Shown here: piece by piece, positions 1 through 64,000 of the stretch
Layout of the letters: each line of letters begins with the position of its first letter
Position numbering within the stretch: the first letter of the stretch is position 1
Program-made: the position numbers and the translations under genes
Notes under the pieces: generated by a model
Told to the model about the DNA's origin: nothing
Seen by the model: only the letters and a program-made list of their open reading frames with translations
The model's database searches: none
Assembly: GCF_902167635.1 (NCBI RefSeq)
Contig: NZ_CABHMS010000002.1
Span: 496,001 to 560,000 of the forward strand
Reading direction: 5' to 3'
DNA from: Chitinophaga vietnamensis
GTDB taxonomy: Bacteria; Bacteroidota; Bacteroidia; Chitinophagales; Chitinophagaceae
Length of the DNA: 64,000 bases

Positions 1-3000
1 GAATGCTTTGCTGGCGGGCGATGAGGGCCGCCGCCACCGCGACTACTGGCTGCAACAACTCGGTGGCAACCGCCCGGTGCTGGAGCTGCCGGCAGATTTC
101 AGCCGTCCGCGTGTAATGACCTACAAAGGTGATTACATTTCTACTTGTCTGCCGCTGGCGGTGCAACAGAAATTGCAGCAGTATGCAGCTGCGAATCAGC
201 TCAGTGTATACATGGTGTTGATGGCTGCGGTGAAAACCTTGCTGTACCGCTATACCGGCCAACAGGACCTGATTGTAGGCACGCCGGTGGCAGGCAGGGA
301 ACATGCGAGCCTCGCCAACCAGATCGGGTTTTATGTAAATACCCTGGCTGTGCGTACACAGATACCGGAAAATATTTCTTTCGATCAATTCGTAAAAGAC
401 GGTATCCGCCATCGCTTGCTGGAAGCCTATCAGCACCAGGCTTATCCCTTTGATCAGTTGATAGACGACCTGTCGCTGGAACGTGATATGAGCCGTTCGC
501 CGCTGTTCAACGTGATGGTGGTGATGCAGAACAACAGCGCCACCCGCGATGCCCTGCTGGAAATGAACCAGCTGCGGGCAACGCCTTTCAGCAACCAGGC
601 GCCGCAAAGCAAGTTCGATCTCACCATCGATTTTGAAGAAAGCAAAGATGGATTGGTGCTGGGTATTGAATATTATGCTGATCTCTTTGCGCGCCCGCGT
701 ATCGTGCGCATGCTCGGTCACCTGGCAAATATCATCACGGCTATTGCAGATGACCCGGGAATAATGTTGGAAGAGATAGATTATTTGTCGGAAGATGAAC
801 AGCGCGAGATCGCTTCCTTCAACGGACAGGTAACCCCGATACCGCTGCACCTGACTGTGCATGGCGTGTTTGAGCAGGTAGCCCGGGCAAGGCCGGATGC
901 CATGGCCTTGGAAGATGAGCAACATGCTTATACCTATGCACAGCTGCATGCCTATACCGATCAATTAGCCACCCTGCTGCAACAGCGAGGCGTATCGCAT
1001 GAATCTGTAGTGGCGGTGGTAATGACCCGCAGTGCCGACTTTGTAATCGGTATGCTGGCTACCCTGAAAGCAGGAGCGGCGTATATGCCCGTGGAATCCA
1101 ATACGCCGGTAGAACGTATTGCACAATTGCTGCAACAGACCAACGCCGCTATTGTGCTCACCAATGATGCGCGCATCCGGCAGCATTTTGAACAAACCAT
1201 CTATCTGCCGGAAGTTGAACTGCCGCTTGCCGCCATACAATCTTTTGCCAACGCGGATTCGCTGGCATATATCATGTTCACCTCCGGAACTACCGGCCGG
1301 CCCAAAGGCGTGATGATCACACACCGCAGCATCGTGAGCCTGCTCACTAACCCGCGTAATGTATACATCACCGCGGAAGACCGGATGCTGCAAACCGGCT
1401 CGCTCTCCTTTGATGCGGCCACCCTCGAAATATGGGGCGCCCTGCTCAATGGCGCCACCATTTATATGATGGAGCTGCAACGCCTGCTGGACCCCGCTTC
1501 CATGGCAGAGGTGCTGCGGGAGAAAGCGATTACCACCGCCTTCTTCACCACCTCCTGGCTCAACCAGCTCATTGATCATGATCCGCAGCTGTTCGCACCT
1601 ATGCGCACCATTTACTCTGGAGGCGAGCAGCTATCGGTATCGCATGTACGAAGATTGTTAGCGCAATTGCCTGCACTGAAATTTTATAACATATATGGCC
1701 CTACGGAGATCACCGTATTTGTGACGAAGAACGCCGTGCATGAAGATGCCGAGGTAACAGCCACCATCGGTTATCCTGTTGAAAACGGGCAGGTATTTAT
1801 TGTAGACCGCCACGGCCGCCCGGTGCCGAAAGGCATTCCTGGTGAAGCGCTGCTGGGTGGGGAAGGACTTAGCCGCGGTTATATAAACGACGAAGCGCGT
1901 ACCCTTCAACAGTTCATCCGGCGCGGCACGCAGCGCCTGTACCGCTCCGGCGATCAGGCCCGCTGGCTGGAAGATGGCCGCATAGAATTTACCGGCCGTA
2001 TAGACGAGCAGGTGAAGATCCGCGGCTATCGCGTAGAACCGGAAGAGATCACCAACGTGCTGTTATCGCACCCGGATGTGAAAGAGGCCATCGTAATAGT
2101 ACACAAACAAGCCGACGGCAACAAGCTGCTCGCCGCTTACTATACCCTCACGGGAACGGCTACACGGGAGGCGATCCGCCAGTACCTCGAACAGCAGCTG
2201 CCTGCTTATATGGTGCCCGCCTCGCTGATTCAACTCGAGGTGATGCCGCTCAATGCCAATGGTAAAACCGACCGTAGCGCCCTGCCGGAACCGGAGCTGT
2301 CCGGCGCCGATTACGTACCTGCCCGCAACGAAACGGAGCAGCAGCTGGTAGGCATCTGGGAACGTTTGCTGGGCGTATCACGGGTAGGCATATACGATAA
2401 TTTCTTCGCCCTCGGCGGCCACTCCCTGCTGGCTACCCGCCTCGTGTCCGCGATACGGGAAGAGATGCAGGCAGTTGCTACGGTGAAGGATGTTTTCCTG
2501 CACCAGACCATCGCCGCTTTCGCTCCGCTGCTCGCTGGCGCTGCCAAAGCAACATTACCGCCGCTTAGTCGCCATCACATAGATAAAGCGCCCTTGTCGT
2601 TCGCACAGGAGCGCCTCTGGTTCATCGATCAGCTGGAAGGTAGCGTGCCTTATCACATGCCGGTGCTGCTGCGCCTCAAAGGCGCGCTGGATACTTCCGC
2701 ACTCGCGCATGCCCTGCATGCGCTCGTGGAACGCCATGAAGTGCTGCGCACCGTATTGAAAGAAGAAGGCGGAAAAGCTTACCAGCAAATCATTTCCGCC
2801 GATGGATGGCAACTGGATACCTCTACAGACATAAATATCGATCCTTATATTCATCAACCTTTCGACCTCTCGAAAGATTTCATGTTGCGTGCGCGCCTGA
2901 TCGCCTTACAGGAAGATGAACACCAGTTGCTCATCGTGATGCATCACATTGCTACCGATGGCTGGTCGATGGGCATCATCATCCGTGAGCTCACTGAATT

Positions 3001-6000
3001 ATATACCGCCTATACGGAACAAAGGTCGGCGCAGCTGCCGGAGCTGCCCGTGCAATACAAGGATATCGCCATCTGGCAACGCCAGTACCTTTCCGGCGAA
3101 GTGCTGGACCGCCAGCTTCAATACTGGAAGCAGCAGCTGGATGATGTAACGCCGCTGCACCTGCTCACGGATTATGTGCGCCCCGCGCTGCAAAGCACAA
3201 AAGGTGCGCACCTGCTCTTTAATATCGATCCGCAGCTCACGGCGCAGTTGCAGCAATTGTCGCTGCAACAGGGCACTACGCTCTTTATGACGCTGCTGGC
3301 GGCTTTCAAGGTATTGCTGCACCGTTACACCGGGCAGGATGATATCGCGGTGGGTTCGCCGATCGCGGGCAGAACGCAACAGGAAGCGGAGGCGCTGATC
3401 GGCTTCTTCGTAAATACCCTGGTGTTGCGCAGTCGTCTCGATGGTAATCCTTCCTTCACTGCCTTCCTGCAACAGGTGAAACATACCACTTTACAGGCCT
3501 ATGAGCACCAGGAAGTGCCTTTTGAAAAAGTGGTGGACCAGGTGGTGACGAGCCGCGAATTGAGCCGCAGCCCGCTGTTTCAGGCTGTATTCGCCTTGCA
3601 GAACACGCCGCGTGCCGAGGGCGCAAGCTTAGGCCAGCTGCAATTGACAGAAGAAGATATTGATCAAACCACCGCTAAAACAGATATCAGCTTTTCGCTG
3701 GAAGAAACGCCGGCAGGCTTGCAGGGTAATGTGGTGTATTGCACGGATCTCTTTCGCCGTGAAACGATTGAACAGTTGCTGCGGCATTTCCGGCAATTGC
3801 TGCAAGCCATTGCAGCCGCGCCCGATGCGGCGATTGGCGCATTACAGTTCCTATCTGCCGAAGATGAGCAACAGTTCCATCAATTCAACGAAAAAGTACC
3901 CGGCTTTGAACTGGATATGCAGGCGCATATCGTGAGCCGCTTCCGGCAGCAGGTACAGGCGCAGCCAGCAGGCATCGCGCTGTGCTATGATAACATTACG
4001 CTCTCTTATCAAACATTGGATGAGCGCTCCAACCAGTTTGCGCATTATCTCCGCAAACTGGGCGTAGAAGGGGAGATGATCGTGCCCATCTGCCTGGACC
4101 GTTCACCGGAAATGATCATTGCGATATTAGGCGTGTTGAAGGCGGGCGGGGCTTACCTGCCCATCGATCCGGCCTATCCGCAGGATCGTATTCAATACAC
4201 TTTGCAGGATAGCGGCGCGCAGTTGTTGATCACCACCACCTCCTGTGAAGCGCAGATCGAATGCCCGTCGCATATACAAGTGATCCGGATAGATACCGGC
4301 GTGTACCTGCAAGAAGAGACAAGCAGCCTGGATGCCGCGCTGGACGGCCATCACCTGGCCTATGTGATCTATACTTCCGGTTCTACCGGCAGGCCCAAGG
4401 GCGTGTTGCTGGAACACCGCGGTATCGTGAACCTGGTACAAGGGCATGTGGATGTGCTGCAGTTAAGGCCCGGCAAGCGTATGCTGCAATTCTCCTCATT
4501 TGGTTTTGACGCCTCCTGCTATGAAATATTCAACACGCTGTTGAGTGGCGGTACTTTGATATTGCCCAAACAGGAGGAACTGATGTCGGTAGATAGTTTT
4601 GAGGAGATGATCAACCGTTACCAGGTGGAAATGGTGGTGCTGCCGCCATCTTACCAGCATGCGATCCGCGAGAAGACGGGCAGCATCCGTACCATGGTAT
4701 CCGCCGGCGAAGCCCTGCATGTAGACGATGCCCGTTACCTGCAGGAGAAGGGTATCCGCCTGCTTAACGGTTACGGACCTACGGAGAATACGATCTGCGC
4801 CACCATCTCTGATAACCCATTGCTACCGCACGCCGTTACCATCGGTCCGTCTATCGCCAATGTGCAGGCTTATATCGTAGACCGTTATAACAACCTGTGC
4901 CCGGTGGGCGTGGCCGGAGAGTTGTGTGTGGGCGGGTATGGCGTAGCGCGCGGTTATCTCAACCGCCCTGATCTTACAAAGGAAAAATTTGTACAAGGTA
5001 TTTTCGATAAAGGCATCTGCTATCGTACCGGCGACCAGGCCCGCTGGCTGCCTGACGGCAACATCGAGTTCCTCGGCAGGATCGACGACCAGGTGAAGAT
5101 CCGCGGCTACCGCATCGAGCCGGGCGAAGTAACCGCTGTGTTGCAACAATGCCCGCTGGTGAATGAAGCCATTGTAGTAGCCCGGAATAACAGTCGCCAC
5201 AAGATGCGCCTCGTGGCCTATGTAGTACCCAAAGGACGCTTCGACCGGGAAGCAGTGGTGAGCTTCCTCAAGGGCCGCCTGCCGGAATACATGCTGCCAT
5301 CGCAGTATGTAGAGATGAGCGCGCTGCCCGTAACTGCCAGCGGCAAGATCGACAAGCGCGCTTTGCCAAGTCCGGACGACCATGTAGTGGGCGCTTATGC
5401 GGCGCCCCGCAACGAAACAGAGCAGGCGCTGGTCGCCATCTGGCAGGAGTTGCTGCGCGTACAAGGGGTAGGCATATACGATAATTTCTTTGAGTTAGGG
5501 GGAGACTCTATCATCACCATACAGCTCGTGAGCCAGGCCCGCAGGCGCGGGTACCTGCTGCATCCGCGCGATATCTTCCTGCACCAGCATATCGCTGCAT
5601 TGGCCGGCGTGGTAACCAGCAGCCGTGAGATACAGTCAGAACAAGGTATGCTGAATGGTGAGGCAGGAATCCTGCCTATCCAGCAGTGGTTCTTTGAACA
5701 GAACTTTGCCGCGCCGCATCATTTCAACCAGGCCGTGTTGCTGAATATCGATAAATCGCTCGATGCCGCGCAACTCAATACCGTGGCGGCTGCGCTGGCA
5801 TCGCGCCACGATGCGCTCCGTTTCCGTTACCGACAGGAAGGCGCACAATGGATACAGGAATATGGCTACCTGCTGCCGGTAGTAGCACAGGAAGAAGCCG
5901 CGACAACAAACGAGATCACCGCCATCTGCGAACGCTGGCAACAGCAGCTGGATATCAACACCGGTGAACTATGGCATTGCGTATTGATCAAAACACCGCT

Positions 6001-8416
6001 GGCAGATGCTTACAATCGTCTGTTCATCGTGGTGCATCACCTCGCGATAGATGGCGTATCATGGAGGATATTGCTGGAAGATATTGCCGCCTTCCTGCCG
6101 GTAGCTGCCGCAGGGCAGGCTTTGCAAACGGCTCCCAAAACCACTTCTTACCGGCAGTGGCAGCAGGCCATCGCGCGCTATGCCACCGATCCGGCTACGC
6201 TGGCGCAGCTGGCATACTGGCAAACTACCGTGAAGGCCTATACGCCATTACCGGGAGCAGCGATCCACGTATTACGTAAAGACACGCAAACACATACAGT
6301 TACCTTGCCCGAGCAGGATACGCGCCTGCTGCTGGGTAAAGCGCAACAGGCATACAACACCGGCATCAACGACTGGCTGCTGGCGGCACTCACGCAAACT
6401 ATCAGCAACTGGAGCGCACAACCGCAGGTGCTCATCACCCTGGAAGGGCATGGCCGGGAAGCCATCGCACCAGACCTGGATACCTCTCAAACTGTTGGCT
6501 GGTTCACCAATATGTACCCGGCGCTGTTATCGGCCGGTAATATCCCGGATATTAAAGAACAGCTGCGGGCCTTGCCTGGCAATGGTTTGGGCTATGGCGC
6601 GCTGCGCTACCTCCATCCTGATGCAGCGGTAAGGGAAAGTTTGCAGTTGCCCGCTATGGACCTGCTATTCAACTACCTCGGCCAGCTCGATAATATTATT
6701 CATACAGGCGTGAACGTTAGTCTGGCCGATGAGCCTACCGGCGAAGCCGTGAGCGGCAACAATGCCTTCGGCAGCAAGCTGGAAGTTACCGCCTCCGTAG
6801 CAGAGGGACAGCTCTATGTATCCTGGACTTACGCCCCGGCGCAATACGATGCCGCTTTGATCGCGCAGCTGGCAGAAAACTACCTGGCCTTCCTGCAGGC
6901 GCAGTTGCAAACAGCGGCAGCACTGGAAGCGCCTGTGCCTACGCCTTCAGACTATGGCCTTGGCGGATTGGTAACGCCATCCACATTGCATGATTTCTTA
7001 TATGCGATGGAAGAAGGGCAAGCCCGCAAGTCCCTGCTGGAAAGCCTTTACGTGGCCAGTCCCTTGCAATACGATATGTGGTCGTCCAGTCAAAGCGCCC
7101 CCGATGCCGGTACCTGGATCATCCAGGTGAGCGCGGATATTCCATCTCTCGATAAAAAAATATTGCAAGAGGCCTGGAATGCCGTAGCTGCTAAACACAG
7201 CATTTTCCGTACTGCCTTCTACCAGCTCAATGATACGCTGGTGCAGGCCGTGTACCGGGAGATCAGCGTGCCGGTGTATGAGCGCGACTACAGTCATCTC
7301 TCCAACGAAGCGGTCAACATCTTCCTGCAAAAAGACAGGAACACGGATTTTGATATGGATACCGCGCCGCTCATGCGCATCACCCTGGTGCAGATGCATG
7401 GCGGCATCACCAAAATGGTGTGGACCGCGCATCATATCATCATGGATGGCTGGTCGATGCCCGTGGTGGTGGACGAATGGATGAAAGCCTATGAAGCGCT
7501 GCTGAAAGGCGACGCCATTGCGGATAGCCGTGACCGTTATGAAGACTATATCCGCTTCATCAACGCTGCCGGCAAAGACGCTGCTGCGGCCTTCTGGCGT
7601 GAGCAGCTGCAAGACGTGAGCGCGCCCATGTGGCTGCCTTTCGTCAACTATCGCGGCGATCGTAACCGCGTACCAGGCGCCTATAACGACGTACGCCTGG
7701 TGCTGGATGAAAGTCTTACCGCCGCCGTGCACCGCTTCGCACAGGAGCAGCACGTTACCGTGAATACCGTGATACAAGGCGTATGGGCAAGCTTACTGTT
7801 TAAATATACCCGCCGCCGCCAGGTAGTATATGGCGTAACGGTATCTACCCGCCCCGCAGAAGTGGAGCAGGTGGAAAGCAGGGTAGGGCCTTATATGAGC
7901 ATTATTCCTTTGAAGGCAGTCATGGCGGTAGCACAGCCGCTGGACCAATGGCTGCGCGACTTGCAGGACCATCACAGCCAGGCGCGCCATCATCCGTATA
8001 TCGGCGCGGCTGACCTGCGCAACTGGACGGGCATGGAAGAAGATCTGTTCGATAGCGTATTATTCTTCGAGAACTATCCGCTCGGCGATGTGACAGAGAA
8101 AGAAAACCCTGTGCTGGACCTGCAACAAGTGCAGATGCATGAGCACAACAATTACTTGTTGTCGGTATTTGTAGGCATCGGCGAAGAGATGGTAGTGCGC
8201 TTCAATTACAACAGCACGCTGCTCAGTGATACCTGCGCCAATATTGTCAGTCATCATTTCAGGGCGGTACTGTTGCAGATGCTCAGGAACCCGCAAACGC
8301 CTGCAACGCGCATCCGGTTAACTACGCCGGCACATCTGAAAAAAGCATTCAAACACACCGGTATCGGGCAGCGCAAGCGCATCCCGGCATCCAAAGTTCA
8401 AAACCACAAATCATAG
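1..8416 (+). CDS. Non-ribosomal peptide synthetase, 3' part (C*-A-T-C-A-T-E-C)
   Basis: Cytoplasmic assembly-line enzyme. The frame is open at the left edge, so this is the C-terminal ~2800 residues of a longer protein. Domains seen, numbered from the first start-like codon at position 8: partial condensation (to ~270); adenylation 1 (~290-760; FTSGTTGRPKG, IYGPTE); carrier 1 (GGHSL near 804); condensation (HHIATDG near 979); adenylation 2 (~1310-1800; YTSGSTGRPKG, GYGPTE); carrier 2 (GGDSI near 1832); epimerization (HHLAIDG near 2010, NYLGQLDN); terminal condensation (HHIIMDG near 2475). GGDS in carrier 2 and the epimerase predict a D-residue from module 2. Specificity residues aligned by eye are D-A-L-F-Y-G-I-V-F for A1 and D-A-Y-V-V-A-G-I-C for A2. 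A2 resembles the Phe-type pattern; A1 is unassigned. No thioesterase domain follows the last condensation domain. The exporter gene begins 2 nt after the stop. Confidence 0.96.
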   Translation, partial: NALLAGDEGRRHRDYWLQQLGGNRPVLELPADFSRPRVMTYKGDYISTCLPLAVQQKLQQYAAANQLSVYMVLMAAVKTLLYRYTGQQDLIVGTPVAGREHASLANQIGFYVNTLAVRTQIPENISFDQFVKDGIRHRLLEAYQHQAYPFDQLIDDLSLERDMSRSPLFNVMVVMQNNSATRDALLEMNQLRATPFSNQAPQSKFDLTIDFEESKDGLVLGIEYYADLFARPRIVRMLGHLANIITAIADDPGIMLEEIDYLSEDEQREIASFNGQVTPIPLHLTVHGVFEQVARARPDAMALEDEQHAYTYAQLHAYTDQLATLLQQRGVSHESVVAVVMTRSADFVIGMLATLKAGAAYMPVESNTPVERIAQLLQQTNAAIVLTNDARIRQHFEQTIYLPEVELPLAAIQSFANADSLAYIMFTSGTTGRPKGVMITHRSIVSLLTNPRNVYITAEDRMLQTGSLSFDAATLEIWGALLNGATIYMMELQRLLDPASMAEVLREKAITTAFFTTSWLNQLIDHDPQLFAPMRTIYSGGEQLSVSHVRRLLAQLPALKFYNIYGPTEITVFVTKNAVHEDAEVTATIGYPVENGQVFIVDRHGRPVPKGIPGEALLGGEGLSRGYINDEARTLQQFIRRGTQRLYRSGDQARWLEDGRIEFTGRIDEQVKIRGYRVEPEEITNVLLSHPDVKEAIVIVHKQADGNKLLAAYYTLTGTATREAIRQYLEQQLPAYMVPASLIQLEVMPLNANGKTDRSALPEPELSGADYVPARNETEQQLVGIWERLLGVSRVGIYDNFFALGGHSLLATRLVSAIREEMQAVATVKDVFLHQTIAAFAPLLAGAAKATLPPLSRHHIDKAPLSFAQERLWFIDQLEGSVPYHMPVLLRLKGALDTSALAHALHALVERHEVLRTVLKEEGGKAYQQIISADGWQLDTSTDINIDPYIHQPFDLSKDFMLRARLIALQEDEHQLLIVMHHIATDGWSMGIIIRELTELYTAYTEQRSAQLPELPVQYKDIAIWQRQYLSGEVLDRQLQYWKQQLDDVTPLHLLTDYVRPALQSTKGAHLLFNIDPQLTAQLQQLSLQQGTTLFMTLLAAFKVLLHRYTGQDDIAVGSPIAGRTQQEAEALIGFFVNTLVLRSRLDGNPSFTAFLQQVKHTTLQAYEHQEVPFEKVVDQVVTSRELSRSPLFQAVFALQNTPRAEGASLGQLQLTEEDIDQTTAKTDISFSLEETPAGLQGNVVYCTDLFRRETIEQLLRHFRQLLQAIAAAPDAAIGALQFLSAEDEQQFHQFNEKVPGFELDMQAHIVSRFRQQVQAQPAGIALCYDNITLSYQTLDERSNQFAHYLRKLGVEGEMIVPICLDRSPEMIIAILGVLKAGGAYLPIDPAYPQDRIQYTLQDSGAQLLITTTSCEAQIECPSHIQVIRIDTGVYLQEETSSLDAALDGHHLAYVIYTSGSTGRPKGVLLEHRGIVNLVQGHVDVLQLRPGKRMLQFSSFGFDASCYEIFNTLLSGGTLILPKQEELMSVDSFEEMINRYQVEMVVLPPSYQHAIREKTGSIRTMVSAGEALHVDDARYLQEKGIRLLNGYGPTENTICATISDNPLLPHAVTIGPSIANVQAYIVDRYNNLCPVGVAGELCVGGYGVARGYLNRPDLTKEKFVQGIFDKGICYRTGDQARWLPDGNIEFLGRIDDQVKIRGYRIEPGEVTAVLQQCPLVNEAIVVARNNSRHKMRLVAYVVPKGRFDREAVVSFLKGRLPEYMLPSQYVEMSALPVTASGKIDKRALPSPDDHVVGAYAAPRNETEQALVAIWQELLRVQGVGIYDNFFELGGDSIITIQLVSQARRRGYLLHPRDIFLHQHIAALAGVVTSSREIQSEQGMLNGEAGILPIQQWFFEQNFAAPHHFNQAVLLNIDKSLDAAQLNTVAAALASRHDALRFRYRQEGAQWIQEYGYLLPVVAQEEAATTNEITAICERWQQQLDINTGELWHCVLIKTPLADAYNRLFIVVHHLAIDGVSWRILLEDIAAFLPVAAAGQALQTAPKTTSYRQWQQAIARYATDPATLAQLAYWQTTVKAYTPLPGAAIHVLRKDTQTHTVTLPEQDTRLLLGKAQQAYNTGINDWLLAALTQTISNWSAQPQVLITLEGHGREAIAPDLDTSQTVGWFTNMYPALLSAGNIPDIKEQLRALPGNGLGYGALRYLHPDAAVRESLQLPAMDLLFNYLGQLDNIIHTGVNVSLADEPTGEAVSGNNAFGSKLEVTASVAEGQLYVSWTYAPAQYDAALIAQLAENYLAFLQAQLQTAAALEAPVPTPSDYGLGGLVTPSTLHDFLYAMEEGQARKSLLESLYVASPLQYDMWSSSQSAPDAGTWIIQVSADIPSLDKKILQEAWNAVAAKHSIFRTAFYQLNDTLVQAVYREISVPVYERDYSHLSNEAVNIFLQKDRNTDFDMDTAPLMRITLVQMHGGITKMVWTAHHIIMDGWSMPVVVDEWMKAYEALLKGDAIADSRDRYEDYIRFINAAGKDAAAAFWREQLQDVSAPMWLPFVNYRGDRNRVPGAYNDVRLVLDESLTAAVHRFAQEQHVTVNTVIQGVWASLLFKYTRRRQVVYGVTVSTRPAEVEQVESRVGPYMSIIPLKAVMAVAQPLDQWLRDLQDHHSQARHHPYIGAADLRNWTGMEEDLFDSVLFFENYPLGDVTEKENPVLDLQQVQMHEHNNYLLSVFVGIGEEMVVRFNYNSTLLSDTCANIVSHHFRAVLLQMLRNPQTPATRIRLTTPAHLKKAFKHTGIGQRKRIPASKVQNHKS

Positions 8417-8418
8417 CC

Positions 8419-10071
8419 ATGGCACTGTTAAAACTGCTTCAGAAAAAATCGAAAGCGTTCTTTTGGCTGCTGGCCCTGCTGGGGCTGATCAACAGCATCT
8501 GGGGAAGCACCCTGCTGCTGTTGATCAACAACAAGATCACGAATACGCCTTTGCCCTTTGTAGGGCAGTACGACTGGCAGGTATACTGCGGACTGATCGT
8601 GCTGTCGTTCGTGACCGCCCGTTTTTTCCAGTCGTACATGATACGCCTTACTTATGATCTCGGCAATGATCTCGGGCTGTCTATCTTCGATAAACTGCGT
8701 TTCTCCAATTACGAAGAATACCTCAAGCTCGGCGATGAAAAAGTTCGTACAGCCGTTGCCGATGTCACCACTTTGCAGCGTTTTCCGCAAGCCTTCATCG
8801 AAACCTTCAACGCATTTGTGATGGTAGTGATCGGCGTGTTGTACCTCTATTACATCAACCCCGGCGGCGCCGCGCTGATCACGGTGATATTAGGTCTGCT
8901 CGCAGGCGTGTACTATTACCGCAACCTGGCTGTGCACCGGGATATGAGCACTGTGCGCGACCTCGCTAACGTATACCAGCAGAACGTGAACGACTTCCTC
9001 CGCGGCTTCCGCGAGATCAAGATGAGCACGCGCCGCAGCGATATCATCTACCATGAACATATTACCGTAAACAGAGGCCGGGCCAAAGACCTGACCGTGA
9101 AAACGCTGATCCGCCACATGGGCAATGAGCTGATGGGCAGTTACACCTGGTACCTGATGATCGGTATTATCCTCTTCCTGCTGCCCGCGCTGTTGCACAC
9201 CACTGGCGGCGTGAACAGCAATTTCATTGTTACGCTGCTATATCTCATGGGACCGATGAGTATCATCATCACGGAGATACGCGAGTTTACGCTGATGCAC
9301 ATCGCGGTGAAACGGCTCGAAGAATTTGATACGGTGCTCAGCGCTTCTGAGGGCATTGCATTAGGGCATGGCCAAAGTGCCGATGCTGGCCCATTCCGCA
9401 GCATCCGCTTCGAAAATGTGACCTATGAATATTATGACGAGATCAGGTCCGAAACTTTCCGTTTGCAACCGCTCAACCTGGAAATCAAAGCAGGAGAGAG
9501 CATCTTCATCACGGGTGGCAATGGCAGCGGCAAGAGCACTTTTGTGCATCTGCTTACCGGTTTGTATATGCCCCGCTCCGGTCATATCTATTTCAATGAT
9601 GAATTGATCACGCCGGATAACTATCCCTGGTTCAGGGATCAGATGGTATCTATCTATACCGATCATTGCCTCTTCTCCGAGAACTACGACAATTTCCCTT
9701 TGCATCGCGATAATGAGCAGCTGATGCACCTGTTGGACAAGATGCGCCTCACCGATATCGTGACCTTCAACGAAGGAAAGAACGTGATCAAAGCTACGTT
9801 GTCCAAAGGCCAGCAGAAGCGCCTGGCGCTGATCTACGCCTTGCTCGAAGAAAAAGAGATCATTGTACTGGATGAGTGGGCCGCGGAGCAGGATCCTGTA
9901 TTCCGTGCCTATTTCTATAAAGTGCTGGTGCCGGAGATGAAGATCATGGGCAAGACGGTGATCGCGGTAACCCATGACGACGCTTATTTCGATTACGCAG
10001 AACGCGTGCTGCGCTTCGATTATGGCAAGATACAGAGCGACACGCGGCAGCCGGAATTAATTGTTAGTTAA
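8419..10071 (+). CDS. Cyclic-peptide-type ABC exporter (fused permease-ATPase)
   Basis: Inner-membrane exporter predicted to move the peptide product or an intermediate out of the cytoplasm. The N-terminal ~320 residues hold about six membrane segments (the first is LLALLGLINSIWGSTLLLL). The C-terminal half is an ABC ATPase with Walker A GGNGSGKST near residue 368, signature LSKGQQKRL, and Walker B ending IIVLDEW followed by AAEQDP. The (A)xQDP variant after Walker B is characteristic of the SyrD/PvdE cyclic-peptide and siderophore transporter family. Length of 550 aa is usual for that family. It lies 2 nt after the NRPS stop and 12 nt before the mutase gene, so it is almost certainly cotranscribed. 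The substrate is inferred from context only. Confidence 0.92.
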   Translation: MALLKLLQKKSKAFFWLLALLGLINSIWGSTLLLLINNKITNTPLPFVGQYDWQVYCGLIVLSFVTARFFQSYMIRLTYDLGNDLGLSIFDKLRFSNYEEYLKLGDEKVRTAVADVTTLQRFPQAFIETFNAFVMVVIGVLYLYYINPGGAALITVILGLLAGVYYYRNLAVHRDMSTVRDLANVYQQNVNDFLRGFREIKMSTRRSDIIYHEHITVNRGRAKDLTVKTLIRHMGNELMGSYTWYLMIGIILFLLPALLHTTGGVNSNFIVTLLYLMGPMSIIITEIREFTLMHIAVKRLEEFDTVLSASEGIALGHGQSADAGPFRSIRFENVTYEYYDEIRSETFRLQPLNLEIKAGESIFITGGNGSGKSTFVHLLTGLYMPRSGHIYFNDELITPDNYPWFRDQMVSIYTDHCLFSENYDNFPLHRDNEQLMHLLDKMRLTDIVTFNEGKNVIKATLSKGQQKRLALIYALLEEKEIIVLDEWAAEQDPVFRAYFYKVLVPEMKIMGKTVIAVTHDDAYFDYAERVLRFDYGKIQSDTRQPELIVS

Positions 10072-10083
10072 CAAGCCCGTTAT

Positions 10084-11382
10084 ATGCAGCAGAGTACAGC
10101 CTATTTTCATCAATATGTAAAAGAGCATGCGCGGCAACAGCAGCTGGTGGTGCAGCCGCGCATGGGCTTCAGCGACCGGTCGAAGATGCGCTTTGGCCTC
10201 AGTGAGGTGAAGCGCCTGGATGCGCCTACCATCGGCACGATCACGCTGGACAGCTTCACGCGCAGCGGCGATTTTCACAGCGCTGCCAGGGCCGTAGCGG
10301 AGGGCATGCAGCTCAATGGTTACCCGATCGTAAGTTATCCCCGCGAAGAGAATATGCAGCTCATCGAAGGCTTGCGCGAGCCGGGCTTTCCCGTGCAGAT
10401 ACGCCATGGTAGCCCTTTGCCCGTGGAGATATTCAAAGCCACCATCAACGCCGGCATCGATGCCATTGAAGGCGGGCCGATATCTTATTGTTTCCCTTAT
10501 GGCCGCATTCCGCTCGCACGCAGCATGGAAGCCTGGCGCACCTGTTGCCAGCTCTTCGGCGCCGCCAGCGATGATCCCTGGCATATCGAAAGTTTCGGCG
10601 GTTGTATGATGGGGCAATTGTGCCCACCCGCAATCCTGATCGCCATCACCATCGCAGAAGCGATCTTCATGATACGCAATGGCGTGAAGTCTTATTCACT
10701 GAGCCTGGCGCAAGGTACGCACACCTCGCAGGATGTGGCCGCGCTGCATGCATTACGGCAGCTGGGCCTCAAATACCTCGGGCCGCAGAGCGACTGGCAC
10801 ATCGTATTCTATACGTTCATGGGCAAGTTCCCGCAGTCGTACCATGGCGCGAGAGCGTTGATAGAAGAGAGCGCCCGCGCCGCTGTGAAGGGAGGCGCAG
10901 AAAGATTGATCGTGAAGACGGTGAAAGAGGCGCACCAGATCCCTTTGATAGAAGATAATCTCAATTCGCTGGCCTGGTGCCATCAGGCCGCCACGGCGGA
11001 AAGGCAGCGCAGCGGGCTGCCGGAGGGCGTGGCTGCCTGGACCGCGCAGATATACGAAGAGGCCGACTTCCTCATCGACTTGTTGCTGAACCTCGACAGC
11101 GACCTGGAAAAAAGCATGGCGAAAGCCTTCAAGCGGGGCTATTGGGATGTGCCGTATTGCCTGCATCCGGATAACCGCCGCCTCACGGGCGCGCAGCTGG
11201 ACGAAGCCGGATTTATTTACTGGTCGGACCCCGGCAAGATGCCCTTCACAGGCCATATCCGCAACAATGCCGTGCGACGGAAGAAGCAATTATCCTCCGG
11301 GGAGTTGTTGCACATGCTGTCTTTCAATCAGCAAAAGTATGATGGTCTTTATATCCCGGAAGAACAATTATCTACACCATAA
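10084..11382 (+). CDS. glmE: Methylaspartate (glutamate) mutase, epsilon/E subunit
   Basis: Catalytic TIM-barrel subunit of adenosylcobalamin-dependent glutamate mutase, which interconverts L-glutamate and (2S,3S)-3-methylaspartate. Family hallmarks are MGFSDRSKMRFGL near the N-terminus, IRHGSPLPVEI, the strongly conserved AIEGGPISYCFPYGR, and ESFGGCMMGQLCPP. It has 432 residues against about 480 in the clostridial enzyme, with a shorter N-terminus. The small B12-binding subunit gene follows 27 nt downstream. Inside an NRPS operon, as in lipopeptide clusters that contain GlmA/GlmB, the enzyme most likely supplies 3-methylaspartate as a peptide building block rather than acting in glutamate fermentation. 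That role is inference; the family call is secure. Confidence 0.95.
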   Translation: MQQSTAYFHQYVKEHARQQQLVVQPRMGFSDRSKMRFGLSEVKRLDAPTIGTITLDSFTRSGDFHSAARAVAEGMQLNGYPIVSYPREENMQLIEGLREPGFPVQIRHGSPLPVEIFKATINAGIDAIEGGPISYCFPYGRIPLARSMEAWRTCCQLFGAASDDPWHIESFGGCMMGQLCPPAILIAITIAEAIFMIRNGVKSYSLSLAQGTHTSQDVAALHALRQLGLKYLGPQSDWHIVFYTFMGKFPQSYHGARALIEESARAAVKGGAERLIVKTVKEAHQIPLIEDNLNSLAWCHQAATAERQRSGLPEGVAAWTAQIYEEADFLIDLLLNLDSDLEKSMAKAFKRGYWDVPYCLHPDNRRLTGAQLDEAGFIYWSDPGKMPFTGHIRNNAVRRKKQLSSGELLHMLSFNQQKYDGLYIPEEQLSTP

Positions 11383-11409
11383 ATCTTTACCCTGTTAAAA
11401 ATAGATCAC

Positions 11410-11841
11410 ATGAAACCTATCGCATTACTCACCACGATCCCTTCGGATTCGCACAACTGGAACCTGGTATATATCCAGCTCTTTTTGCAGGAGAATGGCT
11501 TTGAGGTGGTGAACCTCGGCCCCAGCGTGCCTTACGACCTGTTGTTATCTGCCTGTGTGCAGCATCAGCCTGACCTGTTGATCGTATCAACTATTAACGG
11601 TCACGGCTATATTGAAGGCAAGGAATTGATACGCCAGGTGCGCTCGCTGGACAGTATGAAAGAGAAACCCGTTTTCATTGGCGGCAAGCTGAGTACGGAT
11701 GTTAGTATGTCGTATCTTTATGCGGTGGAGTTGGAAGAAGCCGGTTATAACAAGGCTTATTGCAACGACCAGGATATGGAAGATTTCACCCGTCGGTTGC
11801 AGGTGATCCTGCGGCAGTCGCCCGTTAGTAAACAAGTATAA
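11410..11841 (+). CDS. glmS: Methylaspartate (glutamate) mutase, sigma/S subunit
   Basis: Small cobalamin-binding Rossmann-like subunit that carries the B12 cofactor to the E subunit. The DxH motif is present as D13-S-H15, so His15 is the expected lower cobalt ligand. STING (61-65 region) takes the place of the SxL element, and FIGGKLS gives the GG element of the B12 fold. The usual DxHxxG reads D-S-H-N-W-N here, so the glycine is replaced by asparagine. Length of 143 aa is close to the family norm (~137). It sits between glmE and the type II thioesterase gene (3 nt gap). The symbol means glutamate mutase S, not glucosamine-6-phosphate synthase. Confidence 0.93.
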   Translation: MKPIALLTTIPSDSHNWNLVYIQLFLQENGFEVVNLGPSVPYDLLLSACVQHQPDLLIVSTINGHGYIEGKELIRQVRSLDSMKEKPVFIGGKLSTDVSMSYLYAVELEEAGYNKAYCNDQDMEDFTRRLQVILRQSPVSKQV

Positions 11842-11844
11842 CAG

Positions 11845-12549
11845 ATGAAGGTAAACCTGATCACGCTGCCGTATGCAGGCGGTAACAAGTACGCTTACAA
11901 TGCATTGAAACCCTTGCTGCACGGCCATATTTCGATGGCGCCGCTGGAGCTGCCAGGCAGAGGCCAGCGCATGGCCCTGCCCTTGCTGGACGATATCCGG
12001 CAGATGGCGGCCGACCTGGAACAACAGATACAGCCTCATATACAACAGGAATATATACTCTATGGCCATTCGATGGGCGGCATGCTGGGCAACCTGCTGC
12101 TGCACCGCCTGAAGGCCGCCGGCAGCAAGCTGCCGCTACGTTTCATCATCACCGGATGTGGCAGCCCGAAAACAACGCACCTGCGCACTATCCGGCATGT
12201 GCTGCCCGACAAAGCGTTCCGCGAAGAGCTGCGCCAGTTGGGAGGTTTGCCCGATGAGATATTGGAGAATGATGACCTGATGGAATTTTTTCTTCCCATT
12301 ATCCGGGAAGATATGAAAGCATTGGAGTTGTATCAGTACCAGCCACTGGGAAAATATGAAGTGCCCCTTACCGTGATCAGCGGTACCGAAGAGCCTATCA
12401 CGGACGAGATGCTGGCCGGCTGGGCAGATGAATCGGTATATGCGCCTGAGATCAGGCATATGAAAGGTAATCACTTTTTCATCCTCGACCATTTTAAAGC
12501 ATTGGCGGAGATGATCAATCATGAAACGGAGAAAGTTGTTTTTGGATGA
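11845..12549 (+). CDS. Type II thioesterase (editing/release)
   Basis: Alpha/beta hydrolase of the GrsT/RifR type found beside NRPS genes. It usually hydrolyses misprimed or stalled acyl groups from carrier-protein phosphopantetheine arms. Seen: the N-terminal LPYAGG oxyanion element, the nucleophile elbow GHSMGG with Ser76, and a C-terminal GNHFFIL with the catalytic His; an acidic residue lies before it in the EEPITDE region. At 234 aa it has the normal length. The stop overlaps the next gene's start as ATGA. Since the NRPS visible here lacks its own thioesterase domain, this protein could also take part in product release, which is inference. Confidence 0.93.
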   Translation: MKVNLITLPYAGGNKYAYNALKPLLHGHISMAPLELPGRGQRMALPLLDDIRQMAADLEQQIQPHIQQEYILYGHSMGGMLGNLLLHRLKAAGSKLPLRFIITGCGSPKTTHLRTIRHVLPDKAFREELRQLGGLPDEILENDDLMEFFLPIIREDMKALELYQYQPLGKYEVPLTVISGTEEPITDEMLAGWADESVYAPEIRHMKGNHFFILDHFKALAEMINHETEKVVFG

Positions 12550-13238
12550 TCACGTATTCTTATTTTCTGTATAATCGTCCGCTGGATGAACGTTTGTATA
12601 ACGCGCTGCTGCAGTGCGTACCGGAGCATATGCGTACGGCCATCGTGAAGTGCCGCCGCTGGGAAGACCGCCAGAACCGGCTGTTTGCCCGCCTGCTGCT
12701 GCGCGACCTGCTCTTTGCAGAAGGTTATGCCCCCGACTCACTCGAACGGCTATACGCCAATGAGTATGGCAAACTGTTCATCGACGACCGCGTGGATTTC
12801 AACCTCTCACATTCCGGTAACCTGGTGATGGTGGCATTGTCTACCTGCGGGCGTATCGGCATCGATGTAGAGCGGAAGGACGGTTTACAGGCGCAGGATA
12901 TCGCCACTGCCTTGCGCAGTGATGAGCTGGAGATGCTCCGGCAGCCGGTATCCCAGGAGGCCGTGTATCATCTCTGGACAAAAAAAGAGAGCCTTGTAAA
13001 GGCAAGAGGGCAGGGGCTTTCCCTCGATGTGAAAGCCATCTACCTGTATGCCGACCGTGGCGTGCTGAAAACCGGCAACTGCCATGAAACCTGGTACTAT
13101 CACCCGTTACAAATACATACCGATTACATCGCGGTGCTCTGTTCCGAGGCCGCCAACCCGATCCTGCGCTATGCCCCCGCAGAAGACCTGATAGACCGCG
13201 CCATCCGGCATTCGGGCATCGATATTTCGGAAACTTGA
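12546..13238 (+). CDS. 4'-phosphopantetheinyl transferase, Sfp type
   Basis: Activates the carrier domains of the NRPS by transferring phosphopantetheine from CoA to the serine in GGHS/GGDS. Family motifs are all visible: NLSHSGN, GIDVER (Mg-binding acidic residues) and LWTKKESLVKARGQGL, the WxxKEAxxKxxG signature. Length of 230 aa matches Sfp. The ATG overlaps the thioesterase stop (ATGA), which indicates translational coupling. Its presence makes the cluster self-sufficient for carrier activation. Confidence 0.95.
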   Translation: MITYSYFLYNRPLDERLYNALLQCVPEHMRTAIVKCRRWEDRQNRLFARLLLRDLLFAEGYAPDSLERLYANEYGKLFIDDRVDFNLSHSGNLVMVALSTCGRIGIDVERKDGLQAQDIATALRSDELEMLRQPVSQEAVYHLWTKKESLVKARGQGLSLDVKAIYLYADRGVLKTGNCHETWYYHPLQIHTDYIAVLCSEAANPILRYAPAEDLIDRAIRHSGIDISET

Positions 13239-13270
13239 CGCTTTAAAAAACCTCACAACAAGAAATTATA

Positions 13271-15718
13271 ATGAAAGCCTTATTCATTGCTGCGTTGACA
13301 GTTTTGTTAACCGGAACCGTATTGACCGTCCGATCGCAGGACAACAGCGCCCGCCTCACAGGCAACGTAAAAGACGACGCCGGCCAGCCGGTCATCGCCG
13401 CTACCGTAGTGCTCCGCAAAGCGCAAGACTCCTCCGTAGTGAAAGCCGCCCTTTCCGACACTAGCGGCGCCTATGTATTTGAGCAGATACCCTACGGCAA
13501 CTATTTCATCCATATCAGCAGCATAGGCTACCAGAGCGCCACGCTGCGCCCCGTAACGGTGAACAGCGCTGCTTTACAGCTGCCGGAAGGCATCCTGGGC
13601 TCGCATGCCAAATCATTGAAAGGGGTAACGGTAACGGGTAAACGCCCCTTGATAGAACAATATGCCGACCGCACCGTAGTGAACGCAGAAGGCGTGGTAT
13701 CCGCCGCCGGCGGCTCCGCCATGGACGTGTTGGAAAAATCTCCCGGCGTGGCGGTAGACAAGCAAGGCAACATCACCATCCGCGGCAAACAAGGCGTGAA
13801 AGTGTTCATCGACGGCCGCGCCACCTATGTGAATGGCGCCGACCTCGCCGGCATCCTGCGCAACATGCAGGCCAGTCAGATAGACCAGGTGGAGATCATC
13901 TCCAACCCCTCTGCCAAATACGATGCCGCCGGCAACGGCGTGATCAACATACGCACCAAAAAGACCAACGTCAGCGGCTTCAACGGCAGCGTGGCAGTAG
14001 CGTATATACAAGGCCGTTATCCCGGTACTACGCAAAATATAAATTTCAATTACCGCAGCGGCAAATTCAATCTCTTCGGCAACGGCGGTTACAGCTATCG
14101 CAAAGGATTTGAAGACATCTACATCCTGCGCAATTTCCGCAAAGGTCCCGATGGCAATATCCAGACCATCTACGATCAAAACTCTTTCACCCGCAGTACC
14201 AATCAAAGCCTGAACGGCAAGCTGGGACTGGATTTCTATGCATCTGACCGTACTACCCTCGGCGTCGCGGTGAGCGGCTTTCACAACCCCGCCCGCTCCA
14301 ATACCGACAACAATACCCTGCTGAAAAGCCCCGATGGTAAAGTGCAAACACAGGTGATCGCCCCCGCCGATATGGATGGCAAATGGGACAACTCCGAAGT
14401 GGACCTCTCTTTCAAACACCGCTTCGACTCTTCCGAACATGAGCTGAGCATCGATGCCAGCTATCTGCAATATAACACGACGAGCGTGCAGCACTTCAAC
14501 AATAACTATTTTGATGCTGCCGGGAACCCGCAGGAACCAGCACGTATATTCATGGCCGATATGCCCGGCAATATCAAAATATATACTGCCAAAGCCGATT
14601 ACGGCGTGCCACTGGGCTATAAAGGGAAACTGGAGCTGGGCGCCAAATACAGCTATGTGAACACTGATAACAATGCAGCTTACTTCGATCAGAAAGGCGG
14701 CAGCTGGATACCGAATGATTCGCTGAGCAATCACTTTCTATATAAAGAATATGTGTACGCAGGGTATATCAATTACAAGAAGACCATCGGCGATATAGAG
14801 CTGCAAGCCGGCATCCGTGCAGAACAGATGCAGATGAAAGGCCATCAGCTCAATGGCAATGCTTCCTTCGACCGCAGCTATCTTCAATGGTTCCCGTCTG
14901 CCATGATCGCCTATAGCCTCGATCCGCAGAATAAGCTCAGCTTGAGCTACAGTCGCCGCATCGAACGGCCCGATTACCGCAGCCTGAACCCGTTCCGCTT
15001 CTACCTGGATCAATATACCTATGAAGAAGGGAACCCGTACCTGCTGCCGCAATACAGCCACAACGTAGAGTTGAGCCATATCTTCATGGACGGCGCGCTC
15101 ACCACTACGCTGCTGTACAACAAAACCAATGATGTGATACAGGAAGTAGTGCAGCAACGCAGCGCTACCAATGAAACGTTTATCCGTCCGGAGAATATCA
15201 GCACCCGCAGGATCGCCGGTATCAATACCAACCTGCAATTGCCGCTGGGCGATAATCTTACCACCATTGCCTATCTCGAATTTAATAACTACAAATATTC
15301 AGGTATCATCAACAGCGAGCCCTATTCGCTCAGCGCCAATACCTTCTCGGCGCAGCTGCGCCAGCAGGTGAAGCTCTCCGCTGTGTGGATGGTGGAACTG
15401 GCGGGACTCTATACGTCCCGCGCCATCGATGGTACTTTCATTCAGCGGCCGGTAGGCACTTTCAGCTTAGGCCTCCAGCGCGAGCTTTTCAACCGCAAAG
15501 CCACGCTGCGCCTCAATGCGGTGGACCTCTTCCGCTGGTATAAATATGAGGCTACCAGCCGCTATCAGAACGTAGATGTGTATGCCCTCAATCGCTGGCA
15601 AACACAGAACCTGCGCCTCATCTTCACCTACCGCTTCCGCAGCGGTATGAAACTGGCCGAACGTGCCGCGGATAGTGCCAGTCCGGAGAAAGAACGTGTG
15701 AAAATTAAAGAGAAATAA
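13271..15718 (+). CDS. TonB-dependent outer-membrane receptor (outer membrane beta-barrel family)
   Basis: Outer-membrane active transporter energised by TonB. It has a signal peptide (about residues 1-23, ending TVRSQ), a carboxypeptidase-regulatory-like beta-sandwich (ARLTGNVKDDAGQPVIAATV, ~27-100), a plug domain (DVLEKSPGVAVDKQGNITIR, then VFIDGRATYV), and a long C-terminal beta-barrel of the OMP_b-brl_3 type. It is 815 aa and is not a SusC-type protein (no partner SusD). It starts 32 nt after the transferase stop on the same strand, so it is probably in or coupled to the NRPS operon and may import the peptide or its metal complex. A hairpin terminator follows. Confidence 0.9.
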   Translation: MKALFIAALTVLLTGTVLTVRSQDNSARLTGNVKDDAGQPVIAATVVLRKAQDSSVVKAALSDTSGAYVFEQIPYGNYFIHISSIGYQSATLRPVTVNSAALQLPEGILGSHAKSLKGVTVTGKRPLIEQYADRTVVNAEGVVSAAGGSAMDVLEKSPGVAVDKQGNITIRGKQGVKVFIDGRATYVNGADLAGILRNMQASQIDQVEIISNPSAKYDAAGNGVINIRTKKTNVSGFNGSVAVAYIQGRYPGTTQNINFNYRSGKFNLFGNGGYSYRKGFEDIYILRNFRKGPDGNIQTIYDQNSFTRSTNQSLNGKLGLDFYASDRTTLGVAVSGFHNPARSNTDNNTLLKSPDGKVQTQVIAPADMDGKWDNSEVDLSFKHRFDSSEHELSIDASYLQYNTTSVQHFNNNYFDAAGNPQEPARIFMADMPGNIKIYTAKADYGVPLGYKGKLELGAKYSYVNTDNNAAYFDQKGGSWIPNDSLSNHFLYKEYVYAGYINYKKTIGDIELQAGIRAEQMQMKGHQLNGNASFDRSYLQWFPSAMIAYSLDPQNKLSLSYSRRIERPDYRSLNPFRFYLDQYTYEEGNPYLLPQYSHNVELSHIFMDGALTTTLLYNKTNDVIQEVVQQRSATNETFIRPENISTRRIAGINTNLQLPLGDNLTTIAYLEFNNYKYSGIINSEPYSLSANTFSAQLRQQVKLSAVWMVELAGLYTSRAIDGTFIQRPVGTFSLGLQRELFNRKATLRLNAVDLFRWYKYEATSRYQNVDVYALNRWQTQNLRLIFTYRFRSGMKLAERAADSASPEKERVKIKEK

Positions 15719-15742
15719 AACAGGGGGAGTTTTAGTTTAGAT

Positions 15743-15775
15743 AGCCGTGCAAGCGTGAGCTTGTGCGGCTTGTTT
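15743..15775 (+). terminator. Hairpin terminator after the NRPS/receptor operon
   Basis: A 12-bp stem (15743-15754 pairing with 15759-15770, two G-T wobbles, GTGA loop) is followed by a T-rich tract. It lies 25 nt after the receptor stop. It is a plausible Rho-independent terminator for the whole biosynthetic operon. Confidence 0.6.
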
Positions 15776-15869
15776 GTTTGGAGGGGATTGGTGTTGTATT
15801 GGCTTTATACTGGCTTTATACTGGCTTGAAACAGGGAGTAAGGTGGGAGGTGGGTAGTAAGTGCGCTAA

Positions 15870-16516
15870 TCAGATCGTTACAGGCAAAGGGAATCTATCC
15901 TTTATTTCATCCAGGTTTCTTTTGACAACGGTAATTAATTCTTCTGCCAGTTCCCATACCTGGGTGCTACCGGTTTCTGGAAAGTAGCCGATCGCTTTAT
16001 AGTTGTTTTTCGCGTTACGGATAGCTGTTTCGATAACTGCCGGATGGTAGTCGGAGTTAAAGCCACCTTTGATCACACGTGGAATATGTGTTTTCCAGCT
16101 ATTGCATTTGTCAATGTTATGAATCAGGGGTAGCGTATTGTATGCGTGGAAATACAACCAGACTTCGAAGCATGGGTTACTTTGAACGACACGCCAGTGC
16201 GTACGTGTGGCACAGGCTGTTCTGATACTATTGAGATGGGTTCTCCATCTGTCTGTATCGATGATAAACCAAACTTTATCTCTTTCGGCTGTTGCTGCGA
16301 GTTCCTCTTCTTTTTTTCTTGCTATATCGATTAGCCTGTCTGGAGAGCCGCCACCATCTTCACTGCTCACTGGAATGACTTTTACGCGTGGGGATATGCC
16401 ATGAAAAAAATTAAAATAATGAGGTTCTCTATTTTGACCTTCGCAAACTATTATCAAATAAAATGCATCCCGGTAGGGGTTCTTTTTTCGTAAGAGAATT
16501 TACTTGGTTTTGGCAT
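15870..16516 (-). CDS. rloB: RloB-family TOPRIM-like protein, 5' end frameshifted
   Basis: Predicted metal-dependent nuclease partner of the upstream AAA ATPase. The main frame (16457 to 15870) begins at IIVCEG; the glutamate of VCEGxxxEPHYF and the aspartates of FIIDTD fit the E...DxD arrangement of TOPRIM nucleases. No ordinary start exists in this frame: upstream it runs directly into the TAA of the ATPase gene. A normal start, ATG at 16516 with GGGAG about 5 nt upstream, gives MPKPSKFSYEK and then meets a run of six A (16488-16483). A -1 slip, or one missing A, joins it perfectly to KNPYRDAFYLIIVCEG. The joined product would be ~215 aa, normal for RloB. This is therefore a programmed frameshift, a recent inactivation or a homopolymer sequencing error. 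The family call is good; the expression state is unknown. Confidence 0.8.
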
Positions 16517-17861
16517 ATTTCTCCCAGTTTAAATCGACAAAATTTCCCAGAAAGGGTATTGCACCGTATCTGCCGTTTAAGTATCCTTTTCGAATGTCGA
16601 TAGTGTGATGTTCTTTAAATTCGCTCAGTGGGTATAGCTCTGTGGCGCCATGATTGTTTTTTTCGGCAAACCATATTTCATCAGGGCGAAAAATTTCCTG
16701 GTCCAGCAGGTTAGATTCATGAGTAGAAAATATTAATTGCCCCTTTGTTGCTGTATCGAGCGAAAATTTCTTAATTATTTCTTTGATCAGTAGCGGATGG
16801 ATGCTTCTTTCTATCTCATCAATCAGAAATGTTTTAGGTTTGTTGACAATTGAATATAGCGCTGGCAGATACTCCATTAATCTTCTTGTACCATCTGATT
16901 CTTCAGAGAACATGAATCTTGCAGTTCCTTTATCTACATTGTGAGAGAACCATATGCTCTTTGCAACAGGTTTATTATCTTCCATTACAAAGATTACTTC
17001 TTCATATGCATTCCTTCGGGAAGCTATCCGCTCGGGGTTAGCTTTGAGGTTCGCGATGAATCTATTAGCCTCCTGGCGATCGTCCTCGCCAAAATATTCC
17101 TCGATGGGTACTGTTTCAATATGTATATGCTCAATGCCGGTATTGAATGACCTCAGTATATCAGTGGCGAATTTGAAGAAGGTTGCATCTTTTTCAAGTC
17201 GTAAACAAAGACCATGGGGGCGGGCCAATGGAGATATCATTTCAATGCCGTTTTCAAACCAGTTGGCTGCATTTTTATGATGCCCGAAAGCTTCATTTTG
17301 TCTACTTTTCATATGAAATAATACAAGCTTGTTGCGCCCGAGTATTTCATTCTTCAGAAAGGAGGAAAAGAAAGCAGTTTCTTTATTGTCTTCCACTTCC
17401 GGGGAAAATTGAAGTTCCAGGTTGTTCCCATCGACAGTGTCTCTTCGCGTAAATAGTATTTTGTCATCTTTGGTACCCAGGCCGCTGATGAATAATTCTT
17501 CCTCAATAATGATACCCTGGTTAATGGTAAGGCCATAGTAGTAAGGTGTTTCATCTTTGAAAAACTCTATCCCGATATAAACATCTTTGGTGCGACCTTT
17601 TTTATCAAATTTAAAGGTCTCCGTTATAAACTCTATTGGCATTTCACCATCTTTAACAAAATCTCTTAAAAGAGATAATGTATTAATCAGGTTGCTCTTT
17701 CCTGCCCCATTAGCGCCATAGATCACGCTTAACTTCAGTAATTCTACATTGTCGTGCGTTGAAACGTGATGAGCTAAACGTGAGAAGCGACCTGGAAGTA
17801 AGTTGAACTCCGTAAGGTCATTGAAAGAGTAAAGGTTTTTGACAAGCAATCGAATAATCAT
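16500..17861 (-). CDS. AAA/ABC-like ATPase, RloA-type partner of RloB
   Basis: Predicted ATPase sensor subunit of a two-gene defence-like module. It is 453 aa with N-terminal MIIRLLVKNLYSFND, Walker A GANGAGKS at residues 49-56, a long insertion between the nucleotide-binding halves, Walker B FLIDEIERSIHPLL (D348, E349), and an H-switch FSTHES near 381. This is the AAA_15/AAA_21 organisation of RloA, AriA (PARIS) and OLD-like ATPases. The downstream rloB start overlaps its last codons. Base composition is lower in GC than the flanking genes, consistent with horizontal acquisition. A palindrome lies 2 nt upstream of the start codon. Confidence 0.85.
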   Translation of the reverse strand: MIIRLLVKNLYSFNDLTEFNLLPGRFSRLAHHVSTHDNVELLKLSVIYGANGAGKSNLINTLSLLRDFVKDGEMPIEFITETFKFDKKGRTKDVYIGIEFFKDETPYYYGLTINQGIIIEEELFISGLGTKDDKILFTRRDTVDGNNLELQFSPEVEDNKETAFFSSFLKNEILGRNKLVLFHMKSRQNEAFGHHKNAANWFENGIEMISPLARPHGLCLRLEKDATFFKFATDILRSFNTGIEHIHIETVPIEEYFGEDDRQEANRFIANLKANPERIASRRNAYEEVIFVMEDNKPVAKSIWFSHNVDKGTARFMFSEESDGTRRLMEYLPALYSIVNKPKTFLIDEIERSIHPLLIKEIIKKFSLDTATKGQLIFSTHESNLLDQEIFRPDEIWFAEKNNHGATELYPLSEFKEHHTIDIRKGYLNGRYGAIPFLGNFVDLNWEKYAKTK

Positions 17862-17863
17862 TG

Positions 17864-17950
17864 CGTGAAATTTTCACGTGAAAATATGTTTTTTTATTAA
17901 GATGGGGTGTATATTTATTGATTTTATATGTAATTCGTGTATTTTTCACG
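17864..17950. promoter_or_regulatory. CGTGAAA/TTTCACG palindromes between rloA and the SDR gene
   Basis: A perfect odd palindrome, CGTGAAA-T-TTTCACG, occupies 17864-17878 next to the rloA start. Another CGTGAAAA half-site overlaps it (17877-17884), and a further CGTG...TTTCACG pair occurs at 17936-17950. The surrounding 75 nt are AT-rich and contain the divergent promoters. The arrangement looks like operator half-sites that could repress the ATPase/RloB pair. No regulator is identified. Confidence 0.45.
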
Positions 17951-18041
17951 CGATGGACGGACAGGTTCGTGCGGCAGTATCCGTATTCAATTAAACCAAT
18001 CTTTCTTTTTTTCTGTTAATCATACAATCAAACCACCTCAC

Positions 18042-18851
18042 ATGTCTCAAACCATCTTCATCACCGGCGCCTCTTCCGGCCTCGGTAAAGCCGCTGCTAA
18101 ATTATTCGCCGCCAAAGGATGGCAGGTGATCGCTACCATGCGTACCCCGGAAAAAGAAACGGAGCTTACTAAAATTGAAAACATCACATTGCTGCCGCTG
18201 GATGTTACCGATAACACACAGATCGAAAACACGGTAAAACAGGCATTGCAGCGCGGCCCGGTAGATGTGGTGTTCAACAATGCGGGCTATGGCCTGTCAG
18301 GCCCGTTTGAAGCGACTTCCGACGAGCAGCTTACCCGGCAGATCAACACCAACCTGTTAGGCGTAATGCGGGTAACAAAGGCATTCATACCTGCATTCCG
18401 CGAAAGAAAAACGGGGCTATTCATCAACACCACTTCTATCGGCGGACTGGTAACATTCCCGTTCAATTCCGTGTATCACGCTACTAAATGGGCTTTGGAA
18501 GGATGGAGCGAAAGCCTGTCGTTTGAATTGAACCGGTTCGGGATACGGGTGAAGACAGTTTCACCGGGCGGGATATTAACAGATTTCGCTGGCCGCTCCC
18601 TGGAGCTGGTGGATCATCCGGCGTATACTGCATTATTGGAGAAGGTAAAGCAGGTATTTTTCAATCCGGAGCGTGCCGCGCTTTATTCTTCTGCGGGAAC
18701 GATTGCGGACGTGGTGTATGAAGCCGCTACAGACAACAAAGACACGCTGCGCTACGTAGCCGGCGCTGATGCCAGGGGCATGTATGCCAGACGCCTGGAG
18801 CTGGGGGATGAACAATTCAGAAAGGAGATTGCCGTATCTTTCTTTGGTTGA
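18042..18851 (+). CDS. Short-chain dehydrogenase/reductase (SDR)
   Basis: NAD(P)-dependent oxidoreductase of the classical SDR family, 269 aa from the ATG at 18042; that start gives MSQTIFITGASSGLGKAAAK at the N-terminus. The frame is open upstream, but the extra residues match no SDR. Seen: the TGASSGLG dinucleotide-binding loop, NNAG, the catalytic Ser in NTTSIGG and YHATKWALEG (YxxxK). The substrate cannot be told from sequence. It is divergent from the RloA/RloB pair and is followed by an AraC regulator 169 nt downstream that may control it. Confidence 0.9.
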   Translation: MSQTIFITGASSGLGKAAAKLFAAKGWQVIATMRTPEKETELTKIENITLLPLDVTDNTQIENTVKQALQRGPVDVVFNNAGYGLSGPFEATSDEQLTRQINTNLLGVMRVTKAFIPAFRERKTGLFINTTSIGGLVTFPFNSVYHATKWALEGWSESLSFELNRFGIRVKTVSPGGILTDFAGRSLELVDHPAYTALLEKVKQVFFNPERAALYSSAGTIADVVYEAATDNKDTLRYVAGADARGMYARRLELGDEQFRKEIAVSFFG

Positions 18852-19020
18852 GGATGATTGGCTCGCAGCCTTTTGGGATGAGCGGCAGTCCCAACCTGTT
18901 CGGGCGGGCTTTTCGCGAATACTAAGTATCTTTGGTGGGATCATCAAGCAGCACGTGCCATAGCAGGAGAGGATACATGCATCACTCCCGGGTAGTGTTG
19001 CTGTCTAAACCGCCATAGCT

Positions 19021-19995
19021 ATGAAATTTATTTTGCCGCCCCAATTGCAACAGCGTGTTACTATCACACCCATCATGCCGCCTCACGCGGAAGATATCCT
19101 CATGACACATGTGCCAGCGAACCGTATCAGCGGCGCTTTTGGCGCCTTCGTGTTGCAGGAGATCGATCATCATGAATTTACCATCTACCAGCATGTTTTC
19201 CGGATGAAAATGCCTGTGGAGATAAAGGTAGCGCCGGAATATTCCATCATCACCCTCAGCTATGTGCTCAGGGGCCAGGTGCCTTGCACACTCAATGGTT
19301 TTGGGGATGCGCTCCTCTCCGAAGGATGGTATCATCTCTACTATGTTCCTGCGGGTGAACATACTGCCCGTCTCCCGCAGGGAGAGGCGGTCGTGTTCCA
19401 GGTGAACCTGCACACCGGCCTGCTCAGGGAGCTGGGCGTTAAATATCCTTCTTTGCAACAGGTGTGCGATAGTCTCAGCGATGGCAGCCGCAATGGCCTG
19501 CAGCAAGGCGCTGCGCGGATCACGCCAAGGGTGCAGGAAGTGCTGGGAAATATCTTCACCTGTTCACTGGATGGCGCCGAACGCGACATCTACATACGGG
19601 CACGCATATACGATTTGCTGTTGCTCTATTTGCAGGATCTCAATACCGTCAAAATATCTTCCCGTTATCATTTCTCTCAACATGATATCCTCGCTTTGCA
19701 TCATGCGAGCGAGTTGCTGGTGCAGCAAGTAGATCAACCGCCATCACAAGCGGCGCTGGCGCGGGCTGTGCACCTGCATCCCCGGAAACTGGCGGAAGGC
19801 TTTCGCATGTTGTATGGCATGAATATGTCTGAATGGCTGCTGCAACTACGGATGCAAAAAGCGCGGCAGCTGCTGCGCGAGAGCGCGAAACCCGTGAGCG
19901 ACGTGGCCTACGCCGTGGGGTATGATACTGTGTCGGGTTTTATCCGGGCCTTTAAAGGCTATGCGGGCTGCACACCGGCCGACTACCGCAAATAA
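19021..19995 (+). CDS. AraC-family transcriptional regulator
   Basis: Cytoplasmic DNA-binding regulator, 324 aa. The C-terminal ~100 residues form two helix-turn-helix units: SQAALARAVHLHPRKLAEGF, and DVAYAVGYDTVSGFIRAFKG with the AraC signature ending TPADYRK. The N-terminal ~200 residues resemble no ligand domain I can name, but fit the layout of AraC proteins beside single oxidoreductase genes. Its target could be the SDR gene upstream or the GH35 gene downstream. Confidence 0.9.
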   Translation: MKFILPPQLQQRVTITPIMPPHAEDILMTHVPANRISGAFGAFVLQEIDHHEFTIYQHVFRMKMPVEIKVAPEYSIITLSYVLRGQVPCTLNGFGDALLSEGWYHLYYVPAGEHTARLPQGEAVVFQVNLHTGLLRELGVKYPSLQQVCDSLSDGSRNGLQQGAARITPRVQEVLGNIFTCSLDGAERDIYIRARIYDLLLLYLQDLNTVKISSRYHFSQHDILALHHASELLVQQVDQPPSQAALARAVHLHPRKLAEGFRMLYGMNMSEWLLQLRMQKARQLLRESAKPVSDVAYAVGYDTVSGFIRAFKGYAGCTPADYRK

Positions 19996-20316
19996 ATACC
20001 GGGCACAGATGTGCCCGGGCTGCAATTGCCATTTCGTTTGGCATCCACAGCTAGCAAGGGGCGTGGGCACGTCCCGCTATGATAGCCATGTGCCTTGAAG
20101 TAGGATGTTCGTTATACCCAAAATTGGTACCTTCTGCATGGATCGGATATGCCGCAGTGGATAAAAAATGTGCAGCAATGGAGATTATAGTGTGGTAATG
20201 TAGCGGTATTTATTCCGTTCCCGGGCTTTTTGCCGGGTATAATTCTGCCAGTTATCATTTTTAGAAGAAATTCAAGCGGCATTGTATTATTTTCCACGCT
20301 TATTCTTTTAAGAACA
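19996..20316. other. Intergenic region with small hairpins, no gene seen
   Basis: These 321 nt between the AraC gene and GH35 carry an 8-bp perfect stem, CCGGGCAC-AGAT-GTGCCCGG (19999-20018), just after the AraC stop without a T-tract, and a weaker stem near 20220-20237. No coding potential or RNA gene is recognised. The promoter of the GH35 gene is presumably in the AT-richer right end. Confidence 0.5.
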
Positions 20317-22125
20317 ATGAAGAAGATAATATTTGTTTTGTCGATGCTCCTGTGCAGCGGCTCGCTGGCAGCACAGCACACCTTTACATTAGGCGATTCC
20401 ACTTTTCTGTTGGACGGAAAACCTTTTCAGATGATCTCTGGCGAGATGCACTACCAGCGCATCCCGCGGGAAGCCTGGCGCTCCCGCCTGAAGATGGCCC
20501 GTGCCATGGGGCTCAATACCGTGGCCACTTATGTGTTCTGGAATATGCACGAGCCGGAACAAGGCCATTATGATTTCAGCGGCAACAACGACGTGGCTGC
20601 ATTTGTCAGGATCGCGCATGAAGAGGGCCTGTGGATCGTGCTTCGCCCCAGTCCCTATGCCTGTGCGGAATGGGAGTTCGGCGGTTATCCTTACTGGCTG
20701 CAGAACAAGCCTGGCTTGCAGGTGCGCAGCAAAGAGCCGCAGTACCTCAGCGCCTACCGCAACTACATCATGCAGGTGGGTAAGCAATTATCAAAAATGC
20801 AGATCAACCACGGAGGCAACATCCTCATGACGCAGATCGAGAACGAATATGGTTCCTATGCCAGCGATAAAGATTACCTGGACATCAACCGCAAAATGTT
20901 CATCGCAGCAGGTTTCGACGGGCTGCTATACACCTGTGATCCCGGTGCGGATGTTGCCAAAGGCCACCTGCCAGGACTATTACCTGCCGTGAATGGTACC
21001 GATGATCCCGAAAAGGTGAAACAGATCGTGAGAGACAATCACAATGGCAAAGGGCCTTTCTATATTGCAGAATGGTACCCTGCCTGGTTTGATTCCTGGG
21101 GACAGGCGCATCATACCGTGCCTTATGAAAAATACCTCGCCCGTCTGGACCGTGTGCTGGCAGCGGGTATCTCCATCAATATGTACATGTTCCATGGCGG
21201 CAGCTCCCGCGGTTATATGAATGGCGCCAACTACGACGGCAGCAGCGCCTATGCGCCGGAGGTGAGCAGCTATGATTATGATGCCCCGCTCGATGAAGCC
21301 GGCAATCCTACGCCTAAGTTCAAAGCCTTCCGCGAGGTGATTGAAAAGCACCTGCCCGCAGGCACGGTGCTGCCGCCGGTTCCGACTGTGAAGCCCGCCA
21401 TCAGCACACCGGCAGTTCAGTTCACCCGCAGTGCATCCGTACTGAGCAACCTGCCCGCACCCGTAAAAAGCGTACAGCCGTTGACGTTCGAAGCCCTGCA
21501 CCAGGCCTATGGCTTTGTGCTCTATCGCACTACGGTAGAAGGAGGCAAAACATCATTGCTGAAACTGAATGAGCTGCGCGATTACGCCCTGGTGTTCATC
21601 AATGGCAAACGCGCCGCCATCCTCGACAGGCGCCTGAATCAGGACAGCATATCCCTGGATCTTCCCAAAGGCAAAGTAAGACTGGATATCCTCGTGGAGA
21701 ACCTGGGCCGTATTAATTTCGGCGCGTATTTACTTAAAAATAAAAAAGGTATCACACAAAGCGTGACGCTTGATGGTCAGCCGGTATTGAACTGGCTGCA
21801 TTATAAACTGCCTTTCAGCACGCAGCCTGCCGTGAAACCCGCTGCCAGCGTGCCAGACGCGCCAGTGCTAAAAGAAGGCGCTTTCCAGTTGACCTCCACC
21901 GGCGATACTTACCTGGATATGTCGCAATGGGGTAAAGGGGTGGTATGGGTCAACGGACATCACCTCGGCCGCTACTGGCAGGTAGGGCCGCAGCAGACTT
22001 TATACGTTCCTGCCGGATGGCTGAAGAAGGGGACCAATAAGGTAACGGTGCTGGAGCTGATCCGGCCGGAGCAGCAAGTCTTGCAGGGGATTGATCATCC
22101 GATACTCGATGTATTGAATAAATAA
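20317..22125 (+). CDS. Secreted beta-galactosidase, GH35
   Basis: Glycoside hydrolase family 35 enzyme, 602 aa from the ATG at 20317; this start places the signal peptide MKKIIFVLSMLLCSGSLAAQ at the N-terminus. The TIM barrel shows GEMHYQRIPREAW, VFWNMHEPEQG, ECAEWEFGGYPYW-like substrate-loop residues, the acid/base Glu177 in QIENEYG and the nucleophile Glu252 in YIAEWYPAW. The C-terminal part (from ~400) is the jelly-roll region ending in GVVWVNGHHLGRYW. It is expected to release terminal beta-galactose in the periplasm. It stands alone, closed by a strong terminator. Confidence 0.94.
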   Translation: MKKIIFVLSMLLCSGSLAAQHTFTLGDSTFLLDGKPFQMISGEMHYQRIPREAWRSRLKMARAMGLNTVATYVFWNMHEPEQGHYDFSGNNDVAAFVRIAHEEGLWIVLRPSPYACAEWEFGGYPYWLQNKPGLQVRSKEPQYLSAYRNYIMQVGKQLSKMQINHGGNILMTQIENEYGSYASDKDYLDINRKMFIAAGFDGLLYTCDPGADVAKGHLPGLLPAVNGTDDPEKVKQIVRDNHNGKGPFYIAEWYPAWFDSWGQAHHTVPYEKYLARLDRVLAAGISINMYMFHGGSSRGYMNGANYDGSSAYAPEVSSYDYDAPLDEAGNPTPKFKAFREVIEKHLPAGTVLPPVPTVKPAISTPAVQFTRSASVLSNLPAPVKSVQPLTFEALHQAYGFVLYRTTVEGGKTSLLKLNELRDYALVFINGKRAAILDRRLNQDSISLDLPKGKVRLDILVENLGRINFGAYLLKNKKGITQSVTLDGQPVLNWLHYKLPFSTQPAVKPAASVPDAPVLKEGAFQLTSTGDTYLDMSQWGKGVVWVNGHHLGRYWQVGPQQTLYVPAGWLKKGTNKVTVLELIRPEQQVLQGIDHPILDVLNK

Positions 22126-22128
22126 AAA

Positions 22129-22164
22129 AGAAGGCCTTACGATAATGTAAGGCCTTCTTTTTTT
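22129..22164. terminator. Strong hairpin terminator after GH35
   Basis: A perfect 12-bp stem, AGAAGGCCTTAC (22129-22140) with GTAAGGCCTTCT (22147-22158), has a 6-nt loop and is followed by a T run; the A run in front would serve the other strand. It starts 3 nt after the GH35 stop. Confidence 0.9.
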
Positions 22165-22290
22165 GATAGAAATTATTATTTTTGGCGTGAGTAACCAAGA
22201 GTATATTGCCCCTATATCTGTACGAAATTGGCCCGCAATGTAATTCTTCTATTTTTTTGTGAGTGTTAATCCTTAATTGTACTTGTACTT

Positions 22291-23298
22291 ATGAAACGAG
22301 TTTGCATTACTGTAGTTATTGCATTGGCAATGTCTGGGCAACTGTCTGCCCAAGTTACCCAGGATCCAAGTGGGAACGTGAGTGTCGGTAGTAGTACCTT
22401 GCCTCAAGGCACCTTGGATGTCAACAGGGCTACCATTAATACCCTTTCTACTGTATTGGGTCGTCTGCCGGAAGGGAATGCTGCCAGTCCGGGTACTTAT
22501 TTGGGTCTGCAAGCCTACAACACTACGCCGGCTGGTAGTCTTTCATTCGCATTTGAGCACAAATTCTACGGCGTGCTGAACAGTGCTATTAATTTCTATC
22601 GTGGATCGGCCAAAGATGATGGCTTTATGACCTTTACTACTGCTACTGGCAATGAGCGTATGCGCATTAGCGCCAATGGTAATATTGGTATCGGCACTAC
22701 GACGCCCGCAGCTTTTCTTGATATCGGAAAGCCGGCCAATAATACTTTGACGGCCGTATTGGCTCGTATGTTGGAAGGAAGTCCGAATACTTACCTGGGT
22801 GTGCAAACCTATGCTACAACGCCGGTTAACAGCGTGTCATTTGCATTGGAGCACAAATTCTACGGTGTGCTCAATAGCGCCATTAATTTTTACAGAGGCT
22901 ATTCAACCAGTGGAGGTTTCATCGCATTCTCTACCGGCGATGGCACCGAGCGTATGCGCATTGATCCATTCGGTAATGTGTGCATCGGCACTCCCAACCC
23001 GCAAGCCAAGTTGTCCGTAAATGGTGATGTTTTTGCCAAAAGAATAAAAGTAACACAAACCGGCTGGCCTGACTATGTGTTCACCTCCGCATATCAATTG
23101 CCATCCTTACAACAGGTAGAACATTACATCCATACCAACGGACATCTGCCGGAAATGCCTACTGCTGAAGAGGTAGAGGCCAAAGGTCAGGATGTAGGAG
23201 AGATGAATAAGCTGCTGCTGAAGAAAGTGGAAGAGCTGACGCTGTATATTATAGAGCAGAATAAGCGGATAGAGGCGCTGGAGAAGAAGGGGAAGTAG
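22291..23298 (+). CDS. Secreted fibre-like protein with internal duplication and C-terminal coiled coil
   Basis: Unrecognised at family level, but typical of Bacteroidota surface proteins resembling phage tail-fibre stalks. It has a signal peptide (MKRVCITVVIALAMSGQLSAQ) and two ~100-residue repeats, each containing a FEHKFYGVLNSAINFYRG-like segment, ERMRI, and a GNIGIGTTTP or GNVCIGTPNP turn. The C-terminal domain contains VFTSAYQLPSLQQVEHYI and a coiled coil (LLLKKVEELTLYIIEQNKRI) that could trimerise. At 335 aa it leads a same-strand run with two RHS-like giants (33 nt before the first), which suggests a joint surface or delivery role. Confidence 0.75.
   Translation: MKRVCITVVIALAMSGQLSAQVTQDPSGNVSVGSSTLPQGTLDVNRATINTLSTVLGRLPEGNAASPGTYLGLQAYNTTPAGSLSFAFEHKFYGVLNSAINFYRGSAKDDGFMTFTTATGNERMRISANGNIGIGTTTPAAFLDIGKPANNTLTAVLARMLEGSPNTYLGVQTYATTPVNSVSFALEHKFYGVLNSAINFYRGYSTSGGFIAFSTGDGTERMRIDPFGNVCIGTPNPQAKLSVNGDVFAKRIKVTQTGWPDYVFTSAYQLPSLQQVEHYIHTNGHLPEMPTAEEVEAKGQDVGEMNKLLLKKVEELTLYIIEQNKRIEALEKKGK
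22438..22987 (+). repeat. Tandem internal duplication in the fibre-like gene
   Basis: Units at about 22438-22690 and 22738-22987 are clearly homologous at DNA level. For example, CACAAATTCTACGG and GAGCGTATGCGCATT recur in both at matching offsets. The divergence is mostly at third codon positions, so the duplication is not very recent and is under protein-level constraint. Confidence 0.8.
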
Positions 23299-23331
23299 AG
23301 GAACCCCTAATATTTCAAAGATTGTAAGAAC

Positions 23332-26300
23332 ATGAAAAATAGCATATCGGTCTGGCTGAAGCGGGTATTGATTATTGCAGTCATTCATTGTACGGGCATT
23401 GAGCTTTCTCTCGGTCAATCTGACCAGTTAAGTACGATTATTCCGCCATCGCCACGCTCAAGAGAGTTTGAAAAATTCATCAATTATGAGGTTTCACTAT
23501 ACAACGGGTTACCTCAGATTAATGTCAATTTTTATACTATTGAACTAGGCGGTATAAAGATACCCATAGGTATATCTTATCACGCCTCTGGTATAAAATA
23601 TGGCCAAACGAGCGGCGATGTGGGCATTGGCTGGGCCTTGGACCCTGGGTTCCGTGTGTCGAGGACAGTGCATGGCCGGCTGGATGAGGCTTACGACATG
23701 CCAGATATGAATAATTTTCCCGGCGGGCAGACGATAAGCAGCTACCTGAGTGGGTTTTCATCTTCGTACGACCGTGACCGGTACCTCGCGAGGTACATGC
23801 TATTACAACCAAATGGAGAGAAACCTGCCGTTTCTGCATCCTCAAATGACTACCTGGATGGGCAATATGATCAATTCACTATTGGCTTGCCAGGTAACAG
23901 TGGCAATTTCATTATCACGAACCGCTTGAGCCGCACTGTTACTATGCTGGATAATTCAGCGTTGCAAAAGATCAATTATTCAACCGGGGATGTTGGTATT
24001 ACGGAATTTAATGTGACCGATGGAAATGGAATACAGTATAGATTTGGTGTTTCAGATGCTAATAATGAAAACTCACAGGTATATATCAATGGTGCATACC
24101 GAAAGTATAATTCTGCCTGGTTATTGGGCAAGATTACCACGCTCTTCAATGATTCCATTAATTTCCAATACCAATCATTTACTGAATCAAGTGAAGGGAT
24201 GCCGTCTTATAGCAGGACAATTCTGGAGGGCTATGGCCCAACTTACTGTTCCCCGTTGTGTTACCCCTCGTCGGACAATAATCAAAGGGGACTTGAGCAA
24301 CCTGCTACAATCAAGTATTATGATACGAAAATATTATCCGGCATCACTACTCCGAATGAGCTGGTAACGCTAACCCGGAACGCTAATGGCACAGTAAGTA
24401 CTATCACGGTTACTAATAAGAAGGGAGCACTATTGAAAAAGGTGTCCTTCTTTTACAGTCTCTCAGGATCTTCTAATTTTCTGGATTCCCTTCAAGTGGC
24501 TGGCGCCGACAACGTGGCGGTTGAAAGGTATAACTTTGACTATACATCAAAAAATGTACGTTTCCCCAACTACGATTGCTTTGGATATGGAATAAACAAC
24601 CCTGGCGGAGGATATAGTTACGCGAATTATTTTGGCAAGTTTGACTATACACAAGTAGGCAAGGATGTCTACACTACTAGTCCCGGTGATCCTGGCGCAT
24701 CATCTGATGTATGTAACGGGAATGCGTTTCCTCAATCATATCCTCAATCGATCACATTTGACGGTACCGATAAAAGAAGCGTGCTCCCATTGGACGCTGG
24801 CATGTTGAAACGGATTACCTATCCTACGGGAGGGACTCGAACATTCAGCTACGAGTACAACCAATACAAAGTTTTGGTGAATGGTATTGCTTACGCCAGA
24901 ACTGGCGGCGGTTTCAGGATAGCCAGTATTAGCAGCGATGATAAAGTGAAAGGTACTACCTTAACCAGAAACTATTACTATGGAGATGGCCAGCGTACTT
25001 TCGATCCCACAGATCCCCAGCTGGCAGTGAAAGAAAAAGCAGCATTGGCCTTGTTTACATGCCCCGGCGCTACCGTGAAGAAATTACGGCAGGTTACACA
25101 GGCTTCATCATTAGATGAAGAGTTGTCGGAGGCCATAGTGCAGGGCCAGGAGGGTTGGTACAGCGATGTTACAGAAAACTATGGCGCGGGGAAGATTACA
25201 TATAAGTTCAATATTCCCAATACAACTGCGGGTTTAAACCGCTACATAAACAATGGTACTTCTCTGGCGAATCCATCCTATTGTTTGCAGACGTATAATC
25301 CCTGGAACAAACCTTATTTAGCAGAGAAAACGATTTATGAAACCAAACCTGTTACGGGTGACGTGATCAGGCAGAAGGAGAGCTATGAATACTATATACC
25401 TGCTCCCAACCCGGTATCTGAGGTATTTACCGGTTTGAAAGTGTCTCCTTACGGACTTGCGTACAAAGTAGATGTACAGAACCTTTCGACGCCAACATAT
25501 GATTTGTACGCAGCCGGAATACAATCTGTGTTTAATTATGCTACATATAATCTGACTAAAGGGGATGTACTGTTGAAGAAGAAGATAACTACTGATTATG
25601 ATACCCAGACAGGCAATACTACCAGTACAGTTGCTGAATACAATTATACCTATGCTAACCTGATGGCTAGTGAGAAAGCGACTAATAGTAAAGGAGAGGT
25701 GATCTTCACCAGTTATAAATATCCGCTCAATTATGCGGGTATAACCGCTACAGACGCTATTTCGGCAGGTTTGAAGAATATGCAGAATGTTAATGTTGTC
25801 AATCCCGTAATTGAAAAAAGTATCTACCGCGCAAATGTAGATATGACCAATAAGCGGTTGATGTCTTCTTTGTTCTTTACTTATAAGTCTATGGTCCCTG
25901 TGGCTGATAAAGTCTTCAGAACAGCGTTGGCGGCGCCCGTTACCAGTTTTGTTGAATCCAGTGTTCAGAGTGGCGCGGTAATAAAAGACAACAGTTATCT
26001 TGAAGATATCAGCTTTGATCTATACGATGCTAAGGGGAATATTTTACAGCGTTCCAGAACTAATGATGCCAAAGAAGTTTATTTCTGGGGGTACAATAAC
26101 AATTATCCAGTGGCTAAAATTACGGGAAGTGACTATAATGCGGCGAAACAATATATCAGTCAGATCCTGCTTGATAGTGCCGCCAATTATACAGATGCAG
26201 CTGTTCAAGCCGAGCTGGGCAAGCTACGTACCAACCTGGGCGGGGCATTGGTATCAACGTACACCTATCGTCCGCTGGTGGGTATGAGTACCGCAGCCGA

Positions 26301-27144
26301 TCCTTCCGGTAAGCTCTCGTACTATGATTATGATGCTTACGGAAGGCTGCAAACGGTGCGTGATAAAGATACCAGGATTGTAAGCCAGTTTGACTACAAA
26401 TATCAGACTCCTATTACGCCTATATGGGGCAATAATTATAAGTTCCAAACGTTTACCCGCAACAATTGTACTGTTGGTGGAGGTACACCTGTGGATTACG
26501 CCGTACCTGCCGGAACTTATTATTCGGGTATCAGCCAGGCAGATGCCGACCAGATGGCGCAGAATGATATCAATGCTAACGGTCAGGCCTATGCGAACAA
26601 GTATGGTTGCTGTACTTACTTCAAGAATGCCGGTGCCAGTCAGTGGTTCATACGCAGCAACTGCACCGCAGATTCAATCGGGGGATGGATACTCTATAGC
26701 GTGCCGGCAGGAACTTACACTTCTGTTATTAGTCAAGCAGATGCCGATCAAAAAGCCACAAACGAAATCAATACTAATGGACAGGCTTATGCAAACCAAT
26801 ATAGTAAATGCCAGCCACCGGTATATGCAAAATTGCGTTTAGAGAACATTACTCAAACGCCTACGACTACAACGGGTGATGTGGTTGTACGGTTCTACAG
26901 TGATGATGCCTGTACGACGCCTGTTTCATTAGTAGGTAGCGTGATAGTAAATATCAAGATTACAAAGGTCACCACACCTGATAATACTACTACCATTACT
27001 AATGAAAGCTCCACCTGCAATGGCTCCTACCAGGTGCTTAAATCAGCCTTCCTTCTTTCAGAACGGCAATCACAAACACCGGGAGCCCCTGCCACCAATT
27101 ATACTTTTACACTGCAAAGTGGTTATGGATACACCGTGCGTTAA
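23332..27144 (+). CDS. Large secreted RHS-type protein with two DUF5977 modules
   Basis: A 1270-aa exported protein with an N-terminal signal region ending near IELSLGQS. The body has the pattern of RHS/YD-type beta-rich proteins of Bacteroidota: FEKFINYEVSLYNGLPQINV near the start, many YxYD/YYG turns, and DYDAYGRLQTVRDKD near 1000. Two homologous ~55-residue modules follow (about 1038-1095 and 1105-1160), each with VPAGTY, ISQADADQ, and NGQAYANxY, which match DUF5977. A short beta-rich tail (from ~1165) ends the protein. No toxin tip is recognised. It lies directly upstream of a second RHS protein (19 nt gap) and probably acts with it at the cell surface. Confidence 0.8.
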   Translation: MKNSISVWLKRVLIIAVIHCTGIELSLGQSDQLSTIIPPSPRSREFEKFINYEVSLYNGLPQINVNFYTIELGGIKIPIGISYHASGIKYGQTSGDVGIGWALDPGFRVSRTVHGRLDEAYDMPDMNNFPGGQTISSYLSGFSSSYDRDRYLARYMLLQPNGEKPAVSASSNDYLDGQYDQFTIGLPGNSGNFIITNRLSRTVTMLDNSALQKINYSTGDVGITEFNVTDGNGIQYRFGVSDANNENSQVYINGAYRKYNSAWLLGKITTLFNDSINFQYQSFTESSEGMPSYSRTILEGYGPTYCSPLCYPSSDNNQRGLEQPATIKYYDTKILSGITTPNELVTLTRNANGTVSTITVTNKKGALLKKVSFFYSLSGSSNFLDSLQVAGADNVAVERYNFDYTSKNVRFPNYDCFGYGINNPGGGYSYANYFGKFDYTQVGKDVYTTSPGDPGASSDVCNGNAFPQSYPQSITFDGTDKRSVLPLDAGMLKRITYPTGGTRTFSYEYNQYKVLVNGIAYARTGGGFRIASISSDDKVKGTTLTRNYYYGDGQRTFDPTDPQLAVKEKAALALFTCPGATVKKLRQVTQASSLDEELSEAIVQGQEGWYSDVTENYGAGKITYKFNIPNTTAGLNRYINNGTSLANPSYCLQTYNPWNKPYLAEKTIYETKPVTGDVIRQKESYEYYIPAPNPVSEVFTGLKVSPYGLAYKVDVQNLSTPTYDLYAAGIQSVFNYATYNLTKGDVLLKKKITTDYDTQTGNTTSTVAEYNYTYANLMASEKATNSKGEVIFTSYKYPLNYAGITATDAISAGLKNMQNVNVVNPVIEKSIYRANVDMTNKRLMSSLFFTYKSMVPVADKVFRTALAAPVTSFVESSVQSGAVIKDNSYLEDISFDLYDAKGNILQRSRTNDAKEVYFWGYNNNYPVAKITGSDYNAAKQYISQILLDSAANYTDAAVQAELGKLRTNLGGALVSTYTYRPLVGMSTAADPSGKLSYYDYDAYGRLQTVRDKDTRIVSQFDYKYQTPITPIWGNNYKFQTFTRNNCTVGGGTPVDYAVPAGTYYSGISQADADQMAQNDINANGQAYANKYGCCTYFKNAGASQWFIRSNCTADSIGGWILYSVPAGTYTSVISQADADQKATNEINTNGQAYANQYSKCQPPVYAKLRLENITQTPTTTTGDVVVRFYSDDACTTPVSLVGSVIVNIKITKVTTPDNTTTITNESSTCNGSYQVLKSAFLLSERQSQTPGAPATNYTFTLQSGYGYTVR

Positions 27145-27163
27145 CCAATAAATAAGCATCAGC

Positions 27164-30100
27164 ATGCAAAAGAGATTCTCTATACAACAAATTTTTTTTA
27201 CGACGGTGTTATTGCTGCTAAATGCAGGGGTATGTGCGCAGTCGCCCGATGCCAGTCAGCGGCCCGCCGCCACAGCTGTTACGCCACCAGCGGCTTACAA
27301 TAATTCCACTATTAACTATATCCGTACCTGGACACCCAGCATGCCCACTACTGATACCGCTGTGGTGAGCGCTGCTGCAAGATCGGTGGCAGAAGTAAAA
27401 CAGGCCACGCAGTATTTTGATGGCTTGGGCCGGCCGATACAAACGGTTGCTAAAGGAATAAGCGCAACAGGCAAAGATCTGGTGACGCCTGTTGTATATG
27501 ATGCATTCGGAAGGGAGCAGTATAAATATCTTCCATATGCGCAGCAGGACGCCAGCGATGGCAAATTCAAAACCAATCCTTTTAATAGCCAGGCATCGTT
27601 TTATCAGAATGCTGCACTGAATCCCGGCGCTAACGGGGAAAGTATTTATTATAGTCAGACAGAATTCGAGTCATCTCCGCTTAATCGCGTGTTGAATAAC
27701 TATTCAGCTGGCAACAGCTGGGCAAAAGAAGGAGGGAACCGCGCGGTGCAAAATCAGTATCTGGTGAATACTGTAGCGGATTCTGTTCGCCTGTGGAGTA
27801 TCAATGCTGTTATTCCGGTGAGCACTACTACCTATGCCGCTGGAACGCTGTACAAAAATATTATCATCGATGAAGCCGGCAACCAGTCGGTGGAATATAA
27901 AGATAAAGAAGGTCATGTTGTACTGAAGAAAGTGCAGCTGTCTGCAACTCCCGGCACGGCGCACGTAGGCTGGCTTTGCACCTATTATGTGTATGACGAC
28001 CTGGGCAACCTGCGTTTTGTGATCGCACCGCGGGCAGTGGAATTGATTAGCGCCAATTGGAGCATCAGTGCAGACATGGCTGCCGAGCTTTGTTTTGCTT
28101 ATCGCTACGATGGCCGTAACCGCATGATCGTGAAGAAGGTGCCTGGCGCAGATTCCACTGAAATGGTGTACGATGTGCGCGACAGGCTGGTATTCAGCAG
28201 AACCGGCAATCTCAGGGATCAGGGCAACTGGCTGGTGACATTTTACGATAACCTCAACAGGCCAACGATGACGGCCTTATACCGTTCCTCATCGAGCCGG
28301 GATGCACTGCAAACCAGTATGAACACGGCAGTATCCAATACTACCGCGATCGCCTATACGTTCCCAGGCACTGCCGACCTGGTATTGGGTAATTATGATG
28401 GCAGTTCTTTATACCAGGCCACTAACAGCATTACGGTACAAGATGGATTTGATTCCGGTACTGGCGCTGAATTTTCAGCAGAGATCAACGCTAATGCTAA
28501 TAATGGCACTACATCTGTTACGGTAACGAACCCCCTGCCCGGAATTGCCAGCAGCGCATTAACGCCACTGACTTACACCTTCTACGATAATTACAACTAC
28601 AATGGCAAACTCGATTATGTAAGTGGCGATATCACAAAGCCACAAGCAGGCAGCAATCCCTATGCAGAAGCCTTGCCTGCTTCCGCCAGCGCGGCTATCA
28701 TGGGACTTACCACCGGAGTTAAAGTGCGTGTGCTGGAAACTAATCAATGGCTTACCACCAGCACCTACTATGATGATAAAGGCCGCGCCATTCAGACCGT
28801 CTCCAACAACAATACCGGTGGGAAGGATGTACTGACAACATTATACGATTTTAGCGGCAAGATATTAAGTACTTACCTGCGACAAACAAACGTACGCAGC
28901 GGCGCTACCCCTCAAACCACTTTGCTCACCATGAATCAGTATGATGATGGCGGCCGGTTGGTATCTATCAAAAAGCGTTTGAATGATAATGTAAGTCTGG
29001 AGAGAACAATCGAAGAGAATAGCTACGATGAGCTGGGACAACTCAAAAGCAAAAGGATAGGGGTTTCCAGCGCAAGCGCGCAACTGGAAACACTGAACTA
29101 TGAATACAACCTCAGAGGCTGGCTGAAGGGCATCAACAAGAGCTTTGTGAATACAGCCGGCAGCACCAGCAACTGGTTCGGCCAGGAGCTCAGCTACGAC
29201 TATGGTTTCAGCAGTAACCAGTTTAATGGTAATATCTCTGGCATCAAATGGAAGAGCGGTTCCGATGGTACGCCACGGGCTTATGGCTACAGCTATGATA
29301 AAGTCAATCGCATTACTATCGCCGACTTCAACCAGCAGAATACAAATGGCGCCAACTGGACGCGTGACAAGGTTGATTTTTCTGTAAGTGGTCTTAACTA
29401 TGATGCCAATGGCAACATCCTCTCGATGACCCAGAAAGGGATGATAGGCATTACACCCTCTACCATCGATCAATTAACATACAGTTACCGTTCAAACAGT
29501 AATAAACTGATGGCGGTAGCCGATCCTATCAACACGTCCAGCGCGGGTTTAGGGGATTTCATCAATGGAACTAACGCTGGCAACGACTATAAATATGATA
29601 CCAGCGGTAACCTTATCCAGGACCTGAATAAGGGCATCGCGTCTATCAGTTACAATCATCTCAATCTTCCGGATACCATTATCATCACGGGTAAAGGTAC
29701 TATCACTTACTTGTACGATGCAGCTGGCAACAAATTGAGGAAAACGGTACTTGATAATACAAGCAATCCTGCCAAAACCACCGTAACCGATTATCTTGGG
29801 GGACAGGTCTATTCCAATGATACCTTGCAGCTGATCAGTCATGAAGATGGCCGCATCCGCCCGGTATTCAAGACAGGCCAGCCATTAGCATACGCCTTCG
29901 ACTATTTTGTAAAAGATCATTTAGGAAATATCCGGATGGTATTAGGCACACAGAGTGATGCCAACCAATACGCAGCCACTATGGAAACCGCTGCCAGCGC
30001 CACAGAGAATGCGTTGTTCAGCAATATCGATGTTACCCGCGCACCCAAGCCGGTAGGCTATCCTGTTGACGGCACCACCAATCCTAACGACTACGTAGCT

Positions 30101-31627
30101 AAATTGAATGCTACCAACGGCCAGAAGGTAGGCCCGTCACTGGTTTTGCGGGTAATGGCCGGCGATACCATCCAGCTCGGTGTCAAAGCATTTTATAAAA
30201 GCACCGCTGCCAACACTTCCAGTACCACCAGCAGCGCGATGTTGGGTTCCTTGCTATCTGCCTTCAGCGGCGGTAGCGTAGCCGATGGATCACATAGCGC
30301 CACAGGACCGGGTTCACCAATGGCTACTACTTACAGTAGCGCCCTCTATGATCAGCTGAAACAAAAAGACCCCAGCCAAAACCTGCCGGATAAGCCCAAG
30401 GCCTATCTGAGCTACGTACTCTTCGACGACCGCTTTAATATGGTAGACGAGAACAGCGGTGTAAAACAGGTACAAGGCACGCCCGACGCCTTACAAACGC
30501 TGGCTACCGACAGGCTCACGATCAAGAAGACAGGCTTTTTGTATATTTATACCAGCAACGAAAGTGGTGCAGATGTGTTCTTTGATAACCTGGTAGTAGC
30601 GCATAATAGCGGGCCGCTGTTGGAGGAGACGCATTATTATCCGTTTGGGTTGACGATGGCGGGGATTAGTTCGAATGCGTTGAAGGGGAGCAACTACTCT
30701 GAAAACCGCTTGAAATACAACGGAAAAGAACTTCAATCAAAAGAGTTCGGAGACGGTTCAGGGTTGGAGTTATATGACTACGGAGCCAGGATGTATGATG
30801 CGCAGATAGGACGGTGGCATGTTCAGGACCCAATGGCAGACAAGTACATAGGCTATTCTCCTTATGGCTATGCTAATAATAGTCCTATACTCTTTGTTGA
30901 TCCGAATGGAAAGGAGATTTGGATATATTATGGAGATAATCAGAAAGCTCGCTACAACAATGGAAGATTGTATAATGAAGATGGTAGTAAATATAAGGGG
31001 AAGGATCAGTTTGTGTCTACCGTAATGAAGACATTAAATCAAATGAACTCAACTGAAATAGGCAAGGAGGTCTTAACTACTCTTTCTGGCTCTGAGAATA
31101 AATTTGATTTTATGAATAAAACCCCTACGAAGGGAGGAAAAGAAATAGACGCATTACAGTTCCAAGAAAATGCTTCTGGTGGAGGTAAGATTTGGGCCGG
31201 AGCATTAATGAAAAATACTCCTGGTGCACAGAAATTAGAGAATACGGCGCATGAATTATTCCACGGTTATCAGCATGAGAATAAACAAAGCGGTGCATCT
31301 GTAAATAATGAAGTAGGGGCATACTTATTTGGGCAGGCAGTAGCAATGAATGCAGCACTAAATGGTAGTGCTATGGGTGGTCTCCAACCTCCTGCAAGAA
31401 TGGATAATAATGCGGGGGTAATGTATGGGCAGGCCTATAATTACTTATTGTATGATGCAAAAGGTGTCAATTATAATACTTATATTAATTATTTTAATGC
31501 ACTTATGAGCTTCAAGAAAGGAAGCACGTCTAACGTAACAGGTCTTTATAATAACAACCCTATGTTACTGCCCAATCAACAAGGATCTGTTATATTTAAA
31601 TTTTTCCCATTAATAAGAGAAAAATAG
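27164..31627 (+). CDS. RHS-repeat polymorphic toxin with C-terminal HExxH metallopeptidase tip
   Basis: A 1487-aa exported protein. After a signal peptide (…NAGVCAQ) comes a DUF6443-like domain ([31 protein letters not shown]), then a long run of YD-type repeats ([39 protein letters not shown]), and the RHS core end [30 protein letters not shown] (to ~1248). The unique ~240-residue tip contains [10 protein letters not shown] with H1363, E1364 and H1367, and a possible third zinc ligand E1383 in [10 protein letters not shown]. It is a zincin-like peptidase fold as in polymorphic toxin tips. The tip DNA is visibly richer in A+T than the shell. A lipoprotein gene follows 5 nt downstream. Toxin activity is inferred. 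Confidence 0.85.
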
Positions 31628-31632
31628 TACTC

Positions 31633-32070
31633 ATGAAATCCGTAATAGCATTGATGATAGTAGGCTTTAGCTTTGGTTGTGTCCAATCAGGCAGAGAAGT
31701 CACAAATGAGGCAGCTGTAAAGAGTGGGGATACAATTATAGACCCAATAGTGCCGTCTCACTTTGAGATAGACTATAACCGAGTTGTCAAAGTTAGTCCT
31801 AATATCTTTCCTCAAGGTTCTAATGGTATTGGGGCAATTAGAATATTTATTGATACAGCGTCAAAAGTAGAACGGTTTGAAATTATTTCTGCCAGAATTA
31901 ATGATGGAGGGAATACTATTTACAACTATGTATCTGATAAGGATAGCGCTAAAACACAGGAGTTAATTAATGCATTGAAGATATTGGTAAATAGTATTAA
32001 AGTAAGGAAGCTTGGTAATCCAATATTACATGGCCTGGAGCCGTATGATTTAGCTGTCAAATTTGAATAA
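31633..32070 (+). CDS. Small lipoprotein, candidate immunity protein
   Basis: A 145-aa protein with a lipoprotein signal (MKSVIALMIVGFSFGC, Cys16), so it should be anchored in the cell envelope. It has no recognised family; the mature part is mixed, with IGAIRIFIDTASKVERFEII in the middle and a likely C-terminal strand. It begins 5 nt after the RHS metallopeptidase stop, shares that tip's low GC, and is followed by a strong terminator. This is the position and envelope location expected of a cognate immunity protein against a periplasm-acting peptidase. It could equally be an unrelated small lipoprotein. Confidence 0.7.
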   Translation: MKSVIALMIVGFSFGCVQSGREVTNEAAVKSGDTIIDPIVPSHFEIDYNRVVKVSPNIFPQGSNGIGAIRIFIDTASKVERFEIISARINDGGNTIYNYVSDKDSAKTQELINALKILVNSIKVRKLGNPILHGLEPYDLAVKFE

Positions 32071-32083
32071 TAATTTTTATCTC

Positions 32084-32128
32084 ATAACAGTAAAGCCGCT
32101 GGCGTGATGCCAGCGGCTTTACTGTTAT
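32084..32128. terminator. Perfect 20-bp stem, bidirectional terminator
   Basis: ATAACAGTAAAGCCGCTGGC (32084-32103) pairs without mismatch with 32109-32128 around a GTGAT loop. It separates the lipoprotein gene from the convergent XRE gene, whose stop codon (32125-32127) lies inside the right arm. Confidence 0.9.
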
Positions 32129-32460
32129 CTTGAATATGCTTTTTTAGTTTTATTGTATGTAATGGCCATATCGATGAAGTAATAAATTTTTTCTTTTTCC
32201 TCCTCCGGTAAGGCTTCAATATCTTCAATGCGTTTAAGTAATTTTTTATCCAGTACCATGCTGGTAGAGCCGCCAATCAGGTAATCCACGGTCACGCCCA
32301 GTTCATCCGCGATTTTTTTAGCCATCTCGATAGAAGGCTTTATCTCGCCACGTTCATATCGGCCAATAATGGGCGCCGATGTACCCACTCTTTTAGCCAG
32401 TTCGTCCTGGGATATTTTAAGCTGCTTACGCTGCGTAGCAATGTGTTCACCAAAAGTCAT
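32125..32460 (-). CDS. XRE/Cro-C1-type transcriptional regulator
   Basis: A 111-aa DNA-binding protein. The N-terminal helix-turn-helix spans about residues 5-62 (KISQDELAKRVGTSAPIIGR, then YERGEIKPSIEMAKKIADEL). A helical, charged tail (LLKRIEDIEALPEEEKEKIY) may dimerise. The start lies 33 nt from the left end of an insertion sequence, so its native promoter region may have been displaced. Its targets are unknown; it could regulate the convergent RHS cassette or be an orphan from a lost mobile element. Confidence 0.85.
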   Translation of the reverse strand: MTFGEHIATQRKQLKISQDELAKRVGTSAPIIGRYERGEIKPSIEMAKKIADELGVTVDYLIGGSTSMVLDKKLLKRIEDIEALPEEEKEKIYYFIDMAITYNKTKKAYSR

Positions 32461-32493
32461 AAAAAGGTACTTTAAATACCCTGTAAAAGCTGG

Positions 32494-32518
32494 TGTAAGT
32501 ACCCCATCTAGGTAACAG
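32494..32518 (+). repeat. Left terminal inverted repeat of the IS3 element
   Basis: This 25-nt end reads TGTAAGTACCCC... and ends GGTAACAG. It matches the inverse of 33664-33689 at most positions, with one base of length difference in the middle. Confidence 0.8.
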
Positions 32519-32521
32519 CGA

Positions 32522-33358
32522 TTAATTGGAGTTTCTTGATTTTTGCAACTCCGTTTTCCATTCGCAAGGCGTCATGTTCTTCAAAGATTCGTGGGGTCTT
32601 CTCTGGTTATATTCTTCGATCCAGACATCGGTTAATTCCCTTACCTGGTACAAGTCCTCAAAGATATAAGCATCCAGGACGGCTTCTCTGTAAAGACGAT
32701 TAAATCGTTCGATATAACCATTCTGCATTGGTCGGCCTGGTTGAATGTATTGTAGCCTGATATCATGCTGATGGCACCACTGTTCAAAGTACGCGGAAGT
32801 GAACTCCGGGCCATTATCAGTTCTTATCGCGGCTGGTTTCCCTCGGTATTCAATAATTTTTTCCAATACCCGCACAATTCGGCATGAGGATAGTGAAGTA
32901 TCGATTTCTATACCCAATACCTCCCGGGAGCCATCATCTATCACGTTAAATGTCCTGAAGCGTTTGTTTCCGGTCAGGCTATCACTCATGAAATCCATAC
33001 TCCAGATGACATTAACATTGGTTTGCCGCTGCAATGGTTGTTTGATACGAGCTGGCACTCTCCGTTTGAGCTTCTTCCTCTTATTCAGTTTAAGCAGCCT
33101 GTATACCCGATATACTCGTTTATGATTCCAGTGGTGGCCGGCACGCCTCAAATAGGCAAATAGCTTGCGAAAGCCGTAGGAAGTATGCTTAAAAGCAAGG
33201 TCCTGAAGGGCATCAATCAGTACCTGGTCATTTCTACGACTACGATAGTAAAACTTCGAACGGGGAAAGGAAACTATTCGACAGGCCCTGCTCACAGAAA
33301 CACCCTGATCTGCGACCAGTTCTTCTGCTACTTGTCTTTTTGTGGAAGGGCCCAGCCT
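32522..33358 (-). CDS. IS3-family transposase OrfB (DDE integrase domain)
   Basis: The catalytic half of the transposase. The integrase core shows the DDE residues in WSMDFMSDSL, AIRTDNGPEFTSAYFE and NGYIERFNRLYREAVL, with the N-terminal HTH_21-like region RRAGHHWNHKRVYRVYRLL. The frame from a GTG at 33295 is open upstream to the frameshift site: after a -1 slip it reads KKRLGPSTKRQVAEELVADQ and joins OrfA. The OrfAB fusion is the expected active enzyme. Its full length suggests the element is functional. Confidence 0.92.
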   Translation of the reverse strand, partial: RLGPSTKRQVAEELVADQGVSVSRACRIVSFPRSKFYYRSRRNDQVLIDALQDLAFKHTSYGFRKLFAYLRRAGHHWNHKRVYRVYRLLKLNKRKKLKRRVPARIKQPLQRQTNVNVIWSMDFMSDSLTGNKRFRTFNVIDDGSREVLGIEIDTSLSSCRIVRVLEKIIEYRGKPAAIRTDNGPEFTSAYFEQWCHQHDIRLQYIQPGRPMQNGYIERFNRLYREAVLDAYIFEDLYQVRELTDVWIEEYNQRRPHESLKNMTPCEWKTELQKSRNSN

Positions 33359-33618
33359 TTTTTTGTGAATAGATCCTTCAGTATCTGATTGTCAAGGGAC
33401 AGGTCAGCATACATTCTTTTGAGCCTGGAATTTTCTTCCTCCAGGTCTTTGAGGCGCTTCACATCTGAAGCCTCCATGCCTCCATACTTGCTTTTCCAGT
33501 TATAGAAAGTGGCTTCAGAAATGCCGTGTTCACGACAAATGTCCTTTGTGGCAAGCCCGTTCTCCTGCTGCTTCAAAATAGACACAATCTGGGTTTCTGT
33601 GAATCTGGTCTTTTTCAT
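33328..33618 (-). CDS. IS3-family transposase OrfA (helix-turn-helix)
   Basis: A 96-aa DNA-binding half of the transposase (HTH_Tnp_1): KTRFTETQIVSILKQQENG, then DICREHGISEATFYNWKSKY, followed by a leucine-zipper-like segment (LEEENSRLKRMYADLSLDNQ). Near its end, a run of seven A on the coding strand (33364-33358) followed by G is the -1 frameshift site that feeds ribosomes into orfB. Confidence 0.92.
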   Translation of the reverse strand: MKKTRFTETQIVSILKQQENGLATKDICREHGISEATFYNWKSKYGGMEASDVKRLKDLEEENSRLKRMYADLSLDNQILKDLFTKKGWALPQKDK

Positions 33619-33663
33619 GATGGTAGTTCAGTTTAAATTTAACCTTTTTTATCTAAGTTTAAA

Positions 33664-33689
33664 CTGTTACCAGAATAGGGATACTTACA
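33664..33689 (-). repeat. Right terminal inverted repeat of the IS3 element
   Basis: Read on the minus strand, this end begins TGTAAGTATCCC and ends CTGGTAACAG, matching the left end. Confidence 0.8.
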
Positions 33690-33737
33690 ACCCTTTCCAA
33701 AACTTAACCCAAACATAACACTGCTCATTTCTTAAAC

Positions 33738-33752
33738 TTCCGGTAACATTAG
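33738..33752 (+). promoter_or_regulatory. TTCCGGTAACA motif, copy 1 (upstream of the regulator)
   Basis: The 11-mer TTCCGGTAACA, extended by TTAG, lies about 35 nt before the membrane-bound regulator gene. The same 11-mer recurs just before the susC gene. It is a candidate binding site for that regulator. Confidence 0.35.
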
Positions 33753-33785
33753 CCTCCTAAATTAGCAGCATCAACCTCTGTGGAT

Positions 33786-34871
33786 ATGATGAGCATTATA
33801 CTTCTGTCATGCATTAACCTGCAAGCCTGTGTCGCTATTTATTTGTTTAACCTCTTACGGCCTAAGGACCGCTTCGAGAAAACGCTGAACGCTTTCCTGA
33901 TCCTGCTGCTGGCGCATCTGGGGGTGAAGTTATCTTTGCTGGTGGTGTGGAAGAGCGCCTTCCTGTATAATAACAGCCCGAGTGGTTTCAGCTTCGCCTA
34001 TGGACCGCTCTTGTACCTGGCCACTTTATTTTACCGGGAGCGCAAAGTACGCACCCCGAAAATCCTGGCGCACATGCTGCCTTTATGTATCGGACTGCTG
34101 ATGTTCCTGGTTACCAGTGAAGGGTACCTGGAAGGACTGATATCGCCCGTGTTCATGCGCATGTATGCGAAAGTCTATGAGATAGGAGCGATCGGGTCGC
34201 TGATCGTATACCCCTTATTGTGCTGGCGGATGCTGAAAGGCGGCGCGGATACACCGGCTGATCCCAAACGCAAGCTGCTGCTGGCTTTCATACGTACGAT
34301 ACTGGCGGCTATCTTACTGGGGCTGGCAGGCATGGTGGTATTCGGCATCAAAACGGGCCGCTGGGATCTCAACTTCTGGATATTACCTTATCTCTGTTAT
34401 GTATGGCTGATCGTGATGATCCTGCGATATAAAATGGAATCTATTGCGGCCGTGAAGCCGGTGGCGCCGCCTGTAAGACAGTATAAAAAATCAGGGCTGG
34501 ACGAGGAGCGCATGGATAGTTATGAAGATAATATCCGCGCCTTCATGCAGCAAAGTCGTATCTACCTGGAGCCGGAGCTGTCGCTGGAAGAGCTGTCGGA
34601 GCGCGCCGGTATCCCCAAACATCATATCACGCAGTTGCTGAACGAACGTTTCAACAAAAACTTCTACACCTTTATTAATGAATATCGGATAGAGCTGGCG
34701 ATGAAGAAATTAAAAGATCCTTCTCTCGACATTAATTTATTATCCCTCGCCTACGATTGCGGCTTCAATTCCAAATCATCTTTCAACAGTTATTTCAAAA
34801 AGATCACGGGGGTAACGCCTTCCGTTTACCGGAAGAATAGCCATCAAAACATTCCGGTAACAATTCCGTAA
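33786..34871 (+). CDS. Membrane-anchored AraC-type regulator
   Basis: About 361 aa from the ATG at 33786 (an in-frame GTG lies 6 nt upstream). The N-terminal ~225 residues contain about seven hydrophobic segments (SIILLSCINLQACVAIYLFN, AFLILLLAHLGVKLSLLVVW, TILAAILLGLAGMVVFGI). The C-terminal AraC domain has LSLEELSERAGIPKHHITQL and LLSLAYDCGFNSKSSFNSYF ending with TPSVYRK. This architecture is common in Bacteroidota next to TonB/SusC systems. It probably senses a membrane or periplasmic signal and controls the SusC/SusD pair that follows. Confidence 0.87.
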   Translation: MMSIILLSCINLQACVAIYLFNLLRPKDRFEKTLNAFLILLLAHLGVKLSLLVVWKSAFLYNNSPSGFSFAYGPLLYLATLFYRERKVRTPKILAHMLPLCIGLLMFLVTSEGYLEGLISPVFMRMYAKVYEIGAIGSLIVYPLLCWRMLKGGADTPADPKRKLLLAFIRTILAAILLGLAGMVVFGIKTGRWDLNFWILPYLCYVWLIVMILRYKMESIAAVKPVAPPVRQYKKSGLDEERMDSYEDNIRAFMQQSRIYLEPELSLEELSERAGIPKHHITQLLNERFNKNFYTFINEYRIELAMKKLKDPSLDINLLSLAYDCGFNSKSSFNSYFKKITGVTPSVYRKNSHQNIPVTIP

Positions 34872-34889
34872 GGATTAGGTAACATTGGC
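34852..34889 (+). promoter_or_regulatory. TTCCGGTAACA motif, copies 2 and 3 (upstream of susC)
   Basis: TTCCGGTAACA recurs at 34852-34862, overlapping the end of the regulator gene. A second related site, TAGGTAACATTGGC, follows at about 34876-34889. They lie 140-180 nt before the SusC start, a plausible position for activator sites. Confidence 0.35.
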
Positions 34890-35029
34890 TAAATGAGCCA
34901 TGGTGGCTGATGTTAGTGTGTGTGCCATACGGCTTGTACATTTTTTTGACCTTCCCGCTGGGCTTTGTCGTATTAGTTGGGCGGCATTTTCATTTTTGCG
35001 TCGGTTCCTATTTTATTACCAAAACCAAA

Positions 35030-38000
35030 ATGAAAATGAGATTATTCACGCTACGCAGTACATTTCTCTCCCTCTGGCTGGCCCTTCTGCTGATTGCAGG
35101 TAATGCCATCGCACAGGACAGGATCATCAAAGGGAAGGTGACAGCGGCTGATGGCGCCGGTATCCCGGGCGCCAGCGTCAGGGAGAAGGGCAAGCCTGGT
35201 GGCGCCTTCACCGATACCAACGGCGAATTCACTATCAAAGCCAGCGGACCTGGCGCCGTACTGGTTTTTTCGTATGTAGGTTATTTATCCCAGGAGGTAG
35301 CCACAGGCGCCAATACCTTCTTCAATATCTCTTTACAGGAAGATCACAAACGCCTCGACGAAGTAGTGGTAACGGCCATGGGTATACGTAAAGAAGCCAA
35401 ACGCCTCGGCTACTCCGTACAGGAAGTAAAAGGCGCCGACCTCGTAAAAGCCCGTGATGCCAACCCGATCAACTCCCTCTCCGGCAAGGTGGCAGGCCTC
35501 TCTGTAGGCGCCAGCCCCGAAATGCTCGGCCGCCCCGACCTCGTACTGCGCGGCAGCAAAGACCTCCTCTTTGTAGTGGATGGAGTGCCCATCAACTCCG
35601 ATACCTGGAACATCAACCCCGATGACGTAGAATCATATTCTGTATTGAAAGGAGCTAACGCCGCCGCCCTCTATGGTTTCAGAGGTATCAACGGCGCCAT
35701 CGTCATCACCACCAAACGCGGCACCAAAGCGGCCAAAGGATGGCAGGTAGATGTGAACAGCAGCACCATGTTCGAAAAAGGATTTCTCGCGCTGCCACAG
35801 ATACAGGAAGAATATGGCCGCGGCACCAACTTCAAATATTCTTACGGCGATCAACTGTACGATAACAACCAGCGCCTGCCCGAATGGGGACCCCGCTTCG
35901 AAGGTCAGCTGGTGAAACAATTCGACAGCCCCTGGGATCCGGTGAACCGCGTGAGAACCGCCACCCCCTGGACCGCACGCGGTAAAGATAACTTCAAACG
36001 CTTCATGGAAACAGGCGTGATCAATACCAATAACATCTCCCTGTCCTCCGCCACCGACCGCTCTGATATCCGGATATCCGTATCCAACATGAATCAGAAA
36101 GGTATGAACCCCAATACCAAGCTGCATACCTATGCACTGTCGCTGAGCGCCGGCTACAAGATCACCGATAAACTGAAGATCGAAGCCAGCGCCAATATCA
36201 ACAAACAATATTCTCCCAATATCCCCGATGTGAACTACGGGCCTAACTCTTACATCTACATGTTCCAGGTGTATGGCTCCGCAGATTATAACATCGACGA
36301 TCTGAAAGATATCTACAAAGCGCCGCAGGGCGTGCCGGGCCTGATCCCTTACGCACAGGAATACGGCCGTGAGAACAGCGCCTGGTTCATCGCCAAAAAA
36401 TGGTTGCGCGGCCATGATAAAACCGATATCAATGGTTATATCAAAGCCAGCTACAAGTTCAACGACGCGCTGGACCTGAGCCTCCGTACCCAGATCACTA
36501 CCTGGAACCAGGTAAGAACAGAGCAGGTGCCTGCCGGTACTAACCTCAACACCTATACGCCGTGGTATTACTTCGGCTGGTACGGCGATTACCGCGAAGA
36601 CCGCAGGAACCTCTTCGAAAATAATACAGACCTCATCCTGAATTATAATAAGAAGATCAGCAAGTTCAATATCTCCGGTCTCGCCGGCGCGAGCATGCGC
36701 TCTTTCACTTATAACTCACTCTGGGGTACTACCAAAGCGCTGGCAGTGCCGAATGTATACTCGCTCACCAACTCCAAAGAAGCTTATTCTTCTTTTACCT
36801 GGGGCTCTAAAATGCAGGTGTACAGCGGGTTCTATTCTATCGACTTCACCTACGACAAATTCCTGACCCTGTCGCATACCGGTCGTGTGGATCATGTATC
36901 TACGCTGGCAGATGGTTATAACACCTTCTACTATCCTTCGGTATCGCTCAGCTCTGTGATCAGCGATTATGCGCACCTGCCGGAATTTATCTCCCTGTTG
37001 AAGATACGCGGCTCTTACGCCAACGTGAAAGGCGCGCTCACTTCGCCCACTATAGCCTCTGCTTTCACCAGGGTAACAGGCCAGAGCACTAACGCCAAGC
37101 TGGGATATGGTACTGACCTCTATACTTCTTATGATGGTCCTACTTATGCCAACCAGATGGCATATAACAATAACAGCTATTACAATAACAACCCTTCAGT
37201 GGACTTCTCCAACGTGATCGCTGATCCTACACTGAAGCCTTTCACGGTGAGTTCTTATGAAGCCGGCGCCGACCTGCGCCTGTTCAATAACAGGCTGGGC
37301 GTGGACTTCACCTACTTTACGAGCCTCAATGGTCCGCAGATATTTCCTTTTGGCATACCGCCATCTTCCAGCTACGACAAACGTAACGAGAACGCCATCA
37401 CTACCCGCAAGAAAGGTATAGAGATCGCGCTTACCGCTGCGCCGCTGCGCAATCCGAACGGCCTGAGCTGGGATATCGGTATCAACTACGCTACCTACAA
37501 AGAAACGCTGGACCGGATCAACGACCATGATGAAGCGATCGCGCTTAACAACCACGTTTACCACAAAGGCGAAAGGATGGATGCCATCTATGGCGCCGGC
37601 TTTGTACGCGACCAGAGCGGTAATGTAGTGTACAGTGGCGGTTTGCCGCTGCGCGCGCCTTCCGATATCAGCAACAACGTGTTCCTCGGACATGCCAATC
37701 CTGATTTCACTTTCGGTTTCACCAACCGTTTCTCTTATAAAAATTTCACCCTCAGCTTCCAGATCGATGGCCGCATCGGTGGCAAGATCTATGACGAAGT
37801 TTATAAAGATGGTATGAACGGCGGTACCGCGCTCGCCAGCGCCAGCGGCGACTTTGGCACTGCGCGCCTGGCCGACTGGCAGTCTACCAACGGTGGCACA
37901 CAGGCGCCTTCCGGTCACTATATAGCGGATGGCGTGAAGATCACCAGCGGTACGCCCATCTATAAAGATGGTCAGATCACCAACTACAAAGACCTCACTT

Positions 38001-38341
38001 TCGCTAAAAACGATGTAGCCACCACCGTACAGAACTTCATCTCTTCCGGTATCGGTAACGTCACCGAATACTGGATGGTAGACCGCTCTTTCGCGAAACT
38101 GCGCGAAGTAACGATTGGTTACTCATTGCCCGCCAGACTGCTGGGTGGCAACCGTTTCATCAAATCGGCTACCTTCTCGCTGGTAGGCCGCAACCTGCTG
38201 TACTGGGCAAAACGTAAGGATATTGACCTCGACCAGTTTGCATCCGGTTATAATGATACCGACCGCTCACTCAACAATGGCGGCGTTCTCCAGAGCATGA
38301 CTGCCAGAAGGTATGGCTTTAACATCAATCTCAGTTTCTAA
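35030..38341 (+). CDS. SusC/RagA TonB-linked outer-membrane transporter
   Basis: Outer-membrane importer working with the SusD lipoprotein encoded next. It is 1103 aa from the ATG at 35030; the upstream open frame is not protein-like. It has a signal peptide (LWLALLLIAGNAIAQ), a carboxypeptidase-like domain (IKGKVTAADGAGIPGASVRE), a TonB-box-like LDEVVVTAMG, a plug (VDGVPINSDTW, VLKGANAAALYGFRGINGAI), then a ~900-residue barrel. No glycoside hydrolase lies beside this pair, so its substrate may be something other than a polysaccharide. It is probably controlled by the membrane AraC-type regulator upstream. Confidence 0.93.
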   Translation: MKMRLFTLRSTFLSLWLALLLIAGNAIAQDRIIKGKVTAADGAGIPGASVREKGKPGGAFTDTNGEFTIKASGPGAVLVFSYVGYLSQEVATGANTFFNISLQEDHKRLDEVVVTAMGIRKEAKRLGYSVQEVKGADLVKARDANPINSLSGKVAGLSVGASPEMLGRPDLVLRGSKDLLFVVDGVPINSDTWNINPDDVESYSVLKGANAAALYGFRGINGAIVITTKRGTKAAKGWQVDVNSSTMFEKGFLALPQIQEEYGRGTNFKYSYGDQLYDNNQRLPEWGPRFEGQLVKQFDSPWDPVNRVRTATPWTARGKDNFKRFMETGVINTNNISLSSATDRSDIRISVSNMNQKGMNPNTKLHTYALSLSAGYKITDKLKIEASANINKQYSPNIPDVNYGPNSYIYMFQVYGSADYNIDDLKDIYKAPQGVPGLIPYAQEYGRENSAWFIAKKWLRGHDKTDINGYIKASYKFNDALDLSLRTQITTWNQVRTEQVPAGTNLNTYTPWYYFGWYGDYREDRRNLFENNTDLILNYNKKISKFNISGLAGASMRSFTYNSLWGTTKALAVPNVYSLTNSKEAYSSFTWGSKMQVYSGFYSIDFTYDKFLTLSHTGRVDHVSTLADGYNTFYYPSVSLSSVISDYAHLPEFISLLKIRGSYANVKGALTSPTIASAFTRVTGQSTNAKLGYGTDLYTSYDGPTYANQMAYNNNSYYNNNPSVDFSNVIADPTLKPFTVSSYEAGADLRLFNNRLGVDFTYFTSLNGPQIFPFGIPPSSSYDKRNENAITTRKKGIEIALTAAPLRNPNGLSWDIGINYATYKETLDRINDHDEAIALNNHVYHKGERMDAIYGAGFVRDQSGNVVYSGGLPLRAPSDISNNVFLGHANPDFTFGFTNRFSYKNFTLSFQIDGRIGGKIYDEVYKDGMNGGTALASASGDFGTARLADWQSTNGGTQAPSGHYIADGVKITSGTPIYKDGQITNYKDLTFAKNDVATTVQNFISSGIGNVTEYWMVDRSFAKLREVTIGYSLPARLLGGNRFIKSATFSLVGRNLLYWAKRKDIDLDQFASGYNDTDRSLNNGGVLQSMTARRYGFNINLSF

Positions 38342-38359
38342 TTTCTTTAAATCATCAGT

Positions 38360-39949
38360 ATGAAGATATCATTCAAATATATCGCGGTGGTAATGCTGGC
38401 AATCGGGTCGGTGATCAGCGGTTGCCAGAAAGGGGACTTGCTTTCCGATCCCAACGTGGCAGCAGAAAATGCGCCTGTGCCGGTATCCCTGATCCTCAAT
38501 CACATCACCGCCAACCTGCTGCGGGAAGAGGAACCAGTGATCTCCACGGTATACCGTTACAACCAGAATATCGTTTCCAACTATTCTTATTATTTCGGCA
38601 GCAACGCCTACAACTGGTCCAATACCAATCATACCTACGATATGATCCGCTATTGCAACCAGCTGGAAATACAGGCGAAGCGCCAGTATAACAACACTAC
38701 CAACGTGTATTTCGCGCTCAGCAAGTTTTTCAAGGCCTATGCCTATATCTGGCTGTCGCAGCGCGTGGGAGATATCCCGATGTCACAGGCGGGCGATGTG
38801 AACAACCTTGCACCCGCTTACGACAACCAGCATGATGTATACAAAAACTGCCTGGCCATGCTGGATACCGCCAATACCATGATGGGTACCCTGATGAACA
38901 CGCCCGGCGTGCCTGCCAGCAAGGTAGACGCCAATGGCGACATCTTCGGTCTTACCTACCTGCAATGGCGCAAAGTGATCAATACTTACCGCTTGCGCGT
39001 ATTGATCAGCCTGAGCAAACGTGCAGACGACAATGCAGACCTCAACATCAAATCGCAGTTTGCCACTATCTTCAACAATCCTGCACAGTACCCGGTAATG
39101 ACCTCCGGCGATGATAACATGGTATACCGTTATACCAGTGTTACCCTGTATCCGCCAAACCGCTCTGGCAACGCGCCGTATAACAACTGCGCCAATATCA
39201 GCAAAACCTTCTTCAGCGTAACGGCGGCGTATAACGATCCGCGCGTGTTTGCCCTCACTATTCCTGCGCCGGCGCAACTGGCTGCTGGTAAACAGGTCAG
39301 CGATTTTACCGCTTATGTGGGAGAAGACAACGGGAAATCGCAAGGGCTGATGTCGAGCTTCTCTGCTGATGGAAAATATTCTTCGTTGAGCTATAACCGT
39401 TATATGTCATCTGCTTCAGGCGCCAATGCGGAGCCCTATATCGTGATCGGCTATACGGAGTTGTGCTTCAATATCGCGGAAGCAGCCTACCGTGGCTGGA
39501 TCGCGGCGGACCCGGCCACCTGGTACCTGAATGGTATCAATGCATCGATGAAATGGTATGGCCTCTCACAGGGGCAAACACTCACCATCGGCAACGTGGA
39601 TGGCTCCAAACCCAATCAGGGTACTGCCGTTGTTGACATCGCCGGTTTCCTCGCCAATCCTAACGTGGTGTACAATCCGGTGAATGGTCTCAACCAGATC
39701 CTGACGCAGAAGTATGTAGCCTTCTTTATGAACTCCGGTTTTGAGGCTTACTACAACTGGCGCAGAACAGGCATTCCGGCTTTCAGCCAGGGTGGCGCAG
39801 GCATCGGTACCGCCAGCAATATGATCCCGCTGCGTTGGCAATATCCGCAGGACGAGATCACCTACAATAACAATAACTACAAAGCGGCCGTAAGCAGCCA
39901 GTATGGCGGCACGGACGATGTGAACGCGAAAATGTGGCTGATTAAATAA
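38360..39949 (+). CDS. SusD/RagB-like surface lipoprotein (SusD-like_2)
   Basis: Substrate-capturing lid partner of the SusC protein. It is 529 aa with a lipoprotein signal (VVMLAIGSVISGC, Cys22) and the TPR-like SusD fold indicated by ALSKFFKAYAYIWLSQRVGD near 120, YTELCFNIAEAAYRGW near 370 and a C-terminal YVAFFMNSGFEAYYNWRRTG. It belongs to the SusD-like_2 branch rather than the starch-type branch. It begins 18 nt after the SusC stop and is closed by a long hairpin. Confidence 0.92.
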   Translation: MKISFKYIAVVMLAIGSVISGCQKGDLLSDPNVAAENAPVPVSLILNHITANLLREEEPVISTVYRYNQNIVSNYSYYFGSNAYNWSNTNHTYDMIRYCNQLEIQAKRQYNNTTNVYFALSKFFKAYAYIWLSQRVGDIPMSQAGDVNNLAPAYDNQHDVYKNCLAMLDTANTMMGTLMNTPGVPASKVDANGDIFGLTYLQWRKVINTYRLRVLISLSKRADDNADLNIKSQFATIFNNPAQYPVMTSGDDNMVYRYTSVTLYPPNRSGNAPYNNCANISKTFFSVTAAYNDPRVFALTIPAPAQLAAGKQVSDFTAYVGEDNGKSQGLMSSFSADGKYSSLSYNRYMSSASGANAEPYIVIGYTELCFNIAEAAYRGWIAADPATWYLNGINASMKWYGLSQGQTLTIGNVDGSKPNQGTAVVDIAGFLANPNVVYNPVNGLNQILTQKYVAFFMNSGFEAYYNWRRTGIPAFSQGGAGIGTASNMIPLRWQYPQDEITYNNNNYKAAVSSQYGGTDDVNAKMWLIK

Positions 39950-40024
39950 TTTACGGATTTGCGGATTTTTTGATTTACGGATTGAGACAAATCCGTAAAT
40001 CAAAAAATCCGTAAATCCGTAAAT
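39949..40024. terminator. 35-bp hairpin built of ATTTACGGATT-type units
   Basis: The left arm 39949-39983 and right arm 39990-40024 pair along 35 bp with one G-T wobble and a 6-nt loop. The arms are themselves composed of repeated TTTACGGAT/ATCCGTAAA units. It starts at the last base of the SusD stop and ends 9 nt before the next gene. It should terminate transcription or stabilise the susCD mRNA; it may also be a dispersed repeat element. Confidence 0.8.
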
Positions 40025-40033
40025 AATTACTTT

Positions 40034-40525
40034 ATGGAGAAACTATATCATATCTCTGAAGACCCGAAGATCAAATGCTTCGAGCCGCGGGATCAGAAGG
40101 TGTTCGCTATTTCTGGCGAGCTGTTACACAACTACCTGTTACCAAGGGATTGCCCGCGCGTAACCTACTATTGCGGCCCGCAGACTTCCGCCACTGACCG
40201 TGCCCTGTTCTTTGGCTATAGCACCGCTAATTATATTGTGGCCGTAGAATCGGCCTGGCTCAAACGGATACAACAGGCCATCATCTACTGTTATGAATTT
40301 CCGGCAGATGATTTCTTCCTCTTCGATCCCTGCGCAGGATATTACATCGCGCAGAAAGCGATCACGCCATTGCAGGTGAAGCCAATTTACAATGTGATGG
40401 AAGAGATGCTGAAACGCCAGGTGGAACTGCGTTTTATGCCATCGATCACCGGCCTCGCCGATGCGGTGAAACATTCTTCGCTCAATTTTTCGCTCATCCG
40501 TATGCAGTATGCCAAACAAGCCTGA
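40034..40525 (+). CDS. Uncharacterised small protein (DUF6886-like)
   Basis: A 163-aa cytoplasmic protein without signal or membrane segment. It begins MEKLYHISEDPKIKCFEPR and contains PRDCPRVTYYC, and FFLFDPCAGYYIA. The LYHxSEdp...F.PR opening and PRDCPR motif resemble proteins annotated as DUF6886, recalled by eye and not verified. No function is known. It stands alone between the hairpin and a convergent response-regulator gene whose stop is 1 nt away. Confidence 0.75.
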   Translation: MEKLYHISEDPKIKCFEPRDQKVFAISGELLHNYLLPRDCPRVTYYCGPQTSATDRALFFGYSTANYIVAVESAWLKRIQQAIIYCYEFPADDFFLFDPCAGYYIAQKAITPLQVKPIYNVMEEMLKRQVELRFMPSITGLADAVKHSSLNFSLIRMQYAKQA

Positions 40526-40526
40526 G

Positions 40527-41276
40527 TCACTTTAACATCTGACGCGTTTTCAGCAGCGCCTCTTTATAGCGGCGGCTCATGTAGATCATGTGCCCGTTAT
40601 TAAGCGTCACGTAATTCTCTGCGGTATTGATCTCTCTTACTTCGTCGAGGTTGACGATGAAGTTGCGGTGTATACGTTGAAAAAGCGCTGCGGGCAGCAT
40701 ATCCATCAATACTTTGAGGGAGTGGAAAACGAGGAAACGCGCATCGCGTGTGATAATGCTGCAATACTTGTCATCTACCTCCACAAAAAGGATCTCCTTC
40801 ACGGGCACTTTCACCAGGTTATTCCCTTTCTTGATAAAGAACTCCTGTTGCGTAACGGCGGCAGCGGTTTGGCTGGTGGTGAACAGGCCAGGCTGCGCTA
40901 CCAATTTTTCTATGGCCAGTTCCAGGGTGAATTGCAGCTCTATTTCATTGAAAGGTTTTACCAGGTAAGCAAAGGGAGTGGTTTTCTTTGCTTCCCCGAA
41001 TGTTTGCCGGTCGGTGATGCTGGTGATGAAGATGAAAGGCTTGCGGAGCAAGGGATTTTCGTTAATGGTTTGTGCAAATATAAGTCCGTCTGCCGCGCCA
41101 TTCAGCAGGATATCGATGATCACCAGGTCGGGCGGCGCTTTGTAAAATTCCTGCAAGCCACTGGCGAGAGAGCCGGCTACGGCGGTAACGAGGTAGCCGT
41201 TGCTTTCCAGTAAGCTGCGGAGATAGTTGGCCTCGCGCTGGTTATCTTCTATGATGAGGATACGGATCGGTTCCAT
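40527..41276 (-). CDS. LytTR-family response regulator
   Basis: Two-component response regulator of about 249 aa from the ATG at 41276 (MEPIRILIIEDNQREANYLR). The receiver domain has acidic residues in IIEDN, the phosphoacceptor Asp55 in LVIIDILLNG and Lys in AYLVKPFN. The C-terminal LytTR DNA-binding domain contains VKEILFVEVDDKYCSI, RIHRNFIVNLDEVREI, and GHMIYMSRRYKEAL. It starts 5 nt after the kinase stop, so the pair is cotranscribed. It likely regulates nearby targets, possibly the divergent tail-collar cassette. Confidence 0.93.
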   Translation of the reverse strand: MEPIRILIIEDNQREANYLRSLLESNGYLVTAVAGSLASGLQEFYKAPPDLVIIDILLNGAADGLIFAQTINENPLLRKPFIFITSITDRQTFGEAKKTTPFAYLVKPFNEIELQFTLELAIEKLVAQPGLFTTSQTAAAVTQQEFFIKKGNNLVKVPVKEILFVEVDDKYCSIITRDARFLVFHSLKVLMDMLPAALFQRIHRNFIVNLDEVREINTAENYVTLNNGHMIYMSRRYKEALLKTRQMLK

Positions 41277-41281
41277 GGTGT

Positions 41282-43084
41282 TCAGGCAATAGGTAAAGTG
41301 ATCAGGATGAGGGCGCCTGTATGGGAGGCAGGGGCGGTAATGCTGCCCCGGTTCATTTGCAAGAGGTAGTGACATAGCCACAAACCGAGGCCAGTGGAGG
41401 GTTCGCCGGCGGTGCCGCTTCGCTGTTTCTTTTCATTGATCGCAAACAGGTTGGCACGTGTTTCCGGCGGAATGCCAATGCCGCTGTCTTGTATGCGGAG
41501 CTGTGCCATACCGTTTTCTTCGGTGGCGCTGATGCGGATGATTCCCTTGTTCGTGTATTTGACAGCGTTACCCATCACATTCCTGAGCACTGTTTTTACC
41601 GCGTTGATATCCGCGTGGATCATCAACTCCGGCGGGATAAGCGTTTCCAGCTGGTTGTGTTTGCGTTGCAATGCGGGCTTGAGATCATGCGCTACCTGTT
41701 GTACAATGGCTGCCAGCGGCAGTTGTTCCGGGTGAAAAGGGTAGCGGCCTGATTGTATCCATACCCATTGCATCAGGTTATCAAGGAGGTGCTGATATTG
41801 TTTCAGTTCCGCCTGCATGGTGTGGAGGTTCTCTTGTAATGCTGGTTGGTGGCGGTTTGCCAGGAGTTGTACATTTTCGTTGGCGAGCAGTTGCAGGGAG
41901 AATACAGGCGAGCGCAGATCATGCGCTACTACAGAAAACAGTTTCTCCCTCGTTTGCAATAATGTTTCCACTTGTGTTTTCTGGGAGAGGATCACGCGGT
42001 TACTTCTGACCTTCTGGCGTACGGCGAGCAGGCTGATGATACTAAGCGCCATGAAGGAACCTGCCGCCACGAGGAAGGTATTGCGCTGCCATCGTTTTTG
42101 TTTGATCTCGGCCAGCTGCAACTGGCTCCTGTGCTGCATGTTGACTAGTTCCTGCTGTTTAAGTGCGAGGGCGGTATTCTTCTCTTTCTGTGCCAGGTCC
42201 CATACTTTATCGCGGTTCCAGATACTGTCTTTTACCTGCAGGTATGCTTCGAGGTAGTTAGTGGCTGCATGGTAGTTGCCCAGGTTTTTCATGGCTACAA
42301 AAAGATTGTAGCTGGCATTCTGCTGCACGGCCAGGCTTCGTTGTTGCTGTGCGAGGGCCAGGCTTTTTTTCCAGTAAGGGATGGCTTTTTTATCGAGGTA
42401 CTGTTCATAGTACAGGTCCCCGATATTGAGGTAGGAGGTAGCGATGCCGGTGGTATCGCGCAAGGCTGTTTCGAGCTGCAGGCTTTTCTGGTGGAAGGTT
42501 TCCGCCTCCTGATATTTTTCCAGGTACAGGTAGCACAGCGCGGTATTGTTGAATACCGTGCGTTGCAGGCTGGCGCTGGTATCGAAGCCGGGCATGCGTT
42601 GTATGGCGGCATAGCAGGTGAGCGCTTGCTGGTATTGCCTGGCATTGAAATACAATACGGCAAGATCGGACCGGGCTTCGGCAGCTAGTGGGAAACGTCG
42701 TTCCCTTGCAATGGCGATGGCTTGTTGTAAAGCGGCTGCGCCTTTCTGTGGCAGCTTGCCGCGCAAGTAGATGTTCCATTCTATCAGGTGCGCAAGATAC
42801 AGGAGCGTATCGTCAGGCTGTTTTTCCAGTTGGTCGATCGCTTTGAGCACATGCGGCAGCGCCTCGTTGTATTGTTGTTGTGCCAGCAGGCGATGCGCCT
42901 GGTGGTACCGGGTGGCGAAGGGCAGCATACTGCCTTGCAGCGGCAGGAACAGCGGTGAGCGGCACACATAGCAATGCGCACGGAACTGCTGCTCCGCGAG
43001 CCGGGTATTGAGGTTGTTCTGCGCCGTCGCCGGTGAAATGCTGCCTAATAACAGGAACGTATAAACGAAAATCAGTGAGCGCAT
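41282..43084 (-). CDS. Sensor histidine kinase with periplasmic TPR domain
   Basis: A 600-aa sensor kinase: signal sequence (…GSISPATAQ), about 270 residues of TPR repeats (YNEALPHVLKAIDQLEKQPD, YQEAETFHQKSLQLETALRD), one membrane segment (TFLVAAGSFMALSIISLLAV), HisKA with H-box VVAHDLRSP (His near 388), and an ATPase domain with the N-box NVMGNAVKYTNKG, DSGIGIPP, and TGLGLWL. It is the usual Bacteroidota TPR-kinase design. It is cotranscribed with the LytTR regulator downstream and probably with the small gene 15 nt upstream. The signal sensed is unknown. Confidence 0.92.
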   Translation of the reverse strand: MRSLIFVYTFLLLGSISPATAQNNLNTRLAEQQFRAHCYVCRSPLFLPLQGSMLPFATRYHQAHRLLAQQQYNEALPHVLKAIDQLEKQPDDTLLYLAHLIEWNIYLRGKLPQKGAAALQQAIAIARERRFPLAAEARSDLAVLYFNARQYQQALTCYAAIQRMPGFDTSASLQRTVFNNTALCYLYLEKYQEAETFHQKSLQLETALRDTTGIATSYLNIGDLYYEQYLDKKAIPYWKKSLALAQQQRSLAVQQNASYNLFVAMKNLGNYHAATNYLEAYLQVKDSIWNRDKVWDLAQKEKNTALALKQQELVNMQHRSQLQLAEIKQKRWQRNTFLVAAGSFMALSIISLLAVRQKVRSNRVILSQKTQVETLLQTREKLFSVVAHDLRSPVFSLQLLANENVQLLANRHQPALQENLHTMQAELKQYQHLLDNLMQWVWIQSGRYPFHPEQLPLAAIVQQVAHDLKPALQRKHNQLETLIPPELMIHADINAVKTVLRNVMGNAVKYTNKGIIRISATEENGMAQLRIQDSGIGIPPETRANLFAINEKKQRSGTAGEPSTGLGLWLCHYLLQMNRGSITAPASHTGALILITLPIA

Positions 43085-43099
43085 TTCGTTACAGATAGG

Positions 43100-43516
43100 T
43101 TATGAGCTGGAACCGTCTTTGGGCATGGATATAGTCCCGCGCTTCGGGCCACACTCGTCTGGCAGGTCATCCGTGACCTGTATCAGCTGAATGGTGGCAT
43201 CTAGCTGTACGTCGAATGAAATCAGGTAAAGATAGTTGCCTGGAAGTACGTCGGGTACAGGAGGATTCAGTGGAGAGATACAAAAGTTGGCCGCGATCAG
43301 CTCCTGCGTGCATGGGGCATTGTCTCCCCGTGTGATATGGATATTATCGATATCTGCGATCGGTAAGGAACAGATAATATTCACGTGGCACGAATATTCT
43401 GCGCTGAGATACTCCGGCGGCAGTTTTTCTGCGCTCATACAGAGGACATTCACGGAACTTACCAGTGGACCAGACAAAGGCGTGATCTTGACGCCTTCAA
43501 CAGTGGCAAAGGGCAT
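43100..43516 (-). CDS. Unknown small cysteine-containing protein
   Basis: A 138-aa protein I do not recognise. It has no signal peptide or membrane segment, six cysteines (for example LCMSAEK, EYSCHVNIICS, NAPCTQE, ANFCIS) and a beta-rich look (YLYLISFDVQLDATIQLIQV). It is the first gene of a minus-strand run with the TPR kinase (15 nt) and LytTR regulator. It is divergent from the tail-collar cassette, so it may be a regulatory or structural companion of that cassette. Gene reality is supported by its tight spacing to the kinase gene. Confidence 0.6.
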   Translation of the reverse strand: MPFATVEGVKITPLSGPLVSSVNVLCMSAEKLPPEYLSAEYSCHVNIICSLPIADIDNIHITRGDNAPCTQELIAANFCISPLNPPVPDVLPGNYLYLISFDVQLDATIQLIQVTDDLPDECGPKRGTISMPKDGSSS

Positions 43517-43659
43517 AGGATAATTTTCCTACAATATACCACATTCCCATCACCTGCGCGCCATTGCTTCCACATTTTCCGCCACTTGCGGTAATAGCTG
43601 CGCCACTCGGGCCAATGCCGTCAATAACCATCTCTATGACCGATAATTTTGACTTCATG

Positions 43660-43671
43660 ATCACCGGTGAT
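43660..43671. promoter_or_regulatory. 12-bp palindrome ATCACCGGTGAT in the divergent promoter region
   Basis: A perfect palindrome lies in the 195-nt gap between the minus-strand kinase operon and the plus-strand cassette, 40 nt before the latter's first start. It is a candidate operator or LytTR-associated site. The rest of the gap holds no gene beyond a possible 14-codon frame (43636-43680). Confidence 0.35.
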
Positions 43672-43711
43672 ATGTCTTAAACATTTCCTAACCACCTTTT
43701 AAACTTATTTT

Positions 43712-44332
43712 ATGGCAGACATCAAACTGAATTTCGTGAACCGTTCCAACGACAGGAACAATTCCAGCATCGTTATTTTCCAGAAGAATGTAGCTACCGA
43801 TTTTAACGAGGTCGCAGTGGCCTGGCGCGTGATTAAAAATTGCGGCCAAACCTGGAACCATCCTTTTACCTATCCGATGACCATGACTGTTTCCGCCAGC
43901 GACAGCTGGGGTAACTACAGCCCTCAACAGAAAGCTATCAATGGCCAGCAATTTCTGGTAGTGCAGGATAACAGCGGTGACATCCTGCGCCGTGGCTCTT
44001 TTGCCGCCAGCCCTAATGAAGTGGAAGTGCTCAACACCCTTGAAGTGGGCGCTATTGATGCCAATATCTACAAAGATGGCCGCCTGCTGGCCACCAAAAC
44101 ATCGATTGCTCCCGGCCAGAAGGCAGTGTTTGAATTTAAACCCACTATCTGGATCGGTGTGGTATCACAAGTGGAAGAGGGCGAGATAATGAACGCCGCT
44201 ATCCTTTCGCAGGTGAATACAGAGCTGTCACTGTTCGGTCTTGTCAGCGCTGATATCGTGATGACGGGCGGCGGCCCTGGCCCCGATGCCACCGGCTTCC
44301 AGTTCACGTTGCAGAACCAGCAATACGCCTGA
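43712..44332 (+). CDS. Unknown beta-rich protein, first gene of tail-collar cassette
   Basis: A 206-aa protein with no signal peptide. It begins MADIKLNFVNRSNDRNNSS and contains VAWRVIKNCGQTWNHPF. The regular alternation of strands and the segment KPTIWIGVVSQVEEGEIMN suggest an immunoglobulin- or jelly-roll-like sandwich. I know similar proteins exist as uncharacterised entries in diverse bacteria, but no function. It is followed by an intergenic hairpin and the 896-aa gene; the three genes share strand and spacing (72 and 10 nt). A role as a structural or adhesin component is inference. Confidence 0.75.
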   Translation: MADIKLNFVNRSNDRNNSSIVIFQKNVATDFNEVAVAWRVIKNCGQTWNHPFTYPMTMTVSASDSWGNYSPQQKAINGQQFLVVQDNSGDILRRGSFAASPNEVEVLNTLEVGAIDANIYKDGRLLATKTSIAPGQKAVFEFKPTIWIGVVSQVEEGEIMNAAILSQVNTELSLFGLVSADIVMTGGGPGPDATGFQFTLQNQQYA

Positions 44333-44351
44333 AAATAACGATGCCTTTTCT

Positions 44352-44382
44352 CCGGCAGGATACCGCAACGGTATCCTGCCGG
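44352..44382 (+). other. Perfect 13-bp intercistronic hairpin
   Basis: CCGGCAGGATACC (44352-44364) pairs with 44370-44382 around GCAAC in the gap between the first and second cassette genes. No T-tract follows, so it is more likely an mRNA processing or partial attenuation element than a full terminator. It would favour higher expression of the first gene. Confidence 0.65.
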
Positions 44383-44404
44383 ATCACCTTCAAACAGCAA
44401 TGTT

Positions 44405-47095
44405 ATGGCTACATTTATCATCAATAACCTGATCAAGGTGATATCGCAATACATTCCTCCCTCACTGCCCGCAAATGAGGAAGGGATGGTCAGTTGCGGG
44501 ATCTATTATCCGCTCAAGGCGCTGCATCCGCTGGTAACCGCATCGGTGGCCCTTCACCAGATGCAGGATATTGATACTTCCGCCGGCGATGGCTTCCTCA
44601 TCAAAGGGAGCCTGTGTGTGATTGCCAAAGGAGAGGAGATCATCCTCACCGCCAATCTCTATTATGGCTATCACGAAAATCCCGCTATGCAAAATCATTT
44701 CGATGGCACGCTGGCTATCTTCGGCGACACGCCTCCCGATCCGCCTGCGCCTCCCGATTATAGCCCTGGTAGCGACTTCCCCGATGAAATAAATGTGGTG
44801 TCGCCGCTATTTCCGTACATCTACCTTGAGCCCTGGCCAGCGGTGGACGAAGCGCAACTGCGCCTGCATTTTGTACGTTACCAGCCTGCAACAGATCCAC
44901 CGGATTCCTTGTACCAACGCATGAAGGCTGCATCGCTGCGACAGGAAAAGATAACCTTGTGCGTGGCATTCCTCAATGCCGATCCATCTTTCAAAGATCA
45001 ATACTATAGCGGGTTACAGGACATACCTTTTCCATTTAATATTTTCCCTTCGCTCTACGACCAGCTCACAGACAGGATACCTCCCGATGTACAGGAATAC
45101 CGCCAGATGATACTATCGCTCACCGGACAGGCTGCGGAAGAAGTGCTACAGCTGCCAATCTGGGCAGAGGTGCAATACCGCGTATGGCAGAACTATTTTG
45201 CGCTCGTAGTGATCAATGGCTTCCACATGCCCTTCCTGGTGGAGCTGAATAAAATATTGCTGATCCTGCATCTCATCGAATGGCTGGTTGCTGATCTGCC
45301 GGTTGACCCTGAACACCTTGATCGCTTGCTCACTGCCACCATTATTTTACCGGAGATATTTCCCTTGCCGCCCGCTGAAACGCAGCAGGATAGCGCCATT
45401 CAGCCGTATGCCGTTGGGCGCCTCAACATGGTAAAGTACCAGTTGTGCCGCTACCAGGCCGGCGAGATCGCGCGCATGGAAAATGTATTGAAAGGCGAAT
45501 GTAAAAAGTTATTGCACCGCCAACGTCATCAGCAGCAGGAACATACTTCGGAGCATACCCTGCATCAACAAACCGATGCGGCCGATGTGCGGGAAACCAC
45601 ACAGGACCTGTTCATCGAAGCCAGGAAAACACTGGCCGATTATATCAAAAAAACTACCTACCAGGATTTTAAAACCACCTACGGACCGCCTACCGTGGCT
45701 ACGCTCAACGGCTCATGGCAGGAAGAAATTACACCCGTGCATCCGGAAATGAAAGACACAGACAGTTTTGCCAAAGCGGTGCTGAATAAAACCCTGCACC
45801 GTATCAACGAACAGGTGAGCCGGAAACGTTCTTTCGTGCATTTACAGGAAGAAGAAGATGTAAGCGTAAGCGTGATCGATAACCGGCAGGCAACAACACA
45901 TCTGCGCGCGATCTACCGCTGGGTGAATAAAGTGTATCGCATTCATGTGGAGAATTGCGGCTGCCGTTTTCTGCTGGAAATAAATATCGACCGGCCCGCT
46001 GCCGCCTACATTGCATCCCAGCAAACACTGAATGGCATTGACTTACGGGCTCCCAAAACATTGAAGGAGCAGCAAGTGCTCAGTTATAAAGATATTACGG
46101 AAGACAATTATGCCGCACTGGCAACGGAGTATGGCCTTACCGATATCCTGTTGCCTCCGGAAGAGGAAGTTGACGCCGCTGTATTATTGAAGCCGGGAGA
46201 AACAGAGAAGTACGTGCAGGTGCCGGCAGGCTATGCTGCCCGGGAAGCCCGGGTGTCGGCGGTCTTTGCATCGGATACACAAGAGAAAAGCATCGCAGGC
46301 CTGGTGAGCAGTTACCTCTTCTCCCTGAAAAGCGGAGATGAACCTGTTACTATCCACATGGGGCAGGAAACAGGATTGTTGCCGGTGGCTGCTGCTGGCG
46401 TGGTGTGGGCCACCGCGGGCAACGATTATATCATCACGGCGAAGATCACCTGCGAGTTGCTGGCTGGAAAAAAAGACGAGTGGAAAACGCGGGTATACCA
46501 ACAGCTTTCGCTGGCATATGAAAAGAGGCAATCGGCCTATATAGAGGAGCTGTCGCGCATGACGAAAGAGAACGATGCTGTAAATCCTTTGCTGCTGCGA
46601 CAGATAGAGCAAAGTGTTTTACGACAGGCTTGTACCGGGTTGTTGCAGCAGGTGGCGGTGAGCAATGAAGGCCAGTCTGCATTTACGGCCGATGCCAGCC
46701 GCTATCAGCAGTTCTTTGCGGAGGCGCTGGAATGGCAGGAGATGAGCTACCTGTTCAGCGACGCGCCCGCCGCCTTCAGTTATGCGCTGCAAGGGCGCGA
46801 CGATTCGCTGCGGCCTTTCCTGCAGGCGGCCACCGCACGCGTATTTATACCGGTGCATCCAGCATTCAATTTCCAGTTCCTGTATTTTCTTGGATGTGGC
46901 GCCTTGTGGAATGGCCGCTGGCCCTTTGTTCCGCTAAATGATACGCAACACAACCGAAGAACGGCCTTGCTGCTGCAACAAGTACAACAAACTACAAACG
47001 CCATGCAGCCTGTACGTAGCTGGGAGCTGTCTCTGCCCACCACTATGCAGGTGATACAGGAAAGCAACCAGTTACCATCATTTATCGATCATTAA
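44405..47095 (+). CDS. Unknown 896-aa protein of the tail-collar cassette
   Basis: I do not recognise this protein. It has no signal peptide and no convincing membrane span apart from one hydrophobic helix (FLVELNKILLILHLIEWLVA, ~280). The N-terminal ~120 residues are beta-rich (MATFIINNLIKVISQYIPP…) and are followed by a proline-rich linker (DTPPDPPAPPDYSPGSDFPD). The centre has YQAGEIARMENVLKGECKKL then a histidine/glutamine-rich helical stretch (~360-400). A helical region (~410-500), a second beta-rich part and a C-terminal helical part end in PSFIDH. A modular structural protein, perhaps a scaffold or fibre, fits best. It is cotranscribed with a tail-collar protein 10 nt downstream. Confidence 0.75.
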   Translation: MATFIINNLIKVISQYIPPSLPANEEGMVSCGIYYPLKALHPLVTASVALHQMQDIDTSAGDGFLIKGSLCVIAKGEEIILTANLYYGYHENPAMQNHFDGTLAIFGDTPPDPPAPPDYSPGSDFPDEINVVSPLFPYIYLEPWPAVDEAQLRLHFVRYQPATDPPDSLYQRMKAASLRQEKITLCVAFLNADPSFKDQYYSGLQDIPFPFNIFPSLYDQLTDRIPPDVQEYRQMILSLTGQAAEEVLQLPIWAEVQYRVWQNYFALVVINGFHMPFLVELNKILLILHLIEWLVADLPVDPEHLDRLLTATIILPEIFPLPPAETQQDSAIQPYAVGRLNMVKYQLCRYQAGEIARMENVLKGECKKLLHRQRHQQQEHTSEHTLHQQTDAADVRETTQDLFIEARKTLADYIKKTTYQDFKTTYGPPTVATLNGSWQEEITPVHPEMKDTDSFAKAVLNKTLHRINEQVSRKRSFVHLQEEEDVSVSVIDNRQATTHLRAIYRWVNKVYRIHVENCGCRFLLEINIDRPAAAYIASQQTLNGIDLRAPKTLKEQQVLSYKDITEDNYAALATEYGLTDILLPPEEEVDAAVLLKPGETEKYVQVPAGYAAREARVSAVFASDTQEKSIAGLVSSYLFSLKSGDEPVTIHMGQETGLLPVAAAGVVWATAGNDYIITAKITCELLAGKKDEWKTRVYQQLSLAYEKRQSAYIEELSRMTKENDAVNPLLLRQIEQSVLRQACTGLLQQVAVSNEGQSAFTADASRYQQFFAEALEWQEMSYLFSDAPAAFSYALQGRDDSLRPFLQAATARVFIPVHPAFNFQFLYFLGCGALWNGRWPFVPLNDTQHNRRTALLLQQVQQTTNAMQPVRSWELSLPTTMQVIQESNQLPSFIDH

Positions 47096-47105
47096 AAAAT
47101 TTGTT

Positions 47106-47678
47106 ATGCACCCTGCACCTGCTTACCCCCTTACACTGATGCCCGCAACATTGCCGCCAGGCGCGGTGGTGGCCTTCGCCGGCAAAGTAGCCGATACCGT
47201 TGCGCCCTTTGAAAGCATCATCGCCAGTTATGGCTGGCTCATATGTGATGGCCGTTCGCTCAAAATGGCCGACTATCCCGTTCTCTACCAGGTGATCGGC
47301 ACATTATATAATGCTAAAGATGATCCGGCAGACAGCTTCCGGCTGCCGGATTATCGCGGCCGTTTTCTAAGAATGGCGAACATGGATGCGCCACCTGCCT
47401 ACGGCGATCCTGATACGGCTGAACGCCAGTTGTATAACGGCACACAGGATAGCGGCATCGGTTCTTTACAGGATGATGCATTGCATGACCATACGCATTT
47501 TTATCCGCTTATAGGCGGCACGCCGGGCAAAACAGGCAAGAGCCCTGAGAAAGTAATACCAGTCAGCATCGATGTGCAGACAGATAAGGTAGATAATGAA
47601 AGAGGAAGGATAAAGCTGAGCCAACACGAAACGCGGCCCCGGAATATTTATGTCTATTATATCATCCGGTTTATCTGA
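47106..47678 (+). CDS. Phage tail-collar-domain protein
   Basis: A 190-aa protein with the tail-collar signature: GWLICDGRSLKMADYPVLYQ, VIGTLYNAKDDPADSFRLPD, YRGRFLRMAN, HDHTHFYP and the C-terminal ETRPRNIYVYYIIRF. Such domains occur in phage tail fibres and in bacterial microcystin-dependent-protein-like exported proteins. No sheath, tube, baseplate or capsid gene is in the window, so this is not a prophage remnant in any obvious sense. Its 3' end overlaps the convergent phosphoesterase gene by 8 nt. Confidence 0.9.
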   Translation: MHPAPAYPLTLMPATLPPGAVVAFAGKVADTVAPFESIIASYGWLICDGRSLKMADYPVLYQVIGTLYNAKDDPADSFRLPDYRGRFLRMANMDAPPAYGDPDTAERQLYNGTQDSGIGSLQDDALHDHTHFYPLIGGTPGKTGKSPEKVIPVSIDVQTDKVDNERGRIKLSQHETRPRNIYVYYIIRFI

Positions 47679-48387
47679 GCAACAACTCCGCATAAAAATC
47701 AGGAATAGGGCTGGCCATGATACCCGCTGCCGTAGCGGCAATATCATAATTCACTTTCGTTAATTGATAATGTATCTCCTCATCGTTCGCAGTGATGCGC
47801 AGATAGGTAGCTTTACCGTCGCCTTCCTTGGTTCTGCCGCAGGAGCCGGTATTGATCACCAGGCCCTTTGCTAAAGTACGGATATAGGAATGGTGGGTAT
47901 GCCCGCAGATCATCACATCTGCGTGATGGGTTTGCAGCATCGCTTGCAAGGCAGAGGCATCGTGGTTTTCATAGAGGTATTCGTCGTTGCTGGCCGGACT
48001 GCCATGCACCAGTAAAAAATTTTTTCCGCCCAGGCTGAAACGCATGCTGTGCGGCAATTGCGAGAGGTAGCTGCGGTGCGCGGCGTGGATGGTAGCCTTG
48101 GTATGGTTGATGGCGGCTATTCTTGCCTGTCGCTCTTCTTCGCCATGCTTTTGCAGCGGCAGGATGGGCAGGTCGAAAGCGATCCTTTCATCATGATTGC
48201 CCATGATGGTAGGGATGTTGCGCGCACGTATGAGGTCAATCACTTCATTATGCCAGGGGGCGGCATCGGTGAGGTCGCCCAGGCAGTAGGTCTCATCTGC
48301 GCCGAAGGCGCGTATATCTTCCAGTACTGCTGTTAATGCCGGCAAGTTGCCGTGTATATCGCTGATGATCGCTATGCGCTTTTCCAT
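47671..48387 (-). CDS. Metallophosphoesterase, YfcE-like
   Basis: Calcineurin-like phosphoesterase of about 238 aa from the ATG at 48387, chosen because MEKRIAIISDIHGN is the family N-terminus. Metal ligands are visible in ISDIHGNL (D, H), LGDLTD, GNHDER, LLVHGSP and CGHTHHSY. The likely activity is hydrolysis of phosphodiester or phosphomonoester metabolites; substrate is unknown. The 5' side faces the divergent carbohydrate operon. Its end overlaps the tail-collar gene by 8 nt. Confidence 0.92.
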   Translation of the reverse strand: MEKRIAIISDIHGNLPALTAVLEDIRAFGADETYCLGDLTDAAPWHNEVIDLIRARNIPTIMGNHDERIAFDLPILPLQKHGEEERQARIAAINHTKATIHAAHRSYLSQLPHSMRFSLGGKNFLLVHGSPASNDEYLYENHDASALQAMLQTHHADVMICGHTHHSYIRTLAKGLVINTGSCGRTKEGDGKATYLRITANDEEIHYQLTKVNYDIAATAAGIMASPIPDFYAELLLR

Positions 48388-48440
48388 AGTACGAAAATAC
48401 AATAAAGCGGATGGTATTATTGGCCGGTTTAACGGTACAT

Positions 48441-48470
48441 TTTGTTTTTTTAGCGAAAAGGCTATCTTTG
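48441..48470 (+). promoter_or_regulatory. Bacteroidota-type promoter for the carbohydrate operon
   Basis: TTTG at 48441-48444 and TATCTTTG at 48463-48470 fit the -33 TTTG and -7 TAnnTTTG elements of the Bacteroidota primary sigma factor with 18-nt spacing. Transcription should start near 48477, about 45 nt before the GH38-related gene. Confidence 0.7.
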
Positions 48471-48478
48471 TTTTTATA

Positions 48479-48496
48479 TGTTCATACATATGAACA
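48479..48496. promoter_or_regulatory. Operator-like inverted repeat TGTTCAT-N4-ATGAACA
   Basis: A perfect 7-bp inverted repeat with a 4-nt spacer lies at the predicted transcription start of the GH38/GH27 operon. That position is typical of a repressor site. No GntR- or LacI-type regulator is encoded nearby; the AraC protein at 57 kb is the only local candidate. Confidence 0.6.
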
Positions 48497-48520
48497 AATA
48501 AAATTCTACACGCCTTTTAT

Positions 48521-51187
48521 ATGAAATACAGATTCCACGCCTTGTTGCTGGGCTTGTCGCTATGCGCCGCACAGGTGCATGCACAGGAAGAGCAAGCCAG
48601 AGATACGGTTGTTAAAGACATCATCGTCGTTTTCAAAACTCATTTTGATATTGGCTATACCGATTTTGCAGAGTCAGTGATCCAGAAATACAGCACCACC
48701 ATGGTGCAGCATGCATTGGAAGTGGTGGACAAGAGCAAGGTGTTGACGCCTGACCGCAAATTTGTTTGGACGGTATCCGGATGGCCTATGGAACAGATGT
48801 TGCAACGCAGCGAGCCGGCCTTGCAAGCAAAAGCCTGGCGCGCCTTTGCCAATGGTAATTTCGCGGTGCATGCTTTGCCTTTCAGCATGCAAACAGAATC
48901 CGCCGATCCTGAAATGCTTGTGCGCGGCATGAACATCGCCTCTCATCTGTCGCGGCAGGCACATCTGCCACTGCCCCGCGACGCCAAGATGTCGGACGTA
49001 CCCAGTCATTCCTGGGTACTGCCTACTTTACTTACACATGCCGGCGTAAAAATATTGCACATCGGCTGCAACCCCGCCTCGCAATCGCCGCAACTACCTT
49101 ACCTCTTCTGGTGGCAGGGCCCCGACGGATCAAAGCTGATGACCATGTACTGGGCCAAATATTACGGTACCTCCCTGCTACCGCCCGCGGGCTGGCCGCA
49201 TAAAACATGGATGGCGCTGATGCAAACCAATGACAACGACGGCCCGCCATCTCCGCAGGAGGTGGACAGGATCATCGCCGAAGCCCGGAAACGCGCGCCC
49301 AATGCCCGTGTGCGAATAGGTCGCATGTCCGACTTCTACGATGCCATCATGAAAGAAAATCCGCAGCTGCCCATCGTAAAAGGTGATATGCCCGATACCT
49401 GGATACATGGCTTTATGTCCATGCCGCGTGAAGTGAAAAGCAACCGCAAGGTGGGCGCCGATATCACGGCACTGGAATCCCTCAACACGCTTTACCGCTG
49501 TTGGACCAGCAAAGGCTACAGCCTGCATGCACCACTGCAACGCGCCTACGAAAATAACCTGCTCTTCAACGAGCATACCTTTGGCATGGCCATGAGCCAC
49601 GCTGGCAGCGGCGCCTGGGCCTATGGCGATGCCTTTACACAACAACGCGCACAAGGCGTGTACGATGACCTGGAAACATCCTGGAAAGAAAAAAGTAACC
49701 GGGTGTTCATGGCAGAGAACAGCGTTACGCCTTATCTCCGTCGCCAGCTCCGCGAACTGGCGCAGGAATGCAAGGTGGCCGGCAAAAGGATATTCGTCTA
49801 CAACCCGCTGCCCTGGCAGCGCAGCGGCCTCGTGACTTTACAAACAAGTACCGACTGGAATCCCGGCAATGCTGTGAAAGATATTGCCACCGGCGAGATC
49901 ATCCCGGTATCCAGTCGTGATAACGTGATACAATTTATGGCGAAAGATATTCCGGCATCGGGATACAGTAACTACGTACTGCTCAATGATACGCCCGCCA
50001 GCACTGATTTACAGGTGAATGCCGCCACGCATACGCTGGAAAACGCTTACTACCGTATCCAGCTGGACACTGCCCATGGCGCCATCGCATCCATCATTGA
50101 AAAAAGCAGCGGCCGCGAACTGGTGAACCACAATAGTGAATATGGTTTCGGGCAATATGTTTACGAGCGCTTCAGCAAAGCCGACGCTGATAACTATACT
50201 GCACGCTATGTAAAAGCCTTTCACACCGAATGGGCAGATGCAGAGCTGGGGCGGCCCAAGCTCAGCGCGGGTCCGCATGTAACGGTGAAAGGCGGCAGCG
50301 CCAGAACCGCTTTCACTATCACGCCTGTAAGCGCAAGCGCCACCATGTTCTTTGAACCAACAGCGCAAATGCCGCACCGCTACAGCATTACCATTACCTT
50401 GCATGCCGGCTCGCCCGATGCGGAGCTGCTATGGAGCATCAACAGCAAGCCTGCGGAATCCTGGCCGGAGGCAGGCTGGATCAGCTTTCCATTGAATGTG
50501 GAACATCCTTCGTTTAAACTGGGCAGGCTGGGTGGCATCGCAGATCCTGCCACTGATTTTGTAAAAGGCAGCAATCACGACTACGGTTTTTTACATACCG
50601 GTATGGCGGTGATGGATAACAAGGGCGCCGGCGCCAGCATCTCTTCTCCCGATGCCCCGGGCCTAAGTCTCGACAGGCCCGGCCTCTGGCAATATTCCCC
50701 GGATTTTATCCCACAACAACCCAATGTGTTCATCAATCTTTATAATAACTTGTGGAGCACTAACTTCACGGAATGGGTGGAAGGGTCCTGGTCGGCCAGG
50801 ATATACCTGCGCGGCATAGATCACTATGATGCCGAACAGTCCCTGATTACACCGGCAGCGGAAAACCGCTTCCCGCTGCAAGCCGTGCTGGTGAACAATA
50901 AGGGCGGCCAATTGCCTGCGCGTGAGCACGGCGTGCAACTATCCATGAAAGGAGTGATGATCACCGCCTTTGCCGAAAACCCGGATGGGGAAGGAACCAT
51001 CCTGTGCTTATGGGAACAGGCGGGCAACAATGGCCAGTGTACCGTTACCTTACCGGCGCATCATCCTTTCAAGACCGCCTGCTATTGCGATCTGCGCGGA
51101 GAGCCGCTGGGCAAGCCTTTCGCGGTGAGCGACAAAATAACAGTGAACATACACGCCAACGAACCTGTCAGCATTTTATTGAAATAA
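48521..51187 (+). CDS. Secreted GH38-related glycosidase (DUF5054-like)
   Basis: An 888-aa exported enzyme with signal peptide (…SLCAAQVHAQ). The N-terminal domain resembles family 38 alpha-mannosidases: KTHFDIGYTDFAESV carries the H-x-D zinc-binding pair, and DVPSHSWVLPTLLTHAGVK and GPDGSKLMTMYW follow. The C-terminal ~400 residues are beta-rich as in GH38 (RIFVYNPLPWQRSGLV, DTAHGAIASIIEKSSG). Proteins with this layout are often annotated DUF5054. Linkage specificity cannot be assigned. It is the first gene of an operon with GH27 (4 nt gap). Confidence 0.85.
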   Translation: MKYRFHALLLGLSLCAAQVHAQEEQARDTVVKDIIVVFKTHFDIGYTDFAESVIQKYSTTMVQHALEVVDKSKVLTPDRKFVWTVSGWPMEQMLQRSEPALQAKAWRAFANGNFAVHALPFSMQTESADPEMLVRGMNIASHLSRQAHLPLPRDAKMSDVPSHSWVLPTLLTHAGVKILHIGCNPASQSPQLPYLFWWQGPDGSKLMTMYWAKYYGTSLLPPAGWPHKTWMALMQTNDNDGPPSPQEVDRIIAEARKRAPNARVRIGRMSDFYDAIMKENPQLPIVKGDMPDTWIHGFMSMPREVKSNRKVGADITALESLNTLYRCWTSKGYSLHAPLQRAYENNLLFNEHTFGMAMSHAGSGAWAYGDAFTQQRAQGVYDDLETSWKEKSNRVFMAENSVTPYLRRQLRELAQECKVAGKRIFVYNPLPWQRSGLVTLQTSTDWNPGNAVKDIATGEIIPVSSRDNVIQFMAKDIPASGYSNYVLLNDTPASTDLQVNAATHTLENAYYRIQLDTAHGAIASIIEKSSGRELVNHNSEYGFGQYVYERFSKADADNYTARYVKAFHTEWADAELGRPKLSAGPHVTVKGGSARTAFTITPVSASATMFFEPTAQMPHRYSITITLHAGSPDAELLWSINSKPAESWPEAGWISFPLNVEHPSFKLGRLGGIADPATDFVKGSNHDYGFLHTGMAVMDNKGAGASISSPDAPGLSLDRPGLWQYSPDFIPQQPNVFINLYNNLWSTNFTEWVEGSWSARIYLRGIDHYDAEQSLITPAAENRFPLQAVLVNNKGGQLPAREHGVQLSMKGVMITAFAENPDGEGTILCLWEQAGNNGQCTVTLPAHHPFKTACYCDLRGEPLGKPFAVSDKITVNIHANEPVSILLK

Positions 51188-51191
51188 ACAT

Positions 51192-52415
51192 ATGAAGATC
51201 ACTACACGCTTTCTTTTCTTTTTACTACTTGCTTGCTGTCAGCATGCATTTTCACAGGCCCGCTATACCGCCTGGGACTCGCTGGCGCTCACCCCGCCGA
51301 TGGGTTGGAACAGCTGGAACTTTTTCGAGGCCCGCGTAAGCGAGCAGGTGATCAAAGATATGGCCGATGCCATGGCCGCCAACGGCATGAAAGCCGCCGG
51401 CTATCAATATCTCGTGATCGATGATCATTGGGTGGGTGGGAGAGATAAACACAATCAGCTCTATCCCGATCCGGAGCGCTTCCCGCATGGTATGAAATAC
51501 CTCGCGGACTATGTGCACGGCAAGGGGCTGAAGCTCGGCATCTATTCAGATGCGGCGCCGCTCACCTGTGGCGGCGTTACCGGCAGCTACAACTTTGAAG
51601 AAGAAGATGCACGCACCTTCGCAGGCTGGGGCATCGATTTCCTGAAGTATGATTATTGCAATGCGCCGGAAGATGTAACTACCGCTTTCGCGCGCTACGC
51701 GCGCATGGGCGATGCATTGAAAAAATGCGGCCGCCCGATCGTTTATTCTATCTGCGAATGGGGCCCGCGCAAGCCCTGGCTCTGGGCGCGCGCCGCCGGC
51801 GGCCACCTGTGGCGCACCACCTGGGATAGCCGCGATGTATGGGAATCGCACAATACCAATCTCACCGGCATGATGGAAATATTCCGTCAACAGGAAAACC
51901 TCGCGCCCTATGCAGGCCCCGGTGGCTGGAATGATCCCGACCTGCTGATGGTGGGCCTGTATGGCAAAGGCTCCTCTTCCTCTGTAGACGGGCGTTTCAA
52001 AGGATGCACGACTACCGAGTACCGCACGCATTTTGCACTCTGGTGCATGCTCGCCGCGCCGCTGATGGTGAACATGGACCTCAGGACCATCGATGCGGAA
52101 ACGCTGCGCCTCCTTACCAACAAGCAGCTGATCGCCATCAACCAGGATGCCTTGGGCAAACAAGCTACTACCGTGTTGAAGAGAGATAGTTTGCAGGTGC
52201 TGCTGAAACCCTTGCAGGGCCATGCTTTCGCGGTATGTGTGTTTAATACTGCCGCCAGTAATGCCGCTTTCGATATCCAGCTGAAAAAAGACCTTGACCT
52301 CTGGCAACCTTTCCGTATACAGGAAGTATGGAGCGGCAAAAATGTAAGCGCGCTGAAAGGCACGCTGGCGGCGCATGATTGCGCGGTATATATTTTGGAA
52401 GAGGGGCAAAAATAA
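51192..52415 (+). CDS. Alpha-galactosidase, GH27
   Basis: A 407-aa exported retaining alpha-galactosidase. The signal peptide ends near QHAFSQA. The TIM barrel begins LTPPMGWNSWNFFEARVSEQ and shows YLVIDDHWVGGRDK, the Asp nucleophile D154 in LKYDYCN, and the acid/base Asp in TWDSRDVWE. GGWNDPDLLMVG and the C-terminal beta-sandwich complete the family. Residues YSDAAPLTCGG form the galactose pocket. Predicted to remove terminal alpha-galactose (or related beta-L-arabinopyranose) in the periplasm. It follows the GH38-related gene by 4 nt. Confidence 0.94.
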   Translation: MKITTRFLFFLLLACCQHAFSQARYTAWDSLALTPPMGWNSWNFFEARVSEQVIKDMADAMAANGMKAAGYQYLVIDDHWVGGRDKHNQLYPDPERFPHGMKYLADYVHGKGLKLGIYSDAAPLTCGGVTGSYNFEEEDARTFAGWGIDFLKYDYCNAPEDVTTAFARYARMGDALKKCGRPIVYSICEWGPRKPWLWARAAGGHLWRTTWDSRDVWESHNTNLTGMMEIFRQQENLAPYAGPGGWNDPDLLMVGLYGKGSSSSVDGRFKGCTTTEYRTHFALWCMLAAPLMVNMDLRTIDAETLRLLTNKQLIAINQDALGKQATTVLKRDSLQVLLKPLQGHAFAVCVFNTAASNAAFDIQLKKDLDLWQPFRIQEVWSGKNVSALKGTLAAHDCAVYILEEGQK

Positions 52416-52439
52416 TAGTGGTTATAGTCAATTTAGTTG

Positions 52440-52470
52440 TTGTAGCGCGGTGATCACGGCGCTATCTTCG
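52440..52470 (+). promoter_or_regulatory. Possible internal promoter before the aldo/keto reductase
   Basis: TTG at 52440-52442 and TATCTTCG at 52463-52470, 20 nt apart, loosely fit the Bacteroidota promoter pattern. They lie in the 94-nt gap after GH27. The match in the -7 box is imperfect (TTCG for TTTG). Confidence 0.3.
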
Positions 52471-52509
52471 GAACAACAGTTTTTTCGATCACGCATAATT
52501 GGAAATTGG

Positions 52510-53400
52510 ATGAATGCCGGACGTATTGTGCTGGGGACAGCAGGCCTGGGAGGCGTTTGGGGCAAGATAGATGCAGGGGCTTCTGTCCGCGCTATACTGT
52601 TGGCATTGGAAAACGGCATCACGGCGATGGATACCGCGCCCGCCTACGGCGATGCGGAAACATTGCTCGGACGGGCCTTGCGGCAATGGCGCGGCGCAGC
52701 GCCGCTTATCAGCACCAAGGTAGGCAGGCTGCGATCATATGCGGCAGATGAGGCGCAGTATGATTATAACGCAGCGGCCATGCTCAACAGCCTGCACAAC
52801 TCCCTGAAAACACTCGGTGTAGAAGCCCTGGATACCGTGTTCCTGCACGATCCCGAGGCGATGCCGCCTGCATCGGCAGAAGGAGCGATCACCGTGTTGC
52901 AGCGGCTGAAGCGGCAAGGTCTCACGCGGCGCATCGGCCTGGGTGGTAATATCCCGGCATGGCTGGAATCCTATATTGCAGCCGGCATCTTTGATGTGAT
53001 CATGGAGTTCAACCGCCTGAATGCGTGTCGGGCGCCCGCTTTGAAAGACCGGCTGCCGCAATGCCGCCAAAGAGGTATGGATTATTTTGCTGCCAGTCCG
53101 CTCAACATGGGATTGCTTGGCAGCAATTATACTGCCTGGCAGCAACAGCCGCCCGCCTGGATGGATGCCCGCACATTGGCCACTGCCAGGGCTTTGCAAA
53201 GTATCGCTGCTGCGCAGGCCATGCCGCTGTCTGCGCTCGCGCACCGTTTCCTTTTATCCGTTCCGCATGATTTCAGGATCGTGATCGGCGCATCCAATAG
53301 TGAGGAACTATCGGGCACGATGGCGGAACTGGGCCAGGGGCCGTTGCCGGAAACTGTTTACCGGAATATATTGGATTGTCAACATGCTAAATTGATGTAA
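52510..53400 (+). CDS. Aldo/keto reductase (aldose dehydrogenase-like)
   Basis: A 296-aa NAD(P)-dependent enzyme from the ATG at 52510 (MNAGRIVLGTAGLGGVWGKI); the upstream open frame overlaps GH27 and is not protein-like. Catalytic tetrad positions are visible: Asp and Tyr in MDTAPAYGDAE, Lys in ISTKVGR and His in VFLHDPE. This resembles the D-threo-aldose/L-fucose 1-dehydrogenase branch of the family, which oxidises sugars to lactones. Its neighbour, an acid-sugar dehydratase, fits that role. Exact sugar is unknown. Its TAA stop is followed immediately by the next gene's TTG. Confidence 0.88.
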   Translation: MNAGRIVLGTAGLGGVWGKIDAGASVRAILLALENGITAMDTAPAYGDAETLLGRALRQWRGAAPLISTKVGRLRSYAADEAQYDYNAAAMLNSLHNSLKTLGVEALDTVFLHDPEAMPPASAEGAITVLQRLKRQGLTRRIGLGGNIPAWLESYIAAGIFDVIMEFNRLNACRAPALKDRLPQCRQRGMDYFAASPLNMGLLGSNYTAWQQQPPAWMDARTLATARALQSIAAAQAMPLSALAHRFLLSVPHDFRIVIGASNSEELSGTMAELGQGPLPETVYRNILDCQHAKLM

Positions 53401-54573
53401 TTGTATACTATCGACCAACAGATCATCAACATCATCCGTGTGCAGCTGCGGGAGCTGAAACCCGCACCGGCAGTAACACCTATACAAGATGCCACCATGG
53501 GGCCTTTTCCTGCTTTTGGCCTGGCATTGATCACACTGGAAGACGAAGACGGATATATCGGCGAAGCGCCGGTATATGGCAGTTATAACAACATCCTTGA
53601 AAACTGCCTGCTGCCCATCCTGCTGCACAGCCACAAGGCGCCATATCAGCAACTATACACGCAGTTATATTGGTCTATCCGCAACGAAGGCTTCAGGGGG
53701 CCGGCAGCAGCGCTGGTAGGACAGATAGATCTTGCCCTGCACGATCTTGCTGCACGCCGCGCAGGCGTACCTTTGCACCGTTACCTGCACGCACAGCGCA
53801 ACACTGTAAAAATGTATGGTAGCGGCGGCGGCACCAACTACACCTTACAAGAGCTGGAAAAAGAAGTGCGCCTTTTCACAGATGCCGGCATAGATTGCTA
53901 CAAAATGAAAGTGGGCAAGGCTTTCGGCACGGTGATGAAAGAAGATATTGCCCGCGTGAAGTTCGTGAGAAGCCTTTTAGGCAAAGAGATAAGGCTGGCA
54001 GTAGATGCCAACCAGATATGGACCGGCGAACAGGCATTACAATTTGCAGAGATGGCGGGAGAAGAAAATATCGCCTGGTTCGAGGAACCGATCCACTCCG
54101 CCGCATTTGAACAGATCGGCATCCTGTGTAAAAACACTTCGCTGAAAATTTCCTTCGGTGAATCCGAACGTACATCCCGCCTGTTTCCTACCTTGGTGAG
54201 CATGGGCGTAAAGCACCTGCAACCGGTGCCCAATCATCTCGGCGGCGTGAAGGAGTGGATGGAAGTACGCGACCTCGCCGCAAAAACAGGAGTGGACTTT
54301 TCTTCCGGCGGCTACTCTTTATTCACCGCCTCGCTGATGGCGACGGCGGACGAAGCCTGCGAAGTGGAATACATGTATTCCATCATGCGGGGACTGGAAC
54401 AATATTTCAGCGTATGCCCCGAATGGAAGAAAGGACATTTCGTATTGCCGGAAATAGCAGGCCTGCCTGTACGGGTCGACTGGGAGCGGGCGGCGCGCGA
54501 TAATAAAATTGTGAAGCATTGTAATTGGGACAAGCAGAATGTCAAAAAATATTTGCCAATTGTATCATTATGA
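53401..54573 (+). CDS. Enolase-superfamily acid-sugar dehydratase (mandelate racemase-like)
   Basis: A 390-aa enzyme with the Mg-binding (beta/alpha)7-beta barrel. Motifs: YKMKVG (K168, K170), VDANQIW (D202), WFEEPIH (E228), FGESER (E near 255), with the capping domain at the N-terminus. This set places it in the mandelate racemase/muconate lactonizing group, which includes L-fuconate, L-rhamnonate and galactonate dehydratases. The start is a TTG directly after the upstream TAA in the same frame; no earlier start is possible. In context, it probably dehydrates the acid sugar formed after the aldo/keto reductase. Confidence 0.87.
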   Translation: MYTIDQQIINIIRVQLRELKPAPAVTPIQDATMGPFPAFGLALITLEDEDGYIGEAPVYGSYNNILENCLLPILLHSHKAPYQQLYTQLYWSIRNEGFRGPAAALVGQIDLALHDLAARRAGVPLHRYLHAQRNTVKMYGSGGGTNYTLQELEKEVRLFTDAGIDCYKMKVGKAFGTVMKEDIARVKFVRSLLGKEIRLAVDANQIWTGEQALQFAEMAGEENIAWFEEPIHSAAFEQIGILCKNTSLKISFGESERTSRLFPTLVSMGVKHLQPVPNHLGGVKEWMEVRDLAAKTGVDFSSGGYSLFTASLMATADEACEVEYMYSIMRGLEQYFSVCPEWKKGHFVLPEIAGLPVRVDWERAARDNKIVKHCNWDKQNVKKYLPIVSL

Positions 54574-54583
54574 TCTTTAAGTT

Positions 54584-56140
54584 TTGCCTGTGAAAGTATT
54601 ACTCGCTGGTGTGGACTATACCGTGTTGATCATCTACCTTGTTGCCTTGTTCTCCTTTGGTTTTTACCTGGGCAAGGCCGGCCGGCAGGATATCTTCCTG
54701 GGTGGCCGTTCGCTGCGCTGGTGGCAGATCGGCTTTTCTATGTTCAGCGCCAACGCAGGCCCGACGATGCTCATCGGCATGACCAGCCTCGGTTTCTCCC
54801 ACGGTGTGGTGGGCGCTAATTTCGAATGGCTGGCCTGGATATTCCTCTTGTTGCTGGCCATGTTCTTCCTGCCTAAATATCTCTCTGCAGGTATCAGCAC
54901 TATTCCACAATATCTCCTGCACCGCTTTGGAAAAGGCGCGTATAATTTTCTCGTGATCTATAGCCTGGTGTCGATACTGGTGGTATGGCTGGGCAGCGCG
55001 CTGTATGCGGGCGGGCTGGTGATTTCGCAGGTGCTGGGATGCCACCTGCTATATGCCGTGGTGCTGATCGCCATGATTGCCACCAGTTACACGGCAGCAG
55101 GCGGTTTCAGGGCGGTGGTGCGTACAGGCATCTTTCAATCTGTCATCATCATCATCTCTTCGTTGGTAATGACGGTGCTGGCCTTCCTCCGTATGCAACG
55201 CGCGCCTGCCGCGGCGCATCCCTTGCCGCCGGATTTCTGGAAGCTCCTGCATAGCCCTGACGATCACGAATACTCCTGGATGGCCATACTGGCCGGTTAC
55301 CCGGTGGTGGCTATCTACTACTGGTGCGCCGATCAAACGATCGTGCAGAAGCTGCTCGGCGCCAAAGACCTGCGGGAAGGGCAATATGGCGCGATGTTCA
55401 TCGCGATGCTGAAGATCATCACACCGCTCATTTTCCTCTTGCCGGGTATGATCTGTTTTGTCCTGTATAGCGATATCACTACCGCCGACAATGCCTATAT
55501 CACACTGGTGAAACAGCTGATGCCGGACGGCTTGCGCGGACTGTGCATTGCCGCGCTCATCGCGGCTTTGATCGATACCGTATCATCCGGTCTCAATTCA
55601 TTCAGTACCGTATTTACGCTGGATGTGGTGGCGCAATTTACCCGCACCGATGAGCGTGCCCGCACGCGCATCGGGCGTGGGGTAACGGTGGCGGCAGCCT
55701 TGCTGGCCATCGGCGTAGCGGCGATCTTCATGTGTTCAGGCAAGGGCCTGTTCGAGATCACGCAAGGGATGGTGTCTATCCTTGCGCCGCCTTTATCAGT
55801 GGTATTTCTGGCGGCTATTTTCTGGAAGAAGACCAACAGAAGAGCCGTGATCACTACCTTATACGGTGGTGGTTGCAGCTGTTTGCTGATCGGCATCTGC
55901 TACCTCCTCAGCTTTCCCTACAAAGGTTTCTGGCCGCATTTCCTTGTGCTATCCGTTTATTTATTTGCCGGATTAGCAGCTTTATTGATAACTGTCACCC
56001 TGTGCACGTCACATTCAACCGTAGAAGATCACTTGCCGCCGGCAGCTGAAAACCTTGCTGGCGGCGCTTCACGGAAAGTGTGGATGGGATGGGCGATATT
56101 AGCGGTGGTGATGGTAATGATCTACCTGTTTTTGAAATAA
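54584..56140 (+). CDS. Sodium/solute symporter (SSS family)
   Basis: A 518-aa inner-membrane protein with about 13-14 hydrophobic helices: YTVLIIYLVALFSFGFYLG, FEWLAWIFLLLLAMFFLPKY, and WMAILAGYPVVAIYYWCADQ among them. The LGGRSLRWW and ADQTIVQKLLGAKD segments are typical of SGLT-like symporters. It probably imports the monosaccharide released by the secreted glycosidases. The start is a TTG at 54584 or a GTG at 54590. It is 10 nt after the dehydratase and 6 nt before the mutarotase-like gene. Confidence 0.93.
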   Translation: MPVKVLLAGVDYTVLIIYLVALFSFGFYLGKAGRQDIFLGGRSLRWWQIGFSMFSANAGPTMLIGMTSLGFSHGVVGANFEWLAWIFLLLLAMFFLPKYLSAGISTIPQYLLHRFGKGAYNFLVIYSLVSILVVWLGSALYAGGLVISQVLGCHLLYAVVLIAMIATSYTAAGGFRAVVRTGIFQSVIIIISSLVMTVLAFLRMQRAPAAAHPLPPDFWKLLHSPDDHEYSWMAILAGYPVVAIYYWCADQTIVQKLLGAKDLREGQYGAMFIAMLKIITPLIFLLPGMICFVLYSDITTADNAYITLVKQLMPDGLRGLCIAALIAALIDTVSSGLNSFSTVFTLDVVAQFTRTDERARTRIGRGVTVAAALLAIGVAAIFMCSGKGLFEITQGMVSILAPPLSVVFLAAIFWKKTNRRAVITTLYGGGCSCLLIGICYLLSFPYKGFWPHFLVLSVYLFAGLAALLITVTLCTSHSTVEDHLPPAAENLAGGASRKVWMGWAILAVVMVMIYLFLK

Positions 56141-56146
56141 ATAAAA

Positions 56147-56560
56147 ATGACGATGAGAACAGTTCTATGGATGGCTTTACTGGCTTGCCTTTGCAGCTGC
56201 GCTAAGCAAGGGGTGAAGCTGGAAGAAAAAGTTTTTGTGGTGAACATCATGCCGGGCGAGCAAGCATTGCAAACCTATCTGCACTATCATCAGCAGGTAT
56301 GGCCGGAAGTAGAAGCCGGCTTCAAAAAAGCGGGCTATCAAAAAATTACATTATACCGTTACGAACATTTGCTGGTGATGAAGATCGTAGTGCCCGCCGG
56401 CGCTAACCTGCAACAGATGGGCAAAGTAGCGGAATCATATAGTCCGCGTTGTGTGGAGTGGAACCGCCTCATGGGACAGTTCCAGCAAGGCGTGGCCGGC
56501 ACAAAGGCAGGAGAGACCTGGGTAGAAGCGAAGCCCTTCTACGAGTTTAAGCAGGAATAG
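56147..56560 (+). CDS. Exported L-rhamnose-mutarotase-like lipoprotein
   Basis: A 137-aa protein of the RhaM (DUF718) fold, which interconverts alpha and beta anomers of 6-deoxy sugars. Seen: VNIMPGEQALQTYLHYHQQV (active-site His region), WPEVEAGFKKAGYQKITLYR and EWNRLMGQFQQG. Unlike the classic cytoplasmic enzyme, it has a lipoprotein-type signal (WMALLACLCSC), so it should sit in the envelope, before uptake by the symporter upstream (6 nt gap). Its 3' end overlaps the convergent AraC gene by 14 nt. L-fucose or L-rhamnose as substrate is inference. Confidence 0.82.
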   Translation: MTMRTVLWMALLACLCSCAKQGVKLEEKVFVVNIMPGEQALQTYLHYHQQVWPEVEAGFKKAGYQKITLYRYEHLLVMKIVVPAGANLQQMGKVAESYSPRCVEWNRLMGQFQQGVAGTKAGETWVEAKPFYEFKQE

Positions 56561-57428
56561 CCGCGGCCTGGTCCTTGTAACGCTTTATGAAATCGCGCGG
56601 CGATACGCCTTTGATATCTTTGAAATGTTTATTGAAATTGGAGATATTGTTATACCCGCTCAGATAGCAGGCTTCGGCCACATTATGGCGCCCTTCCAGC
56701 AATAGTTTGGCGGCATGACCGATGCGCACTTCCTTCACAAAATCAATCAGCGTACGGTTGGTTTTTCGTTTGAAGAAACGGCAAAATGCGGCTGAGGACA
56801 TGGGTATCAGGTCTGCTATATCCTGCAGCACGATCTCTTCCCTGAAATGGCGGAAGATATGATCAAACACTTTATTGATCTTGTTGGCTTCACCGGAATT
56901 TTCTACTGCATTGAAATAAGGGGAGGAGAGCACTTCCGCATGCGGCGACTGCGACAATACATCGAGCAATTGCAGCATCAGCGCAGCTCTCGTAAGACCG
57001 GAAGCATAGAGCATCTGCTTCATGATACTTTGCGCCTGTAATACTGTAGCGCCGCTGAACAACACGCCTTTTGCGGCTTTTTCAAATAATGAGTTGAGCT
57101 GCCTGGCTTCCGGTTTTTCCAGCAGCTGCCGCCCGAGAAAATCCGGGAAGAAGTGGATCACCGTAGCTTGTGACGGTTCCTGCGGGTCTATGACGTGATA
57201 ATATTGCCAGCAATGCGGCAGGTAACTGCCCAGCAGCACCAGTTCTGTACCTTCAAAATCATGGATGTGATCCCCGATAAAACGTTTGCCACTGCAATTC
57301 TCCAGCAAGGCGATCTCAAAGTTCACATGTGATTTCAACGCTGTGTGTTTCCTGATCTCCAGGAATTCTGACCGGATGGTAAAGGATTGGTCGGCAGGGA
57401 ACGTGAAATTCTCGTAGATGTACTGCAT
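56547..57428 (-). CDS. AraC-family regulator of the carbohydrate locus
   Basis: A 293-aa regulator with an N-terminal cupin-like sensor (FEIALLENCSGKRFIGDHIH, ELVLLGSYLPHCWQYY) and a C-terminal AraC domain (IVLQDIADLIPMSSAAFCRF, then ACYLSGYNNISNFNKHFKDI ending GVSPRDFIKRY). This is the layout of RhaS/AraC-type sugar regulators. It is divergent from the SusC gene 172 nt away and convergent with the mutarotase-like gene, so it probably controls this locus. Confidence 0.9.
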   Translation of the reverse strand: MQYIYENFTFPADQSFTIRSEFLEIRKHTALKSHVNFEIALLENCSGKRFIGDHIHDFEGTELVLLGSYLPHCWQYYHVIDPQEPSQATVIHFFPDFLGRQLLEKPEARQLNSLFEKAAKGVLFSGATVLQAQSIMKQMLYASGLTRAALMLQLLDVLSQSPHAEVLSSPYFNAVENSGEANKINKVFDHIFRHFREEIVLQDIADLIPMSSAAFCRFFKRKTNRTLIDFVKEVRIGHAAKLLLEGRHNVAEACYLSGYNNISNFNKHFKDIKGVSPRDFIKRYKDQAAAIPA

Positions 57429-57600
57429 AGCTAAAAGTAATACTTATTTAGCATTCCACCCGGCAAAAAAAGTATAGGTATTGGTCAAATAAGGGGTTGT
57501 AAAGGCTTTGCGCAAGTTCGAAATTTACATCATTGCTACATGTACCGCGATCGAGTTGTTGGAGACGTCTTCGTATTCACCACCTATTACAATTCTAGCT

Positions 57601-60600
57601 ATGAACCAATCTAAATTGCTCATGTCGATACTGGCATTGCTATGCCTGCTGTGTTACGTCAGCAGCGCCTTTTGCCAGAACAAGCAGGCTACTGCCATCA
57701 AAATTATTATCACAGATTCCACAAGAACAGGCCTCCCTGGCGCCACCATCATGGAGATAGGCGGCGCTGGCAAACACGCCGTTGCCGATAACAACGGTAA
57801 AGCCGAGATATTGGCGCCGCTCGGCTCCAGATTAAAAGTAAGCATGACGGGCTATCAACCTCTTACCATCATCGCCAGCAACACCGTGATGAATATTGTG
57901 TTAAAGCAAGTAACCTCCGACCTGAAAGACGTAGTGGTGCTGGGTTACGCCACACAAAAGAAATCCCTGGTCACCGGTTCTGTGGCTACCATGAAAGTGA
58001 ACGAAGAACGCCGTGATGCGCCCACCACCTCCATGGCCACACTGTTGGCCGGTCAGATGCCAGGCGTCAACATCGGCACGCCTTCCGGCATACCCGGCAC
58101 TATGGCCAGCATCAACATCAGAACCGCCAGCTCCTGGAACGGCCAGCCGCCGCTGTTCGTGATCGATGGCGTGATCAGCAGCGCAAATGATTTCAATAAT
58201 CTCAGTCCTAACGAAGTAGATAATATATCCGTATTGAAAGATGCCGCCGCCGCCGCCGTGTACGGCTCCCGCTCTGCGGGCGGCGTAGTAGTGGTAACCA
58301 CCATCCGCGGCAAGAGCGGCATCCCCAAGATCAGCTACTCTTTTAATACCGGCTTTGATAAACGCGGACGCAATGCGCCGCTCACCAGCGCCATCGAAAC
58401 CGGCGAGATCTATAACCGCATCAATCCCAATTCCAATTCCATCTGGACAGCATCCGATTTCGATTATTTTAAAAAGATCAACAACGGATGGGGTTACAGC
58501 CAGCTGGATGCCGTATGGAAAGATCCTTATATCCGCACGCATAACCTGAACGTGAGCGGCGGTACAGACAAAGTGAAATATTTCGTGGGCGGTTCCTACA
58601 CCAAGCAAGGCGGCACCATGACCAACCTCACCTATGAAAAATATAATGTACGCGCCAACCTCACCGCGCAGGTAACAGACAGCCTGCAATTGTTTGCCGG
58701 TCTGTCGCTCAATAACAACCTCACCTACGGCCCGCCACAGTCCTCAGTTTCCTATGATGTGAATGGCTTGTACCGCAAACAATTGTTATGGCAACCCGAG
58801 CAACCCGTATGGACGAAGAACGGCAACCCGATCGATTATGGCTGGATCGGTAACGTAGGCGCAGAAGCCAGAGGCGATGGCGGCTACCTGAAACAGAACT
58901 ACCTGCAATCCGCCGTGAACCTGAAACTGACGTACCACGTGCCGCATGTGCCGGGATTATACGCCAGCGCGCAGTATAACAAAACCTATAACAATTACCG
59001 CAGCAAGTACTTCGAAACGCAATATAATATGTGGGTGATGAAGAATACGGGCGTAAGACAGATCAGTACAGATGATGCAGATGTGATCGCGTTCAAGAGA
59101 TCATCGCAGATATCCAAGAACTTCCTGGAAGAAGATTATAACTGGTATAACTTCGGGCAGTATAATTTCCAGATCGGCTATGAGCAAAGCTTCCGGAAGC
59201 ACCATGTGCAAGGCATGCTGATATATGAAGGCTATGAATACAAAAGTGGCGGCGTACAGGCAGGCCGCGATAATTTCCCGGTGTATCTCACCGATCAGTG
59301 GTGGGCTACCAGCACCGATCGTATCAATGGTTATGTTGGCGGCAGATCCGAGTTGACGAATGGCAGAAGATCATGGGTAGGGCAGGCCTTCTATGATTAT
59401 GCCGGCAAATATCTCGCTACCTTCGCTTACCGTTACGATGGATCTATGAACTTTGCTTACGACAAGCGCTGGGGGCTTTTCCCCTCGGGCTCCGCAGGAT
59501 GGGTGATCTCTGAAGAACCTTTCTTCAAACATATAAAATCGCGCGTCGATTTCCTGAAACTGCGCGCCTCTGTGGGCCTCACCGGCAATGACCTCGTTGG
59601 CGGATGGCAGTGGCAGCAATCTTATCAGAATGGCAACAGCGCCTACTTTGGCACCAGCCCTGCTACCAATGCCGGTATCACCTATGGCCCCATCGTGAAT
59701 GAGAAACTTACCTGGGAAAAATCATTGAGCTATAATGCCGGTGTAGACGCGCATTTCCTGGATCATTTCAACGCCACGCTGGAATACTATAATGTGAAAA
59801 CATATGATATCCTCGGTCAGCGTATCGCGGCAGTGCCGCCCACTTTCAGCCGTTCGCTGCCCAGCAGCAACTATGGCCAGATGCGGGCGCAAGGAATGGA
59901 GTTGGTGCTGGGATATGAAAATAAAGACCATGCAGTGAAATACTATGCCAATATCAATGCATCGTATGGCGGCGCTAAATATGTGATCAAAGATGAGAAC
60001 ATCACTTATCCCTATCAAAAAACAGTAGGGCATGCCACTAATATGATCGTAACGCGCGAAGCGATCGGTATCCTGCGCGACCAGGCCGCTGTAGACGCTT
60101 TCCTGGCGGCGCATCCGGGCTATACCTATTACGGCATCACGCCCAAACCCGGACAGATCGTATACCAGGATATCAGTGGTCCGAATGGTAAACCTGATGG
60201 TATCATCGACGATTGGGATTTGAAAGCGGTGAAGCCAAATAATAACCCGGTATACCTCGGCCTCAACTTCGGCGCTGAATGGAAAGGCATCTCCGTAAGC
60301 GCCTCTTTCAGCGGCAGAATGCACCAGTGGCGCTTTGTGAACAGCCTGGTTGATGGCAACGTGGAATGGAACCGAATGTGGGAAAAATGGTACACCGATG
60401 GATGGACGCCCACTAATACCAACGCTTCTCTGCCGATCCGTTATTCCGCCAATGATGATACGCGCCGCGTTACCAACGACCAGAGCACCTTCTGGCTGAA
60501 GAATGCCGCCTATCTCCGCCTCAGTTTCCTCAGCGTGGGCTATTCACTGCCGGGAAGCGTGGTTAAACACATCGGACTGCAAGGCGTAAAATTTTATTTC

Positions 60601-60723
60601 TCCGGCTCCAACCTGTTTGTGATCAGCAAATTCAACAAAGCGTTCTATGATCCGGAAATGGTGGACGGGTTCTCTTATCCCATTATGAAAACCTTCAACT
60701 TCGGCGCGCACATAACGCTCTAA
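57601..60723 (+). CDS. SusC/RagA TonB-linked outer-membrane transporter
   Basis: Outer-membrane glycan importer, 1040 aa from the ATG at 57601; this start gives the signal peptide MNQSKLLMSILALLCLLCYV ending near SAFCQ. It has a carboxypeptidase-like domain (IIITDSTRTGLPGATIMEIG), a TonB box-like LKDVVVLGYATQ, a plug (LFVIDGVISSANDF, SVLKDAAAAAVYGSRSAGGV) and a barrel ending FNFGAHITL. It is paired with the SusD gene 18 nt downstream and divergent from the AraC gene. The substrate is presumably the oligosaccharide trimmed by the GH38-related and GH27 enzymes. Confidence 0.95.
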   Translation: MNQSKLLMSILALLCLLCYVSSAFCQNKQATAIKIIITDSTRTGLPGATIMEIGGAGKHAVADNNGKAEILAPLGSRLKVSMTGYQPLTIIASNTVMNIVLKQVTSDLKDVVVLGYATQKKSLVTGSVATMKVNEERRDAPTTSMATLLAGQMPGVNIGTPSGIPGTMASINIRTASSWNGQPPLFVIDGVISSANDFNNLSPNEVDNISVLKDAAAAAVYGSRSAGGVVVVTTIRGKSGIPKISYSFNTGFDKRGRNAPLTSAIETGEIYNRINPNSNSIWTASDFDYFKKINNGWGYSQLDAVWKDPYIRTHNLNVSGGTDKVKYFVGGSYTKQGGTMTNLTYEKYNVRANLTAQVTDSLQLFAGLSLNNNLTYGPPQSSVSYDVNGLYRKQLLWQPEQPVWTKNGNPIDYGWIGNVGAEARGDGGYLKQNYLQSAVNLKLTYHVPHVPGLYASAQYNKTYNNYRSKYFETQYNMWVMKNTGVRQISTDDADVIAFKRSSQISKNFLEEDYNWYNFGQYNFQIGYEQSFRKHHVQGMLIYEGYEYKSGGVQAGRDNFPVYLTDQWWATSTDRINGYVGGRSELTNGRRSWVGQAFYDYAGKYLATFAYRYDGSMNFAYDKRWGLFPSGSAGWVISEEPFFKHIKSRVDFLKLRASVGLTGNDLVGGWQWQQSYQNGNSAYFGTSPATNAGITYGPIVNEKLTWEKSLSYNAGVDAHFLDHFNATLEYYNVKTYDILGQRIAAVPPTFSRSLPSSNYGQMRAQGMELVLGYENKDHAVKYYANINASYGGAKYVIKDENITYPYQKTVGHATNMIVTREAIGILRDQAAVDAFLAAHPGYTYYGITPKPGQIVYQDISGPNGKPDGIIDDWDLKAVKPNNNPVYLGLNFGAEWKGISVSASFSGRMHQWRFVNSLVDGNVEWNRMWEKWYTDGWTPTNTNASLPIRYSANDDTRRVTNDQSTFWLKNAAYLRLSFLSVGYSLPGSVVKHIGLQGVKFYFSGSNLFVISKFNKAFYDPEMVDGFSYPIMKTFNFGAHITL

Positions 60724-60741
60724 CATCTAAATGTAACAACT

Positions 60742-62547
60742 ATGCGATCCAATAAAAGATATATACCGGTATTCCTTTGCGCTGTGCTGCTGGCGGGCAT
60801 TACGTCCTGCCGCAAGGGGCTCGACTATGTGAACACAGGCAACCTGAATCCGGACAACGTCTGGAAAGACTCTACGATGATCAAAGCATTCCTCAGCGAT
60901 ATCTACGGCGGCCTGATGCCAGGATGGCCCTTTAACGGCGACAGATCCGATGAAGGCATCTCCACCGCTAAATCCCTTTCTGATTATTTAAGAGGGATCG
61001 TAACAGTGTCCACCACTACTTCCAGTCTTAATTACAACAGCATCGACAAGATCAATTTCTTTCTCGACAAACTGGCTACAGTTCCAGCCGGCGTGATAGC
61101 GGATGGCACCCGGCAACGACTGGCGGGCGAAGCACGCTTCTGGCGCGCATGGTCCTATTGGAATATGGTGAATGCAGTAGGAGGCGTACCGCTCATCCTG
61201 CACACACAATCTGCTGCCAATATCGATTCTCTGTTCGTGCCGCGCAACAAAACATCGGAGTGCATGGCGCAGATCGTAAAAGACCTCGACAGCGCCATCC
61301 TCGTGCTGCCCGGCGCTTACCCGGATGCAGACTATGGCCGCATCACCAAAGTGGCGGCCATGGCCTTCAAAGGAAGGGTATTGCTGCATTATGCCAGCCC
61401 GCTCTTCAATCCTTCCAATAGCGCCGCCCGCTGGCAGGCCGCCTACGACGCCAACAAAGCCGCAGTAGATTATGCCGTAGCGCAAGGATATATGCTCCAT
61501 CCTTCTTACCGTAACCTCTGGTACCAGAAACAAAATAAAGAGGTGATCATGGTCAACCAGTTCTTCTATCCCAGTCACCCGAATAATTTCAACGGCATTC
61601 GCCCGGAACCCTTGACCAAAGACGCTTCCAACAATAACCAGCCTTTGCTGTCGCTGCTGCTGGCATTCCCGAAACGCGACGGCTCGCCCATGCAGTTCGA
61701 TCAGAACCAGTTGTTGGCGCCCGCCTATAACGCACAGTTCCTCACGGATTTTTATACCAACCGCGATGATCGTTTCTATACGACCATCTTCGTTGGCGGT
61801 ACCCCGTATCCCGCTCCCGACGAGCTTGCGCCGATATATGTTAAAGGAAACAGTTTCTGGAATGTATGGAGATATGATGCCGCCGGCAACCGTTATGTCA
61901 ATATCCTCAATGTGATACATCCCGGTATGCCCGGCAATCCCGGTATTACCGGCTTCTTCGATCGCAAAGGCCTGGATACTACGGTGACAGCCGGTTTGGG
62001 CGGACAGGCACAGATCGACTGGCCCGAGATCCGCTTCGCCGAAGTGCTGATGAACTATGGTGAATGTGCCAATGAAATCAATAAACCAGCAGAGGCCTTG
62101 CAGGTGCTGAAGAACATCCGCCAGCGCGCCGGCATCAGCGCCAACGCTGATGGTAACTATGGCATCACCGCGGCCGCACAGGCAGATATCCGCGAAGCCT
62201 ACATCCGCGAACGACAGGTGGAATTTGCCTTCGAAAATAAACGCTTCGGTGACCTCCGCCGCTGGAAACGCTTTGATATCCTCAATAGTCAGGGCGCCCG
62301 GCATGGACTCTATATCACCCTCAAAGACGGTATGATGGTATCGCCAACCGATAATATCATGAGCGCCGCCGTGAGAGCGAAGTTTACCGCTAATTATATC
62401 GATAACCTCGATGGCGATCCCGCATTCAAATTCAACCTGGACCTCCACCACTGGTTCTATGCCATACCGCCATCGCAGTTGTCGCAATCTAAAAATGTGC
62501 TGCAACAGAATATAGAATGGGGAGGATCTTTCGATCCATTACAGTAA
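60742..62547 (+). CDS. SusD/RagB glycan-binding lipoprotein
   Basis: A 601-aa surface lipoprotein partner of SusC. The signal has a lipobox (AVLLAGITSC, Cys23). SusD fold marks: GEARFWRAWSYWNMVNAVGG (~130), KVAAMAFKGRVLLHYASPLF (~210), and the C-terminal WPEIRFAEVLMNYGECANEI, YIRERQVEFAFENKRFGDLR. It lies between SusC and the partial gene at the right edge on the same strand. Confidence 0.95.
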   Translation: MRSNKRYIPVFLCAVLLAGITSCRKGLDYVNTGNLNPDNVWKDSTMIKAFLSDIYGGLMPGWPFNGDRSDEGISTAKSLSDYLRGIVTVSTTTSSLNYNSIDKINFFLDKLATVPAGVIADGTRQRLAGEARFWRAWSYWNMVNAVGGVPLILHTQSAANIDSLFVPRNKTSECMAQIVKDLDSAILVLPGAYPDADYGRITKVAAMAFKGRVLLHYASPLFNPSNSAARWQAAYDANKAAVDYAVAQGYMLHPSYRNLWYQKQNKEVIMVNQFFYPSHPNNFNGIRPEPLTKDASNNNQPLLSLLLAFPKRDGSPMQFDQNQLLAPAYNAQFLTDFYTNRDDRFYTTIFVGGTPYPAPDELAPIYVKGNSFWNVWRYDAAGNRYVNILNVIHPGMPGNPGITGFFDRKGLDTTVTAGLGGQAQIDWPEIRFAEVLMNYGECANEINKPAEALQVLKNIRQRAGISANADGNYGITAAAQADIREAYIRERQVEFAFENKRFGDLRRWKRFDILNSQGARHGLYITLKDGMMVSPTDNIMSAAVRAKFTANYIDNLDGDPAFKFNLDLHHWFYAIPPSQLSQSKNVLQQNIEWGGSFDPLQ

Positions 62548-62562
62548 GGATAATTATTTTTT

Positions 62563-64000
62563 ATGATAAAACGACGGTTTATAACAGTGATGATGATGAT
62601 GGCCTGCTGTCTGCGCGTAACCGCGCAGCAGAAGGCTTTTCAGACGGCATATGCCACCATCGCCATCAATGCGAAAGGAGAGATTATCTCGATCAAAGAC
62701 AAGAAGACGAAGAAAGAATATTGTTTCTCCGGCAAGCCATCTGCTTTGCTAAGCCTCTATAAAGGCAAGGCCGTACTCCGGCCACAAGCCGCGCAGTTCA
62801 ATGATGCGCGCCAGGAAGTGGAACTGCGCTACGACGGTAATATCACCGCAAGGGTCAGCGTGGCGCCCAAAGATCGCTACCTGAAACTACAGCTCATCAA
62901 CATACAACATGGGGAAGGTGTTGACAACATCGTGTGGGGACCTTATAATACCACGATCGCTAAAACGATTGGCGAGATCATCGGGGTGGTGAGAGATGAT
63001 CATTTCGCCATCGGTATGATGGCGCTGGATGATAACACCACCAGCGGGCCGCCAACTGATGGCGATATGCCCGTTACCTACTATTACATCCATTCCCCCG
63101 ACCCGGTGAAATACCCGCTGCCACCGCATCTCAGGGAAGGACAAACTTTCAAGATCGGTGGCGATGGTACCAATGATATTGCCTTCTATTCACAGCCGGA
63201 AGAATATTTCCGCATGAACTATGGCAATGCCGCCTGGCTGGAGCCTGCCTTCGGTAGCGCTATCTGTATGCACGCCCGCAACCGCCGGAAAGAACAGATG
63301 ATCCGCTTCCCGGTATTGCCCGATAACCTCGACGGTGGCTACAATTCCGCCCGTTACCAGCTGGTATTGCCGGTGGATGCGGATTTCAAAGGAAGCGCCG
63401 TTGCCCTGTATGCTTGTCCTGATTCATTAGGACTCCAGACAATAGAAAAAATAGTATTGAAAGAAGGGCTGCCGCATCCCACGATGGAAGGCAAATGGAT
63501 CAAGGATCCGGCATCCTTCCGGACGGATATCGCCTGGTGGGGAACGCACGACAGTCTTGCATCCTATGCTGCGCAACTGGGCGTGAAAGCGGTGCAGGAT
63601 GAGGGCTGGGGCGAATACTATCCCAATCCCGCTAATCGCTGGGGGCATAAAAAGATCAGCCTCAATAGCGCTGCGATGACGATTCCAGCCTTCGGCGCCG
63701 CCATGCAAGCCAAAGGTATCCGCTATGGCTTGCATACCCTTTGCGAATTTCTGCAACCGGATAATAACAGCGATGTAGCGCCCGTTCCCAGCGACAGTCT
63801 CGCCATCATGCAACGAACGGTGCTTACGCAGGCGATCAGCGTAGCAGATACGCTGATCCGTGTGGCAGATACCGCGTACTTCAACGAGTTTGGCGGATGG
63901 GAAGGCAATCATACCAATGTATTGAAGATCGGGAAAGAACTGATCGGGTACAATGGCATCACCACTACTTACCCCTATACCTTTCAGCAGGTGAAGCGCG
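62563..64000 (+). CDS. Secreted protein of the carbohydrate operon, partial at right edge
   Basis: An open frame from the ATG at 62563 runs off the window (>479 aa). The signal peptide is MIKRRFITVMMMMACCLRVTAQ. The N-terminal part is beta-rich (YATIAINAKGEIISIKDKKT), as in the substrate-capping domain of large glycosidases. From about residue 320 the sequence looks barrel-like (DIAWWGTHDSLASYAAQLG, AVQDEGWGEYYPNPANRWGH, FGAAMQAKGIRYGLHTLCEF). I cannot assign a family, but a glycoside hydrolase is likely from this layout and its position 15 nt after SusD. Confidence 0.75.
   Translation, partial: MIKRRFITVMMMMACCLRVTAQQKAFQTAYATIAINAKGEIISIKDKKTKKEYCFSGKPSALLSLYKGKAVLRPQAAQFNDARQEVELRYDGNITARVSVAPKDRYLKLQLINIQHGEGVDNIVWGPYNTTIAKTIGEIIGVVRDDHFAIGMMALDDNTTSGPPTDGDMPVTYYYIHSPDPVKYPLPPHLREGQTFKIGGDGTNDIAFYSQPEEYFRMNYGNAAWLEPAFGSAICMHARNRRKEQMIRFPVLPDNLDGGYNSARYQLVLPVDADFKGSAVALYACPDSLGLQTIEKIVLKEGLPHPTMEGKWIKDPASFRTDIAWWGTHDSLASYAAQLGVKAVQDEGWGEYYPNPANRWGHKKISLNSAAMTIPAFGAAMQAKGIRYGLHTLCEFLQPDNNSDVAPVPSDSLAIMQRTVLTQAISVADTLIRVADTAYFNEFGGWEGNHTNVLKIGKELIGYNGITTTYPYTFQQVKR

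Follow-up and report, generated by a model that had tools for sequence, protein, structure and literature searches.

A net one-base frame change probably inactivates rloB, the effector gene of a predicted AbiL-type defence operon in Chitinophaga vietnamensis

AbiL is an abortive infection system of Lactococcus that pairs the ATPase AbiLi with the Toprim effector AbiLii and belongs to the RloA/RloB family. A second system, PARIS, consists of the ATPase AriA and the Toprim tRNase AriB, of which AriA is described as keeping AriB in an inactive state up to its release, which a phage protein triggers (PMC12409363), and AriB as a DUF4435 protein (PMC9122126). AAA antitoxins paired with Toprim toxins have also been reported, in an account in which AbiLii is termed a toxic effector (PMC10440598).

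A gene pair of this kind lies on the reverse strand of the window, the whole stretch of 64,000 nucleotides analysed here (Table 1). The gene directly 5' of the RloB frame matches PF13304 with 106.5 bits (Pfam) and AbiLi with 264.7 bits (PADLOC), and its product carries Walker A and Walker B type motifs within invariant columns of alignment A2. The RloB frame, the only RloB match in its own genome, matches PF13707 from residue 16 onwards with 94.7 bits (cut-off 31.5; Pfam) and AbiLii with an E-value of 4.8e-24 (PADLOC). As AbiLi and AbiLii are the best PADLOC profiles for the ATPase and for RloB, respectively, the locus is a predicted phage-defence operon of the AbiL type (AbiLi/AbiLii corresponding to RloA/RloB). 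The start codon that an AbiL effector has in its own frame is missing from the window rloB.

The conserved rloB ATG at 16516 reads MPKPSKFSYEKRTPTGMHFI up to a TGA at 16456-16454 that heads a row of three stops (TGATAATAG), confirming the initial annotation, which had described a start codon whose frame runs to a nearby stop and an RloB frame that begins only after the ATPase stop codon and without ATG. The latter frame is open from 16499, immediately after the rloA TAA (16502-16500) and in the same frame as rloA, down to its own stop at 15872-15870, and no in-frame ATG was found near its start. With 57 A/T runs of at least six bases in the 64-kb window, the A6 run is ordinary. The GGGAG noted upstream of the ATG is present, but it encodes Trp-Glu of RloA and is not kept throughout the four nearest orthologues, which have GGGAG in one case, GGGAA in two and GGGAT in one.

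Table 1. Features of the rloA-rloB locus, the slip run used for comparison and the RloB lesions of the genus census
Feature	Window position or locus	Strand	Description
rloA (AbiLi-like)	16500..17861	(-)	453-aa AAA_21 ATPase, full length, open
RloB (AbiLii-like) main frame	15870..16499	(-)	209 codons, PF13707, no ATG at start
Short open frame from conserved rloB ATG	16454..16516	(-)	20 codons, ends at TGA 16456-16454
A6 run	16483..16488	(-)	frame diverges here from the orthologues; G at 16482
TTG overlapping TGA, RloB frame	16455..16457	(-)	possible restart codon, residue 15, first predicted strand
A7 slip run, element called IS3 in the initial annotation	33358..33364	(-)	canonical phase; comparison
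Census lesion	window		frame change at A6
Census lesions	G407, G455		A8 frame changes
Census lesion	G405		frame change near position 75
Census lesions	G456, G441		in-frame deletions
Census lesion	G354		deletion and frame change
Census lesions	G433, G441		stubs
Census lesion	third G441 copy		A-run indel

Elsewhere, the window contains biosynthetic genes at 8-13235 (+), which encode a 2802-aa protein with condensation, AMP-binding and carrier domains, an ABC transporter, a methylaspartate mutase E chain homologue, a thioesterase and a phosphopantetheinyl transferase; this content suggests a nonribosomal peptide and, because of the mutase homologue, one with a methylated acidic residue. A 1270-aa protein at 23332-27141 (+) has DUF5977 as its sole Pfam match at E 1e-10, with two stretches passing.

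We compared the site with its counterparts in 79 genomes of the genus, the own genome included. The nearest RloB matches were L035 (62%), L036 (57%), L037 (56%) and L038 (56% over a part), the last of which carries an internal deletion; their loci were refetched as L113, L111, L112 and L126, respectively. In all four, rloB starts at the homologous ATG, 14 nt inside the rloA 3' end. L111, L112 and L113 read in frame via Y-(E/A)-K-K to IIVCEG, and L126 reads in frame into the same strand as IIVCEG, ahead of its deletion. The A run itself varies, with seven A in L111, five in L113 and none in L112 and L126, all of them in frame. A frame change at the window's codon was found in none of the other loci examined, and the net one-base difference from the relatives means that, within this sample, the change is apparently private to the window. 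The initial annotation had named orthologues uniformly in frame and lacking an A run as the finding that would turn the break into an error or a private mutation, and this is largely what the comparison yielded: four of four are in frame and two of four have no A run.

A homopolymer error of sequencing or assembly, with rloB in frame in the cell, would account for a one-base change within an A run and for the good preservation of the remaining RloB. The same assembly, however, contains 64 SusD genes that are all open (440-643 codons each, 101,898 nt in total, leaving out one short remnant with a stop), so that indels appear to be rare in it, which favours a real mutation. The run is also just six bases long, and RloB breaks recur in other genomes, while the roughly twofold longer RloA is at none of the loci examined broken beside an intact RloB. 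We therefore consider an error unlikely. The window RloB is conserved at 17 of 17 invariant columns and at 33 of the 35 well-conserved ones, with no further lesion, so that either the break is recent or the gene still yields some protein; such retention is as expected for a very young break and equally for a gene that is still expressed.

The reading that we favour, with a probability of about 0.7, is an AbiL-type operon in which a private net one-base frame change at the A run in codons 10-12 of rloB silences RloB. Ribosomes starting at the normal, rloA-overlapping ATG would stop after 20 codons, leaving RloB absent or nearly so and the ATPase RloA whole, and the loss would be tolerated or favoured, with RloB as a costly effector that RloA restrains. 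Among the three options put forward by the initial annotation, inactivation is thus best supported and error less likely, while a programmed -1 frameshift finds no support. We infer three things: the mutation is genuine and not an artefact of assembly, it abolishes RloB function, and this loss was tolerated or favoured. The frame change is probably inactivating, in a gene of a known defence kind.

The programmed option, by which a regulated -1 ribosomal frameshift at AAAAAAG would limit the dose of RloB, draws on the position of the A run at the very point of the frame change and on a following frame that leads straight into RloB. A slippery heptamer has the form X XXY YYZ in the zero frame, but the zero frame at rloB is GAA AAA AGA; a tandem -1 slip would put the AGA-reading tRNA on AAG, and because A6-G is out of phase in this way the A-site tRNA could not re-pair. 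IS3-family elements, whose programmed -1 frameshift joins orfA and orfB, had been invoked as the model, and they share with rloB a frame change of -1 that falls on a run of A. In the element to which the initial annotation gave the family name IS3 (window about 32522-33620, (-)), the A7 is read ACA AAA AAA GGC, which is the canonical phase, whereas at rloB the run has the wrong phase and lacks conservation, and the proposal that rloB slips by the IS3 mechanism is not sustained. RNA downstream of the A6 is not unusually stable when folded without pseudoknots (z -0.80, 36 of 200 shuffles as stable), a weak argument since the IS3 stretch, folded likewise, is not unusually stable either (z -1.30, 20 of 200 shuffles as stable). 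Programmed frameshift criteria as set out in the GeneTack survey require a conserved site (PMC3711429), and conservation in homologues is not seen at rloB. The nearest orthologues are in frame without any slip, and two other loci with early frame changes, L151 and L154, have them within the first 13 codons yet at other codons than the window, one in the same direction and one in the opposite. With the four nearest orthologues in frame, the heptamer in the wrong phase and the site not conserved, we regard regulated frameshifting as highly improbable.

Transcriptional slippage at rloB was considered and rejected: its six A fall short of the eight to nine associated with slippage, given that selection against slippage-prone runs has been described as evident at about nine A and productive slippage suggested at eight A in some organisms (PMC1088944). 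The locus resembles the singleton frame-shifted genes and pseudogenes of GeneTack, which also have a frame change without a conserved site and which the survey, where it deals with them, ascribes to indel mutation or sequencing error (PMC3711429). Unlike these singletons, rloB has an intact partner gene and many homologues that are broken at other places.

A break this early need not be null. Restart at the TTG (16457) after the TGA (16456) would give a low dose of RloB lacking 14 residues of predicted coil. The AlphaFold model of RloB (mean pLDDT 73.4, five sequences) places the first strand at residues 15-20 and renders residues 1-14 as coil of low confidence, so that restart could yield a nearly whole protein; the Pfam match begins only at residue 16, the conserved RloB residues are kept, and the stop and the putative restart codon overlap as TTGA. 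As a control for this overlap, the 47 intact homologues were read one base later: in 11 of them a main-frame start codon lies no more than 4 nt from the shifted-frame stop, and the TGA/TTG overlap alone is therefore no evidence. The missing stretch, moreover, includes the partly conserved residues K-x-P-x-R-D-A, and L154 has no such start codon nearby. That early breaks (the window, L151 and L154; three of 64 loci) form a special class is suggestive at most, and restart as the explanation of the window locus is improbable.

Slipped-strand phase variation at the A run, turning RloB on and off, would have in its favour that eight of 12 frame changes lie at A/T runs of at least five bases (judged by eye) and that the rloAB copies of L166 and L168 (G440 and G441) differ by one A-run indel. 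These two are identical over the 2.2 kb of rloAB except for the single indel, as a result of which one of them has a broken RloB, and over 3.6 kb they show four mismatches and the same single gap. The run in the window is just six A, however, the A run is not conserved among orthologues, the L166/L168 indel lies at another place, sites vary from copy to copy, and the remaining lesions (deletions, stops, stubs) are of a kind that could not switch back. Phase variation is accordingly very unlikely.

The probable silencing of the window rloB is set in a wider pattern of RloB decay. We classed 78 stretches around RloA/RloB matches together with the window by profile and frame. Among these 79, 47 have an intact, 18 a broken and three a lost RloB beside full-length RloA; left out were five without RloA (L127, L130, L131, L132, L159), three cut by the contig end (L162, L178, L185), two RloA fragments without RloB (L173, L186) and one locus (L187) with an intact RloB next to an RloA cut off by the start of its contig. 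L188 was dropped from the broken class because it had been fetched for its stop, which leaves 67 loci at which RloA is full length and the contig long enough; 47 of these have an intact RloB, 17 have a broken one and three have lost it. The 17 broken genes comprise 12 frame changes, two in-frame deletions, two in-frame stops and one truncation. From one of the underlying searches, mainly rows above about 90 bits and some fragments (L161, L162, L165 and L170) were taken, and sister copies were counted apart, so that the sample does not give an unbiased rate. L126 and L128 have large in-frame internal deletions of RloB with both ends kept and RloA intact, and small remnant RloB proteins may still be made from them.

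A cleaner count is provided by a census of the 79 genomes anchored on RloA. This census scored up to 21 candidates per genome, against up to seven and four in two other searches, and some copies may have escaped it. It comprises at least 27 full-length RloA of the clade (24 rows scoring 420 bits or more and three matched in two pieces), of which 26 could be evaluated; among the matches listed, RloB is intact beside 16 of these and broken or deleted beside 10 (Table 1), and loss of RloB is therefore a recurrent fate. The copy cut by a contig end, in G440, corresponds over two contigs to the G441 deletion locus, with a match of about 99%. No locus examined has a broken RloA beside an intact RloB, even though RloA is roughly double the length; an RloA fragment with no RloB occurs in two sister genomes. 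For the matches listed, a sign test of 10 to 0 gives p 0.002, or about 1e-5 when weighted by gene length. Among matched E. coli records, 16 of 16 name both genes, going by feature names irrespective of pseudogene flags, and frequent RloB breakage may thus not hold elsewhere. The frame-change site is ordinary as such. Of more interest is the recurrent effector loss next to a whole ATPase, which also cautions against taking rloA by itself as a sign that a genome of this genus is defended.

From this pattern we infer the recurrent loss of a costly effector that is held in check by its ATPase. A stricter version would make RloA the obligatory guard of RloB and let the early rloB breaks (the window, L151 and L154) attenuate the effector through restart instead of abolishing it. 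Loss of RloA with a working RloB would then not be tolerated, so that operons die only through the effector; we consider this combination improbable. If RloA-RloB operons are lost mainly via RloB, the ATPase must act in an antitoxin-like manner. In PARIS, deletion of either ariA or ariB has been described as non-toxic, arguing against such a role there (PMC9122126). Such a role has been reported, however, for AAA-Toprim pairs (PMC10440598). One-sided decay would fit a costly effector under RloA control.

The locus shares with PARIS the two-gene layout of an ATPase and a putative Toprim-type effector, and the RloA profile matches AriA weakly (26.9 bits). Identity with PARIS was rejected, as PF13707 is the sole Pfam match of the effector at E 0.001, and DUF4435 (PF14491) does not match. 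With AbiL it has in common the best profiles, AbiLi and AbiLii, and the combination of AAA_21 and PF13707 in an overlapping gene pair; it differs from AbiL in its effector frame, which is broken at the window locus.
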